Origin: Tetraselmis striata | Taxonomy: Eukaryota; Chlorophyta; Chlorodendrophyceae; Chlorodendrales; Chlorodendraceae | Reading direction: 5' to 3' | DNA length: 64,000 nt | NCBI GenBank assembly: GCA_006384855.1 | Contig: VCJN01001342.1 | Location: 62,001-126,000 of the forward strand | Shown: positions 1-64,000 of the stretch, one piece after another | Numbering within the stretch: the first letter of the stretch is position 1 | Layout: each line of letters opens with the position of its first letter | Translations under genes and position numbers: made by a program | Notes under the pieces: model-generated | What the model was told of the DNA's origin: nothing | The model's database searches: none | What the model saw: only the letters and a program-made list of their open reading frames with translations

Positions 1-589
1 CTGGTCCCAACACCCCATACGACCAATCCCCACACCCCCCTTGACACATGAAGATGACCCTCGGCTGCTTAACTGGCCCATCATGCCCTACAAGAGTCGG
101 GTTTGGGTGCCCATAAGCAAAAATGTCGCGCCCCTGTGCTAAAACCCAAAATTAAGAGGTACCTGTATTGCGCCGCGGCGGTGAGAGTTAGACTATTCGG
201 CGTGACACGGGTAGATAGCGACAGTGCATCAATGCCTGAAAGTTTGTCGTTACACGGTCAGACTCCGGTTTCCATTAATATAGAAAATACGCTACGACAA
301 ATATGCGAGATACGCGGACCCCAGATGATCAGCATACGACCATCATCACAGCAGCAGCAGTTTTCGAAAACCCCGGAAGACTATTTGAAACCCTATATGG
401 TTAAAACAGTCCATACCACCACGCAGGGTGCGTCAGCATCATCATCACTACAGTTGTAATTTACACGATGTAATTTGCAATATCGAGAAGTTCCGTACCC
501 CTCACCCTGTACCGGCAGTTGTAAATAATAATCGTACCGTACGGGTACCGGTACCTTTACGGTACTACCCCCGAATACTACCCGTTTGA
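1..589. other. no gene recognised
   Basis: No supported gene or RNA is visible. Open frames here are short, lack domain similarity and do not join into exons. The stretch from about 535 to 585 is rich in short GTACC/GGTAC palindromic words, a low-complexity feature that also occurs elsewhere in the window (for example near 920 and 38,670). Confidence 0.5.
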
Positions 590-776
590 ATAACAGTGGG
601 GCTTCAATTAGATTTGCAGAAAGGTGCGGCAATTTGCTTGTTATAACTAGAAAGAAGCGCCGCCTCCCCACGGCTTTCCGTAAATGGATCGCTGCCCAGA
701 CGGCCGTCGTAGATACGCTGCAAGGGTTTCAGTGGTGCCAGTCCTATCCCGGGGGCGAAAAAAAGAAAAACTACCA
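590..776 (+). repeat. LINE 3' tail, copy 1
   Basis: This matches by eye the 3' untranslated tail of the LINE that ends near 33,447. Shared blocks include CTGCAAGGGTTTCAGTGGTG and a C/G-rich end followed by an A-rich run (gggggcgaaaaaaagaaaaa). The copy is heavily 5'-truncated, as target-primed reverse transcription often produces. It lies about 190 bp upstream of a YR element. Confidence 0.7.
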
Positions 777-963
777 AGACTGCGCTGGCGGTCAGTAGTC
801 CTTGCTGATAGTCGCTGCATAAGTGCTTGTAAAGATTGCTTGCTGGTAAACATTGCGCTGGTAGAGATTACCCGCTGCTACTGATGTAACAGCGCGTAAT
901 GACTGCTACGATCAGTACAGGTACCAGTAGTACAGGTGTACTCGTACCAGGTGCGCAGTCATC

Positions 964-1151
964 ATGATCTAAACTAGTTCATGGGGTTTCCCTCCTTGAC
1001 CTAACCGCTTCTTAGCTACAAGTGCTGCTCAGTGGTACGGGAACTAGGCATCTGTGGTTGCGCCCTTTTTGGGTGCAGCACGAGTAGACATAAAAGCAGC
1101 CAGAACAGCTGAGCCTGCCATCTTCCAGTTTTCGCTGCGTTCCACGCAGCG
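964..1151 (+). repeat. YR element 1, split repeat A1
   Basis: This block of about 188 bp begins ATGATCTAAACTAG and ends with the inverted words CTGCGTTCCACGCAGCG. It is repeated at 3880-4068 and twice in the second element, at 27,934 and 30,838. The short hairpin at its end could form a structured terminus. Confidence 0.85.
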
Positions 1152-2175
1152 ATGTAAAAACTGTCTCGTAACCAGTTGCGAGCAAGGTCACCCCAGGTTG
1201 TTCAAGACCACACCCGGCTCACCACCCGAGTGTGATATTCTCGTCCGTACGTCCGTGCGTTACCATGCCAGAGGGAGAAGAACCCGTCGCCGAGCCTACG
1301 TTGGAGTCGCTGAACGCAGATATGAGGGCCCAGTCTTCATTACTGCGAGAGTTAGCTACAGCTGTGGCACAATTGACGGCTCGTGATCGCGTTGTTGATG
1401 GGAAAGGGGCACATGGCTCCGGCTCCGGGCAGCGCTTCGCGGGACAGCCGACAGGCAGCGGGGGAGCCGCAGAGCGCCCCGACTTGCTAGAGCTAGCCCA
1501 GAGCGGCCGTGTCGGAGCAAAATCCGTGAGTGCCGAGGACGACTACCTCGCGGTGCCAGAACTACTGCAGAGAGCAGAGTCTGGTTACGAGGCCGTTCGA
1601 CCGGTCAGCCGAGTGCCTGGACTCTTCCCCCTGAGCACCGACCTAACGAACGAGTACCTCAAGCAGGACGACCGGCGTCTGCCGGCCCAGGAGGAGTATT
1701 TGTGGATGTCGTGTTTCGGGGCCCACATGGCCGCACTTTTCGTGGCTCTTGACGAGCTGCTACCTTACGTCCCTGCCGCTAACCAGGACTTCACCCCCTA
1801 CCTCGCGAGAGCTCGGAATCACGCCGAGGCCATCGACAAGGCGTTTCGTTTTCGTCTGGCTTTCCTGCGGAAGCTAAATGAGATCAAGCGTGTGCACGGT
1901 GACCAAGGTGTTCTGGACGTGCTGCGAGCCCAACATTTTCAGCTGCTTCGGAGCATCTGGGTTCCGCGATTTTTGGGGACCTCATGAAGGGCTACGAGCG
2001 TCGCGTCTTCGAGGCGACCGTTGCCAGCAGCGCAAAGGCAACCGCTACTGCCCGAGTAGCAGCTGCAGCTGCAGGTCGCGGGCGTGGGCGAGGACGTGGC
2101 GGCGGGCGTGGACGTGGCCGCGAAGGTGAGCACGACTGACGGTGTAGGGCGCCTTTCGCCGGAGCTGCTGGAGCT

Positions 2176-3801
2176 TTGCGAGGCCACCTTTCGGTGACCG
2201 CCGCAAGACGCACCCTTGCAGCACAACGGCGAGATGAGCGCCCTGTGTCAGGACCTGACCCCCCCACCTTACAGACTTCATTTAGACCTTCCTCGGTGCG
2301 GCGCTTCGTACAGCTACAGCCGAGCGCGGCTCAACCATCCGCACACCTGCACATGGCGGCTCAACCAACCGCCTCCCGTACCATTCCATCGCGGCGTCCA
2401 TCGGTTGTTACACTGCGTGTCACAACTGGTTCGCAACGACCAAGTTTCGCGCGTGTACGTTATGCACGGGACATGCGCTACGAGCGCGAAGGGCGCGCGG
2501 GGCGGCCATCTTACCTGAACCTAGCCCCGCAAACCCGTATTGAAGCTACTGCAAACCCGTCCAGCAGCTACCGGCCAACCGCCGAAAACCTAACCGCTGC
2601 TGCCGAGTACTTTGCGAACAGTAGTCGTACTGGTGGAACTCTGTCGGTAAAACGACGCACGTACGCAATTGACGAGCCCGCAGCTGTCGCTCCGCGGGCT
2701 GCGTCATTGCGATCCCGGCTGCAGGATGCGTTCGGCTCGGACGAGCTGGGCCAGCGGACGCTCGACCTGCTCTCAAGCTCCCTCAGCGCTCAAACACTCA
2801 AGAGCTACGCCGGCAGACTGTCTCAATTCGCGGAGTTCTGCCACGACTCCGAGAACATCAGTCCGCTGGAGGCGACTACTGCTACTGTCGTTCGGTATGT
2901 TGCCTGGATCGGGGAGCGAGGGCACATCGCAGCTAAGTCGCTGCAACCCTACCTGTCCGCAATGAACACGTTCTTCGAGCTGCACAACCTCGTCCCCATC
3001 GCCAAGGACAGTCTACACCTAACTTCAGCAAGGCGTGGGCTGATGCTGCGTCAGCGCCGGCTGGACGCTGCCCCTTTGCGTGTCCCTCTGCCTGCGGATG
3101 TAGCCTACCGCTTCGTCACAAAGGCCGAGCTAATTGTGTCTGCTCCTTACCCAGAGTACCACCCCGACTTCCGAGCCCTCTTGGCCTCGGTTGTCAACTT
3201 CATGTTCTTCGCCAGGGGCCTTACTGGCGTCTCCTGTCGAGTGCGAGATGTGCATGTCGACACCTACAACATCACCTTACAAGTGTACCGCGAGAAGGGT
3301 TGCGCTGGCCGACGGGGACCCGACGACCTACGCGTACTTCTCCTTCCGGTGTCCGAGCACCCTCGAGTGGCACGTCTCTTGCACCACTTCATCGACAACG
3401 TCCAATCTGTCCCCCTGGTTACTGTTGGCTTGGCTACATCAAACTTGTGGGCTGTCACTGCGGCCGAGCAGTCAAAACCTTGGACTGCGGCTACAATGTC
3501 AGACTGGCTGTCTGCAGCCATGAGTCTAGTCAACGCTGCCCCCCCTGCTGGCACTTCCTGGACTTCACACAGTCTTCGCAAGGGCGCAGCTTCTGCAGCA
3601 AACGCCATCGGAGTGCCATTGTCCCACATTCGCTACCAAGGCGGTTGGGCCACTAACTCTGACGTCGTTCTGGACTACATCGACCCCAACGTTCTTCCTT
3701 CACCTGGCGCATGGTTCTTCTTTGGACACATCGCGCCCCTCCGCCACTTCCAAGTCCAACAGGACTCCGCAGCGGTGGCCTTCCCAGTGCCTCCTTCATG
3801 A
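2176..3801 (+). CDS. tyrosine recombinase of YR element 1
   Basis: This encodes a site-specific recombinase that would cut and rejoin element ends through a covalent tyrosine intermediate. The first ATG of the open frame is at 2353, giving about 482 residues; the frame is open from 2176. An N-terminal core-binding region (Leu/Ser-rich, with the block SLSAQTLKSYAGRL) precedes the catalytic domain. There, an arginine lies in FFARGLTGVS, the H-x-x-R box reads HSLRKGAAS, a glycine-tryptophan block follows (YQGGWATNS), and the candidate nucleophile is in VLDYIDP. This R-H-R-W-Y order is the signature of DIRS, Ngaro, Crypton and phage-type recombinases. The second copy at 29,254-30,759 is very similar. 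Confidence 0.85.
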   Translation: MRGHLSVTAARRTLAAQRRDERPVSGPDPPTLQTSFRPSSVRRFVQLQPSAAQPSAHLHMAAQPTASRTIPSRRPSVVTLRVTTGSQRPSFARVRYARDMRYEREGRAGRPSYLNLAPQTRIEATANPSSSYRPTAENLTAAAEYFANSSRTGGTLSVKRRTYAIDEPAAVAPRAASLRSRLQDAFGSDELGQRTLDLLSSSLSAQTLKSYAGRLSQFAEFCHDSENISPLEATTATVVRYVAWIGERGHIAAKSLQPYLSAMNTFFELHNLVPIAKDSLHLTSARRGLMLRQRRLDAAPLRVPLPADVAYRFVTKAELIVSAPYPEYHPDFRALLASVVNFMFFARGLTGVSCRVRDVHVDTYNITLQVYREKGCAGRRGPDDLRVLLLPVSEHPRVARLLHHFIDNVQSVPLVTVGLATSNLWAVTAAEQSKPWTAATMSDWLSAAMSLVNAAPPAGTSWTSHSLRKGAASAANAIGVPLSHIRYQGGWATNSDVVLDYIDPNVLPSPGAWFFFGHIAPLRHFQVQQDSAAVAFPVPPS

Positions 3802-3854
3802 CTTGGCGCTACCTCTTCTCCGTCAATCCACCGCTCTCTCCGTTCGCTCAAGAC

Positions 3855-4185
3855 TGGCAAAACCAGACTCAACTTTGAAATGATCTAAACTAGTTTATGG
3901 GGATTTCCCTCCTTGACCTAACCGCTTTTTAGCTACAAGTGCTGCTCAGTGGTACGGGAACTAGGCATCTGTTGTTGCGCCCTTTGTGGGTGCAGCACGA
4001 GTAGACATAAAAGCAGCCAGAACAGCTGAGCCTGCCATCTTCCAGTTTTCGCTGCGTTCCACGCAGCGCCCCCCTGACTCCGTTTTCCCTCCACGCTTTC
4101 GCTAAACCATCCTGCCAATTTCGGCTCTTGACCGTGTAAAACAGCCTGCGCGACCTTTTTGGCAAAACCAGACTCAACTTTGAAA
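3855..4185 (+). repeat. YR element 1, B1-A2-B2 terminus
   Basis: This is the right end of the element. B1 (tggcaaaaccagactcaact and the next six bases, 3855-3880) is followed without a gap by A2 (3880-4068), then by about 90 bp unique to this end, and finally by a second copy of the same 26 bases (B2, 4160-4185). The second element has the same arrangement at its right end. Confidence 0.8.
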
Positions 4186-4205
4186 TCCCACATACCACTA
4201 GCGAC

Positions 4206-4515
4206 CTACTGGTTGGGCTTGCCCCAACTCGCATTACTCGAATGGGCCGACGCGCCAAAAGGGGTAGGGCGGCTGACCTTTCGTGGTCAGTGCCGGGTAT
4301 TTTCATGGCAGTGTTTTAGACGGTGATCCAACAGTGTTGGAAATTCCATCATTAGACTTCAATTAGTATTACAGAATGCATCGGCAATTTGCTGGATGAC
4401 TATAAATGAGCGTCGCCTACCCAGGGCTTTCCGTAACTTGATTGCTGCCTAGACGGCCGTCGTAGAGACGCTGCAAGGGTTTCACTGCCAGTCCTGTCCC
4501 GGGGGCGGGAAAACC
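4206..4515 (+). repeat. LINE 3' tail, copy 2
   Basis: This 5'-truncated copy of the LINE 3' untranslated region starts about 20 bp after the YR element and ends in the family-typical gggggcgggaaaacc. It aligns by eye along its whole length with 33,138-33,440 and 42,845-43,127, with scattered substitutions. Confidence 0.8.
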
Positions 4516-4779
4516 ACTCCTGGGTGCTCTACCCGCACGGTACTGGGGGGGTGCTGTTTGGGGGGGAGCAGGTGCATCATTCAGCACTGCTGTCACAGAA
4601 CGTATACCTGCATGCTTTCAATTCCTGCTGTATTATATTTCGCCAGTCAGTGAAAGCTGGCGGCATCACGCGGCGGACATTCCAGTGCTGCCCCCCGGCC
4701 TGCTGCCCCCGTTACATTGAACAACGCCATTGCCACCTTTGCGAAGTTCCAACGCCAGGACACGGAGTGAGTTTCCGTC

Positions 4780-7700
4780 ATGTGGTGCGGCACACGCGCG
4801 GCACTGGCCTGTTGGCTGGCGTTGCTGGCGGTCACGAGCAGAGTCGCGCTCGCGCAGTTGGCGGGAGGCACACGCGACGAGGATTGGCCCGACCCGCGCG
4901 AGGTGGACTGGAGCTGGCTCCTGGGCTCGGCCGCGACGTCCGCGGCGCAGCCGGACCGGGAGTTGCTCGCGACCGCCGGATCTTGGTGCCAGCCTGGCGC
5001 GGTGCCTCCCGGGTCGTGGGCGTGCCGGGAGGTCCGGCAGCCGGCGGAGCTGTGGGAGGCGCTGGCGGACGAGGAAGTGGTGGACATCCACGTTTTGTCC
5101 TCCCTCACGCTCGACACGACGGCGATCCCGTACGGCTGGCTGAACCGCACGTCGGATGTCCGGCTGCTGGGCGCAGAACCAGGAGTATCAGCGGAGTTCG
5201 TGGTGCCCAACTGGTCGCACTACCTATGGCTCGTGATGTACGGCTGGCTGCGGTTCGAGAACCTGCGGGTGGAGGGGCTGATGACCATGCCGCCGGATGC
5301 GTCCTCGCTGATTGTCTCCGACGATCAGGTTTGGGTCCGTAGTAAATGTTGAGCCCCAACCATTGAGCCCCGAATAATCAACACATTCAATTGACGCCTG
5401 TGGCCGTATCCTATCACCAGGTGTGGGTGGCGCAGACTCTGGCGGGCGTGTACTTCCCGGAGATGGAGGGCCGGCGGCAGCAGCCGGACGACGCGCTACT
5501 CACACAAGGCGGCTTTCTGACCAAGCGCTCGGGCCTTGTGCTCGCGGACTGCCAGTCGGAGTTCCGTTCCACGCTGGGCTCGTTCCTGCAGGCCGACACC
5601 CTGCGCGAGTTTTTCTGGATGGCGCACATGCTGGGCACCTCCATACACTGGCCCGCGCTCCCGTTGCCCGCTGTCGCATTTAAGCGGAAACTCGTCTTCA
5701 CGGATAGCTTCATACAGGTGGGGCCGCGCAAGCTCGGCTTTGAACAGCCTCTGCTTGGGTGGCGCAACGTTGCCCCGGCGGGCCTGTAGGGTCAGCCGAC
5801 ACTACTGAACTGCTAAAGACTACTGACGACGTGCCTCCCCTCAACGCAGCAAATCCGGCTGCACAACACGTCGCTCGTCGCAGTTGGAAACTTCCAGACC
5901 TCGGAGCTGGAGGAAGCGCCGCTGCACCTGGGCATCCCCCAGGAAACCTGCCAGACGATCGCGGGCGGAATCAATGGGAAGGACTACGTGGGTAACGTCT
6001 CGACGGCGTTCGACGGCTCGCCGTGCCTGCCGTGGGCTAGTATCAAGCTGGCCGGCGTCGACTTCTCAGATATCGAGGGCAACAGCTGCCGGAACCCGTC
6101 CGATCACGCTGGTAAGTGGGCGCGGGAAGGACGGCGATTGGCAAGCGCAGTATCGGTGCACGTCAGGGTGGCCTCCGCCTGACCTTGATGCTGACATCAA
6201 CAGTGCGTGTTGGCTCACAATAACATGCTTGCCTGTTGTATCCACTACTATAGGGGCATGGTGCTTCACAGCGTCCGCGCATACCATGGACAATACCGGC
6301 ACCATCGACGAGGACTTCTCCGCCATCCTGCAGGGCACCACCGGAGAGCTGGTCCCATACAGCTGGAAGTACTGCGGCATCCCGGAGTGCGCCGCCGCCA
6401 CCCACAGCACCTGCCAGCTTGCCGAGGGGAACGGCGAGCAGTACGCGGGGAGCGTCAACACCACCGTGGACGGGCAGCCCTGCCAGCTGTGGAACCAGAC
6501 GTGCGCCCCTCGCGATCCTGCACCCCAATAGGCGCACCCGCACGCCGATGCCACCCACTGCAATGCGCGACTGATGTCCGCACAGGGGCTGACAGGCTAA
6601 AAACAAGAATCGTGACGCCTGGGGGGGCAAACAACTGCAAGGACCTCGCCCACTGCGCCGCGCGAGGCCCTGGCTTGGTCCGCCTGACTTGCAGCGGGTG
6701 TCATCGCTGCGCAGGAGTCTGTACGACCGGGGCTCGGTCACCGAGCCCGTGTGCCGGAATCCCATGGGCGCTCGCGAGGGCGTGTGGTGCTGGACGGACG
6801 CTGCGGCCAACGAGTGGGGCTACTGTGGCGTTCCGGTGCGCCCAATCCTCACGCGGCGCTTTGACCTCAGCAGTGCCGCGCGCCCAGCGCGCTCCCATCA
6901 GACCCCATGTGACACACCGTCTGACCCTCCTGATGTTGCGGCAGGTGTGCACGGAGGCGGGCCTCAACCTGGCAGATCCTGACCAGGACCCAGAGGCGGA
7001 CATCATTGTTGGCCCAGGGACGGATGAGCAGGTGGCGCCGCTCCCACACTCGCCCAGCCTGCACTGCCCAACATCATGAGGGGGTGCGGGGCACTTTCGT
7101 GGTTATATATCGCAAGGGCGACCAAGCGGGTGAGGCTCATAAACACACGTTAGCTCACAACACGGGTAATGGCGCACCTTTAACAACACGCACCGCAAGC
7201 CTTAAATTGGGGTGGTATGCAAACCTGTCTGAAGATTAGCGCTCAAGTTCCGCTTCCCCTCTGTCAAGATCTGACCTCTGTATAGAGAGGGTGGGCTCTC
7301 ATTCAAACCACCGCGCCGGCACCATAAGGCTCATGGCAATGGAGTTTGAGAACGTGGCGAGTGTGCCAGTGACTGGCTCTGAGGTGGCGCTTTAATGACG
7401 TGCAGGATGAGGACGACCTCGCCGGTGCTGGCGATTCTGGAACGGGTATGGCGCCGCGCACGGTCGTGATCATAACCGCGTGCGCGTTTGGCGGCTTTGC
7501 ACTGTGCAAGACTGGGCTTTGTTTGGCGTGGCTGGCCATCCGGCGGCAGAGGATGCGGCGGAACCTTGTCCACTCTAACAACGGCCTCAAGGAGGAGAGC
7601 CGCCCGGCTCGCGCTAGTGGTCCCCGTGACAGGTGGCGACCCCCCCCCCCCCCCCCCTCCCGCGGCGGCCGTCACCTGCTTTCCCTGCGGCTGCACTCCG

Positions 7701-10700
7701 AGCTGACTCCTTAATAACACCGCACTGCCCCGCTGCCAGTTGCACCAGTGTGCCGCAAGGGACGTCCTCAAGCACGACCACCATGAATAGCCAGGTGATA
7801 GACCGCGCGGCCGCCTCTGCCCCCCACCCCCACCTCCCCCCCCAGCCCTACCATTGGCCGATTTCAGTGCATGCTCTCATGGCCTTGCAAGTGCCTCTCA
7901 ATGGCGCTGTTTGTGTCTTGATGTATTGCTATTGGATTTGTGCCCTATTGTGAAAGCAGAAGCTGGAAGGGTGCATGGAGGCACCGCCGCTGAGCGGCGA
8001 CTGGTCGATGGCAACCTCCATCCATCCGCTGCAGGAGATACGCGTGCAGAGCGTCATGGATGACACGGCCAATGGCGAGGTGGCTGTCCGCACCTACCTC
8101 CCGCCTCTGTGATGTCATGTTCTGTTCTGTTCTGTCCTGTCTTGCCATGACATGACATGTCCTGTCCTGTCCTGTGATGTGATGTCATGTCAATGTCATG
8201 TGTAGTGTCGTGTCGAGTCGTGTCATGTCATGTCATGTCAATGTCATGCCATATCGTGTGCCGTGTCGTGTCAATGTCATGTGTCATGTCATGTCATGTC
8301 ATGTCAATGTCATGCCATATCGTGTGTCGTGTCGTGTCAATGTCATGTGTCATGTCATGTCATGTCATGTCATGTCATGTGTCATGTCATATCGTGTCGT
8401 GACGTGCCGTGTCATGTCATGTCATGTCATGTCATGTCATGTCATGTCATGTCATGTCCTGTCCTGTCATGTCCTGTCCTGTCCTGTCATGTCATGTCAT
8501 GTCATGTCATGTCATGTCATGTCCTGTCAGGTCATGTCATGTCAATGTCATGTCATGTCATGTCATGTCATGTCATGTCATGTCATGTCATGTCATGTCA
8601 TGTCATGTCATGTCATGTCATGTCATGTCATGTCATGTCATGTCAATGTCATGCCATATCGTGTCGTGTCATGTCATGTCATGTCATGTCTTGTCACATG
8701 GCTGGGAGGGCCCACGTGGGCTGAGCTCCCCATGGCCTCTGCCCGTGCCACTACAGGGTGAACAGGAACCCGTGGCTAACTCGCCCTCCATGCTGAACGC
8801 CAACCCCGAGAACCTGGGCTACGTCCAGCTCGAGACGAAACTGGGAGAAGGCTCCTTTGGGCAGGTGCGCGGCCGGCAGGCGCCCCATTTCGCCACCGTA
8901 CTGCCCCCGCGGTGGTGTGCAGCGTTATCGGACAGGCACTGCGTTTTTGTCGTTTTCACTCACGGGATGAGCGAGGTAGAGATACCTCAACAATGTCCGC
9001 CTGCATTATCATTGTTCTTAGAACGCTGAAAATGGTGTTGCAGCCGCTAATGGTTTGAGGGGCTTTGACAGGGAGAGGCTGTGGGTTCCCATCTGTCATG
9101 TTTTAATGGGACCGCTGTGCTCAGGTGTGGCAGTGCAGGTGGGCCGGCAGGGCGGCGGCCTGCAAGATCGTGGACATGCGGGGGATGCAGCCCGAGCTGC
9201 GCAGCCAGCTGGCCGAGAGCACGGAGGCCGTGTACATGAAGAGCAGCGCGGAGCACCCGCACGTCGCGCGGGTCCTGCACGTCTACCATGTCCTGACCCA
9301 GCAGGGGGCTGCAACCTTGGGGAGGGGGGCCTACAGCCGCCCCGGCGACGGGCAGGAGCTGTGGATCGTGCAGGAGCTCTGCTCCATGGGCGACCTGGCC
9401 GCATTTGCCAGGGTGAGTTTGCTGGCCAGGAGACCCGTCCCCGGGCATGCAGACCCAAACACATACCCTTATATCTTTCTTGCAAACCCTAACTATGCTT
9501 TGGCTCCGCCATGTATCTTTGCTATATGTGGGAATCTACGGGTGCCGACGACTCACCTATAGGAACTCTTATACGGACCCTTATGATACCCCTCAAATCG
9601 GGCTTGCATGCAACCTGTAGGACTATTGGCCACAGCTCCGCTACAGCTTTGTCCACATTTGACCTCTGACATCTCTGGCAGGTTCTTATTCGCAGCGTTG
9701 TCCCCACCGCATCGGCGCTTGTAGAGTACACCTCGAATGTCGGGCGGAACCTGTGACCCAATAATGCAACCCACGAACCGATTTATATGTTTTGGTAGGA
9801 GGGAAGTGGGGGGGCGGGGGGGTTGGGGGGGGGGGGGGGGGGGGGCTAATCTCTGTCATGCGCGCAATACATGCGCTGCAGAAGTTGTACAGCAAGCCAC
9901 GAAACAACGAGCACTACCTCGTGATTCTGGACATCCTGCGGGAGGTCATGCTGGCCCTGAGCTTCCTGCACGACAACGGCATCGTCCATGCCGACCTGAA
10001 GCTGGACAACGTGTTGCTCCAGCCCAGCGGCGCCTGCGAGAAGGGCTTTGTGTGCAAGGTGCGGCCGGCCATCCTCGCCGCCATCGTGAGCCCGGGGGTC
10101 CGGACAACGCCACGGATGGCTGATGTCAACACTGGTTCTGGCGCTGGTGCCAGTGCCCATGCTGGCCTCCATCCTCGTCCTGTCCCCACTCGAGGATACC
10201 TGCGATGGCATTGTGGATGCCGGCGCACCCATACAAATCCTGGTTAAAAGCCTCATATAATTGGGATTGCATGCAACCTAAAGAAACTTTACTTGAAGCA
10301 TTCCCCGTAGTTCCGCTCCAGTTTTGTCTGCGTCTGACCTCTGGCAGGCAGGGCAGGCTCCTCTTCGCAGTGTTCTCCTTACCGCGCCCGAACCCGTCCT
10401 TCAGCTGATCATCCTGCCACGCCTTGAATGCTCATCGCACCGTGCGTGTGGCTGCCCAGGTTGGGGACTTTGGCGTCTCCCATGCTCTACTGGGCCGCGA
10501 CTACTACTACTCCAGCTCCATGTCAGGTGAGGACTCCCCCCCCCCCCCCCCCCCCCCCCCGCCCCCGGGTTCATTGGCGCACTTGGCTTGTCGCGCCTGG
10601 TTGCCAGCTTTTGACCCATTGCTGCGGGCTGCCCCCGCAGGCGAGGTGCGCATCCTGGCGCCGGAGGTCCTGCGCGAGAACAAGATATCGGCAAAGATGG

Positions 10701-11716
10701 ACACCTTCAGCTTCGGGGTCCTCATGCACGAGCTGTACTGCCCAGTGCCGCCCGGCGCCGTCAGGTGCGTGCTGCCGCGGGGCCGATGGCTCGCCGGCGC
10801 CGCCGGTCCGTCATGTAGCCGTGTTGAGGGCGTTGACCCATGGCATGGGTTGGCTGAATGCGGTGTGCGGGGGATGTGCCAGGGACACGTTTCCGGTGGC
10901 CTGCACCAAGACGCTGGGCGGAGAGCGGCCCCTGTTTCCGGCTGACACCCCTCCCGCCTTCAAGGTGCCCCCCCCCCCCCCCCCCACCGCCTGAATCCCC
11001 ACCCTTTCTTTCCCCTGTTGCTAGGCTGGGCGAGGTATACGGTCACTTGTCTCTGGTGTGAAACGCGCACCGATTCATGCCCAGAGGTTGGTGTTCTAGC
11101 ACCCATGTTGCCGGCCATGCCGTTTTGATCGCCGGACAGAGATTTCTAGGGCAGCATGCTAATCTACATTAGGGCTTGTCAGGGTTATGATGAGTTTCAG
11201 CACGCAAAACTCAAAAGCCCGCCCGGCAGGACTGACGCCCTCGGAGTCCGCGAGGTCAAATAAACGTGCCAGAACCTTGACGTTCTGTAGGCGGTTAGGG
11301 GAAGAAGCTTAGCTAGGATGTGACCTTATCCCCTTAACTGCTGAAGCACCATCAGATATATTCATATCACCTGAATCTAATAAAAACCTTGGATACCGGC
11401 GCAATGAGCCCCGGAAGTCATTCTGACCCCAAAACTATGGCTTAAACTGACAAAGTTTCGACTAGGTTATGGGCGGCTGACCTCAATCAAGGGACCCCAT
11501 CCCTCGGTCGGCCTCTTCATGTTCTGTATGATCGCATGCATGGTTGGTCCCGTCCGGGAGCCATGCTGGCACCTGACGTCCTTGCCTCGATCTGGGCAGG
11601 CCCTAGCGGAGCTGTGCTGGGCGGAGGACCCCGAGAAGCGTCCTGCGGATGCGGACATCATCCGGCAGCTGCAGGCAATGCGGCGCGGTGCGACCATGGA
11701 TCACAGCGGCCAGTAG
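4780..11716 (+). CDS. kringle-domain receptor protein kinase, 16 exons
   Basis: Predicted single-pass membrane receptor kinase of 972 residues. Exons: 4780-5328, 5421-5717, 5850-6111, 6254-6500, 6715-6835, 6945-7031, 7406-7632, 7749-7794, 7960-8079, 8757-8864, 9125-9412, 9882-10058, 10460-10526, 10641-10764, 10883-10964, 11600-11716. All introns are GT-AG and the phases close exactly. Residues 1-25 form a signal peptide. Residues about 140-300 have alternating short strands resembling a parallel beta-helix. Kringle 1 (about 316-415) and kringle 2 (about 423-494) each keep six cysteines and the CRNP and WC motifs. The transmembrane helix is 540-566. The kinase (about 675-965) shows GEGSFGQ, a VAIK-type lysine (ACKIVD, 702), HADLKLDN (catalytic Asp 822, non-RD), DFG 846-848, APE and a C-terminal CWAEDPEKRP block, which favours a serine/threonine TKL kinase. 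The small exons 8 and 9 are least certain. Confidence 0.85.
8112..8697 (+). repeat. pentanucleotide (TGTCA)n microsatellite in an intron
   Basis: About 590 bp of TGTCA/ATGTC repeats, with interspersed CCTGT and CAATGTCATG variants, fill most of the intron between exons 9 and 10 of the kringle kinase. Because the unit is five bases, all plus-strand frames stay open here and give spurious long Cys/His/Val-rich frames. Higher-order copies of a longer unit (a block with atgccatatcgtgt) recur near 8245, 8312 and 8650. Confidence 0.95.
9590..9705 (+). repeat. dispersed intronic repeat, copy b
   Basis: A short element of about 120 bp in the intron between exons 11 and 12 of the kringle kinase. It begins with a GCTTGCATGCAACCTGTAG block and ends near TCTGGCAGGTTCTTATTCGC. 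Similar sequences lie in three other introns at 10,250-10,375 (plus), 24,775-24,905 (minus) and 25,655-25,775 (minus), and a weaker copy at 7190-7300. All read in the sense direction of their host gene. Confidence 0.55.
10250..10375 (+). repeat. dispersed intronic repeat, copy c
   Basis: This lies in the intron between exons 12 and 13 of the kringle kinase. It shares with copy b the start (GGGATTGCATGCAACCT) and end (GACCTCTGGCAGGCAGGGCA, then a TCTTCGCAG box). No terminal inverted repeats or target duplications were identified. Confidence 0.55.
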
Positions 11717-11835
11717 CCGTGGGGCTGTGCCGCAGCGCGTCGGTGGCGCGTTGGGCGAAGCATAGCGCCTTCCCTGCCCGGGGCATGCGACCTCTTCCGG
11801 TGGCACAAGTACATATCTGTGACCCGATCATATAC

Positions 11836-11840
11836 TGTAA
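11836..11840 (+). promoter_or_regulatory. possible TGTAA polyadenylation signal
   Basis: TGTAA lies about 120 nt after the kringle kinase stop codon. In chlorophyte algae this pentamer is the usual poly(A) signal. A five-base match is weak on its own, but a second TGTAA lies at a similar distance after the kinesin stop. Confidence 0.35.
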
Positions 11841-12690
11841 ACAGCAACACATGCACTTACTCAAAAACCGACCCGTTGACACGCCGTACTCAACAGCACC
11901 TTCAGCGCATCTATTACAAGGGTGCATTGATTGCGGTTGCGGTGCATTCGGTACGTGCGATGAGTTTGCATGGCTGGAGTTGCACCCATCAATTCTTCCC
12001 TTGCGTTATGCGCCACCTGTGGGAGAGCATTGGGCGTCCATGCGCGTCAATGGCACGGCTTGCAGCGCGGGGAACTTGCGCGTCTTATCCGACTCCACAT
12101 GCCACAACCTGCCGCCTTTACACGTCCTTTTCACAAGGAAGCTTCCTTGGCTCCATGTCATCAGCGGGATTAACAGCGGCATGTCTCACCAAGGGGCTCA
12201 ATGCCGATTATGTGGTAGTAGTGTGGCTGGGTCTGCGTGCCAGCATGCTGTTCATTCTATGTTCACCAGGCAGGTTCAGCAGGCACTTTACACGTCACCA
12301 GCTCCAGTAGCAAGACCATTTCACGAGATTGCTGAACAGTTTTGCCCCAGCGGGTGGAGGCGCCCTAGCATGACCTTATGGTTGGGGCAATCTTTGTATT
12401 CGTCTGCGCCTCTGCGGCGGCACAGGGCATCAGCCCATGGGATGGGTCCTCGTGCCAATCAACAAGTGCTAGTATCAAACCCACCGCAAAAAGCAGTGCT
12501 GGGAGATCAACACAATCTGCGTAAAAGCGGCCCACAATAATCCGCATCAGCACGAGTTTAGTTTGAGTGTCGGTGCGCGCCTCGAGAGATGGCGGCGTGG
12601 GTACTCGTACGGGGCAGTACGACCCGTACATGATCTCGTACCCCTACTCGTACTATTTTCGCGTAACGTACTACTAACATAGGTAAAGGT
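11841..12690. other. no gene recognised
   Basis: The plus strand is open for about 1 kb in one frame from 11,536 to 12,540, but that frame is out of phase with the kinase's last exon, has no recognisable domain and shows no coding-like composition. Nothing else is seen apart from a GTAC-rich low-complexity patch at 12,600-12,680. Confidence 0.5.
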
Positions 12691-12697
12691 ACTGGTA

Positions 12698-12960
12698 CAC
12701 AGCCCTTGTCCGCTCGGTTGAGCGGTCGTCTCGTACGCGAGAGGTACCGGGTTCGATTCCTGGTCGATGTATTTCGGCAATGTATTATCGTCCCAGCGTG
12801 TCCTGGGTTTCCCCGGTTGATGCATTAGCCCTTCGGGGTTCGAATGAGGCAATGGTCTACGGGCTATGCTAGACCTACGACTGCAGTTGGCGCAAGAGGT
12901 CAAGTACGTGCGGGGGCGGCTTCGGTCGATGTCCCGGGGCGAACTTTACCTGCATCGAGA
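12698..12960 (+). repeat. tRNA-derived SINE-like copy 1
   Basis: The 5' part resembles a tRNA gene: a D-arm-like block (CTCGGTTGAGCGG) is followed about 40 bp later by a canonical B box, GGTTCGATTCC. About 190 bp of non-tRNA body follows, including CCCTTCGGGGTTCGAATGA. A second copy lies in inverted orientation at 13,050-13,300. An internal RNA polymerase III promoter and the repeat nature support a SINE over a functional tRNA gene, because no complete cloverleaf with acceptor stem is apparent. Confidence 0.65.
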
Positions 12961-13049
12961 ATTGCATTGACATCTATCTCAAAAGGAAGTAATGTTCTTT
13001 ACCGGAAATTTATAGTTTTATATCCCCAATTTAATTATTACCCCTGCTA

Positions 13050-13300
13050 AGTAAAGTAAAGTTCACCCCGGGACATCGGCCGAAGCCGCCCAAGCACTTG
13101 ACCTCTTGCGCGCCAACTGCAGTCGTAGGTTTGGCATCGACCGTTGCTTCATTCGAACCCCGAAGGGCTAATGCTTCAACCGGGTAAACCCAGGACACGC
13201 CGGGACGATATTGCCGAAAATACATCGGCCAGGAATCGATACCCGGACCTCTCGCAGACGAGACGACCGCTCAACCGAGCGGACAAGGGCTGTACCTTGT
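13050..13300 (-). repeat. tRNA-derived SINE-like copy 2, inverted
   Basis: The reverse complement matches copy 1 along about 240 bp with scattered substitutions, including the tRNA-like head (at the 13,300 side) and the CTTCGGGGTTCGAATGA block. The two copies face tail to tail with a spacer of about 90 bp, so the region could form a large hairpin. Confidence 0.65.
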
Positions 13301-15270
13301 ACCCCTGCTGTGAGGGTTAAAGATATCATATCATGGTAATCTATTGCTAGACGGCAAACAATGCAGCATTCACCTCACATAACAAATTGCAAATGACGAC
13401 ACAAGATAGTTGTGCGATGTTACATTGCCTATTGAGGCAGCACCACATAAACTATATTGACTCGATATATGATGGCATCATATGTCGGGGTGCTGGGGGT
13501 GTCACGGGCGATGTCTACCCCTGCTCAAAGAGCCCATCATTACCCTGAATGGTTTCAAGCAACGCACCCTTGACCATGTTAAACACATCATGATCATATA
13601 TAGTTTTCGAGCAAACACACATTCACATGATTGCAGAACAACTGAGCTTGACCACAGTTTCATGTTTGCGGCGGGAACCGTGACCCTTTCGTTCTTGCCA
13701 CTCGGTTAGTTCATGCGCTCCACATGGCAGGCAGTGGGGAGCAAGGCAGTAGTACACGCAAGGCTGGGGGCGAGCCGCACGCCATTTATCATGACAGTCT
13801 TATAAAAAAAGCCAGTTTTGGTAATTTCTGGTAAAATACGACAAGTTTATACCCCCAAAGAAATAATAATAATGCACTGCTGGCGGCAATCGTAGGCAAT
13901 CCGGTGAAGATCGTATAGGTAAACGTTACTCGTACAGCCGCGGGCGGGCCCGCTGAATAAACCCTGTTTATAATTAATGAGCTAGCAGCAGAAGGCGATA
14001 TATCAGCAGGAAACCCTGTTTATCACCCCCGTAGATATTCAGCAATTATTTACTACGACAGTTATTACTATGAGTTATTACAGTTAATTTTGGTAAGCCC
14101 TAGTGTAAGGGTGCTGTTGCGACCGGCGATATACAGGGTAATCAGAGAGGCACATCGGCGGCAACCGTATGGGCCACACCGCAAAACTCATGCTTTGCTC
14201 ACTCCCTATCTATCTCCCATACTGTTCCGCGTACAGTCGCTAGGTACTGGTAGAAGTACGCGCGACTGCTTTATTATTATTCCGACACCATCGGGCGCGC
14301 GGCACTGCGGAACTGCTGCTCACCGGCCTGGCTGGCGTGCCAGCCGGCGGGCGGGGCGCGGCGCCGGGGCGTGTGGACGGTCAGCACATCACCGTTTGTG
14401 GAGGGACTGCACCGTCCACTGTATTGGTGCCGCGGCTAGTTTCTAGCCCCTGCTCATCGATCCACCCGCCTAAACACTCCCCCTCTGCTCGCTATAACAC
14501 TTGCCGCACTGCGTGCACCGTGTGGCATACGTGGTCGCCGCACGCGCGCGTCACTGGCATCCATCCGAGTGGCGGAGCGAGGGGAAGGGAGGACGCGGAA
14601 AACCCCCGTTGGACCGCGTGCCCCCCAGAGCCTCACTGCCAGTACTCGGGCAGCGAGTTCGAAGCTCGCCCCACCTTGCGCCCCACGAGCTCCGGCATCG
14701 CCCTTGCTGCCCTAGGACTTCTGCGTAGCAGGTGAGCTCGCCCGGGGCCCCGGCTGATCAGCCGCTCTCGCCCCCCCCCCCCCCCCCCCCCCCCCCCTTT
14801 GGCTTCCCGCAGCGGCAGCCGAGCGCGTAGCGGCGCGGGTTGTTTTCTTTAGGATCTTCCGCGGTGGCCGAATCGGACACCGCCCGCCGCTGCCAATCGC
14901 CCCTTCCCCCACGCCATTTAGAGTTGGACAGCCTGTCCATCAGGTGGCGCTGTCCTGGCGAGAGCTGTCTGTGTGTTGGGGGGGGGGGGGGGGGGGGGGG
15001 GGCATTGCGTGAGGCTGTATGCCTGAAGCGAAGACTGAAGTCCACTTGCACTGCAGGCAGCCTTGCACAGAAACTCCACCCCGTTTTCCCGATCAGAATC
15101 TGCACTGGCGTTTGCAAGACCCATCTTGCGCGAATCGTCTCTCCATAGGATGTGCGAGCTGGCTGGCTGGCTGCTTAGGCTGGCAGTCAGCTCGCCATGC
15201 TGACCTCCGCGTCCTTGACCCTCCCCGTGCCCTTGCGCCCCGACCATAGGCGGCAGGCAGGCAGGCAGGC
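13301..15270. other. no gene recognised; two homopolymer tracts
   Basis: No exon chain is convincing. A cysteine-containing open frame at 14,337-14,735 has no recognised domain. Long C (about 14,770-14,797) and G (about 14,979-15,002) runs lie here; elsewhere in this window such runs are typical of introns, so an unrecognised transcript or 5' untranslated introns of RABL2 are possible. GGCAGGCAGGCAGGCAGGC precedes the RABL2 ATG. Confidence 0.4.
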
Positions 15271-15946
15271 ATGGCGGAGCGCGGCAGCGCGGCGGCAACG
15301 AGCACGTCGGACGGGCCGCAGGGGGAGGAGCTGAGCCTGCTGACGGGCAGCAACGCGGTGAAGGTCATCCTGCTCGGCGACTCGGCCGTGGGCAAGTCCA
15401 AGCTGGTGGAGCGCTTCCTGCTGGACGGCTACCGCCCGCACCAGCTGTCCACGTACGCGCTCACGCTGTACCGGTACGACCACCCGGCGCCGGACGGGCA
15501 GACCGTGGCGGTGGACTTTTGGGACACCGGCGGGGCAGGAGCGCTTCAACAGCATGCACCCCTCGTACTACTACAAGGCGCACGCCTGCATCATGGTGTT
15601 CGACGTCACACGCAAGGTGACGTACAAGAACCTGGACAAGTGGTGGGCGGAGCTGCAGGAGTACTGCAAGGGCATCCCCACCATCGTGGTCGCCAACAAG
15701 ATAGACATCGACTACAAGGTCACCTCCAAGAACTTTGCGTTCGCCAGCAAGCGCAAGCTGCCCTTCTTCTTCGTGTCCGCCAGCGACGGCACCAACGTCG
15801 TCAAGGTGTTCAGCTCCGCCATCATGGCGGGCCTCAAGCGCAAGGAGGCCCCCAAGGACGACTTTTACAACGACGTGCTGGACCTGCTCGGGGAGATCGG
15901 CACCGACCTGCACCCCGACGGCGAGGAGAACGCGCTGGATGCGTGA
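15271..15946 (+). CDS. RABL2: RABL2, Rab-like small GTPase (one frameshift)
   Basis: Rab-like 2 GTPase that, in GTP form, is recruited to the ciliary base by CEP19 and promotes entry of intraflagellar transport trains. The P-loop GDSAVGKS is at residues 36-43, followed by KLVERFLLDGY and QLSTYALTLY, which are close to animal RABL2. The G3 region reads VDFWDT, then a one-base gain (about 15,529-15,536) shifts the frame. The shifted frame continues with GQERF-equivalent sequence, SMHPSYYYKAHACIM, NKID and VSASDGTNVVK to a stop at 15,944-15,946. Without the extra base the product would be about 224 residues, near the human length of about 228. It is intronless, unlike its neighbours. Intact sequence on both sides makes an assembly or sequencing error likelier than old decay, but a recent retrocopy is possible. 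Confidence 0.88.
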
Positions 15947-16257
15947 GGCGGGCGCAGGGGGCGTGGGGCGCCGCGTGAGAGGGGGGGGGGGGTGGGGGCG
16001 GACGTAGGGGGAATTCGTGACGCCTCATTCCTAGGTGGCATCTAGGGCATCACGCCACCCGCCGGTATGGCCCGGCTTAATGACCCCGTATTGGGCCAGC
16101 AAGGCCCGTCGCATGCCGTCCCTGAAAGGCCAAGTCCCTCGTCCGAAGTAAGAGGCGCCTGTCACGATGGTCAGAGCGTGGGATCGCCACCCAAGGGCGT
16201 GCGCGCCATGCCGGGAGTTTGTGCATCGGATGGAGACACCGCGCCACATGCGCCTGC

Positions 16258-16500
16258 GGCACCACTGTGCAGGGGGTGCATGTAAATCATTGCGGCTTGG
16301 TGCGCACATGGAGCATGCTCGCCCTTCGCTGGGCCGTGGCGCCGGAAGCCAGGGCCTGGAGAGTACACATGCTGCCGCACCACCGCGCAGGGGGTGCATG
16401 TAAATCATTGCGGCTTCGTGCGCCTAGGGAGCATGCTCGCCCTTCGCTGGGCCGTGGCGCTGCCGGAGGCCAGGGCCTGGAGAGTACACATGACGCTGCC
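16258..16500 (+). repeat. tandem repeat, about 120 bp x 2
   Basis: Two consecutive units of about 118-124 bp share GGGGGTGCATGTAAATCATT, GAGCATGCTCGCCCTTCGCT and GAGAGTACACATG blocks, with a short start of a third unit. Each carries a TGTAA word. It lies about 300 bp downstream of the RABL2 stop; no coding role is apparent. Confidence 0.8.
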
Positions 16501-17322
16501 GCACCCCGGCGCTTCTCCATGTCCAGGCCCGTGCCTTGCGCATGTGGCGTAGTGTCACATCATCCTGCTGTTGACGGATCACCACCCTGTCGCGCCGGAT
16601 CTCTACGCCGGGCCGCCCGGGTGCCCCGCCGGGTTTTCCGCCCCTGCGTTGGCAGCGTACCATGAACCAAAACGGAAAGCACACGTGCCAGCACCCTCAC
16701 CGCGCCCAGTCTCTCTAGTTTGTCGCGTCCTGGCATGGTTCCACACCCTTTCATTTGCGTACGAGTACACCTCCATGCCCACCCCGCTTGCCCGTTTGAA
16801 TTGCGTTACTACGCGTACGAAGTGGTCGAGGCAGCAGTACACGTGCGACACTAGGAGCCACTCGCAAGCAAGGCGGGACCGATTATTGGAGGGCGGTCGG
16901 GTGAGAGCATGGGCCCCCGCTCGTGCAGGTGCGGTCGTTGGTCGCGCCATGGACCGTGGCCGTCGCGATGGCTGACAAATCTGCGCCGTCTGATGAGGCA
17001 GCGAGCGCGCTCCCGAGCCGCCACCAAGCTCAGCACTCCGACGAAATTCCCGCGCGGGCAGAGCCATCCGGAGTTCGCGAGTGATGCACCGGGCGCCTCT
17101 CGATGCCGTGGCAGACGGGACGGCGGCCGGACGGCTCTTTCGCACCATGCCTGCGCGGCGGCCCCGTCGCTGGTGATTGCACCCCCTGTCGCGGCCCGCC
17201 TGCCCACAGCACCGCCTAGCTGGCCGCATCCCTGGACGCACGCATGCAGATTTCATGCACAGACCTGCCAGAGTGCCATGCTTGGAGCTGCCCGGGCAGG
17301 ATGGGTGTTGCACTGCTTTCAG

Positions 17323-17354
<32 letters not shown>

Positions 17355-17758
17355 TTGCATGGTAGGCTAGCCCCCTGGGAGCGCCCCGCTCGGTGGCGCC
17401 TATTTCGCATCGCTATTTAAAAAGAATGTGCTATGGTCGCTGCGGATAATGAATGCCCCGCTGATGGCGCGGGGCGCTCGCAGGCGGAGGCTGGGAAGGG
17501 TTAGTCCGCGTGTGGGGTGCGCTTTGGTGGAGGACATCCTCCCCCCCAGGGTGAGGAGGCATCGCTGCGGTACCAGCGGTGGCTGGGGCTGCAAAGGCCG
17601 ATGCCCTACCGCATCTCGCACCCACCCAGTCCATCATGCACGCCCCAAGCGGGGACCATCGCGCACCGATGGCTTGTATACGCCGCCGGAGCAGCGCGGC
17701 CGGCGGCTGCGTACATTGGGAGGCTGCCGGGGCCCCACCGGGCCAGCGCGCCGCCGCC
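16501..17758. other. no gene recognised
   Basis: This lies between the convergent RABL2 and CEP19 genes. Long minus-strand open frames are GC-driven and domain-free. A G run lies at about 17,324-17,353. The 3' untranslated region of CEP19 probably occupies the right side. Confidence 0.5.
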
Positions 17759-19940
17759 TCAGGTGGGCCACTCAAAGTCGTCGTCGGCGCCCTCGTCGTC
17801 CGAGTCGTCGTCGTCCCAGTCGTTGTCCTCCGTGGGGTTGAAGTCCTTCTGCACGTCGTACTCGAACTCCGGGTCGTCAATGGACACGCGATTCTTCCGG
17901 AATTGCACGTCCATGGCCGCCTGCGTGCGGACCAAAGATGGGTACCGGAGGCCCGGGGGGGGGGGGGGGGGGGGGGGGGAGGGGACATGAGCAAGGGATG
18001 GGACCGCCCTGAGCCCGTCCGCGCCACTTCAATTGGGCCTGACCAGTCTCAGCTCAAGCAGTGACCAGGACATGGGGTGTTTCACGAATTATGTTGCTGT
18101 AGCTCCAATCAGTACGCGCCAAACCCCGGTCTATGCCTTGGGGATGAACGGGGCTGTGCCCAGTTGGAAGGGGCCGCAGGCATGAGCCTCACACGGCGGC
18201 GCCATTGGCGGCTCCGGAATCGTGTTGGGGGGGGGGGGGGGGGGGGGGAGGCTTCGGCCATTCTCGGTGTTGCGGCAGTTGGCGCAGGGTGCCTAACCCC
18301 GCGCCCAGGTGCATGGGGGTGAACGCGCGGGTGGGTAAGAGTCTACGTGGGGGCCTGGCCTACACTGCGAAGAAGAGCGCCTGAGGACGGATAGACCCGG
18401 GCGTGACACACGCGAGAGCCCGGAGTGTTGGTTTCCGCTGAATTCAGGCCCGGCAGAAATCGAGGCGGAAATTGCCTGACCTGAATTCATCCTGGACTCA
18501 GGCCGGAGTACACCTGACTTCACTCTGGAGTGGAATTAATTCTGACTGAATTCTGGAACTGAATTCCGAAATTCAGTGCCCACTGACTTGAAAGCCTCCC
18601 AACCAGCTTGCGGGCAGCCAATGCCCTCCCCCCCCCCCCCCCCCCCTCGCCACCTGCCGCTTCACCTTGAGCGAGTTGAGCTCCCGGTCGGACAGCTTGT
18701 TGGCGTCCACGTCCGCGTCCGCGATCGAGTCCACGCTCATGCCAAACGACTCCCCGCTCGCCGGCTCCACCGGCTTGGCTGCCACCACCGGCGTGCGCCG
18801 CGCGGCGTCCTTGCCGTTCAGGCTCAGCGGCTGCAGCTTCGCCAGCCTGGGCGCCGGCGCGGGCGGTGGCTGCGCCGGCGCGCCATCCAACGACGCCACC
18901 AGCTTCACCACCAGCCGCCGTATCTGCGCGCGGGCCCGGCGCAACCACCCCGCCAGTCAGTCCGGGCAGGTCTAGGAGGGGCCTGCGGGGAGCTGCCGGT
19001 GACTGCGCCGGCGAGGGCGGCACTGGCATGGGTCGGGGCATGTGTGGGCGCGGACCTGGTCCGAGCTGACCGACCGCCGGTCGAGCTTGCGCGGGAAGCT
19101 GCGGATGATCTTTTGCGTGAGCCTATCTACGTCCGTGTCATGCTGCACGTCCTGCACCTTGACCTGACGCAGGGGGGGGGAGGGTCAAAGGGTCATGAGC
19201 ACTGGTAGCCCCCCCCCCCCCCCTCCCTCCTCCATCGCTGTCAATCCCCACTCTACCTCCCCCAGCTTGGTGGAGCCAATGAGCCACAGCCATTGCCGCT
19301 GCGCACTGCCCATTTGCCAGGCAGGGAGGCAGCTGCCTAGCACCATGGGGGGCGACAGCTGCGGTGAGTGGAGTCATGGCGTCAGTGCTGTGCTGTGAAC
19401 AGTCTGCTGTGGACTTCTGGGTGGCATTGCGGTCGGCGCAGAGCCGCGCCGCTGTTGGCTCGAGCTGCCGTAGCGGCATATGGCAATGCCCGGAACCAGC
19501 CATGATGCAAGCAGCAGATAGCGCTCTCTCGCACCTACGGGATCTCCCGCTACCCCCCCCCCCCCCCCCCTCTCTCTACTTCTCTCTACTTCTACACCTG
19601 CCTCCCTACCCCTCAAAGGAGCGCATCCTTTGGCTGTCGGAGAGGCCCGCCATGGCCGAGAGCGGCCAGTCTCGCATCGTGGCACGGAGGCTCGCAGCTG
19701 TCTGGACGGAATCGTCAGCACATACTGCGATGTCGAGGTTCTGTGCATCCGCTGCCTGGGGAGAATGGGAACAGAGGCTTGGGGGGGGGGGGGGGGGGGG
19801 GGGGGGTGGGCAGGAAGGTTGGGGGGGGGGTCGCTCACCGAGCGCAGCCGCTTCTCCTTCGCCGGCGTCTCGTACTCGAGTATGATGGTTGGCGGGTCAT
19901 ACTTTATTGCGTAGCGCCGCGCCTTGCACAGCGCCGCCAT
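17759..19940 (-). CDS. CEP19: CEP19, centrosomal/basal-body protein, 4 exons
   Basis: CEP19 binds the FOP/CEP350 complex at the mother centriole or basal body and recruits GTP-bound RABL2 to launch intraflagellar transport. Exons in transcript order: 19,940-19,839; 19,163-19,056; 18,923-18,654; 17,920-17,759, all phase 0 with GT-AG introns, giving 213 residues (human about 165). The start ATG is at 19,940. The N terminus KYDPPTIILEYE parallels human RFQPPAIILIYE. Exon 2 carries DVDRLTQKIIRSFPRKL. Exon 3 ends in ADVDANKLSDRELNSLK, matching the human EEDLNKLDDKELAKRK region. Exon 4 contains DDPEFEYDVQKDF, matching human DDPNFVYDIEVEF, and then a very acidic tail. The extra length is an Ala/Pro linker in exon 3. 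Introns hold long G or C runs. It is convergent with RABL2, 1.8 kb away. Confidence 0.88.
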
Positions 19941-21112
19941 GCCCCCGCGCCTCGCAGCCCGCCAGCCTGCCCACAGGCGCGAGCCGGGGGAGAGGCGCGC
20001 CGCCCAGCTGAGGTCGCACGCGGGCGCGCCGCAATACTGACGCCGCTGTTTTTCCCAGCCGCTTCCGGAGCGCGCCGCGGTGAGAGCAGCAGCAGCTCGG
20101 CAGCCCTGCGCGACTCCAGCCGCGGCTGACTTGGTCTGTCCCTGCCCAGCGTCCAGGAGACTCCCAGCACGCGCGGTAGCGTCGTGAGGAGCGTGCGCGA
20201 ATAACCGGGGGTGGTCTAAGCGCAGGATAACTGCTGCCGTTTGTTGGGGCGGGAGACCGTGCGCGCGTACGTGCTGCAGGCCGGCGGAACGCGGCGACTA
20301 CCGCCAGCAATAACTGCAATTTGCGCACGTCGTCGTCGACTAAAATCCCGCGCCTGATGCGTATAGTATTCGTCAAATAGTCGCTATATAGTCGTTAGTC
20401 GCTGTCGTAGCCTGTACGGGTAGTAGCGACTAGCTCTTCACCGTCTTTATTTACGAGTCTTTATTGCGAAAGTGCCCGATCATTCGTACGGTAGCATATC
20501 ATCCGTCATCAACAAATCCTGGCGGTCAAATTTACCTTATTATTCTCTCTGCGCGCGTGTAATGTACGAACACTCTGAAGGCGGTACGGGTTACACGAGC
20601 GACCAATACGCTCCCGCGCGCGCCCGCAAGTCCGTGTTGGTGTTCCAGCACCAGGCAGAATCGTACAACTCCGCGGACAGGCGATGCGGCGCAGACGACG
20701 GCAGCTTGTTGCGGCCATCTTGAGCCTGCGTTGACGACCGTCGTGGCAGTGCGCCTGTACGGGAGCAGCAATGCATGAACGAAATATATACCACCTTTAC
20801 CACAGAGTCGCTACACATCGATCGTATCGACAAGTTTTGCACAGCTCAATTTACTCGTAGTTTTGTGTGGCTTACCTGCCTAGCTCACCATTAATCGTGG
20901 CACGTTTGAGGGGATAAGAAACAGCTGCGCGAGCAATTAATCTCGGCGCTGGCATTGCGAACAACTGATGACAAAGGTGGCAAACTCTTGACTCTTGGTT
21001 ACATGCAGCTTTGCCGCAACGGCGAAGTTAGGGAATGCGGCAATAATAATTCGGAACCCGCGTCACCCACACTTGGATAGCCATGGTGATGTTCCGACCC
21101 GGTACGTCCGGC
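19941..21112. other. intergenic region, no gene recognised
   Basis: This holds the CEP19 5' flank and the kinesin 3' flank. Around 20,370-20,460 it is rich in TAGTCGCTA-like words, a low-complexity pattern seen also at 38.2-38.6 kb. No exon chain, RNA gene or inverted-repeat element was recognised. Confidence 0.5.
20999..21003 (-). promoter_or_regulatory. possible TGTAA polyadenylation signal
   Basis: On the minus strand TGTAA lies about 110 nt after the kinesin stop codon, similar to the spacing after the kringle kinase. Position and motif fit a chlorophyte poly(A) signal, though a pentamer alone is weak evidence. Confidence 0.35.
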
Positions 21113-24100
21113 TCAGGTGGCAAGGGCTGACTGCGACGTGTTCCGGCTCAGGCTCGTTTGGCTCGCCGGCGACGCGGTTCCGCTGGCGGCCGACGCGCTC
21201 GCTTTGCCGAGCTCCACCTTGGAGGCCCTCGCGGCAAAGTTGAGCGAGCAGAGCGTCTCGCCCGCATTGGTGGACGCCGGGGAGCAGTTGACAAACATAA
21301 GGACCTTGGAGTTGCCGCCCAGCGAGTCCTGCAGCAGGTGCGTGAGCTTGGAGTTCCGGTACGGGATGTGCTTGGAGCGCTGCTGCAGCGCGGCGATCAC
21401 GTCGCCCAGGGAGCTCAGGCTCTTGTTGATGTTCTGCGCCTCCTTGAGCCGATCGCCCGTGGCGCCCGTCTTGCTCAGCCTCTCGCTTCCGGCGAGGTCG
21501 ACGAGGTGGAGCTTTCCGGTGGTCTTTGCCCCACTGGCCCTGGACCGTGAGGGACGTGTCAGCTCGGGCTCACACTTGGGCTACTGAAGCACCCGAGTTA
21601 TCAGGGTGGCAATCACAGGAATGCAACCAAGTACCAGGGGCTCGCGGCAATCGTACCTGTTGGCGCATGTGACGTAGACGGAGAGGACCAGGTGAGACCG
21701 TGATGAGTGTTCGTTCATGTTGGTGGCAAAGGTCGAGCGGTTGGACTGCAGTGCCGGCATCCCGAGCGTTAGTGTCTGGGCGGTGTGCATTGACAAGATG
21801 GCACGAACCCCGCAGTCATTTCACCGCGGGGGGGGGGGGGGGGGAGGGGATGTATGCACACCTTGCCCGTCTGGAGGGTGGCCTGCACCGCCGTCATGTC
21901 CGCCACCTCGCGGATGGAGAGGCCATCTACCGGCGACAGACCCTCCCACTGCGCGCGCACAGTGAGGCTCTCCCTCGCGCCGGACAGCAGGTCCTTCACG
22001 TCCTCGTTGTAGATCTCCAGGACGCTGGTGGAGACGCTGATGTCGAAGTCCTCGGCCCGGGCGGTGGCGAGGTCGAACAGCTCTTGCAGGGCGCGCGTGT
22101 TGACGCCGGGATCGGACGGCGGCCCCTGTTGACGCAGCCAAGACCCACACTGAGGCACAAGGTAGGCCCCGAGCAAGCATGCCGTCCTGCGCAATGGCAA
22201 CGCAGCCTACTTGCGCCCCGGCTACCCAAGCATGCCGCCCTTTGACGCCTTGATGGCAGCAGGGGCGCGCACCTCCATGGTGTGCGTCTTTCCGGAGCCA
22301 GTCTGGCCGTAGGCCATGATGCAGCAGTTGTAGCCATCGATGACGCTGGTCACCAGAGAGCTGACCTCACTGCCAACATCATGGCACAAGTTTGACTCAG
22401 CCAGGGGGAGCACATGAAGGCAGTGTCAATATGCCCCCCCCCCCCCCACCCACACACACACACCCGGCCTGCGTGCGAGGCAGGAGGGTCCTGGCAGGCA
22501 GTACCTGTAGACGCTCTCTTGCGAGTCGCCGGCGTCAAAGCAGCGGTTGAACTCGAACTCCTTCTCGGCGCCCTTCTCGGTGAGCAGCTGGATGCACTGT
22601 TCGTCCACCACCGTGATGGCGGACTGCGCCGCGTCGGCCTGCTCCTTGGAGCTCAGCGGCCGCACTCGGCACAGCACCCTGATGTTCCCCTTCAGCTCGA
22701 TCAGCTGCGCAAGACAGCGCACACTGGTCAGTGTCTCTGCGCTGTGAGGGCATGTGATGCTGCGCGGAAGGAGTCGTTTGTCTAGATGCCGTTCTCAGGC
22801 TTCAGTTTCGATGCATCTACATCCCCATCTACATACACACCAACACCTACGTATGCATATACATTTGACCCCTCTACAGGAAGCAACACTACACTGCTCG
22901 TACCTGGTTGTGCAGCGCCTTCCGCCTCTCGTGCTCCTTCCGCCACTTGTCCTTGGCCGCGTCCGCCGCGGCAACCGCCTGCGCCAGCTCTGCCGCAAAC
23001 CTCCGGCGCGCCTCCTCCTGCGCGGCGCCCTCGATCTTCTTCTGCAGGGAGGCCGCGCCGTGCAGGGCCCGCTCCATGAGCACCCCCCAGCCGTCAGGCG
23101 ACACCATCTCCGCAAAGGCCTCCGCGTCGGCGGTCACTGCGTGCTGAAGCTTCTTCAGCTTCTTCATGTGATGGTGGACCTCCTTCTTGCAGGCCGCCGA
23201 CGCCTGCAATGCGGCACAACCAGGTATCAGCCAGCCAGAGCCGTTGGGGGTCGACGTTGCGCCGATGGCACAGTCAGTCTGATAGATTGGCAGTGGGAGC
23301 CACAGGGCCCCATGTTTAAGTACTGCGCCGGAACTAAAATTGCAATAACCGGCGTTACGGCCATGCGCCAGCATTGCGCCTGAAAGGCCGGAACATTATA
23401 CATGTATACGTGGAGTTGCAGCCCGGCGACGAGCATACGCTCCGGGCAGCAGCCAGCGGCGGCGGCCCGTGAGTTGTAACATCCTGTAATGTTCCGGTAA
23501 CGCCGGTTTTCTTTCAGAAATGGGGGCCAATGTGGGGCCGTACGTGGCTCCCATTACCAATACCTAGGGCTGACAGTAGCGGCGCGAGGGGCAACATCAC
23601 GAGCAGATCCCCCGCGATTGCTCATCAACGTTTTGTCGCCCCGAAATGGGGCAAGCCGGTGAAGTGGTGCAAACGGAAGCAGCGCACCTCCGCCCGATTT
23701 GCTCCCGCCTTGGCTTCCTTGTCCTGCACATAGTGGGCACCCATCATGTCAGAGCTCAGCCGCAACAAGACACGCGTGCCCGTAGCGGCAGCGGGCGTCG
23801 GCGAGAGTCCAGGCGGGCAGGCGCGCACCTGCAGCAGGCCGTCCATCATCCCAATGGTGTTCTTCTGCGCCTCCAGCTGCGCCGTCAGCTCCTGGATCTG
23901 CTCGTCCTTCCTCGCCAGCGCCGCCTGCGTGTCGGCCGCGCTGGCGGGCGGCGTGCTGGACAGCGCCTCAAGACGCTGCTGCAGCCGCTGCAGGTCCGAC
24001 TCCGCCTGCTTGTGCTGCTCCGCCAGGCGCTGCATGTCCAGGTCAGCCTGGTCGGCATCGCGGTCCGCGCTCTCCACCTCTTTCTGCGTGGAGGAAGCAG

Positions 24101-24401
24101 CAGCCAATGAGTCGCCGACAACGAAAGTTGAAATCCGTCACCGCGCGGGCAGGGCAGCAGAGGGCAGCAGCGTGTATCAGCCACCCCACTCGGGCCTGGC
24201 GCACCTGCAGCTCCGAGATCGTCCGGTCCTTCACCTGCAGCTGGGCGCTCAGCTTCTCGCACTCCTCCTTCCAGAAGCCCGGCCCCTGGGAGCTGACGCT
24301 GTCGTAGACGGCCTTGCCCTGGGGCGCACCGGCACGCGCTGCCGCCAGCTCTTTCTGCAGCTGCTGCACCACTGTCGGGGAGCCCTGGCGCGAGGAGGGG
24401 C

Positions 24402-24432
<31 letters not shown>

Positions 24433-26573
24433 TGATTTTAAAAGTGAGACGCCCTCCAATGCCGCCTCGCACCGTGCAAGATCGACTTTCAAATGGGGAA
24501 ATTGACAGAACGGTGACAGGTAAGGGGCATCCGCGTTGGACAAACGAGCCTGAGGGCAATGCGCCCTTCAGAAACAGGCGGGCCGATGCGGCTTTAGAGC
24601 ACCATAAGCAAAATGTATGTGTCTCATGTGGTCGAAAAGCGCCTCTACGTCCTAGTCACTCCGACGGCGGGGCACGACCCCCCTCCCTCATTCGTTGACA
24701 GCTCCCGAGCGCAGCACTGGTACACGTGCCGTTTAGACACATACAGAAGCATACAGGCGCCGACTGGGCCATGAGGCCACTGCGAATGAGAACCCGGCCT
24801 ACCTGCCACAGTTCGAAGGCAGATGAAACGATAACGGAACTACACGGAACGTCTGTGCAGTTTGCACAAAAGCCCAAATGGATCTGCATTGCAGGGGTTC
24901 CAATAGGTGTGTCCGGACCCGCGATTACCCTGTAATGGTGCAGGTTGCATGCGGCCCCAGCTTGAGCGTTAACTATTAGGTTCTTATTGGCGTGTCAGCA
25001 CCGGCGGTGCTTGTCCCAGCGCCCTGTGCCGCATCTCCCTGCCGGCATGTGGGCGAGCGCCCAAACGGCAGTTTCGCGACAAAATAGAACAGCCTCGTCC
25101 GGTCCGATCCCGAGTTCCTACCCCCGGGCGCTCCTGCCGGCCCTGCCTCACCTGCTGGTACGCCTGCCGCTCCTGGCGGATGGTGTTGAGGTACGCGCAG
25201 GAGCTCTCCCGCAGCGTTGCGATGTAGTCCTCCGCATCCGTCAGCAGCTACGCGCCGCGCACGGCACACGTTAGTGCCGCCAGGTCACTGCTGCGCCAAC
25301 CCAGAGCGTGATGACAGCAGTTTTCATGCCCCCCCCCCCCCCCCCCCCCCCACAACACACACACACACCCACCTGCAGCGCCTTGGAGGTGTCCTGCCCG
25401 GGCTTCCCCTGCGGTGAAGCCGTGGGCGCTGCTGCGGAGGACGGCCGGTGGCCCGCCGCCTGCCGCGCGTGCTGCAGCTGCCGGGTCAGCGTCTCTTTGT
25501 CCTTGGTCAGCTGCGCGTTGACCCTCTTCAGCAGGTCCAGCTGCGTCTGCGCCCGCAGGGAAGCCCCATCCGGCCCGCGGTCAGCACACGCGCCTCCCCC
25601 CATCCTCACAGCCTCAGCCTCGGTACCGCCACACCGACTGCGGGTGCCGGGGCGTTAATACAAGAGCTCCGAGGATAAGAACCTGCCCTGCCTGCCAGGG
25701 GTCAACTACAGATGAAAGTAGCGCGCAGCTGTAGCCGATGCTCTGATATAAAGCTGCGTGCAACCCCAATTCGGGGCCTGTATTGTGAGTGCTGGTAGGT
25801 GCATCGGCGCCCTGCAATGCGTTTGCCCTGCCCTCGTCAGATGTGGCGCGCCCCGCACCTGCAGCTTCCCGCCATCATGGTCTGTGGACACCCTTCGCGA
25901 CGCCGTGGATGCTGCCGGGGAGGTAGGCCCCCAGCTGCCGATGTCGCTGTGCCCAACTGCCACGCATCACACATGCGCAAGTTAGTTCTGCCAAGAGGGG
26001 GTGGAGGAGTGATGCCACACATCTGTACATGCCGCCTTGCCTCGCTGCCTGGGATTTGGGAAGGGCTTCTCACCGGAGCGGGAAGGGGACAAAGGGGCCT
26101 CCGCCCCGTTTTGGTGGTGGTGGCTGTGGAGCTCCGTCTGGACGTCGCCCTCTTCGTCCTCCTCCTCGTCATCATCATCCACCCCGCGGTCGGCGAGCTC
26201 CTCCTCGTCGAATCCCTGCCAGGGGCACACACATATTGAGAGCCTGGGCAGAGTGCTGGGAGAATGAGGTGAAAGTCTGAGGAGGGTGAGGAGGCAGGGA
26301 AGAGAGGGGGGGGACGGGGGTGTAAAAAGAGGGTGTTGCAGTCGCGTGATTCAGTGCGGCGCGCGCACCAGGTCCATGGCTGCCTTCTTCTTGCTCTCGT
26401 CCTTTGACATTGAGCGCTGCAGGGCTTGCGCTCCCATGCTAGGGTCATATTGCTGCCAGCACCATGCGTGCCCCCGAGGGTCAGATGAAGGGGTGACGAT
26501 GCCAAGTGGCACGCTGACGATGCGGGTCATGAGTCCGATACGGGCGAGGACAGCTGAGCGAGGAAGGAGGTTT

Positions 26574-26604
<31 letters not shown>

Positions 26605-26645
26605 GGAGCAAGGCGCACCATCGGACGGGCGAACTGACGAGGCAT
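21113..26645 (-). CDS. kinesin-14, C-terminal motor, 14 exons
   Basis: Minus-end-directed microtubule motor of the kinesin-14 class, about 795 residues. Exons in transcript order: 26645-26619, 26452-26369, 26215-26074, 25911-25859, 25546-25373, 25247-25152, 24384-24205, 24083-23829, 23203-22904, 22704-22505, 22369-22273, 22125-21862, 21745-21657, 21539-21113; phases close throughout. Residues about 40-80 are acidic, and about 100-430 are mostly coiled coil (Gln/Glu/Lys/Leu-rich). The neck ends in [15 protein letters not shown] (about 440-454), the kinesin-14 hallmark directly before the motor. The P-loop GQTGSGKT is at 525-532, switch I NEHSSRSH at about 635-642, switch II DLAGSE at 668-673, and the microtubule-binding [16 protein letters not shown] block follows. 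A Ser/Ala-rich tail of about 30 residues ends the protein. There is no MyTH4-FERM or calmodulin-binding region, so it is not KCBP. The nine-residue first exon is the weakest part. Confidence 0.9.
23286..23561. mobile_element. MITE-like inverted-repeat element in kinesin intron
   Basis: A 276-bp segment with imperfect terminal inverted repeats: left ATTGGCAGTGGGAGCCAC and right, read inverted, ATTGGTAATGGGAGCCAC, followed inside by GGCCCCA blocks on both sides. It has no coding capacity. It lies in the intron between exons 8 and 9 of the kinesin gene. No clear target-site duplication was found. The internal part contains inner complementary words (CCGGAACATTA / TAATGTTCCGG), consistent with a foldback MITE. 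Confidence 0.7.
24775..24905 (-). repeat. dispersed intronic repeat, copy d
   Basis: On the minus strand this reads CCTGCAATGCAGATCC, then TGTAGTTCCGTTATCGTTT, then a CTGTGGCAGGTAGGCCGGGT end with TTCTCATTCGCAG. It matches copies b and c in the kringle kinase introns and lies in the kinesin intron between exons 6 and 7, in the sense orientation. Confidence 0.5.
25655..25775 (-). repeat. dispersed intronic repeat, copy e
   Basis: On the minus strand this reads GGGGTTGCACGCAGC near its start and CTGGCAGGCAGGGCAGGTTC near its end, like copy c. It lies in the kinesin intron between exons 4 and 5, sense orientation. Confidence 0.55.
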
Positions 26646-27689
26646 GGTGGCGAGCGCTGGCACACTCTTTCCTGGTATACTCCTGTATCAAGTGGCCAGG
26701 AGGGTCAGACTGCGGTTCAGCGCACCGAGATCAGGATAGCAGCCTGACCAGTCAACCCCCCCCCCCCCCCCCCCCCCCCCCCCGCCCTCCCAGCGCGTCG
26801 CCCTACACGTCAATCGCGTAGTAGCCGGCTGACACTTGAAGTCGCCATCCACGACGTTCACTCCCGTGTACAACAACAGCAACCCGCGAGGTGCATTAGG
26901 CCCATATTCCGCAAGAACAGGCAGCTATAGCGGACCGTTATCTGGTAGAAGCACAAGCAGCCCGCCGCTGCGCTTTCCCTGACACGCCGAGTGGCGAACG
27001 CAGCCGAGAGAAAGGGGAGAAGAAGGGAGGGGGAGGGAACATTTCAGCAGCGCTGCAGGTCAACGGCCCGCCGCGCCCGTCGTTGCCCTGGCCGGTCGCA
27101 CACACGCACGGGTGAGCGTCCGACCCACAGCACATTCGTTCCCCCGTTGCTAGCGTGCATGACCTTGCTGCCGACGCCGGCCCGTCACTGGATTTCTTGT
27201 GCCAGTCCGCGACGCTCTCACGCTCGAGGATTACTACCGCACCGGTACTACGACCAGCAACGCAGATATCGGTTAGCCCCGTTGCCGACTCTCGCGCGGC
27301 CGTGATGGCTAGGGTGAGCCGGGGCTGACCTGTCTGGCGGGCCGCAAATCGCAGACAAGAGAGCTTCGCGGCCCGTGGGCCAAGTGCTGCTGCAGAACCC
27401 GCAAGCACGCCTCCAGCTCCGGGCTGCCGTCGGGCACTGCTGTCACCGACGGGACGCGCCCCGCCGGATGATACGTTGCTGCCATGCTGAAGGACGAGTC
27501 ATATCCTTTCCTGTCACGGTGGCGCGCAAGCGCGCCGAGGGCGGCGGAACCGAGGGCACCCCCAGTCCCATACGCAGTAAGAATCGCATATATATCGTCT
27601 GTAATTAATCTTTAAATATCGTCTGTATCCCCGTTTGCTGTACGAGTTCCCTGGTCGGTCCGACCATCAAACCCGGGAACTTATGCTGA
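26646..27689. other. kinesin 5' flank, no gene recognised
   Basis: It contains a long C run (about 26,757-26,783). Open frames are short and domain-free. The kinesin promoter is presumably here, but no TATA-like or other specific signal can be supported. Confidence 0.45.
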
Positions 27690-27760
27690 CTAAGGCGCGC
27701 AGTGGTAGAGCGAGTGACTACGAGTATGTAAGTCGGCGGCTCGAGACCGGCCGGGCCGTG
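27690..27760 (+). repeat. tRNA-like sequence (SINE head or tRNA relic)
   Basis: GCGCGCAGTGGTAGAGCG resembles a tRNA D arm with A box, and GGCTCGAGACC 27 bp later resembles a T-arm B box. A weak anticodon-arm hairpin (GACT/AGTC) lies between. The acceptor stem does not pair convincingly, so a functional tRNA is not claimed. Confidence 0.4.
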
Positions 27761-28233
27761 AGAGCTTGGTCGTCACTGCATATTCGTACCGGTGCTGTCT
27801 CATCTCGTAATAAAGACGCAGTGATTCAGTACCGGGCTACGTCGCGAATCGAATGAGGACCTGAAAAATGGGCCAACGTGCGGATAGGCGGGCTGGTCCC
27901 AGCTCTCCTAGGCCGTCTGTCCGGATTAGGAGTATGATCTAAACTAGTTTATGGGGTTTCCCTCCTTGACCTAACCGCTTTTTAGCTACAAGTGCTGCTC
28001 AGTGGTACGGGAACTAGGCATCTGTTGTTGCGCCCTTTTTGGGTGCAGCACGAGTAGACATAAAAACAGCCAGAACAGCTGAGCCTGCCATCTTCCAGTT
28101 TTCGCTGCGTTCCACGCAGCGATGTACAAACTGTCTCGTAACCAGTTGCGAGCAAGGTCACCCCAGGTTGTTCAAGACCACACCCGGCTCGCCTTCCGAG
28201 TGTGATATTCTCGTCCGGACGTCCGTGCGTTAC

Positions 28234-29089
28234 TATGTCAGATGGAGAAGAACCCGTCGCTGAGCCGACGCTAAAGTCGTTGCAAGTAGATGTGCGTGCA
28301 TTAGCTACGGCTGTAGCTCAATTGACGGCTCGTGAGCGTGTTGAAGATGGAGAAGGGGCACATGGCTCTCGCTCCGGGCAGCGCATCGCGGGACAGCCGA
28401 CAGGCAGCGGGGGAGCCGCAGAGCGCCCCGACTTGCTAGAGCTAGCCAAGAGCGGCCATGTCGGAGCAAAATCCGTGAGTGCCGAGGATGACTACCTCGC
28501 GGTGCCAGAATTACTGCAGAGAGCAGAGTCTGGTTATGAGAACGTTCGACCGGCCAGCCGAGTGCCTGGACTCTTTCCCTTGAGCACCGACCTAACGAAC
28601 GAGTACCTCAAGCAGGATGACCGGCGTCTGCCGGCCCAGGAGGAGTATTTGTGGATGTCGTGTTTCGGGGCCCACATGGCCGCGCTTTTTGTGGCTCTCG
28701 ACGAGCTACTGCCCTACGTCCCTGCCACCAACCAGGACTTCACCCCCTACCTCGCGAGAGCTCGGAACCACGCCGAGGCCATCGACAAGGCGTTTCGGTT
28801 TCGTTTGGCCTTCCTGCGGAGGTTAAATGAGATCAAGCGTGTGCACGGGGACCAAGGTGTTCTGGATGTGCTGCGAGCCCAGCATTTTCAGCCTGCTTCG
28901 GAGCATCTGGGTTCCGCGATCTTTGGGGACCTCATGCGGGACTACGAGCGCCGTGTCTTCGAGGCGACCGTTGCCACCAGCGCGAAAGCAACCGCTACTG
29001 CTCGAGTGGTGGCTGCAGCTGCCGGTCGCGGGCGTGGGCGAGGACGTGGCGGTGGACGTGGGCGTGGCCGCGAAGGTGAGCACGATTGA
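28234..29089 (+). CDS. ORF1 protein of YR element 2
   Basis: About 285 residues from the ATG at 28,234. The family is not recognised. The N terminus is acidic with a short Ala/Leu heptad-like stretch; the middle contains YLWMSCFGAHMAALFVALDE and an Arg/Lys-rich helix region; the C terminus is GRGRGRGRGGGRGRGR, an RGG-like basic tail suited to nucleic-acid binding. It precedes the recombinase ORF by about 165 bp. By position it could play the role of the ORF1 (gag-like) protein of DIRS-type elements; this is inference only. Confidence 0.65.
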
Positions 29090-29253
29090 CGGTGTGGGGC
29101 GCCTTTCGTCGGAGCTGCTGGAGCTTTGCGAGGCCACCTTTCGGTGACCGCCGCAAGACGCACCCTTGCAACTCAACGGCGAGATGAGCGCCCCGTGTTA
29201 GGGCCTGACCCCCCCCCCCCCCCACTTTACCGACTTCCTTTAGACCTTCCTCG

Positions 29254-30759
29254 GTGCGGCGCTTCTCACAGCTACAGCCGAGTGCGGCTCAACCATCCGC
29301 ACACCTGCACATGGCGGCTCAACTAACCGCCTCCCCTACCATTCCACCACTGCGTCCGTCGGTTGTTACACTACGTGTTACAACTGGTTCGCAACGACCA
29401 AGTTTCGCGCGGGTACGTTACGCGCGAGACAGGCGCTACGAGCGCGAAGGGCGCGCAGGGCGGCCCTCTTACCTGAACCTAGCCCCGCAAACCCGTACCG
29501 ATGCTACTGCAAACCCGTCCAGCAGCTACCGGCCAACCGCCGGGAATTTAACTGCTGCTGCCGAGTACTTTGCGAACAGTAGTCGTACCGGTGGAACTCT
29601 GTCAGTAAAACGACGCACTTACGTAATTGACGAGCCCGAAGCTGTCGCTCCCTGGGCTGCTTCATTGCGAGCTCGGCTGCAGGACGCGTTCGGCTCAGAC
29701 GAGCTGGGCCAGCGGACGCTCGACCTACTCTCCAGCTCCCTCAGCGCTCAGACACTCAAGAGCTATGCCGGCCGGCTGTCTCAGTTCGCGGAATTCTGCC
29801 ACGACTCCGAGAACATCAGCCCGCTGGAGGCGACTACTGCGACTGTCGTTCGGTACGTTGCCTGGATCGGCGAGCGGGGGCACATCGCCGCTAAGTCACT
29901 GCAACCTTACCTGTCTGCGATCAACACGTTCTTCGAGCTGCACAACCTCGACCCAATCGCCAAGGACAGCCTGCACTTAACTTCAGCAAGGCGTGGGCTG
30001 ATGCTGCGTCAGCGCCGACTGGACGCTGCCTCTTTGCGTGTCCCTCTGCCTGCGGATGTGGCTTACCGCTTCGTCACAAAGGCCGAGCTGATTGTGTCTG
30101 CTCCCTACCCAGAGTACCACCACAACTTCCGAGCCCTCCTGGCCTCGGTTGTCAACTTTATGTTCATTGCCAGGGGCCTTACTGGCGTGTCCTGTCGAGT
30201 GCGAGACGTGCATGTCGACGACTACAACATCACCCTGCAAGTGTACCGCGAGAAAGGTCGCGCTGGCCGACGGGGACCCGACGACCTGCGCGTACTTCTC
30301 CTTCCTGTGTCCGAGCACCCTCGAGTGGCACGTCTCTTGCACCACTTCATCGACAACGTCCAATCTGTCCCCCTGGGTACTGTTGGCTTGGCTACATCAA
30401 ACTTCTGGGCTGTCACTGCGGCCGAGCAGTCAAAACCTTGGACTGCGGCTACAATGTCAGACTGGCTGTCTGCAGCCATCAGTCTAGTCAAGGCTGCCCC
30501 CCCTGCTGGCACTTCCTGGACTTCACACAGTCTTCGCAAGGGCGCTGCCTCTGTAGCGAACGCCATCGGAGTGCCATTGTCCCACATTCGCTACCAAGGC
30601 GGTTGGGCCACTAACTCTGACGTCGTTCTGGACTACATCGACCCCAACGTTCTTCCTTCACCTGGCGCATGGTTCTTCTTTGGACACATCGCCCCCCTCC
30701 GCCACTTCCAAGTCCAACAGGACTCCGCAGCGGTGGCCTTCCCAGTGCCTCCTTCATGA
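29254..30759 (+). CDS. tyrosine recombinase of YR element 2
   Basis: Counterpart of 2176-3801. The first ATG is at 29,311, giving about 482 residues. Visible motifs are ARGLTGVS (catalytic Arg region), HSLRKGAAS (H-x-x-R), QGGWATNS and VLDYIDP (candidate Tyr). These define the tyrosine-recombinase superfamily, members of which resolve or insert circular intermediates in DIRS/PAT and Crypton elements. Confidence 0.85.
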   Translation: MRRFSQLQPSAAQPSAHLHMAAQLTASPTIPPLRPSVVTLRVTTGSQRPSFARVRYARDRRYEREGRAGRPSYLNLAPQTRTDATANPSSSYRPTAGNLTAAAEYFANSSRTGGTLSVKRRTYVIDEPEAVAPWAASLRARLQDAFGSDELGQRTLDLLSSSLSAQTLKSYAGRLSQFAEFCHDSENISPLEATTATVVRYVAWIGERGHIAAKSLQPYLSAINTFFELHNLDPIAKDSLHLTSARRGLMLRQRRLDAASLRVPLPADVAYRFVTKAELIVSAPYPEYHHNFRALLASVVNFMFIARGLTGVSCRVRDVHVDDYNITLQVYREKGRAGRRGPDDLRVLLLPVSEHPRVARLLHHFIDNVQSVPLGTVGLATSNFWAVTAAEQSKPWTAATMSDWLSAAISLVKAAPPAGTSWTSHSLRKGAASVANAIGVPLSHIRYQGGWATNSDVVLDYIDPNVLPSPGAWFFFGHIAPLRHFQVQQDSAAVAFPVPPS

Positions 30760-31143
30760 CTTGGCGCTACCGCTTCTCCGTCAATCCACCGCTCTCTCCG
30801 TTCGCTCAAGACTGGCAAAACCAGACTCAACTTTGAAATGATCTAAACTAGTTTATGGGGTTTCCCTCCTTGACCTAACCGCTTTTTAGCTACAAGTGCT
30901 GCTAAGTGGTACGGGAACTAGGCATCTGTTGTTGCACCCTTTTTGGGTGCAGCACGAGTAGACATAAAAACAGCCAGAACAGCTGAGCCTGCCATCTTCC
31001 AGTTTTCGCTGCGTTCCACGCAGCGCCCCCCCTGACTCCGTTTTCCCTCCACGCTTTCGCTAAACCATCCTGCCAATTTCGGCTCTTGACCGTGTAAAAC
31101 AGCCTGCGCGACCTTTTTGGCAAAACCAGACTCAACTTTGAAA

Positions 31144-33447
31144 CCTTACTCTGTACCCGTAACACCGGCAAAACCTTTATATGGACTAAGAACTGTATCC
31201 CCGAGCAGTGGCGTAGCTCGGCCATAGTATCGGTGCCCAAGAAAGGCGACGCGACCGTTACGGACAATTCTAGGGGTATTTCGATTATGGGTGCAGCTAT
31301 GAAACTCCTTATGACCGTCATTTATTTCCCAACGCTTGCAAGACGTCTGCCAAGCTAAAGGGATAATCCGCCGTTGGCAAGCGGGTTTTATGCGGAATGA
31401 GGAGGGCCCCATGCAAGTCGCCAGCTTGTTCGATATCGCGGCTCGTCGCCAAGCGGCAGGTCTACCCACGTACGCGGGTTTTATTAACTTTAGGAAGGCA
31501 TATGACACCGTACCTCATGAGCTTTTATTCCTAAAACTACAAGCCATAGGATTTACGGGTCATATGCTTATCTTCATTAAAACTTTATACATGGATAGTA
31601 TGGTACGGGTCAAGACAAGGGTGGCCCCGGGAACACTATCAGACCCCATACCCATAGAGCGTGGCCTCCGACAGGGATGCCCCGCTTCCCCCATCCTATT
31701 TAACATATTTATTAACGATATATTCGATGGGGTAGAACATCTAGGGTGTGATGTACCAGGGTGCACCGACACATTAGCGGCAAGGCAACCACTAAGGGTG
31801 CCAGGTCAGTTATACGCGGACGACGCTGTTGGTATCACAGGCTCGTTCGATAACCTGCATGCCATGTTCGCCCACTTCTCGCAATGGGCGGAGGACCATT
31901 TTATGGGGTTTGGGGTACTCAAGTGTGGGGTGATGGCACTAGGCCGATATTCCGACGAGACCGCGTTACGCGAACAACCTGCCCGATGGCAGCTTGGGGG
32001 GGAACGGGTACCGCTTGAGAATGAATATAGGTACTTGGGTACGGTCATTAAGTAGTCGGATTTAGGTATGCAACACATAGGAGACGACCGGGTTAAGAAG
32101 GGTAAACGCGCTATTGAGGCGCTCAATTCGGTATTAGTCGGTGGACGGGACATAATTCATGTTAATGTGCGTGTGTCGGTTTTTAAAACATGTGTACTGC
32201 CGGTTTTAACTTATGGGTGTGAAGTATGGGGCATGGATAGAACTAGCGGCGCAAATAAATTACAAATCGTACTCAATCAGTGCTTGCGGTGCCTCATTGG
32301 GGTAGGTAAAAACTCCCCTGGGGTGGCCACTGCACCGATGATGCGGGAATTGGATATTGCGCCCATAGAGGCTACGGCCGCTGCGGCACGGGCTCGGGCG
32401 TTCCTTAAAGCATCCGACTTGAATACATGTATAACCCATTTAGCAGATCAGCCAAGTCGGGCGCGCCCTAACACGTGGACGTCAGGGACTGTGCGGTGGT
32501 TAGATCGACTAGCTAGGGCGAACGTAGGGCTAGCTGAGGGGGCGCACTTTCCACTTGAGTGGAGGTCACTAGCCGCGCGCGATGCCGCTAGACTAGTAAA
32601 GGCATCGGTGTGGGCGCGTTACGAATCGTCGGCATCGTTAGCACGCAATAACACCTGGGGAATATATGTCCAGGCGTCCTATGCGTCAAACCCGTCGCCA
32701 CAGTACGGTGTGGGTATCCCCGCGGGGCTTGTGGCCGGGTTGCACATTATGATACAATTACGCACCCGAGTATTTCCCACTGCCCGCCGATTGGCCCGGA
32801 TTCATGCCATGCCTGAGCGGTTCCTTGAACACTGCCCTGCATGTGGCGGAGGTGAATCTGAGACTATCGAACATATGTTGGTGGAGTGCCCGCGGTGGGG
32901 GTATCACCGTCATAATTTTGGGTTGTTAGTTCCGGAGTTCAGGGATTTTATTATTAGTCAGTTATTGCGTCAACACCTGAGGACTTAACTGCCTTTATTT
33001 TGGGCGGGGTCCCCCCCTCCCTTCACGGCGCCCTGGATTTTACTGGGAATGGGAAATTTTTCCAGCTATGGCGTCGGGCCCTCCCTCACATTGCCTTTTT
33101 TGTTGCACATGTATCGCACTCCCGAAATGCTTTGCTCCGCGGGTTGGGGCTTCCCACAACTCGCATTACTCGAATGGGCCGACGCCCAAACGGGTAGGGC
33201 GGACCTTTCGTGGTCAGTGCCGGGTATTTTGATGGCAGTGTTTTAGACGGTGACCCAACAGTGTTGGAAATTCCGTCACTGGCCTCCAATTAGTCTTGCA
33301 GAATGCTTCGGCAAGTTGCTTGATGACTATAACGGGGCGTCGCCTACCCATGGCTTTCCATAACTGGATTGCTGCCTAAAAGGTCGTCGTAGAGACGTTG
33401 CAAGGGTTTCACTGGTGCCAGTCCTCTCCCGGGGGCGAAAAAAAAAT
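31144..33447 (+). mobile_element. 5'-truncated LINE (non-LTR retrotransposon)
   Basis: Reverse-transcriptase sequence begins abruptly at the end of YR element 2. The fingers (IPEQWRSSAIVSVPKKGD) are in one frame to about 31,330. The palm (LRQGCPASPILFNIFINDI and the YADD box at about 31,815) is in the next frame, so there is one frameshift near 31,325-31,335. An in-frame TAG at 32,053-32,055 separates palm from thumb; the same frame then continues to 32,988 and ends with a Cys-His block (CPACGGGESETIEHMLVECP) typical of LINE C termini. A 3' tail of about 460 bp ends with TTTCACTGGTGCCAGTCC and gggggcgaaaaaaaaa. The endonuclease and N-terminal parts are absent. Its tail is shared by at least four other loci in this window. 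Confidence 0.9.
31336..32988 (+). pseudogene. LINE reverse transcriptase ORF, broken by TAG
   Basis: RT palm and thumb plus the C-terminal zinc-knuckle-like region. The frame is interrupted once by TAG at 32,053-32,055, in the segment that in related LINEs reads YLGT-x-I followed by DLG; here YRYLGTVIK precedes the stop and SDLGMQHIGDD follows it. The YADD catalytic box is intact. Sequence on both sides of the stop remains well conserved, implying recent inactivation. Confidence 0.85.
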
Positions 33448-33517
33448 TGTCTGCATACACGTAATGGTACCCGTACAGGTACAGTTGTATAGCATCTACA
33501 ACCAGTCTTTGTGCTGT

Positions 33518-33622
33518 GTTTTTCCCGCACCCGGGACAGGACTGGCACCAGTGAAACCCTTGCAGCGTCTCCAAGACGGCCGTTTAGGCAGCGATCGAGT
33601 TAATGGAAGCCCTGCTGGGTAG
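33518..33622 (-). repeat. LINE 3' tail on minus strand, distal part
   Basis: The reverse complement matches the last 105 bp of the LINE tail, ending with CACTGGTGCCAGTCCTGTCC and a G/C-A end. The remainder of the same tail resumes at 36,853 in the same orientation, so one tail copy is split by the 3.2-kb insert between. Confidence 0.8.
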
Positions 33623-36600
33623 TCGACACCAGGCCAACTGCACCCTGCGCCCACAGTGGCGTGAAGAGCAGGCCTTCCACGAGGACACCACCACAGCCAG
33701 CATGGACATAGACAGATCTGAGGAGCAACATGACGCCGGAGTCGGCACCTTTCTGACCGCGCTACGAGGCGGCAGAGTGCAATAGCCAGCGATCCGCACG
33801 GTCGTAACTGCAAAACCTTTCGCAGGCACCCAACTCCCACCAGCAACCCGCCGCCACATACGCGTGCTACAACGCCCATCTCACCTACTTCTAACCGGCC
33901 TCCCCGCCGGCACGGACGATGCCATCCATGTGGCCCTACTGTTCGGCGATCTGGTGGCCAGCCAGCACCAAGCTATGGACGAGGAGTCGCGCGGCCGGAC
34001 TGTGACCAACATGATCCGCACCCTCAGCCCAAAAATCGGCGTCAAAATCTACCAGCAGACGTAAGAGTGGTGACTCGCCGCCCCCCTAAGCCCGCCGCCG
34101 CCGACCCCACTGGACCGAGTGGCACTAGGCTCCCCACCACCACCGGATCCGTCATCCTACGACTGGCTCGCAGAGAAACAGCCGCGAGCGTTCTACATAC
34201 CCAATGGACATGAGATAGAGGGCACATCGATCCTCGACCGCCAGGGCCGCCGCTGCTCCACCCGCATGTTCGGGGCGCCGCACCTCGACGACATCGAGCG
34301 ACCGGTTCCCAGGTGTGGCTTCGCCCTCCCTCGTTCAGAGGCCTCACTGAGGCCGACATGTGGCTGCGCCTGGCGGAGGGCCTCCTCCCAGCGTACGACC
34401 AACCCCAGCTAAGCGAAGCGGCGACAGACCAACCGGCGGCGACACCATCATACGTCATGGCACTCGCTGGACTGAGAGCCTGGGCCGAGTACGAGGCCGA
34501 CACAGACGGAGACGACGCCGTCATCTGCCCCCCGACCCGCACACTACTGGCCCTCATGGAGGTCCGCGAGGTATGGAAAGCCCGCCGCTCAGCCGACTCG
34601 GTGCGCCTCGAACTCCTCGATCCTGAAGCGGCGCGCCTACTCCAGGACGTGTGCCGCGACGCAGTACTGGCCCTGCCGTTTGGCGATTAGTCGCAGGGCC
34701 GAGCAGTGATCCAAGTCACAGTAGAACAGAGCGAGGACCGCGAGGACCAGCCAACCACCCCGCTCCCAAGAGTACTGCCCCCGGCACTATCCAAACATGT
34801 CTTCCGATGCGCACTGACGGCCAAAGCGATCTGCACCGGCCCCCTGCTGGCCAACCTGGAGCTGCCGACGGTGGAGCAGCTGGCGGAGGCCATCGCAGCT
34901 ACCATCAGCCAGCGCATCAACACACCTCCAAAGCTGCAACACGCGCAGTGGCTGACGGACACCATGACAGCTGCTGGCGTCGAGAGGCACCACCGCCACA
35001 CCGCGCCGACATTGCTGCGCGTGGGAGACGACAACCTCTATGTCATCTCCCTCGGCAACGAAGACGAGGAGTTCGCGGACACCCTGCGCTTGGCAGTGGC
35101 CATCACTTCCCTTGTCGCACTACGGCGGGCTATACGGAGTGTTCTACCTCACGGAGTCCGAGTTCGACCCCTCGGAGCTGGTCATCCACCCTTCAGCCAG
35201 ACGATCCGGGAGGCGGGAGAACTGGGAGGCAACACTGGCCACAACATGATACGATCCGACGCGCAACGATAGGCCTGCGTAAGAAGGCACGGAAGACCGC
35301 CCTAGCGTCCCTCGTCCTACGAGCCGCCGGACGCCCAGTCTACACCCTCACCCTGCAGCTGACCGCCCACCACCACAGCATCATCGGTGGCACCCGCGGC
35401 ACCGACATAACAGACCAGTGGCGCAAGACAGTGACAACAACGTGCGGGAAGATCAAGGCCAAGCCAACTCCGGCACCAACCGAGAGGCGCCCTGCCGACA
35501 CATCGCCAGCCCCACCACCAGCAGGCCCGAACCAGCTGCCACCTTTAGCGACCCCAGCAACCCAGACCACACCCCAAAACCGCGACGCCCCCCCCCCCCC
35601 CCCCTGGGTTCGAGCACATAACACCGAGGCGAGGAGCGGCTGCAGATGCGGCAGCATCCATCGACCAGCGCGGAGCAGCAACGGAGCGCGCCCCCGGAAC
35701 AGCCCACCCAGCCCTTGCGCCTACAGCCACGGCCTCAGCGGCAACTGCCATGCCCGGAGCGCAGGCGGACGACGAGGAAGAGCTCGAACTAAACTACGAG
35801 GAGAACGACAGCGCCACGGAGGTGGACACCGCCAAGCGTGCGGCAGCAGAGACACCAGGTCTAGTTGACATACCCCTCGATTCCCCCCAACGCTCAACAG
35901 TGCACCGCACATTCCGGGAGGGCGCCACAAAACGCCAAGCAGAACTTCACCACCTCACCACCGCAACCACAGAGCTGCTAACCAACCCGCAATAGCCGCC
36001 TAACTGGCCACCCTCACAGCGGAATCCCACCAGCTGCGCAACCCACAGCGCCTCTCCATCCTGCTGAAACGTCACCCCAGCCAGCCCACCCCAGCAGGCA
36101 AAGGCAAGGCCGCCACAACAGCCAAACATAAGAAGAAGCAGCCCAGGGGCCGTAGCCGCTCGGACGGCGGCACCCGCAACCGCAGCATGAGCAAGCCACG
36201 CCTCTCTGGCACCCGCGGCTCAGACATCGAGTGGGAAACGGACGATGATGCAGCCCACCCGTCTAGCATCTCGCACCAGTAAGCTGCTGAGCGAGCCACT
36301 GCAGCAATAACCAAGCCAGCTGACTCAAAACCACCGCCCACCACTAACCATGTGCCCGGTGCAGCTCTTACACCAACACATACCCGGAAACTCACCAGAC
36401 ACACAGAACGCACACCGCTGATTCCCACAACCACAACAGGCAACACCTACTCAATTACATGTCGGAGGGCATCGCATCCCCCACCAATCATGCTAGCCGG
36501 CTCAGCGGTCGGTGGATACATACTGAGCACCACATAGCTATTCCGGTGAGCCCCCTTCCCCCATCTCATCTTGGTGGCTGCAGGCGGGACGCTTCGGCTG

Positions 36601-36852
36601 CCTATGCTTGCCTGCTGAGCTCTAAATGGGATAGGCCTGACTTAGGTGGGGACATCAGGGGGGGCGCTTCAGCCCGCAGGAAGGAGGAGGGGCTTGGGCA
36701 CACTGGAGGAAGGCCGTTAGCTTGAGCTGTAATTACACCTAGTGTTCCCTACCATGGTCAGAGATAGCAGGTCCTAAGAACAACTCAGTATGCTGGGCCA
36801 ATGGATGCAGCAAACTAGCATCAATAATCAATATCAATATCAATTTCAATTC
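33623..36852 (+). mobile_element. 3.2-kb retroposed-looking element of unknown family
   Basis: This is inserted within a minus-strand LINE tail and flanked by a direct repeat of about 14 bp with two mismatches (gggtagtcgacacc at 33,617 and gggtagttgacgcc at 36,853), as expected for target-primed insertion. The right end is a CAATAT-rich tail. The interior is plus-strand coding-like sequence over about 2 kb (for example PRAFYIPNGHEIEGTSILD and LVALRRAIRSVLPHG), but the ORF is broken in several places and no family is recognised; no reverse transcriptase is visible. A second 3' end of the family lies at 49,735-49,910. It may be a non-autonomous element or an old retroposed transcript. Confidence 0.55.
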
Positions 36853-37047
36853 GGGTAGTTGACGCCCCGCTAGAGTCAAAAAGCAAATTGCATAAGCATT
36901 CGTCTGCAACACTAATTGGCGGCTAGTGACAACATTTCCAACACTCTTGGATCACCGTCGTTTAGAACACTGCCATTAAAATACCCGGCACTGACCACGA
37001 AAGGTCCGCCCTACATGCACCCGTTTGGGCGTCGGCCCATTGGAGCA
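36853..37047 (-). repeat. LINE 3' tail on minus strand, proximal part
   Basis: The reverse complement matches the LINE tail from GGGCCGACGCCCAAACGGGT through GGTCAGTGCCGGGTATTTT to GGGGCGTC, exactly the section missing from 33,518-33,622. Confidence 0.8.
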
Positions 37048-38720
37048 ATAGTACCCTCACACAAGTTTAGCCCTGGAGGAATCCGCATGCGAGCGCATCG
37101 CTGCGTGCTAGCATGCAGTAAAAACCACACACACTCCACTAACTACACTAAAGCTTAGCTTGAATGACCTTGGTTGCAGCGCAGCCTCCAAAATGTCGCG
37201 CTAATGCATCGTTTTACGCGATGCGCTTTTTCTGCTCAGAGCGAGTAAATGTTGTTTTTGACCATAAAATGGCGTAATACGATTGCATGCGTTTCAGCTT
37301 TTTGGGGCTGCGCATGCTCCCAAGCTTTTGCGCACGTAAAGTATAATAGATGATGAATAAATTGTGTAAGTATTGTGCCAGTTGGATGATGGTGTGGCAC
37401 CACACCCTTGCATACGCCACTATTCCTACGTTTTTCTCAGCGTTGGAAAGGGAATGGAAATGCGATCCGTTGGTAGCATAGCACGCGACGCGCTATATGG
37501 CCCAAGCTTCACCATGCGAGTAGCCCATATCAAACCCTTTTGATGCGCCACCGCCATGACGCAGCGCGGGAGGTGTGCATGAAAGATAGGCATTGTGCCA
37601 AAACACTCAGTATTGCCAAGTCGCAAAAACTTTCAGGCATCACCAGCAAAAAGTTGGCTAGAAACATGGGGAAACGCCATAATGCAAAGTTGTTGGTCCA
37701 CGTTTAAGCATTTATAGACTCGAGTCTGAGGCACAATGGGTTGCATCTAGGTGCCCGTGACGTGGCCTAACATCAATGGGCCCCTATGTCTGAAAACACG
37801 TTTTATTTGGGCCCTTAGACCCCTTAAACGTCAGCGAATCGCAAATCTGAGCGCCAAAATCCGGGCATTATGAGCCCCCTGGGAGCGCTTTTGCTATGGC
37901 TTCTCCAACGCGACCTCGTATGCCTCAATCCGACGCCGTTTCGCAAAGATATGCGCCTTGCCACGCCTCCCAAAACTGCGATTGCATCACATCATTCCCG
38001 ACATTGACAGAGCTCGGATTCGGCTACCCTCTCGCGTAGAGACTCGTTTTTACTCAATAAAAAGCAGAGAGTGGTCGCATGACACCACTATGTCGACGAA
38101 TGTCGAAGAAAAATGTACCTATAACCTATAGTTATTTATATGCTCCGAAACCGCTCACAGTGCTGAAATTCGGGCACTAAATCGGGGACCGGTTTCGGCC
38201 ACTCGACATAACGGGAGAAGTGCCACGCTTCCTTTTCTCGTAGCGGAGAAGCCGCCGTACTTTCGTCTATAGCGACTATACGACTATTAACTAAACCATA
38301 ATATGTTAAAGAACTGATGATGTAAGCAAAAACAAAACGACTGCTTGTACGCAAGAATACATAGCGACTACGCGAATCGATGAACCGGGATGAACAGGGA
38401 TGAGGGCCCCGCCTTTTCTCATAATAGCGGCGAAGCCGCTATACATCGGGTACGTCGTAGTATTTTTACTGTTATATCATGAATAATACTATTTAGTCGA
38501 TATATATGGGAATAATATAGATATATATCACTTTGGTTCTAAAACATTGGAACTTAAAAATGCAAAATGTACTAGCGACTAGGTGATTGACAAATACAAA
38601 CTCCGACGACCATGGATGCATCGATGCTGATCAAATTTTCGGATGTTCGTTCTTATCCGAACCCCCTATATGGGTACCGGTACCGGTACTGGTTTGGATT
38701 GCAAAAACGCAAGTACAGTA
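37048..38720. other. AT-richer noncoding stretch, no gene seen
   Basis: The base composition is visibly less GC-rich than the gene regions. Only short open frames occur. Around 38,220-38,470 there are two related blocks of tctcgtagcgg/tctcataatagcgg followed by GAAGCCGC, perhaps a small repeat. No exon chain, RNA gene or element ends were recognised. Confidence 0.45.
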
Positions 38721-39594
38721 AGGCCAGTGAGATTTAATCGTCGGTTTTAGGGTCCTTTTCTGGCCGAAATCGGAGGGGGGGGGATTTATTCAGTATATAA
38801 TAACCCGACAATTGTGTAGCCAGTACATTGGCAGTCTTTCCGCAACCGTACTGCAAGTCTGCAATAACCGGGCCAAATATTGTGAATATGTCTGTTGGTT
38901 ACATGGCCAACTGTTGTCGTGCGCAAACTCACGCAGATTAGTGTGGGTATGTACGCGCCGCCATCGCCACGCCGATGCATGCAGCTGCATGCATGCATAC
39001 GGATACCTGCCGGTGCGCAACCCTACCTGAGCCGCAAACACCATTAATTACATACCAACATGTGCCAGCTCCTAGCGCCGGAGGTAGGGTCCGTAAGCGG
39101 CCGCGTCGTCGAGCTAGTACCAACGGCGCGATGGCAAGCAACGCCAACTGCATTGTAGAAGTGGCAGTGACCTGGGATGGCAGGCTACTCGGTGGGCGGG
39201 CAGCGGTGCATATCTTTGACGAACACTGGCTACAAGCACACACTTGCTATGAGCTTATGCGGCATGTGGCGAATGACATAGACCTGGAGTTGTCCTTTGA
39301 CCTCGTGGAGCAAGTGACGATGGTGTGCGTGTGTGGAGCACAAGGACATGGTCACAGGCTCCGGGCGAAAGCAACGGCTGCCCTCAGCCATCCCTAAACT
39401 GAACAAACGGGCGCTTACAACGCAGTTTGCGTGCTGGCAGTAGGGTGCACAGTACTTTAAAATAGAACATCACCCAGGTACATAATTTCTGGAGGCGCGG
39501 GGGGGGGGGGGGGGGGGGGGCAAATCGGAGGGGGGGGGGGGGGGGGGGACCTAAAACCGACAATTTTAAAAATCTCACTGGCCTAACAAGAAAC
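38721..39594. mobile_element. 0.87-kb element with terminal inverted repeats
   Basis: The left end AGGCCAGTGAGATTTAATCG and right end (inverted) AGGCCAGTGAGATTTTTAAA continue as matching inverted repeats of about 60 bp that include GTCGGTTTTAGG and a CCGATTT block followed by G runs. The interior has one plus-strand open frame ending at 39,397 (about 90 residues from ATGGCAAGC, beginning ASNANCIVEVAVTW) with no known domain. Target-site duplication is unclear. A related left end occurs at 47,751. Confidence 0.65.
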
Positions 39595-39655
39595 TACGGG
39601 TACCGCCATGTAGTCGCTACCGGGATACCGGTACCGGAAGCTGTACCTCCAGCAC

Positions 39656-39732
39656 TGCAAGGATATGTACCACACAAATCCCCATGTGAGTACCCAGCAG
39701 TGCCTGGTGCATTTTGCGCGATATCCTTACAA
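39656..39732. mobile_element. 77-bp miniature inverted-repeat element, copy A
   Basis: It begins gcaAGGATATGTACCACAC and ends GCGATATCCTTACA, so the termini AAGGATAT and ATATCCTT are inverted repeats. The interior ACAAATCCCCATGTG and CAGTGCCTGGTGC is shared with copies at 47,064 and 47,466. It is far too short to code. Confidence 0.7.
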
Positions 39733-40443
39733 GCACGGACTGTATGTGCAAGTCCTGTCGTGGCAGCACGCGACCATACTCGCGAAGTCGCGAACTATCA
39801 TGTCGGCATCATCGGAAATATGCAGTATTCTCACCCGCTAAGAGCTTTCAACAGCTGCTATGCCTGCTGTAAGTGCAGCGAAACTGCCGACATCATGCGG
39901 ACTGGTTGAGGGCTACCCAATCAACACACAGAGGCGGCCTATCTCACGATTATTACACCCCATATACCGAAAGTGTGTGTATGTGTAGGTGTAAGAGTGC
40001 AGGGCACACGTGTACAGGTGCCTAGCATACATGTGTCTGCACTACAGGATTTCTACAAACATTTCCTGCACAGGTATCCTACATTTTTCTACATCATCCA
40101 TAAGTTCATACTTGCTCCTGTTGCCAGCAGATGCCATTGTATAAAGTTTTTGCTGTGGCGCACAGCTACCGGAATATGATTCATCATTTTAAGTAATGAT
40201 GCAGCGCTTGTGGCAACATGTAGACATTTCTGATATACTGTAACCATTATAGTAGTTGCTGATTACAATGTCACCCTGATACGTACGGAATGTTGTCGCT
40301 GCCTGTAGGCGCGCATTAGGAATGGGTAGCAGCAGAACAGCCGCGGACGCATTTGATGGGATCAATTTGTGACAAATATGCTAGTGAATCTCAGCGCATC
40401 CAGGCCAGTCCTTAAAAGTGTACCTGTGCGCATATGCGGTGTG

Positions 40444-40481
<38 letters not shown>

Positions 40482-41246
40482 CACGCATTCACCCATCCAT
40501 GCCAGCGTACACATGGCGCAAGAGTCACATCAGCCCGCAGCAATTGCGATAGTTGCTGGCAACAGTAGCAAGGGCCAGGACAACGGTTATGTTCTATTTT
40601 TTTGGCGCCACTGTTAAGGGGTTGCTGCGATGATCGTTCATCCGTGGAACTTCCGATTCCAGCCTGAAACATTGTGCAACCAGCAACTGGGCATTTTGCA
40701 ATGTCTCGCGACAACGCGCGCTTTGAAGGTGCGCCGGCATGAATGGCATACAGCAGCACCAACATGGGCGCCCGTGGCAGCTCAGGCACCAGTACTGAGC
40801 ATCCTCGCAGGCGGGTGTGCTGGAAACTGTCATTTTGTCGGGCATGTGATTGGTATGATTGACAAGTTACCAGCGTAAAGCATTACATTGCCTTCATGGC
40901 ACAGGGCCACCAAGGCTTGCAGACTAGGTGGCATTCACAGCTCAGCATGGTGTTTCCCGGATACCACATCTTCTCCAAAGCCAAAAAACCTCTGCTCAGT
41001 ATGCCGCAGAGGAAGGTTGCGTCACTGATAATGTTGTCAAAAGTCACAAAAATGAGCCATTCAGCTCTTGCCGACCAGGATGTTGTCGTGCATATATCAC
41101 CGATGCTTATGCTAGGGGCTCAGCACAAACAAACAAACAAATGCGGTTACTACCTGTCCCCACGCTCTTCAAAACTTGTCTCTTGCGCTCGTTCGTTGAT
41201 GAATCTCAGTTTCTCTTATTCTCCTGGTGGTGTGACGCCCTGTCTT
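39733..41246. other. no gene recognised; CA microsatellite
   Basis: A (CA)n run lies at about 40,446-40,476. Open frames on both strands between 40,400 and 41,450 are short and overlap one another without domain signals. The right part is the 3' flank of the H2C2 zinc-finger gene. Confidence 0.5.
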
Positions 41247-42540
41247 TTATTGAGAGTCACCCACCACCTGCGCGGCTTTCCGTTTGGGGTTCCGCGTTTT
41301 CTTCTGCACACACTGGCAGGACACCACGTAGACACGGCACAGACTCTGGGTGCACCCATACAGTTGCTGCTGTACGGCCGCCCACGTTTTGTCCATGCCG
41401 CCGTGGTTCAGCTGGCGGTTGTGAATGTCCCATAAGTAGTGCTCCACGTTGTCCTCGCTGGCCCACACTTGCTTAATCCCTCCCCTTTCCGGGGCGCAGC
41501 GAGAAAGAATTGGCGCCCCGGTAAGGCGGCAGACGTCCAGCTCCCAGTTGCCGCTGCGGAGGTAGTACCGGCGCTGAGGGTCGCCAGGCTGCTCCACCAG
41601 CCCTTTGGCGCGCTCACTGGCGGGCTTCTTTCCTTTCTGCGGATGTTGACGCGATATCGAGTCAGAATTCCAGTAGTCAGAGACGCCAGCTGTGGGTCGC
41701 GGCAGTGGCCCGCCTCGGCCAAATGCACAGCTTCGCTCGTGTGCTGCGTGCCACCTGTCGTGCGGCGAACCAAGAGCCCGCCGCCGGGTGCTGTGCGTTG
41801 CAACGCCCCCCCCCCCCCCCCCCCCGCGCGCGCCCCCCCCCCCCCTCGGATCCAAAAGGGACAGAATCGACAAGGATAGATCAAATGGGGATTTCTATAT
41901 CTCTCGGGAGGCGCAGGCGCGCCTGAAATAAAGGGAAACTGGGGGTACGTGGGTGTCGACCTACCTTTCGGATACAGTGGACGTCCTGCTCCCGGCAAAC
42001 TCGCAGCAAGGCAGCGTACTCGAGGCTTGTGGACAGGCCAGCAAACCTGGCCTTGCCCTCCTGACTAGAAGCGCGGCACTTCTCTAGGTGGGCTCGAAAC
42101 TCGGGGAGCGGAGGAAAGGCTTCCCGGTTGGTGGATTGATCAGTTGGCGGCGGTGGTTGCTGGGAGAGAGCGGCGAGCGCGAGGCCTGATGAGTGCCGCC
42201 GCCCGGCCTCCATACAGTCGGGGTCGGGTTCGACCGGGCCATGACTTGCAGGGCAAGGTGCCGTAATAGAGGGCCAAGATTGACGCGCATGGCATGCCGC
42301 GTGATGCTCGAGCTGCCTGGTGTGCTTTGACCGGGCCTTCGGGGGACCCACTGCGCGGAAGTCTTTGGCGGCGCTCCTGGGCGGCTCGCCAGCCAAGTTG
42401 GACCCCTCAGCCAAAATCGTGGGCTCGCGGATCTGGCTAGGGGGCGAGCTCGCGCCGCAAGCATCCCGCCGCAGCGCCAGAAGGACATAAGCGCCTTGGC
42501 TGCCGCGCTTGGTGAGGCTCCCGTCACCGTGGCCGCACAT
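41247..42540 (-). CDS. integrase-type H2C2 zinc-finger protein, 2 exons
   Basis: Predicted 321 residues: exon 1 from 42,540 to 41,965 and exon 2 from 41,636 to 41,247, phase 0, GT-AG. The intron carries two long C runs, like host introns here. The N-terminal half is Pro/Ser/Ala-rich and unrecognised. The C-terminal half has a Tyr/Leu-Arg block (RRYYLRSGNWELDVC), then an H2C2 zinc-binding module: histidines in DIHNRQLNHGG, a KTW helix, and a cysteine pair near SCQCVQKK. This module precedes the catalytic core in retroelement integrases and also occurs alone in host genes derived from them. Here the protein stops soon after it, with no DDE core in the following sequence. It could be a domesticated gene or an element fragment. 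The TAA stop overlaps an AATAAA word. Confidence 0.6.
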
Positions 42541-42844
42541 GCTGAGCTCAGCAGCACCACCGCGCAGCGAGATGGTGGCAAGTACGGATTACCTTGTAGT
42601 AGCGAAGCGAAACATCAGTACGATACCAGTATCGACTAATGGTACTGGTAGCAGGAGTGGCAGATGAGACAGACGACGAGCAGTGTTTTTAGGGTTTCTA
42701 CGGAACGGCAGAAAGGCGGGCGGGCGACCACGGCGGCGCAGATACAGGTAGAATAAGGCAGGCTGGCATAAGGGCCGCGCGCCGGTATCAGAATACGCGT
42801 CGTCCCTTCAGCGCCGGCAGCTGTAGCGCTCTATGGTAGCGACT
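42541..42844. other. 5' flank of H2C2 gene, no feature
   Basis: No second gene is seen. It may hold the minus-strand promoter of the zinc-finger gene. It is GTAC-rich near 42,610-42,650. Confidence 0.4.
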
Positions 42845-43127
42845 GACAAAACGGGTAGGGCGGACCTTCTGTGGTCATTGCCGGGTATTTTATTGATGGC
42901 AGAGTTTTAAACGGTAGTTATCCAACAATGTTGGAAATTCTATCCCTATAGCTTTCAATTAGTATTGAGGAATGCCTCGGTAATTTGCTTGACTTTAACC
43001 GAGCGTCGCCTACCCAGCAGGGCTTTCCGTCACTGTATCGCTGCCTAAACTCGGCCGTCGTATGGACGCTGCCAGTAGGATTTCACTGGTGCCAGTCCTG
43101 CCCCGGGGGCGGGAAAAACCTAGTAGT
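42845..43127 (+). repeat. LINE 3' tail, copy at 43 kb
   Basis: Truncated copy of the LINE tail beginning ACGGGTAGGGCGGACCTT and ending CACTGGTGCCAGTCCTGCCC with gggggcgggaaaaacc. It carries small insertions relative to 33,180-33,447 (for example extra bases in the GGTAGTTATCC section). Confidence 0.8.
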
Positions 43128-44324
43128 CGCTACCAACGAACTTGGGATTCTGCTGCTAGCTCATGTAATTTATTACGACGCGTACCCGCGCGCATATACA
43201 CGGTATACAGGTACTTCACACCAGTATATACAGGTACTCGGATATGTACAAGTACTGCTAAGGGTGCCTGTGTATGGTAGACTTACCTGGGTGTTGGTCT
43301 TTAAAGAATTCAAAATCGTACGGTAGAGAACCCCAAAGAACAGCCTGAGAACCGCACCGCGGCTTAGGCCGCCGTCGGATCGTCCGAGGGTTCTCGAACC
43401 TACAGCTGGGTAATCCGGCTATGCTGATGCGGTGCTATGCTGGCGCAGTTTTAATTCGTAGCAAGACCGTGGCAAGGCTCATAAGGAATATATGACAGTA
43501 CCTGTAGCGATGGTAATAGCGAGTAATAAACGTCCTTTATTATTATTTACATCCATAATCGCGCGCAAGCAATTAATAAACAAGGGCGGGCTACAGAATT
43601 ACCCGTCGCTATAGTAGTCGCTACTGCATATCATCAGGTCATCAAATTCGCTGCGACTCTTGAGGCTGCTGTGCCCGATCCCCCTGGTACCGTACCAATA
43701 CCGCCCCCCCGTTCCACAGGTTTGCTGTCCGCCTTCCGCCATGGTCGCCGCAGGGCTCTCACCCGCGCGCATACACACAACGGCGTTGCTCCGGCGTGAG
43801 CGCGCACGACCTGACGGTGGTAGGGGCGTGGGCGCGCCAGGTCGGACAGCACGACCCACCACAGCATTTCTCGAAAGGCGGTATCGTTGGCAGAGCAACA
43901 GTCGCAGATACGTCCTCAGGGTGTGGTGTGGCTGGTTGTGGACTCATAGGGTTTTTGCTGCCAGAAGGCGGGCGTAGTGGGGAGGAAAGGGGGGAACGGC
44001 GGCGGCAAGGTCCCCGGGGGGGGGGGGGGGGGGGGGGGGGGGTCTGACGAATTCGTTCGTGCTCCGCGGATGCCGTGGGCCGTCTGGAAGGTGGCTCCAA
44101 GCGCAGGTGGTGCCGCAAGTGCTTCGCTCGCTGAGCCGGCTAGGGGAATTTAAGGTAAAACCCCGGCTAGGGCTGGGGTATAGACTTTGGTGCCGAATCA
44201 TATACATGTGGCAGTGAGGTGCACGAGAGCGCGTCCGCGGCTGCAAGCACTGCCTGCCTATGGCAAGGCCAGAATGTGCGCAGCAGCACTGCCTTGTAGC
44301 ACTGCAAGCGTTGTGGCCTCGGGC
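43128..44324. other. no gene recognised
   Basis: Only short open frames occur. A G run of about 25 lies at 44,017-44,041. A block around 43,325-43,405 (GAGAACCCCAAAGAAC and an inverted GTTCTCGAAC) resembles sequence near 46,930-47,050 and may mark a small hairpin repeat. Confidence 0.45.
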
Positions 44325-44860
44325 ATCTCAGTCGCCCCGCTGCCCCCATAGCGCCGCCACGGGGACTTAGCGGTTTATAGAGGACTCATGAATATGTCGC
44401 CAGATGTACCGACTATATATTGACCCATTCTGGTGTCATCCATGCCGAGGTTCTACAAGCAGGAGCTGCCAGCTGCGGCGACTGTTGCTGAGCGCAGCTT
44501 GCTGGAGTTAGGTGTTGCTGGCGGCAGGGGCAACAGTATTGGCGCGGGTGGGAGCGCTTGAGTGCTTCGCGTGTGGATTGTGATAAGGATACGTTGATGT
44601 TGCTTAGGTAAAACCATTCATGGCGCTTGCTGGTTTGGCCCGTTCGGTTGGCCGCCGCCCTCCACCTAGTCAAAAATGTTGTATATGTGCGCGATGCGTG
44701 CGTGCCCGCCTCATATGCACCGCTTTCACCCTCCATCATTGGGCGTACAGTTGGGTCACCGTGTCAATGGTCAGTGTTGCTAAATTACATGCATGGCTAC
44801 CTAGATTGTACTGTCCTTTGCTGCCGCTAGATCCATTGCAAGCTTCTGGAGACTGCGCTT
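44325..44860. repeat. diverged direct repeat, left copy
   Basis: Aligned by eye with 45,315-45,930. Shared blocks in the same order include CTCATGAATAT, GTCATCCATGC, a TGCTGGCGGC segment, CACCGCTTTCA, AATGGTCAGTGTTG and AGATTGTAC. The copies have diverged and differ in length in the middle, so the duplication is not recent. No protein is recognised. Confidence 0.6.
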
Positions 44861-45314
44861 TCCCCTCTTATTATCGAGAGCAACAGCGAGGGTCTAACCA
44901 TCATCAACTCTACCGCGGAAGTTGGGATCTGGCATGATCTCTTGGATTATCACTTGGCGGTAGTAGAAGTAGCTTCGGCTGTTTCGCTTTTTCCATGCAT
45001 GGAACATGGGGTAGTCATCCGCCCTACCCTCCAGAAGCATTGATGCCACCGGGTGTTTGCGGACCTTGTTCCCATTGCCACATCACACCCACCCATCCAT
45101 TCAATGTCAAAGGATGCACACTGTAGCAGCCCATACTGATTGCGGCTTATGCCAGTCAGCAGCATTCGCCTGCTCATGTTAGGGGCTTTTGGTATCCCCC
45201 CCCCCCCCCCCCCCCGCGCGGCCAAACCGTCACTTGCGTTTTTGGACCCCATCTGATGTGTTCATTATCCTTATGTTTGCGCCCATGTTGGCGCTGACAT
45301 TCTGTTCTGGCCTT

Positions 45315-45930
45315 GGGGCCCTCAGTCGCCCGTTGCTCCCTCAGCGGGTTTACATGGGATTCATGAATATATCTCCAGACTTACGGAAGATTTATTGACA
45401 CATTTTGGCGTCATCCATGCTGAGGATATACAAGCTGGACCTGCCTCCTGCAGCGAGCGTTGATGACCGTAGCTTCCTGGGGTTTGGTGCTGCTGGCGGC
45501 ATGGGCAACAACATGGGCGCGGGTGATTGCCGTGGGAGCGCTCAAGTGCTAACCTTCGGGTGTAGATGGTGATAAGAGGCGTTGATATTGCATATATAAC
45601 ACCAGTGTAATAATTCAGGGCGCTAGTAACTCTGGCGGAGCTGGGCGGTAGTGGGAGCACCTGCACCATGCACGCACACAGGGAAGTTGAGACTGTTGCC
45701 GTTAAGTGGCCACGATCCTGCCAAATCTTTCCAGCCTCCGCATGCACGCGCGCTTGCAGTGGGCGAGCTGATTGCACCGTGCACCAGGTGCACCGCTTTC
45801 ATCCCCCGTCACTGGGCTTACAGTGGGAGCACCGTGGAAATGGTCAGTGTTGTCGAATTACATGCATCGCTTTCTAGATTGTACCCTACTTTGCTTCTGC
45901 TAGATCTATTCACAGCTTCTAGAGACTGCG
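45315..45930. repeat. diverged direct repeat, right copy
   Basis: Partner of 44,325-44,860 in the same orientation about 0.99 kb downstream. Open frames differ between the two copies, which argues against conserved coding function. The copies may be two members of a dispersed repeat family. Confidence 0.6.
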
Positions 45931-47063
45931 TTCTGCGCTCTGAAACCTTCTGCCTCATGAGTTGTTGGTTGGGAGTTTGCCCTGCATGGCAAGTATCTCC
46001 TTCACCTCGGCAGCGTCATTCTCCTTGCGCGGGCGACATGACGGCGCCGGAATTGCATATATCACTGGTTCCTGGCATCGGCAGAGGTCGGGCAAATTAT
46101 AACTAAAAAACTAATAAAAATCATTGGGGCGGGAAAAACGAAAAACAATATCATATAAACATAATATCACGGTTATTGTGAGTGTGGGGTTTTTGTTTTT
46201 TTGTTTTTTTGGGGCGGGGGGGGGGGGGGGGGGGGGGGGGGGGTTGGTTCCAGGCAACCGAAGTAACCTATGGTATCCCAGGTGTCGCAAAAAATACCTC
46301 ATCTTCGGCAGCATGCAGGTGCCCAGAGTCGTCGAGACCGTTCTCCAAGCGATCAGCCCGTGTGAGAGCGGGAGAGCCGGCGGCGGGCGAACCGGGGTGC
46401 ACCGCGACACAGGGCAAATGGCGCCACGGCGAGCCGGGCCGCCTAGCTGTTAGGTGATGCGCTCACGATGGCGGCGGGCTTGAAGAGTTCCATACGAGCA
46501 AGAGGGGAAGGAGTACCGCGCTATCGTACGGCGCCGGTCAAACTATGTTTTCTTGCTGGGCGGTTCTCTACAGTGAGCTCCTCGACGACCGATGCCGGCG
46601 ACAGGGTTCGCTCCCGCTCGCATGCAGGGCGGCGCTTCGGACGACCATTGCGCACCTGCGCCGATGGATGATGAGCCCTACAGCATAAGCGCGACGACTA
46701 CCCGTAGGTAGCGTCTTCTCGTAATACGTATTAACCTCGTAAGAATTAATCCTCTGTCGCTATGGATTGCATGCAACATAGCCCGTACATGGGCGCCTGC
46801 GCGCTGTGGGGGGATCTGGACAAATGTGTTGAAGCTATGGTACGGGTTGTTCATCCCGCTCCGCCGGCCCAGCCGCGACACATCATGTAAAGTACTGCTC
46901 GCCGGCTCTGACCGGCGGCGAGTTCTTTGGAGTGTACGTCCGGGTTCTTTGGGGGTGAAGAACGCCGGGCTACGCCGTAGCCCGGCGGATTCGGCCGCCG
47001 GCTGTGTACGGGATAGGAGGTTCTCGGGCCCGGTATGCCGTTCTCGGGGTTCTCAAGAACTCA
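45931..47063. other. no gene recognised
   Basis: It contains a G run of about 30 preceded by T-rich sequence (46,190-46,243). Short open frames only. Sequence at 46,900-47,050 has several inverted GC-rich words (GCCGGGCTACGCCGTAGCCCGGC is a perfect short hairpin). Confidence 0.45.
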
Positions 47064-47139
47064 GGTAAGGATATGTACCACACAAATCCCCATGTGGGTA
47101 CCGCCCAGTGCCTGGTACGTTTTGCGCAGTATCCTTTCA
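47064..47139. mobile_element. 77-bp miniature inverted-repeat element, copy B
   Basis: GGTAAGGATATGTACCACAC at the left and GCAGTATCCTTTCAG at the right; the interior matches copies A and C (ACAAATCCCCATGTGGGTAC, CAGTGCCTGGTACG). Confidence 0.7.
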
Positions 47140-47465
47140 GTTGGTGCTTTTACGCACGCATCGGATCCGGGTTCCATCCCGCGGAGAAACATATGATAAG
47201 GATTATGGTCGCTAACATTATACGAGCTAGCAGCAGTAGTAAGGCGATATCAGAAACATATAATATACTTAATACATACATATATCACATATAGAAACAT
47301 GTAATATCAATAAACATGTAATATGATATGATATGATATGATATCCCGCAATGTTGGACGACCCGGCCAATGCGGATCGCCACCGAATCCAAGCCGAAAC
47401 GTTGCTGGAAGAGGTCCTCCATCCTAGGGGGGGCGGGGGCGGGGGGGGGGGGGGGGGGGGGTGGA

Positions 47466-47542
47466 GTGTAAGGATATGTACCACACAAATCCCCATATGT
47501 GGGTACCCAGTGCCTGGTGCGTTCTGCGCGGTATCCTTACAG
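47466..47542. mobile_element. 77-bp miniature inverted-repeat element, copy C
   Basis: GTGTAAGGATATGTACCACA at the left and GCGGTATCCTTACAG at the right, giving terminal inverted repeats TGTAAGGATA / TATCCTTACA. It lies about 400 bp from copy B, just after a long G run. Confidence 0.75.
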
Positions 47543-47750
47543 CCTGCCAGGGCTACTGCTGACATCGTCGTCATACACCCCTAAACACTTACTACCTCGC
47601 GCGTACCCCATACACTACCGGTACTTGCCTGGCACTCGTACCACGAGTACGACGGGGGGCGACTCCCCTCGGCCCCTACAACGCCCCCGCCCCCACCCCC
47701 CCCCCCCCGCCGCCCCCGCGCGACAGGCCCGCCGCGAAGCAGTGTGGATA

Positions 47751-48115
47751 AGGTCAGTGAAAAGGATGATCTGGTTTAGGACCCCAAAATGGCCAAATCC
47801 GAGCGGGGGGGGGGGGGGGGGTAGTTGAGGGGTTCAATAAAAAATACAGGAATTTTATTGTGTAGCCAATACCATAATGGCAACACTTGCCACGGTTCCC
47901 ACACTTGGAAACCGTTTGGGCATATGCTTTTTTTTCCCGCCGGAGCTGCCGTCGCCATCATGTCGTGGCATGCAGATGCCCATGTACCCATTGATGCGTC
48001 GTTATCAGCGGCAAACAACTTGAATGGGGTTGGCGTGTGCGCGTGCGCCGCTCATTGGTCATCGCGCCTTGCGTTGCTAGCGGAATACGACGCGGTTGTT
48101 TGCCGAGTGTAATTC
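47751..48115 (+). repeat. fragment related to the 38.7-kb inverted-repeat element
   Basis: The left end AGGTCAGTGAAAAGG, then GGTTTAGGACCCCAAAATGG, CCAAATCCGAGC and a G run parallel the left terminus at 38,721-38,785. The following TTTTATTGTGTAGCCAATAC parallels ACAATTGTGTAGCCAGTAC. A matching right terminus was not found, so the copy is partial or diverged. Confidence 0.45.
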
Positions 48116-49734
48116 AAATCTGTATATTATCAATATGACCATTTTAGCAATTAGGGGGCTGCATTTGCCATCATGCCGCCCATGACCGGGCATGCCGCCG
48201 TAAGGTGCTGGCCCCACCGGGGGTAAACCACGCTATAAAGAACTGCCAAGACGAACTAAGAACTGCCAGCGCATACCAAGGCTGTCGGGTCGATGTAGTC
48301 AATCACGACGACGCACAACACAGTAGCCCAACGCCTAGCACCCACCGAAGTGCTTGATCTTCTTTATGAGAACGCCGATGGCGTATGGTACAGTAGCGGC
48401 GCTGTTGCGCAACGAGTGCGATGCCCACATGATTGAAGCTTTCGGGAGGTTGCTCGCCAAACTCTTGGCGCCCGCCGCCGGGTAGTAGTGGCCCACCGGG
48501 AGCGAAGGATCACGGGTGCGGCACGCCCGGCGGCACTACCCTCACCTCCACGTGGTGGGCGCTGGTAACCCCTAAGACCCGTGCCCGGCTGGGTAGTGCG
48601 GCAGAGGGCGGAGCGGGATGGCCGGTTGTGGCGGGTCCTTGGATCTTGCGATGACGGGGAAGCCCTACGGGGGGCTTTTAGAATAATACTCATAGTCCCG
48701 GTAGCGCATGCTGGCGCCGCCGGGCAGCAACCTTGTACGGGGGGCTGCTAAAAGTAATTCATGTACGACCTCGGCCTTGCATCGACCTCTCCGAGATCCG
48801 CCTATCTAGGGGTGTGGGGGGGGGGGGGGGGGTATGTATGATTCGGACGGGACAGCCTACTCTCGAGGGCTGTTCGAAATAAAATATATAGTGTTCTCAT
48901 ACCTCGGTACGACTTGCAGAAGATTTGGCGTAGCCCCCACCCGTATGTGTTCCACTTGTGAATCACTCAAATCCCGGCCTAGTACAACGGAGTGTTCGGC
49001 GGCGCCATGCGGCCAACCCGTTCGGAACACCCGGGAAACCCTGAGCCGTCCCGTGAGAACGGGCGAGGGCGGCGAGCGCGAGGAGATAGGAGCCCGGCAC
49101 TTAGAGGCGGGGCGGGCGTTCGGGGGCGGACAGGCCGGGCATGGTAGCGAGTCAAGGGCCGGGAGACATGAGCCGGAGTGCCCTGAGGGAATCGCCGCCA
49201 TGCAACGAGAGGAGTCAGCTGGCGGTCAACTCGGTCCGACCCTGCTTAGTTGGACGGGCGGCTACGACGACGGGGCGCGATGCGGAGGTGAGCGGCGAGC
49301 GGGTGAGCAAGATCGGCCTGCCGACCACGGAGCGACGACACGAGGACGAGGGGGAAGGGGCGGGGGGGGGGGGGGGGGGGTTGGTGCCTGACTTCCCCCC
49401 TCCAGACCCCCTTGGGGATCTTACCGCAAGAGCTCAGGCGGGCAAGATGGAGGCAGTTTCGGCGGACCGCGGCCGCGAGGCCGGCGGACCGCCACAGCCG
49501 GCGTGGTGGGGCGATCAACGCCGCGACCTGGGGGATATTTTCAGCGATGGCGGCAGGTGGAGCCAAGACGCACGACTACCGAAGATTGCGCGGTGCCGGT
49601 GCATACAATGTACATGAAAACATTTTCATGGGCGGAGTGAGTACTGCATTCGTAATCCCCGTGATGCCAATTAGCGGCAGTCGCTTGTACTGTCGACTAC
49701 CCGTAGTTATCCGAAAATAACACAGCTGCTAATC
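48116..49734. other. no gene recognised
   Basis: Plus-strand open frames between 48,834 and 49,617 are Gly/Arg/Glu-rich and overlap in different frames without domain similarity; GC content alone can keep them open. G runs lie at 48,818-48,832 and 49,363-49,380. Confidence 0.45.
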
Positions 49735-49910
49735 ACGTGTTGGAAGGAGGCGGGGCTTGGAAACGAAAGAAGACGGCCGGAAGCTTGAGCTGTAATTGCA
49801 CTATATACGTGTTCCCTACTATGGTTAGAGATGCCATGCCCTAATAACAACTGAGTATGGGCGGCGGAGGTTAGCAAACTAGCAAGTTGTAGTAAATTTC
49901 AATTTCCCAA
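49735..49910 (+). repeat. 3' end of the 3.2-kb element family
   Basis: It shares with 36,690-36,830 the blocks GGAGGCGGGGCTTGG, AGCTTGAGCTGTAATT, GTGTTCCCTACTATGGT, AACAACTGAGTATG and GCAAACTAGCA, and ends in an AATTTCAATTT tail. It is a second, truncated copy of the family at 33,623-36,852. Confidence 0.65.
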
Positions 49911-49949
49911 ACTCTTATGTCACGACATGAAGTCAAGCCGTGAAGATTT

Positions 49950-52900
49950 CTGATGTCCACTTAGCCATCGGCTCGCTACGGGGTATCAGCCGCTGAGCCA
50001 GCGGCAACCCGCGTTAGCCACTGTAGCCGGCACATGCGCAGCATCAAATATCGCAACAAGGCCGCGATCCAGGGTTGCGCCTATGTCGGAATGCGGCATT
50101 GCAACATTATTTTCGCGCTCACGCCACGCTGGCCCTTGCGTGTACAACGGCACAACGAAAGAGAGCCATATATGGCGTAACGATGATAAAATCGCCCTCA
50201 GCACACTGCACGCCCGCCTTGCCATGCTCGTAGAACACGTACATGCAGAGCACCGAGACCGCCGCGCGGATCAGCGCGATACGGACATGCTGATTGGGAC
50301 CCCACGAGCTGCCCAGCTGCTCCTCGCGCAATCGCTCCGCTAAGTGAAATACTTTGACCATCTGGTCTACCGGCGCATGGGTGCGGGCCCCAGGTGGGTC
50401 CTTCTCTACCTGCAATGCCGCCACATACACCCTTCCTCATCTTGGCGATGGGGTCGCCCTAGGCCGCAGGCGCCACGCCATGATAGCAGTAGAAGCCGTC
50501 GATCGCCGACATGTAGTGGTGCAAGCTCTTTGCCTTGACCGTGCCTCGCAGTCCATGCCACGCGTTTTACCGAGCGATGGTAGACACGGTGGCACCCAAG
50601 GGGGCACACCCTGCTCTTGCAGAACCGGAAGAGCGGCTTGATTGCGCTGCCGTATGTCTCGCCGGTGTCCTTGGACCAGGCCGAGGTAAACATATCCAAC
50701 GCCGTTTCGCCAAGCCAATCGGTGCCTAACACGGGCTGCAGTGTCCGCCCACGGGTTGGTGCCACCGGGCTCAATGTCCAGATACTACTTATGCTAAGAG
50801 GCGCGCGCCCCGCGCGCGGAGCGCAAAACGGTCAAGCCTTGTACGGGGAAACGCGTCGTGGCAGCGCTCAAAGCGCCACGGCGCAAGTGCAGCGAGGCCG
50901 GAACGGCACCCAAAAGATGCTCACGGCCCAACGCGGCGCCCCCAACATACCGCGTGTTGCCTTGCGCCCCGGCTTTTCCAAAGCTTGGGGCGTGACGGCA
51001 CCCCCGCTCGGCCACGGCCATCTCGGTGAGTGCATGGTGCCACACCTTGCCCTCCCACCGGGGAGTCACGACGACGGTGGCGTCGGCTCTGCCCTTCCTT
51101 AGCTTATGCACCAAGTCGGGCAGGAGCGGCCAAGGCGGGTTGCAGTTCTCGTCCGCCCGCCAGCTCGTATCGGACAAGTGAAGGGAGTCCACCGCCTCGT
51201 TATAGCCTGGATCCAAGCAACCACGCCGCGTTGTAGCGGGGTAGCATCGTTATTGAGGCGACGCGATGCGGTCGACGAAGTGGGGCCTTAACTCGGCCTC
51301 GAGCTCCGAGAAGAGCCCAAGAGCATGGGTTTTAAGTGCGAATCGTCGCATTTCAGGTGCCGGCTCAGGCTGTCCGCCCACACATTGGTGGCCGACCGGA
51401 TGTACCGCGCCCTAGCATATATGCCGTTGCTACTCAGCAAGGTGAACCAGAGCCGGCGCGGCTTCGCCATCATATCCGGCGGGGACTAGGAGATGAGCTC
51501 GGCGAGGACGCTTGCACACCGCTTGGTTGGCCTCTTGCAACAACACGCGGCGATCGGCGAGGTGCGGCATGAAGGACTCCACCGCCAGCCAAACGGCCTT
51601 GAGCTCATCCTTCCATGTGTTGTGTTGCCGCTCGTCCCCCGGCCTCAAAAAGCCTCGCGCCTTGAGGTGGCCGTTCAGCACCACCTCCCCACCCGTAGCC
51701 CGACCTATCGCAGTGGATGTGTACAGTCTCGACCGACTCGACGGACCGGTGGATGGGGTTGCCGTTGGTCTGAGCGGGCACCTATGTGCACCACTGCATG
51801 TGCCGACGAAGCTGCAGCGCCGTCCGAACGCGGCTGCCACTCTTGGAGCTCACGACTTCGTGGAGCTCCCGCAAGCAGAAGCGGATGGCCGGAATTTCCG
51901 TGCCCGCCCCGCCAGGGACTGCAACTATCGGACGGGCAGCAAGCGCGCGTTGCGGGCGGCCCGCTGCAGCAGATGCTTGGCATGCTGCGACAACGTCGCT
52001 TGCTTGGCCTCCGGGGCTTAAAAATAACCCGTAGCCGTATCAATGTCTACACTCAGGTGCTGCCCGTATTGGACGGGCTCCCACATCCCCTTCTTGGGGT
52101 TGCGTTGCAGCCCCAACCGTCCAACAGATCGGCGACGCGCTGGTGGAGCTCTAGCGCCTCCGAGCCCGACCAGGCGAACAACGAAAAGTCGTCCACGCAC
52201 GGGAAGATACGTGCTCCCCGCCAACGCCCCCTCCGGAGCGGGGCACGTTTCCAGCCGGCGTAGTGCGTGGTAGCCGGGGATGAGCGCAGGTGCCGCACAA
52301 ACGTCATGGCGAAGATGACGAAGTCGTTAGGGCTCAGCGACAACCCCATCTATCGGTAGCCCGCAAAGCCGGTACAGTTCGCCACGGATAATGACTGTGA
52401 AGTAGTCTCGGTCGGTGGCCGCGATGCCCAAGGCGTAGGAGCCGTCTTGAATGTCGAAGGAGAACATGTAGTCCCCTTTTTTGGTTAGAACTCTCCATAT
52501 GAGGGCGCTTCCGAGCGAAGCAGGTGTTGAACACTCGTCGGTCGATGATGAACCGCAACAACGCCGGGCTTCGGTACGAAGAAGGCAAGCGACACCCACC
52601 ACGCGCACGTTGATCGCTCCCACGCGCCGGCTGCCGTGAAGCGATGCAGCTCGGAGTAGAGGGACTTGAATGGTAATCTGGGGTTGCGTCATGGAGGGAG
52701 ACGCCTTTGTGGTTGAATCTTGGGGGTGGCCGACCGTTGCGGAAAGGTACTCCTACGCCCTCCCGGATCCAGTTGTGCACTTGCGCGCTCGCGCCGATGT
52801 CTCGCAATCGCCGCCAGCTCCGACTCACGCGGTGTCCCAAAAAAGTTTGAGCCGGGGGTGCAGCTGTCGGGACGGCGTGCCACACCGTCATCCGTTGGCC

Positions 52901-54600
52901 CTGCCCTTCCCGCCCTTGTCGTTCTTGTTTTTGGCCTCGGCCTCACGGCGCTCCCGCTCAAACTTCTCGCGCGCCGTCTCGCCCTTGGCCTTCCACGGGC
53001 GGCGGTGTCGGGATCCTCCTCCCGCTCCTTCTGCAACGGTGCCGGTAGGTGCATGGATCAGCGAGGCCGACCTCTAAGCGCTTGTCTTCGAGGGCGGCGA
53101 GGAGGCCGTCGACGACTTCTGCGGATCGCTCGTGCTTGGCGGGGTCGAAGATGCGGGAGTAGATGAGGCGCTCCGCGACTTGCTCTTCGCCGGTGAGTGC
53201 GTTCTTGGCCTTGAAGCGGCGTCGGTCACGGCCTCGTGCGTACGTGACCATGGCCTCGTGCGCGTCGCCCACTGCCGCACACGTGCGAAACGCAGTGTCG
53301 ATGAGTAACTCGACGGCGTCCTTATTCTTGGTGGTGGCGTCGGGCCGCGCCCGCCCGAAGCGTTGCCATAGTTGTTGTTGACGCCGACTCCGCCGCCTCG
53401 TGGAAAAGGCCATAGCGCATGACGTGTCGGTACCCGTGAGGTCCCGGGGATGCCGTCCTGTTCGCCTAAGTGAAGTAGAGGTCCGCCTCGTCGCGCCGGG
53501 GCTTGAAAAGGCTGAGGCTTCACACGACAAAAAGGGGTGAGGATGTCGTGGTAGGCGCGGGGTACGTCGTGTACCCAATCGCGGGCGGGGCGATGAATTC
53601 GCCGCAGCCGTCACCGTCTTCGTCCTCCGTCGCAGGAGCTGCTACCCGGGCGTCGTGCACCGGGTCGTTACCACCACCCGCGCCCTCGTATTGATTCGAC
53701 CCGAGAAGTTCGCCCGTCGTCGTCGGTCGCATGATTGGCTCGTTGCTGGTTGATCTCCTCATGTTTGTCTAGCAACCGGGTCGATAGGCTGTCGAACCGG
53801 AGTTTCAGCGCTTACATATATATACTCATAAGCGTTGCCTCGGCGGTCGCCTGCTCCACCGGCTCCGAAGTCTTGCCGGGGATTTTTCTGTGGACTGGTC
53901 GTTCGATCGAGGAGCCTTCATTATACCGCCCGCCATCGTAGCTGGGACGTGTAGCACTACGCTTGATGTCTGGGCCGTAATGTAGTCGTACACCTCGGAA
54001 CAGGTCGGAATAATTATAATCGCCCGTCGTGATTTCGCAACAGATCGTATCAGACGATATACATACGTTGTGCACGCGAAAACCCAAGGCTTTTGGAGTC
54101 GGGGGAGGAGTAGTCTGACATTAAAAGCGATAGCCGCGGTGTTTATCGCCTTTGATTATTGGCGCCGCGGGTGGCGCGCGGAATTCTTGCCGGCCGCCAC
54201 TGCATCGGCGATTCTCTGGGCCCGCGGGCGCTGCCTCTCTTCGGCGGCGGTGGATTTCGGCGGGCTTCCGGCTTTTGCCACCTGCCGGATTCTTCCCCCC
54301 GCCAGCTTTGCCGCCCTTCGTGCTAGGGGGAAGAGTCAGCCTCCTGCTCCTCCTCCTCCACATTAGCAGCCGCTGCGTCCGCGGCCTTGGCGGCCGCAGT
54401 CACAGCGCTCGCGTTGTGGCGGATGCTCTTCGAGCCGGCCGTGGTCAGCGCTGCATGTAGCTCCACGATCGCGTGGCTCGGCCTGTTAGTCGCATCGGCG
54501 AGCGGCAACGCAACGCGCGACTTGGGCGGCCGGGAGGATACATCCGACACGCGCACAACCCCTCTACTAGGGGGCGGTACTGCGGGGCGTGGCGCGTGCG
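49950..54600 (-). mobile_element. broken DIRS-like retrotransposon (fossil)
   Basis: Read on the minus strand, the parts occur in DIRS order: a gag-like region (about 54.5-53.0 kb, basic, Ala/Arg-rich), reverse transcriptase (about 52.7-52.1 kb, with DYMFSFDIQDGSYALGI and a VDDF box), RNase H (about 51.7-51.3 kb, ending with a SATNVWADSLSRH block), the region linking RNase H to the recombinase (WRADENCNPPWPLLPD) and the beginning of a tyrosine recombinase (about 50.8-50.1 kb). It is clearly broken, with roughly ten or more interruptions, so it is old relative to the YR elements at 1 and 28 kb. It is not closely similar to those two. Confidence 0.75.
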
Positions 54601-54840
54601 CGCAGGGGGGGGGGGGGGGGGGGGGTTAAATGCTTATGATGAACGCGCGGGTAGGCGTCGGAGTACCCGCAGGAACCAAAGGCGCACCTGACTCGGCCAC
54701 CGGAGTAACCTCGCAGACGTCCTTCACCTCGGTACATAGGGCATTTGGCGGAGGGATGTTGCCGTTCCTGTAGTGCTGGCCGAGGATGCCCTCGTGCCAG
54801 GCCGTATTCGGCTGGACGCGAGAGGTGGGGGCGGGATCGG

Positions 54841-55287
54841 TCAAACACGGCTGTAGTAATGTCTGCTGGTCAATAAAACCGCGCAGACGAGAGCAGCACT
54901 GCGCTTACCTGGCACTTCATCCAGCAGCGATCTCGCTACGCCGGTGTCGTTAGTCAGGAGGGATGTTGGCCCAGCAGAGGACACCGTTAATTCGCCCGTT
55001 GCCTCGTCGTCCGTCACAGTGAAGCCACAGCTGGCGAGCTCCGTCGTGTTGCCGTCCCACTCGGCGGTGTTAGGGGTGGTGCGCTCCGGTAGGTCAGCAA
55101 CGTCGTAGCCGAGCTGAGATCCCGGGGTCTGCTGGGGTTGGACCCGGGAGGTGCAGCCAGGCTTGTTGCAGAAGAGCTGGTCAAGCAACCCCGCAGGGAT
55201 GCGATCGCGCCTAGCCAAGCCACAGATTGGCACGGAGATACCCTCCGGCCGCAGCTTCTTCCCTAACGGAGTAGCCGGCTTCAGCAT
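54841..55287 (-). CDS. unrecognised 148-residue open frame
   Basis: It begins with an ATG at 55,287. The sequence is rich in Pro, Thr and Leu and includes VPICGLARRDRIPAG and a CNKPGCTSRVQPQ block; a similar TSRVQP word appears in a shorter frame just downstream (54,626-54,844). It may belong to the 5' region of the DIRS-like fossil or to an independent small gene. No function is proposed. Confidence 0.3.
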   Translation of the reverse strand: MLKPATPLGKKLRPEGISVPICGLARRDRIPAGLLDQLFCNKPGCTSRVQPQQTPGSQLGYDVADLPERTTPNTAEWDGNTTELASCGFTVTDDEATGELTVSSAGPTSLLTNDTGVARSLLDEVPGKRSAALVCAVLLTSRHYYSRV

Positions 55288-55565
55288 CAAACGCTTGCAT
55301 CCTGACCTTGCGTACAGTGTCTATTAGGTGGGAGAGTTGCGGGTGAGAGAGAGAGTGAGGGGTATCGAGCAGGCCTCGGACTTTGGCGTTTGGCACACTG
55401 ACCAGACCCCGAGCCACGCAGGCTGTACGATGCAATCCTACTGCTGACAGCGGCGGGCACACACCTTGTCACGTCTGAATACTAAAATACGTAATCTGGT
55501 CGTAATGCACCTGTAACCGCGACTGCCACGGTATAGCCAGGCTGTAATCCAGTGGTACCCTGGCC

Positions 55566-56255
55566 GTAATGCATATGTTAAGATCCATGTGGACATGCGG
55601 TCCATGTGTACATGGAGCGGTCCATGTGGACATGGAGACTCCATTGACCCATGTCCACATGGCCCCTTACCATGTACACATGGAGCAATCCGGGTCATAT
55701 CCGTGTGGACATAGGCCGTCTGTCGGCCCATGTCCACATGGGTCGACCCATGTTAGCATGGAACGTCTGTCGCGTCCCATGTTCAAATGGGCCGCGCTGG
55801 GCAAGCCCATCTGCACATGGCCACGACGCACGGTGGCGGGTAAGGCGCTGTTCGGGCAGGCGCCGGATCGCGGTTACGACCCGGCCTTTGTACGTGCAGG
55901 TGCTGGTTGGCGCTGCGGGGCCCGCCATTAATTGAAATCGAATTAATTTTGCCTTAAAATGCGGACAGAAACTTACCATATCACATGGGCTGGATAGCGT
56001 GGATCCATGTGTAAATGGTCCAAGTACCGCGCTCTATGCGCACATGGGCCGGTCCGTGTGTACATGGTCGTTTGTCGAGGGCAGTCCATGTGTACATGGG
56101 TCAGCCAACGCCCCGTGTTCACATGGACCGTTTCCGGTAAACTCCATGTGTACATGGTACGGGCCATGTGGACATGGGTCAATGGAGGCTCCATGTTCAC
56201 ATGGACCGCTCCATGTACACATGGACCGCATGTCCACATGGATCTTAATACATAA
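55566..56255. mobile_element. foldback element of CCATGTNNACATGG palindromes
   Basis: Two arms of about 250 bp (55,566-55,825 and 56,002-56,255) are inverted copies of each other around a central part of about 175 bp. Each arm is a string of near-palindromic words of the type CCATGTGGACATGG or CCATGTGTACATGG, spaced about 15-30 bp apart; I count roughly nine to ten per arm. The outer ends TTAAGATCCATGTGGACATG are shared. Long inverted arms built of subrepeats are the hallmark of foldback (FB/TU-like) transposons. No coding frame is supported. No target duplication was resolved. Confidence 0.75.
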
Positions 56256-56398
56256 ATGAGAAGTGTGCTGCTGTGTACTTGACGCTGGTTTAGAAGCCCA
56301 TGCGATTGTGTGCCGCTCCACGGCGGCAACATGCGGCCTAACTTTGCAGGCAAGTGAAATGTTTTTTGTTTTCAGTCAGCTTTGAGCACCCATTATTC

Positions 56399-56460
56399 CG
56401 CCCTCGCCCTCGCCCTCGCCATCGCCGTGCTGCTGCTGCCGCTGCCGCTGCTGCTGCACA
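56399..56460. repeat. CGCCCT and CTG/CCG simple repeats
   Basis: A hexamer run (CGCCCT x3-4) is followed by an interrupted CTG/CCG trinucleotide run. Low-complexity sequence just downstream of the transposase remnant. Confidence 0.85.
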
Positions 56461-56530
56461 GTGCTCACACTAATGGACAAGGTCGCAATGTAAAGATCAA
56501 TTACTCTGTCTCTAATGCTGCTGGCAGCAA

Positions 56531-59290
56531 CTAGCAGTGCAGTGTCATTGTGTGATATGTGCACCATATGTACTCATCTACATCACCCGCGGTCAGCCCA
56601 TACTTGCTCAAGTGGTCTGTCACCCTATCGTGACTAGCGTGGTAGACACACCGCTTCTCGTCGATGTAGTCCAGCTCCACAGGGAACTCGTGATAACCCC
56701 AACAGCGGTCTGCACCCAGCGGCCCCCTGCTGCGCCATGCGCCTGTGCCAGCTGGTGTGCGGCGCGGCGCTCCTTCTGGCTCATAGAGCTCGCACACAAC
56801 CAAGGCGAGGGGGGGCAGGGGATATGCAGTGTGGGAAACTTCCAGGATGTGCTGCACTAGCCCTATGGTGACTTCATTGTTGAAGCCCTCCACAGCAGCC
56901 CGGCTGTAGTGGCACAACATCAGGGCGCATGAGCTTATGAGAAGCGAGAGGCAGGGCATCAACCTGCACGTAAACGTCATCGACTCATATACCTGTCAGG
57001 GTGCACGTCATGCTTGCCGTAGCTGATGGCTGGCAGCCACTGCTTTGACAATGGCTTGTGAGGGCGCCGCGTTGTCTCCTTGTATGGATATGCCACCTGG
57101 CATTTCGAGCGTTGGAGACATATGTAATCTGGCGCTGCAGCAGTCTCTGCAAGGAATGGTTGGCTGAAGCAGGCGCGCGACGTGGGAAGCTCACCTTCAC
57201 CCAATAATTCCGTTTTGCGCACTTCGTGCGAGTGTAGTTGACACCTGTAATCATGGCTGAAGTGCCACTGCCCACCTTGCACTGGCCATACAGTTGAAAC
57301 CTGCGTAGCATGTTCGCATGTGTGCTTCACCAGCATGGTCACCAGCACACTTGCGTATACATACATACATACATACATACATACTTATAGGTGTGTACAT
57401 ACATATCACGCACAGCAGTGTCCAGCAGCAGGCGCACCATACCTCACATGCTCGGTGATGCCATCTATCTCTAGCCGGCTCCTCCACTGCTCGTCAGGCT
57501 GTATGCTGGCCGCTTCTATGTAGCGCTCCAGGACCCTGATGCGCTCCGGCCGCGTTGCTGCAGCTCCAGCGCTGCCTGGCTCCACGTCTGCGACGTGTGC
57601 CCCAGACGGTGAGTCATCAGACCTGCCTCGAAGCTGTGCGTCGTCCTCAGCATCATCTGCCACCTCGACCTGGCCTTACCGCAAGTAGTCCAGAACTGCG
57701 CTCTGTAGGTGATACCACATGACAGACATGTGACGGTGGCTGTGCAGGAGATCCCTACACAGTGTATCTGGTCAGCCTACAGTGGCAAGTGATACATATC
57801 AAACGGTCGCATGCAGCAACAGCATGAGAAGGCGAAGGGGCGTACCTTAGCACCAGTCACCGTCTCAGTGAACTGAAGGAAGTCCTCGCAGGTCCAGCTT
57901 GCACAGATCTTGTTCAGCATCTCCCGGATGGGCCTGCCAAAATCACGAGTGAGGTACAGCATACGCATCCTCTGGTCCATCAAGCCGATCCGGGGCTTCA
58001 TTCCCTGCCACAGACATAATATCCTTAGCAAATATTGCAGTTGAAACTTGCATAGGGGGAGGCTGCATATGGGGCCGCCTGGGAGTGACGTACGGGCAGC
58101 GTGCCGACATGCTCTCAGAAGTCCTTCACTACACCAAGCAGAAACGCATGCGCCACAAGTAGCGGCCAGAAGTCCACGTAGCTGACGTGCGGGAGCCAGC
58201 GAACAAACAGCGACACACATGTCGTGCCAGCAACTGTGCTGCTGATTCGTCCGCGCTCCACCTCGCGGGCCAGAGAATGCATGTCGGCACTATTCATGAC
58301 CCGCTCCCCAACGTAGCCTATGGGCGCCTCCGATATTGGCTTGCCCAGCGATGCATACCGCATTGTCTGTGGCACTGCATCATCGTGGCCTTCATTGTGC
58401 TCCTCCCCTTTGCGAAATCCGAAGTAGTACTTCCCTGTCGAGCCAGTCATGACACATGTCTGCACCGAAGCACCACAATAATCACGCAGGTAGACAAGAC
58501 ATGTATATGCTATGACACTGACGCACCTTTCCGTATACCCCTGCCCGTCCTGGCCTGCATCGGGCAGGAGGAGCAGCCCAACCATGAGCCAGTGGCCCCT
58601 CGCTTCATTGCCTTGAAGCGGTCTGGCATATCAGCAAGCACTGCACCAACGTACACCTATGCAACATAATGGCAGCATGCAACGCACATCAGCAGGCGGG
58701 ATACATATCAAGCACGACAGCGAGCGAGATATATGTAAGTCATGCTGTACAACACGCCTCAATATATGTGACTCATGCACAGCATTGGGCAGCAAGTTCA
58801 CGGCTTCACGCAGCGCAGTATGCACACTTACCCGATGGCGCAAAGCCCGCGTCGAACCTTCTGTGCCGGTCCGCCGCCTGGTGGGCTCTCCTCCACCAGA
58901 TTCTGGACTACGAGCGCTCCTTCCTCGCTCTGAGTGCCGGCGATCTCCCTGCAGGTGTCCTCCCCGTAGATGTCGATGTCCTTGGGTGCAAAGGGGTGGG
59001 GATAATCAACACGACCTTCCTATTCTTACTCTCTCCTCAGTGGGATGATGGCTGGTCATGGCTCCTGACAAATTATTGACACATCAATGGGCTTTTCAGT
59101 ACACATAAATACATGGTGACATCACAGGGCGGAGGGCAGCTTCATTGCCCCACCTGATGGCGAATATCCAGCAGGAATACGACTTGCTGGCGAAGAGCTC
59201 CATCCCATCAGCACACAGGCCGTAAACTCCGTTGCCCGGTGCGTGCACGCCTTCCAAGCAAAGCTTGGTACGGGTTCACGGTGGTCGCCT
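56531..59290 (-). pseudogene. decayed TNP2/KDZ-like DNA transposase, multi-exon
   Basis: Minus-strand exons recognised from continuity and splice sites: about 59,290-59,154 (DGMELFASKSYSCWIFAI), 59,019-58,832, 58,656-58,527 (DMPDRFKAMKRG with a Cys-x-x-Cys), 58,459-58,080, 58,004-57,846 (TRDFGRPIREML), 57,754-57,443, 57,300-57,195, 57,146-56,993 and about 56,965-56,531. The order (Ser-Tyr-Ser-x-Trp block, PFAPKDID, zinc-binding Cys, AHAFLLGVVKDF) is like TNP2-domain transposases of CACTA and KDZ elements. It is broken: the VVLIIP and FAPKDID parts lie in different frames near 58,990; TGA follows VVKDF where the family has Trp; and an in-frame TAA lies near 57,678. Element ends were not found. 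A (CATA)n run lies in an intron at 57,358-57,386. Confidence 0.6.
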
Positions 59291-59894
59291 TCAGCGGAGG
59301 GGTTACCGCGCTTGTCACGCTGATGCCGTGACGAGTCTTTGTTGGCACCCGCTGCCACATGCATGCATCCCCTCCATGTGCGCTGGGACTGCGCGCATCG
59401 GGCATGGGCGCCGGACCTTTGCCCTAGGCACGCGCTGACAAATGACGTGCCACAGGAAGGCTCGAGCCCGCATGGATGGGCTCGGGTGTGGGTGACCGGG
59501 CTGGCAAAGAGATCATAAGCGGTCCACTCTCGTCGACAAAGGTGAGAGTGCCATACAAGCCCCGAGGCGCGGACTCTGGTGGGCTGCGCACCAATGCAGT
59601 GACACCGGTGCTGTTAACCGACCAGGCATGGAGTGGCATTGGGGGCAGTGGAGTCTCAGCAAAAGGGAGACCCGCGTCATCTGCAAGGAAGCTGAATGAC
59701 ATCGGCCAAGGTCCTAAATGGATGCGGTAGCTGCTTGAGCAGCCTCCGCTGCAATATGGGTCTTAAATCTAACGAGATTCTGATGCGCGGTGCCCGTCAC
59801 GCCCGCAGCTCCAACACGTGGCAGTGAACAGACGAGAGGTGATGATGGGGCCACTAGGACCAGTGTGGCGGCCCCGGAATCTGCTGATTTCCTT
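59291..59894. other. no gene recognised
   Basis: A minus-strand open frame of 92 residues (59,702-59,424, with LHAWSVNSTGVTALV) has no known domain; it may be a further upstream exon of the transposase or unrelated. Confidence 0.35.
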
Positions 59895-60936
59895 TCATTG
59901 AACTTGCAGCTGAGTTTGCATCTGCTCCAGCTTCGCCATCAGGGCGGCAATGTCACCTGATGGGATGTCGGTGGTGATGGAAGGGCTGCCACTGGGGGCG
60001 CGGATGCCCGAGCAGAAACGGCTGTGAAGACTCAAAGTCGGGTCCGCGATGGGACTTGGGAGTGATTGGGGGAGAGCTGGTTTATAGCGAGCAAGGCGGT
60101 GAGCGAGGTGTCCATGTGCAGTGCAATGCGGTAGATCTCCGTCTCGGGATTCATGCTGTGTTTGAAAACTAAGATTCAACATTTCACGATCTGTGATGTG
60201 GCCATCTGCATCCAAAAGCGCACTGCGGCACTGCTTCAGGCGGCGAGCGTAGTCATGCACCGTCTCAGTTGAGCGTCGTTCTCATCCACGTCACGGCGCC
60301 GCTCGAGGGCTTCACCTTTGGTACTCAGGATGAACTCGAGATGCACATCTTCCAAACATCGGTAACGCTGCTGAGCATTGGGCCCAGCATCCTCACGGGC
60401 TGTCAGAATGGCATTGGCTGCGATGGGGTGCTTTGTCAAGCAGTGACAAGAGCAGTTAGGAAATCCGCTGGTGGTGATATGCGCTACGGATGTTATCAGC
60501 ATCGTTGGGCTCAAAAATGGTGCTATAGCCGGGCTGATTCTTGATGAATTGCTTGAATTGCACGAGGAACGTGCGGAGGGCTGGGATGTCCTGACAGTCC
60601 GACACTTAGAGGTACGTGAGCTGCTTGGGCTTAAGCTCAGCTTCACGGCGTAGCTGGCGGTCATCTGCTACAGTTTGGGCAGCAGCTGCGGCGCGAGAAG
60701 CAGTAGTTGCCGCATGAGCCTGTGAAGCAGCAATAGCGGTCGCAACAATACTAGGCGGAGCTTGTCGCCTTCCTGCGGCGGCAGCGGCAGCAAGAGCATT
60801 GCGATGTTGTGCGGCCGCTCGGGCCTCCGCAGCAGTGACAACAGCGGTTGTGTCAGCAGACACAGATTGTTCTGCTCCAGGTGCAGCACCGCCAGTGATG
60901 ATGCCACTGGTCGCAGGTGCTGGTGGATCAGCGTCA
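59895..60936 (-). mobile_element. gag-like retroelement remnant (fossil)
   Basis: Minus-strand fragments carry an Ala/Gln-rich start, a FLVQFKQFIKNQPGYS helix block and the segment VHDYARRLKQCRSAL followed by DREMLNLSF, the arrangement seen in capsid (gag) regions of LTR-type retroelements. It is broken into several frames. No reverse transcriptase was found nearby and no paired LTRs could be established, so only the family type is suggested. Confidence 0.4.
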
Positions 60937-62883
60937 CTCCGCCATCGTGAAGAGTAGCAAAGGTCAGCGAGTTACGCAGACTAAGGGGTTCTTACTAGTA
61001 TATGCCCGCAAGGTGAGGCATGGTGCCACTGCGCCCGCCTCTCTGTAAGACTTGGGCACCTTGCTCCGACACAACCAGCTAAAAACACCCCAGTGCCAAA
61101 GCACTGATGTCAGCGAGGGCTCGAAAATCGCACACCCACAGGTTTCAGACAACTGCACAGGAGCCTGCCTATAGGAGTGTGACCGACACACCCCTCAGCA
61201 CACCGGTGCTGGAAACGAGAGCGCCACCAGAGAGCGCCACCAGCGCTCGGAAAACCGAGAGGGACAACCGAAAAGGCAGCCCCCATAGGACCTGCCAGGT
61301 GGGGGCAGCGAAAGCAACACCCACACAAACAGAGCAACGCGCCCACGAAGGAGATGTCAGCATGTCCCAACTCCGGCGTGGAGTCAGCCATAACCTTTTG
61401 GAGTATGCGCATGTTGCCTCGGAGACAAGCAGCATCTGAGGGTGGCTGCTTAGAATCTGTTACCAGTCTCAGGGCTCAACAGAGCCCTTAGTACTATCAG
61501 CAGCTACACCTGCTGGCTATGGGCTCAGCTGGGGCTGCTAGCTGGTGCACCTTGGCAGTCCTGTATTCTAGTGTGCAAAGCCTGTTGAGCCGCCATTCTG
61601 GCGGCTCGTGTCTCTAAACTACTGGTTGAGATGGCGCCCAGAGTTGCGTGACCATCTGAGGTCATTCTAGAGTGGGCATGTTCGCCACATGCCGGCTGAT
61701 GGCTCCATAGGAGCTGGGCTCCTGGGGGAGCTCTCTGCTCCTCAATACTTTATGCTGTATATGCAATATGCCTAAGTACTAGTGCCAAATATCGGCGCAA
61801 CACATTCAGCTCCCAGTGGGCAGTGCAGTCTGCCTAACACTGCAGATGGTGGTCGCACAGTCATATCAGCAAACCAGCAGATCAATAGCAGACCAGTGTA
61901 ACCTATTTGCACAGAACCCTCATGCAGTGAGAAGTTTCGATGGTGACAGCGCGTAAGCACTGTTGGTGATGGCTGACAAACTGCCAAAGGTTGGCGAGCC
62001 ATCCTCCTGCACTTTATGTATATGGGACTGATCAATCATGCATATCGCTACTACGCTTGCGAGTTATGCTGCATGACACTGTGTATTGTGATACCTGTTG
62101 TGCTTGTATGGTATATTACATGGAATATGATTGAGCAATATGATAATATACTCTACACCGGACCAGTGCAAACTCCACGCAAACTCACCAGTACTAGGCG
62201 ACGAGAGGCCGCCCCCTTCATAGCCGCCTCCTCAGAGTGTATGACCCTTACGTATCTCTAGATGTAGCGACTAGCATATCGTCGGTAGCTGTGAGGTCCC
62301 CAGTGTCCACGTCATTATTCGCAATTAGCTCAGCAGCAGCGCATTCGCACCTCCAGTCTCTTCTCATTGGTCGCTAGGGGTAAAACTCAGGCCGCGCTGC
62401 AGCCAGTATTTCAGTCATGCCTGCGATACTGCCGTAGGTGTGCTTATACCCCCCCCCCCCCCCCCCCCCTCAACACACCATCACTCCGAAGACACTTTTC
62501 GTCAAGCTCAGGCCACAATGCAGTGCTTGCGGCATCTGCCTACGGTTTCACGTTCAAACTACAATCATCTGCCGGCATCAGAGACCCGCCGCCTGTAAGA
62601 CCTCGCGAACGCACTGTTGGCATACAGTACAGCGGGGCAACATAATAAGTGGGTGTACGATGCAGACGCGCCGGTGGTGGTGAGCAGGCTGCGTGCGACT
62701 TCAACCCCCATACCATCGCCGATACAGCACAGCCGGACACCACAACGTAGCCCACCACATCAAGCTGCTGGAAGAAGCCGTTTCTGAGCTTCAACACGTC
62801 AACCCCAGAATCTTGCTCACACCCTTTGGGCATGCGCCACGCTGGCCATCATGACGCTCATCTGCTCCGCCTCATCACACGCA
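60937..62883. other. no gene recognised
   Basis: Noncoding by eye. A compact AT/GC-balanced block at about 61,440-61,770 lies upstream of the gag-like remnant in its reading direction and could be a solo flank, but has no second copy here. A long C run lies at 62,450-62,469. Confidence 0.4.
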
Positions 62884-63421
62884 GCAAACCCGCAGTCCGC
62901 TGCCGTACTTCAACGCCCAGGAGATGTCCAACAATGCCTGGGCCCTCGCTGTTTTTAATGTCCTGGATGGCCCCAGCCCGGGACGCCTGCTGTCAGCCCC
63001 CCAGCTCGCATGGGATGGCATTGCCTCATCCGTTGAAGCCAAGTGTCAGCTGCGCTCGCCCCCTGAACAGGCGCCTGAGCCTCTGCCCCACAGGCACATG
63101 CTGCATGGATCGAGGCAACGGCAAGCAGTCATCCATCCAGGCCGCGGATGATGTGATTGCATGTGTGACGCGCGTGCGCATGGGGTCTGAGCCGCAGTGG
63201 GCCTGCGCTGGTGGACGCTTTGTGGCGGATGTGATGGTGCGGGTGGGCGGGAGGTGCTGGTGGAGGTGGACGGGCGGGCCCGTCTTCAGCCTGTCGCAGC
63301 CGTGCACGGAGCGTGGTGGTACTACCCTGAGGCGGCGGCTGGTGGGCGGGCTAAGGGTGGAGAGCGTGGAGAGTGTGCCTTGTGCGAGTGGGACGGGCTG
63401 AGGGGAGAAAGCGGCAAGTAG
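62884..63421 (+). pseudogene. RAP/OPR-like organelle RNA-binding protein fragment
   Basis: An exon starting after an acceptor at 62,883 (cacacgcag) encodes LPYFNAQEMSNNAWALAVFN, the F-N-x-Q-E-x-S-N-x-x-W-A-L-A signature of OPR/FAST-type helical repeats in algal organelle RNA-binding proteins. About 250 bp later another frame has SEPQWACAGGRFVADVMVRV, and the next frame continues with EVLVEVDG, together resembling the start of a RAP domain (a restriction-endonuclease-like fold). The RAP core thus needs a frame change near 63,250, and the two parts are in different frames unless an intron separates them. The usual Asp-Gly-Pro-x-His block is not intact. Probably a degraded or partial gene. Confidence 0.5.
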
Positions 63422-64000
63422 GCGTATGTGGCAGCAAAGATGGTGGAAGCTGTCTGAGGAGCTGTGGAGGGCACGGCACGGGAGGATGAGAGGACTAGCT
63501 TGGAGATGAGTGGCGTGAAGTTGTGAGCAATGGCATGAAGCGACAGGTCACTTCAGTACAGCACCAATCGCAGAGTGGTCCATTGTGGCGTCAGCAATAT
63601 GAAGGTGCGCACGCAAGGCAGCAGGTGAGCAGAATACCAACAAGCCGTAGTGCACAATTGTAGCAGCATTGGGGCCTGGCAATATCACTCGAACAGACCC
63701 TCACTGCAAAAGTCACAGGTCGCATCCCCATGATTGGGCAGAATCAATGAGTAATGAACTGCAATACTAGGTGAGCCCCAGCTAAACGCACTTGTGTGTC
63801 ACATCATCGCGGTCAATTTTTGCCGGTGTGATGATGCCGCATCATTTCACCGCACTACACACAGAACCTCGCAGTCATAACAGCAATAAGTGGCATGCTG
63901 TCATGGTGAACTACAGAAGTATACATCATTGCCTTGTTTGCTTGGTGGCATAAATGTCTATCATGTTTGCCTCTGCGCTACATTATCATAGCGCGCCCAA
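63422..64000. other. no feature seen
   Basis: No open frame, repeat or RNA gene can be supported in the last 580 bases. Confidence 0.5.

Follow-up and report, generated by a model that had tools for sequence, protein, structure and literature searches.

A candidate receptor-like serine/threonine kinase gene with two kringle domains from the genome of a probable ciliated green alga

Gene structure and coding evidence

The window analysed here is the whole stretch of 64,000 nucleotides. On its + strand, sixteen exons between positions 4780 and 11716 join into one open frame, interrupted by 15 introns of 92-677 nt that all have GT-AG ends. The coding sequence of 2,928 nt encodes 975 amino acids and a stop codon, with no internal stops; the original prediction had the 16 exons and the uninterrupted frame right, but put the length at 972 residues. 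The features of the locus are as follows.

4780..5328, + strand: exon 1, initiator Met with a signal peptide-like stretch, then the opening of an unassigned ectodomain (gene model, hydropathy, codon usage)
5421..5717, + strand: exon 2, unassigned ectodomain (gene model, codon usage)
5850..6111, + strand: exon 3, last part of the unassigned ectodomain, then the first three cysteines of kringle 1 (316, 341, 362) (gene model, Pfam)
6254..6500, + strand: exon 4, last three cysteines of kringle 1 (373, 410, 415) and first two of kringle 2 (423, 446) (gene model, Pfam)
6715..6835, + strand: exon 5, third to fifth cysteines of kringle 2 (465, 477, 489) (gene model, Pfam)
6945..7031, + strand: exon 6, last cysteine of kringle 2 (494), then an acidic stalk (gene model, Pfam, codon usage)
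7406..7632, + strand: exon 7, membrane-spanning segment (core 541-559), then basic RRQRMRR (hydropathy; null fraction 0.055)
7740..7794, + strand: exon 8, Ser/Thr-rich juxtamembrane region, weakest of all exons (null fraction 0.10)
7960..8079, + strand: exon 9, juxtamembrane region (gene model; null fraction 0.0075)
8108..8696, + strand: satellite in intron 9, TGTCA x114, between juxtamembrane and kinase exons
8757..8864, + strand: exon 10, start of the kinase domain, glycine loop GEGSFG (685) (Pfam; null fraction 0.0185)
9125..9412, + strand: exon 11, kinase N-lobe with the Lys in ACKIV (703-707) (gene model, Pfam)
9882..10058, + strand: exon 12, catalytic loop HADLKLDN (823-830) (gene model, Pfam)
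10460..10526, + strand: exon 13, DFG motif (849) and activation loop (gene model; null fraction 0.09)
10641..10764, + strand: exon 14, APE motif (LAPEV 874) and DTFSFG (889) (gene model, Pfam)
10883..10964, + strand: exon 15, kinase C-lobe (gene model, Pfam, codon usage)
11600..11716, + strand: exon 16, last part of the kinase domain (CWAEDPEKRP), stop codon (gene model, Pfam, codon usage)
11836..11840, + strand: TGTAA, putative poly(A) signal, ~120 nt past the stop codon

GC content at codon positions 1, 2 and 3 was 0.63, 0.49 and 0.85, with 0.57 in the introns, and the GC3 of the single exons lay between 0.72 and 0.95 in all 16. With codon usage trained on neighbouring genes, the assigned frame beat both alternatives in every exon and the null fraction was at most 0.026 in 13 of the 16, the weaker ones being exons 7, 8 and 13. 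The training set comprised 12 neighbouring segments whose bounds had been drawn with a receptor-derived score; five of the 12 were scanned with Pfam, and all five matched.

The neighbouring genes include a RABL2-like GTPase, CEP19 and a kinesin, of which the first two are cilium genes. Searches for tRNAs and with Rfam returned no match. There was no convincing second kringle gene within the window; outside this gene the top match lay near 40.8 kb with an E value of 0.84, or 0.46 with a local two-sequence profile.

The kringle pair

The Kringle family (PF00051) matched the predicted protein over two stretches with an E value of 1.4e-20 (73.8 bits). Taken singly, kringle 1 (44.9 bits, profile positions 5-70 of 79) and kringle 2 (49.7 bits, positions 3-79 of 79) both exceeded the cut-off of 34.3 bits, which bears out the two six-cysteine kringles proposed earlier. 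The six cysteines of each follow the kringle order and the signatures CRNP, WC and YC..P.C are present, with an insertion of ~25 residues between cysteines 4 and 5 of kringle 1.

When the pair was compared with PDB, the best solved relatives among the best 60 of 90 matches were plasminogen (6.5e-36), HGF (4.2e-25) and prothrombin (9e-17), values that are summed over several stretches; the best single plasminogen stretch gave 9.1e-9. Kringle 1 alone also matched the kringle of ROR2 at 8.7e-7 (best 60 of 83). Kringles are most familiar from the clotting proteins of animal blood. The earlier statement that kringles are known mainly from animals agrees with these two sets, in which the matches are plasminogen, HGF, prothrombin, apolipoprotein(a) and ROR, although PDB is itself animal-heavy.

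According to PMC13375477, the lysine site of plasminogen kringle 1 consists of Arg117, Asp137, Asp139 and Arg153. In the PDB alignment kringle 2 carries Met, Ala and Glu at the Asp137, Asp139 and Arg153 positions and an Arg at the Arg117 position, though in a loop that aligns poorly, and kringle 1 retains at most one Asp of the pair. The combination of Asp pair and Arg residues that marks plasminogen-type lysine binding is thus missing, and the kringles should bind protein or glycan, unlike plasminogen-type lysine traps.

The animal kringle is described as a class 1-1 exon-shuffling module with phase 1 introns on both flanks (PMC8001218, PMC3927616). By its intron phases neither kringle here is such a module. 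Exon 3 begins in phase 0, 33 residues ahead of the first cysteine of kringle 1, the boundary between the two kringles is free of introns, and the introns that do cut the domains are in phase 1 in kringle 1 and in phases 2 and 0 in kringle 2.

Ectodomain, membrane segment and kinase

The two top hydrophobic stretches of 19 residues were 7-25, which resembles a signal peptide, and 541-559, a strong candidate for a membrane helix; a third peak, at 799-817, falls within the kinase domain. These hydropathy calls agree with the predicted signal peptide and single membrane helix, and both share one frame with the kinase. The 289 residues N-terminal to the kringles had no match to anything in profile searches, and a single-sequence structure model of exon 1 alone reached a pLDDT of 41; the beta-helix once thought probable for this region has no support from the searches.

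The kinase domain is complete, as had been predicted: PK_Tyr_Ser-Thr matched residues 678-961 across its entire profile (1-258 of 258) at 4.8e-36, and scored 124.8 bits against 121.7 for Pkinase. All of the motifs checked are intact, namely the glycine loop, Lys, catalytic Asp and Asn, DFG and APE. Serine/threonine and tyrosine kinases differ in the form of their catalytic loop, and the HADLKLDN announced in the original prediction was found, a serine/threonine form that lacks the HRD arginine and is therefore non-RD. The kinase is reasonably called TKL-like from its best Pfam model; in PDB, CTR1 and the tyrosine kinases match it with similar strength (PTK6 8.1e-22, CTR1 3.3e-21, FAK approximately equal; best 60 of 847 matches).

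Judged from sequence, it is likely that kringle and kinase exons belong to one transcript, and there is a good probability that the product is a receptor-like serine/threonine kinase of type I topology with a single membrane pass, from a ciliated alga that is probably a chlorophyte.

Alternative explanations

Two adjacent genes could give the same picture, with exons 1-6 or 1-9 encoding a kringle protein that is either secreted or anchored in the membrane, and exons 10-16 a separate cytosolic kinase. The split could lie, for instance, at intron 9, which holds the 589-bp TGTCA array. The linker between the halves, exons 7-10, is partly weak: the codon scores of exons 7 and 8 are moderate, translation continued beyond exon 9 would stop after 11 codons (the frame that opens at 7954 closes at 8112), and a Met in exon 10 precedes the glycine loop. 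Many alternative splice chains also exist. With the ends fixed at 7406 and 8864, no more than three introns and just the 9 consensus-like donors among 154 GT sites, we enumerated 687 open chains, of which 378 finish in the kinase frame; an open frame across the linker therefore proves little, and we dropped that argument. We nevertheless regard two genes as unlikely, since the halves lie on the same strand in compatible phases, the membrane segment and its basic flank sit exactly between ectodomain and kinase, and exons 9 and 10 are coding-like. The TGTAA past the stop, a putative chlorophyte poly(A) signal, adds a weak point: the + strand has no copy between 4135 and 11836, and so none after the first half, but the antisense strand also lacks the motif (from 4712 to 11914), and when the gene was simulated with a Markov model, 7% of trials had zero copies. 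Loss of expression in a decayed or assembly-damaged gene next to mobile elements would be suggested by the 3.2-kb tyrosine-recombinase element at 964-4185, the repeat end at 4513 (~270 nt upstream of the start codon), the long C and G runs in several introns and the nearby RABL2-like gene, which is broken across two frames. Against these stand 975 codons without a stop or frame break, the GC3 values maintained throughout the 16 exons and the intactness of every kinase motif checked, and we consider decay highly improbable.

A different host would be compatible with the receptor reading. Were the DNA from another GC-rich ciliated protist, such as a close relative of animals, the kringles might be vertically shared with animals. 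RABL2, CEP19 and kinesin are found in many ciliated eukaryotes, and there was no plastid gene among the 20 reading-frame pieces scanned with Pfam (the window has 257 frames of at least 100 aa). However, the GTGCG donors (5 of 15 introns), the GC3 of 0.85 and the TGTAA past the stop appear to resemble chlamydomonad genes. The kinase loop has the serine/threonine form, and the kringles lack the flanking phase 1 introns of animals (PMC3927616). A non-algal host thus appears rather improbable, and a ciliated green alga is the probable source.

Comparison with known receptors and proposed function

The closest animal layout is that of the ROR receptor tyrosine kinases, which also have a kringle outside, one membrane pass and a kinase inside. 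The present protein differs in having two kringles and a serine/threonine-form loop in place of the tyrosine-kinase loop of ROR, and Pfam found no Frizzled or Ig domain up to E=1; it therefore lacks both the Frizzled domain and the tyrosine-kinase loop that mark an ROR. Pfam likewise found no protease domain of the kind that would be expected of a plasminogen, HGF or prothrombin relative. Plant RLK/Pelle and Raf-like TKL kinases are alike in the CTR1 match, and plant RLKs in their single-pass receptor layout, whereas their ectodomains are LRR, lectin or LysM domains and not kringles. Among green algae, the available text of PMC8226300 credits C. reinhardtii with 575 genes with kinase domains and more than 30 whose SRCR and C-type lectin domains are of animal type; there too, a green alga has extracellular modules like those of animals, and kringles go unmentioned in that text.

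The kringles and the N-terminal domain ahead of them, to which no family is assigned, would lie outside the cell, where their ligand may be a protein or glycan that is secreted or part of the wall/matrix; its binding could cluster the receptors, and the intracellular kinase would then phosphorylate Ser/Thr targets. Non-RD kinases can act without prior activation-loop phosphorylation. The earlier proposal that the combination could sense an extracellular protein or glycan agrees with this reading.

Independent assembly of the receptor is plausible, because the intron phases are non-animal and the kinase is of serine/threonine type. The wider proposal, that green algae built kringle serine/threonine receptor kinases on their own, with no part played by animals or by exon shuffling of the animal kind, and that these sense extracellular-matrix or partner-cell proteins, is tentative and in our estimation falls a little short of an even chance. 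If true, kringles would have served as receptor modules beyond the animal line. This would suggest that the module predates or escaped class 1-1 exon shuffling and was recruited a second time to cell-surface signalling, and kringles would join the animal-type sensing domains known from algae. The gene would then be a concrete receptor candidate for ligand tests.

Searches for relatives

Four scans of viral contigs, with the kringle pair, the kinase, a kringle alignment and the N-terminus, found no relatives. In prokaryote genomes 23 stretches fit a search pattern, and one survived tblastn. We rejected this stretch of 43 residues as a kringle relative: it runs antisense to a longer ORF resembling an L,D-transpeptidase, most kringle cysteines are absent and PF00051 is silent across that genome. 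Among 398 genomes of the same phylum, presumably Pseudomonadota, PF00051 had no match over the cut-off and one weak match (1.8e-4) below it; 14 control genomes were silent too, leaving the search with no positive control, and the negative therefore shows little. In the accessible parts of the open-licence literature we found no description of a native algal kringle protein or of a kringle-kinase fusion. The reteplase that appears in the accessible Tetraselmis literature is a recombinant drug made there.

Gene structure and coding evidence

The kringle receptor kinase gene, on the plus strand, is real and complete-looking, and probably algal. Its model has 16 exons and 15 GT-AG introns with a coding sequence of 2,928 nt, and the splice sites were picked by eye from the sequence and then checked by script. 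The start at 4780, the end at 11716 and the 16 exons agree with the original prediction, while the 972 residues that it gave become 975, followed by the stop at 11716. The GC content at codon positions 1, 2 and 3 is 0.63, 0.49 and 0.85, against 0.57 in the introns overall. Scored with the codon frequencies of neighbouring genes, the assigned frame outscored both alternatives in all 16 exons, and the null fraction on this score was at most 0.026 in 13 of the 16, exons 7 (0.055), 8 (0.10) and 13 (0.09) being weaker. The score was trained on 1,094 codons from three neighbouring genes, in 12 segments that had themselves been delimited by a receptor-trained score; five of the 12 were scanned against Pfam and matched, and seven were unscanned.

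Neighbouring genes used for codon training
15250-15943, plus strand: RABL2-like GTPase gene (Pfam Ras/Roc)
17762-20033, minus strand: CEP19 gene (Pfam PF14933)
about 21131-26230, minus strand: kinesin gene (motor 4.2e-47; extent estimated from coding-like segments)

The kringle and kinase halves, joined by exons 7-10 (the linker), likely form one gene, for which a single transcript is predicted. Consensus-like donors allow 687 open splice chains from exon 7 through exon 10, 378 of which reach the kinase frame, so an open frame across the linker proves little, leaving the precise ends of these four exons uncertain. The chlorophyte poly(A) signal TGTAA does not occur on the plus strand between 4135 and 11836, where one lies about 120 nt past the receptor stop. 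As an argument for one gene this is weak, since the antisense strand of the gene likewise lacks TGTAA and zero copies arose by chance in 7% of simulations. GTGCG donors occur in 5 of the 15 introns, and together with third-position GC and TGTAA presumably fit a chlamydomonad alga, as a resemblance only.

Domain architecture

A Pfam search of the 975-residue protein found Kringle in two stretches (1.4e-20), and each of the two kringles claimed originally passes the cut-off of 34.3 bits singly, with 44.9 and 49.7 bits. Besides Kringle and protein kinase, no Pfam domain was found up to E=1. Among the best 60 of 90 PDB matches to the kringle pair were plasminogen (6.5e-36), HGF (4.2e-25) and prothrombin (9e-17), these E values being sums over several stretches, with 9.1e-9 for the best single plasminogen stretch. 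Kringle 1 alone matched HGF (1.1e-19, summed), plasminogen and ROR2 (8.7e-7). It shares 43% identity with kringle 2 and carries an insertion of about 25 residues between its fourth and fifth cysteines.

By hydropathy, the top hydrophobic stretches are residues 7-25 and 541-559, in keeping with the proposed signal peptide and single membrane helix; the next, 799-817, lies within the kinase domain, and RRQRMRR follows 541-559. The kinase domain is complete, as had been proposed, with PK_Tyr_Ser-Thr matched over its entire profile (4.8e-36), Pkinase at 4.6e-35 and the sought motifs present. DLKxxN is the Ser/Thr form of the catalytic loop, and alanine stands in place of the HRD arginine.

Kinase motifs of the receptor
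residue 685: GEGSFG
residue 703: ACKIV
residue 823: HADLKLDN
residue 849: DFG
residue 874: LAPEV
residue 889: DTFSFG
residue 949: EKRP

The 289 residues N-terminal to the kringles had no matches in Pfam (E<=10), NCBIfam (E<=1) or PDB (E<=10), and an alignment-free structure model of exon 1 (pLDDT 41) was too poor for use; the beta-helix reading of this region is unproved. Residues 122-450 contain six N-glycosylation motifs, each on the side predicted to face outward.

The lysine site of plasminogen kringle 1 consists of Arg117, Asp137, Asp139 and Arg153, according to PMC13375477. At the last three positions kringle 2 has Met, Ala and Glu; Arg117 is matched by Arg in the alignment, but the loop is poorly aligned. 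Kringle 1 retains at most one residue of the Asp pair, depending on gap placement. With the lysine-site residues mostly replaced, plasminogen-style lysine binding would not be expected of either kringle, judging from sequence. Since the same source gives the uPA kringle heparin affinity without a typical lysine site, glycan binding may by analogy still be possible.

Origin of the kringles

Animal kringles are described as class 1-1 exon modules (PMC3927616, with the defining rule in PMC8001218). Here, exon 3 begins in phase 0, with the first cysteine of kringle 1 33 residues further in, the border between kringles 1 and 2 sits within exon 4, and the kringles are interrupted by three introns, at differing positions and in phases 1, 2 and 0. 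This pattern, unlike class 1-1, makes it less likely that an animal-type kringle exon was captured recently, although introns may since have been lost and gained. Viral contigs yielded no relatives of the receptor, and no kringle above cut-off was found in 398 genomes of one bacterial phylum, in a search without a positive control. A lone prokaryote match was judged spurious. Assembly of the receptor independently of animals is plausible.

Domain databases may include kringle entries for some algae. We found no description of a native algal kringle protein in the open-licence literature, covered as titles, abstract openings and selected passages, those of PMC8409312 and PMC12716839 among them. 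C. reinhardtii has 575 genes with kinase domains, and SRCR and/or C-type lectin domains, which like the receptor's kringles are animal-like modules, occur in more than 30 of its genes (PMC8226300). An algal receptor with such a module is therefore surprising in its module and not in kind.

Neighbouring genes and repeats

Outside the receptor, 20 reading-frame pieces of the window were scanned with Pfam. The GTPase, whose best PDB match is Ran, we take to be RABL2-like. One piece of CEP19 matched PF14933 at 3e-8 and a second at 0.02, below the cut-off. The two genes adjoin in convergent orientation. RABL2 and CEP19 are cilium genes and known partners at the ciliary base; their pairing may thus be functional synteny, and the organism is probably ciliated. 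The Ras domain of the RABL2-like gene is divided between two overlapping frames at 15527-15531, suggesting either an indel in the assembly or damage to this copy. The motor-domain end of the kinesin lies at the low-coordinate end of this minus strand gene, thus a C-terminal motor type, and the closest solved motor is KIFC3.

Repeats and mobile elements
964-4185 and 27934-31143: tyrosine-recombinase mobile element, 3.2-kb, two copies, 93% identical
599-764, 4211-4513, 33142-33444 and 42847-43118: dispersed repeat
31315-32052, plus strand: reverse transcriptase (RVT_1 1.5e-19), just past the second recombinase element copy
8108-8696: TGTCA satellite, 589-bp, 114 copies, occupying most of receptor intron 9

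The tyrosine-recombinase element, presumably DIRS-like, has an integrase SAM-like domain (7e-8) and a 189-bp direct repeat at 964-1151 and 3880-4068. The dispersed repeat borders both sides of the first copy, the arrangement that insertion of the element into this repeat would leave, and the piece ending at 4513 lies about 270 nt upstream of the receptor start codon.
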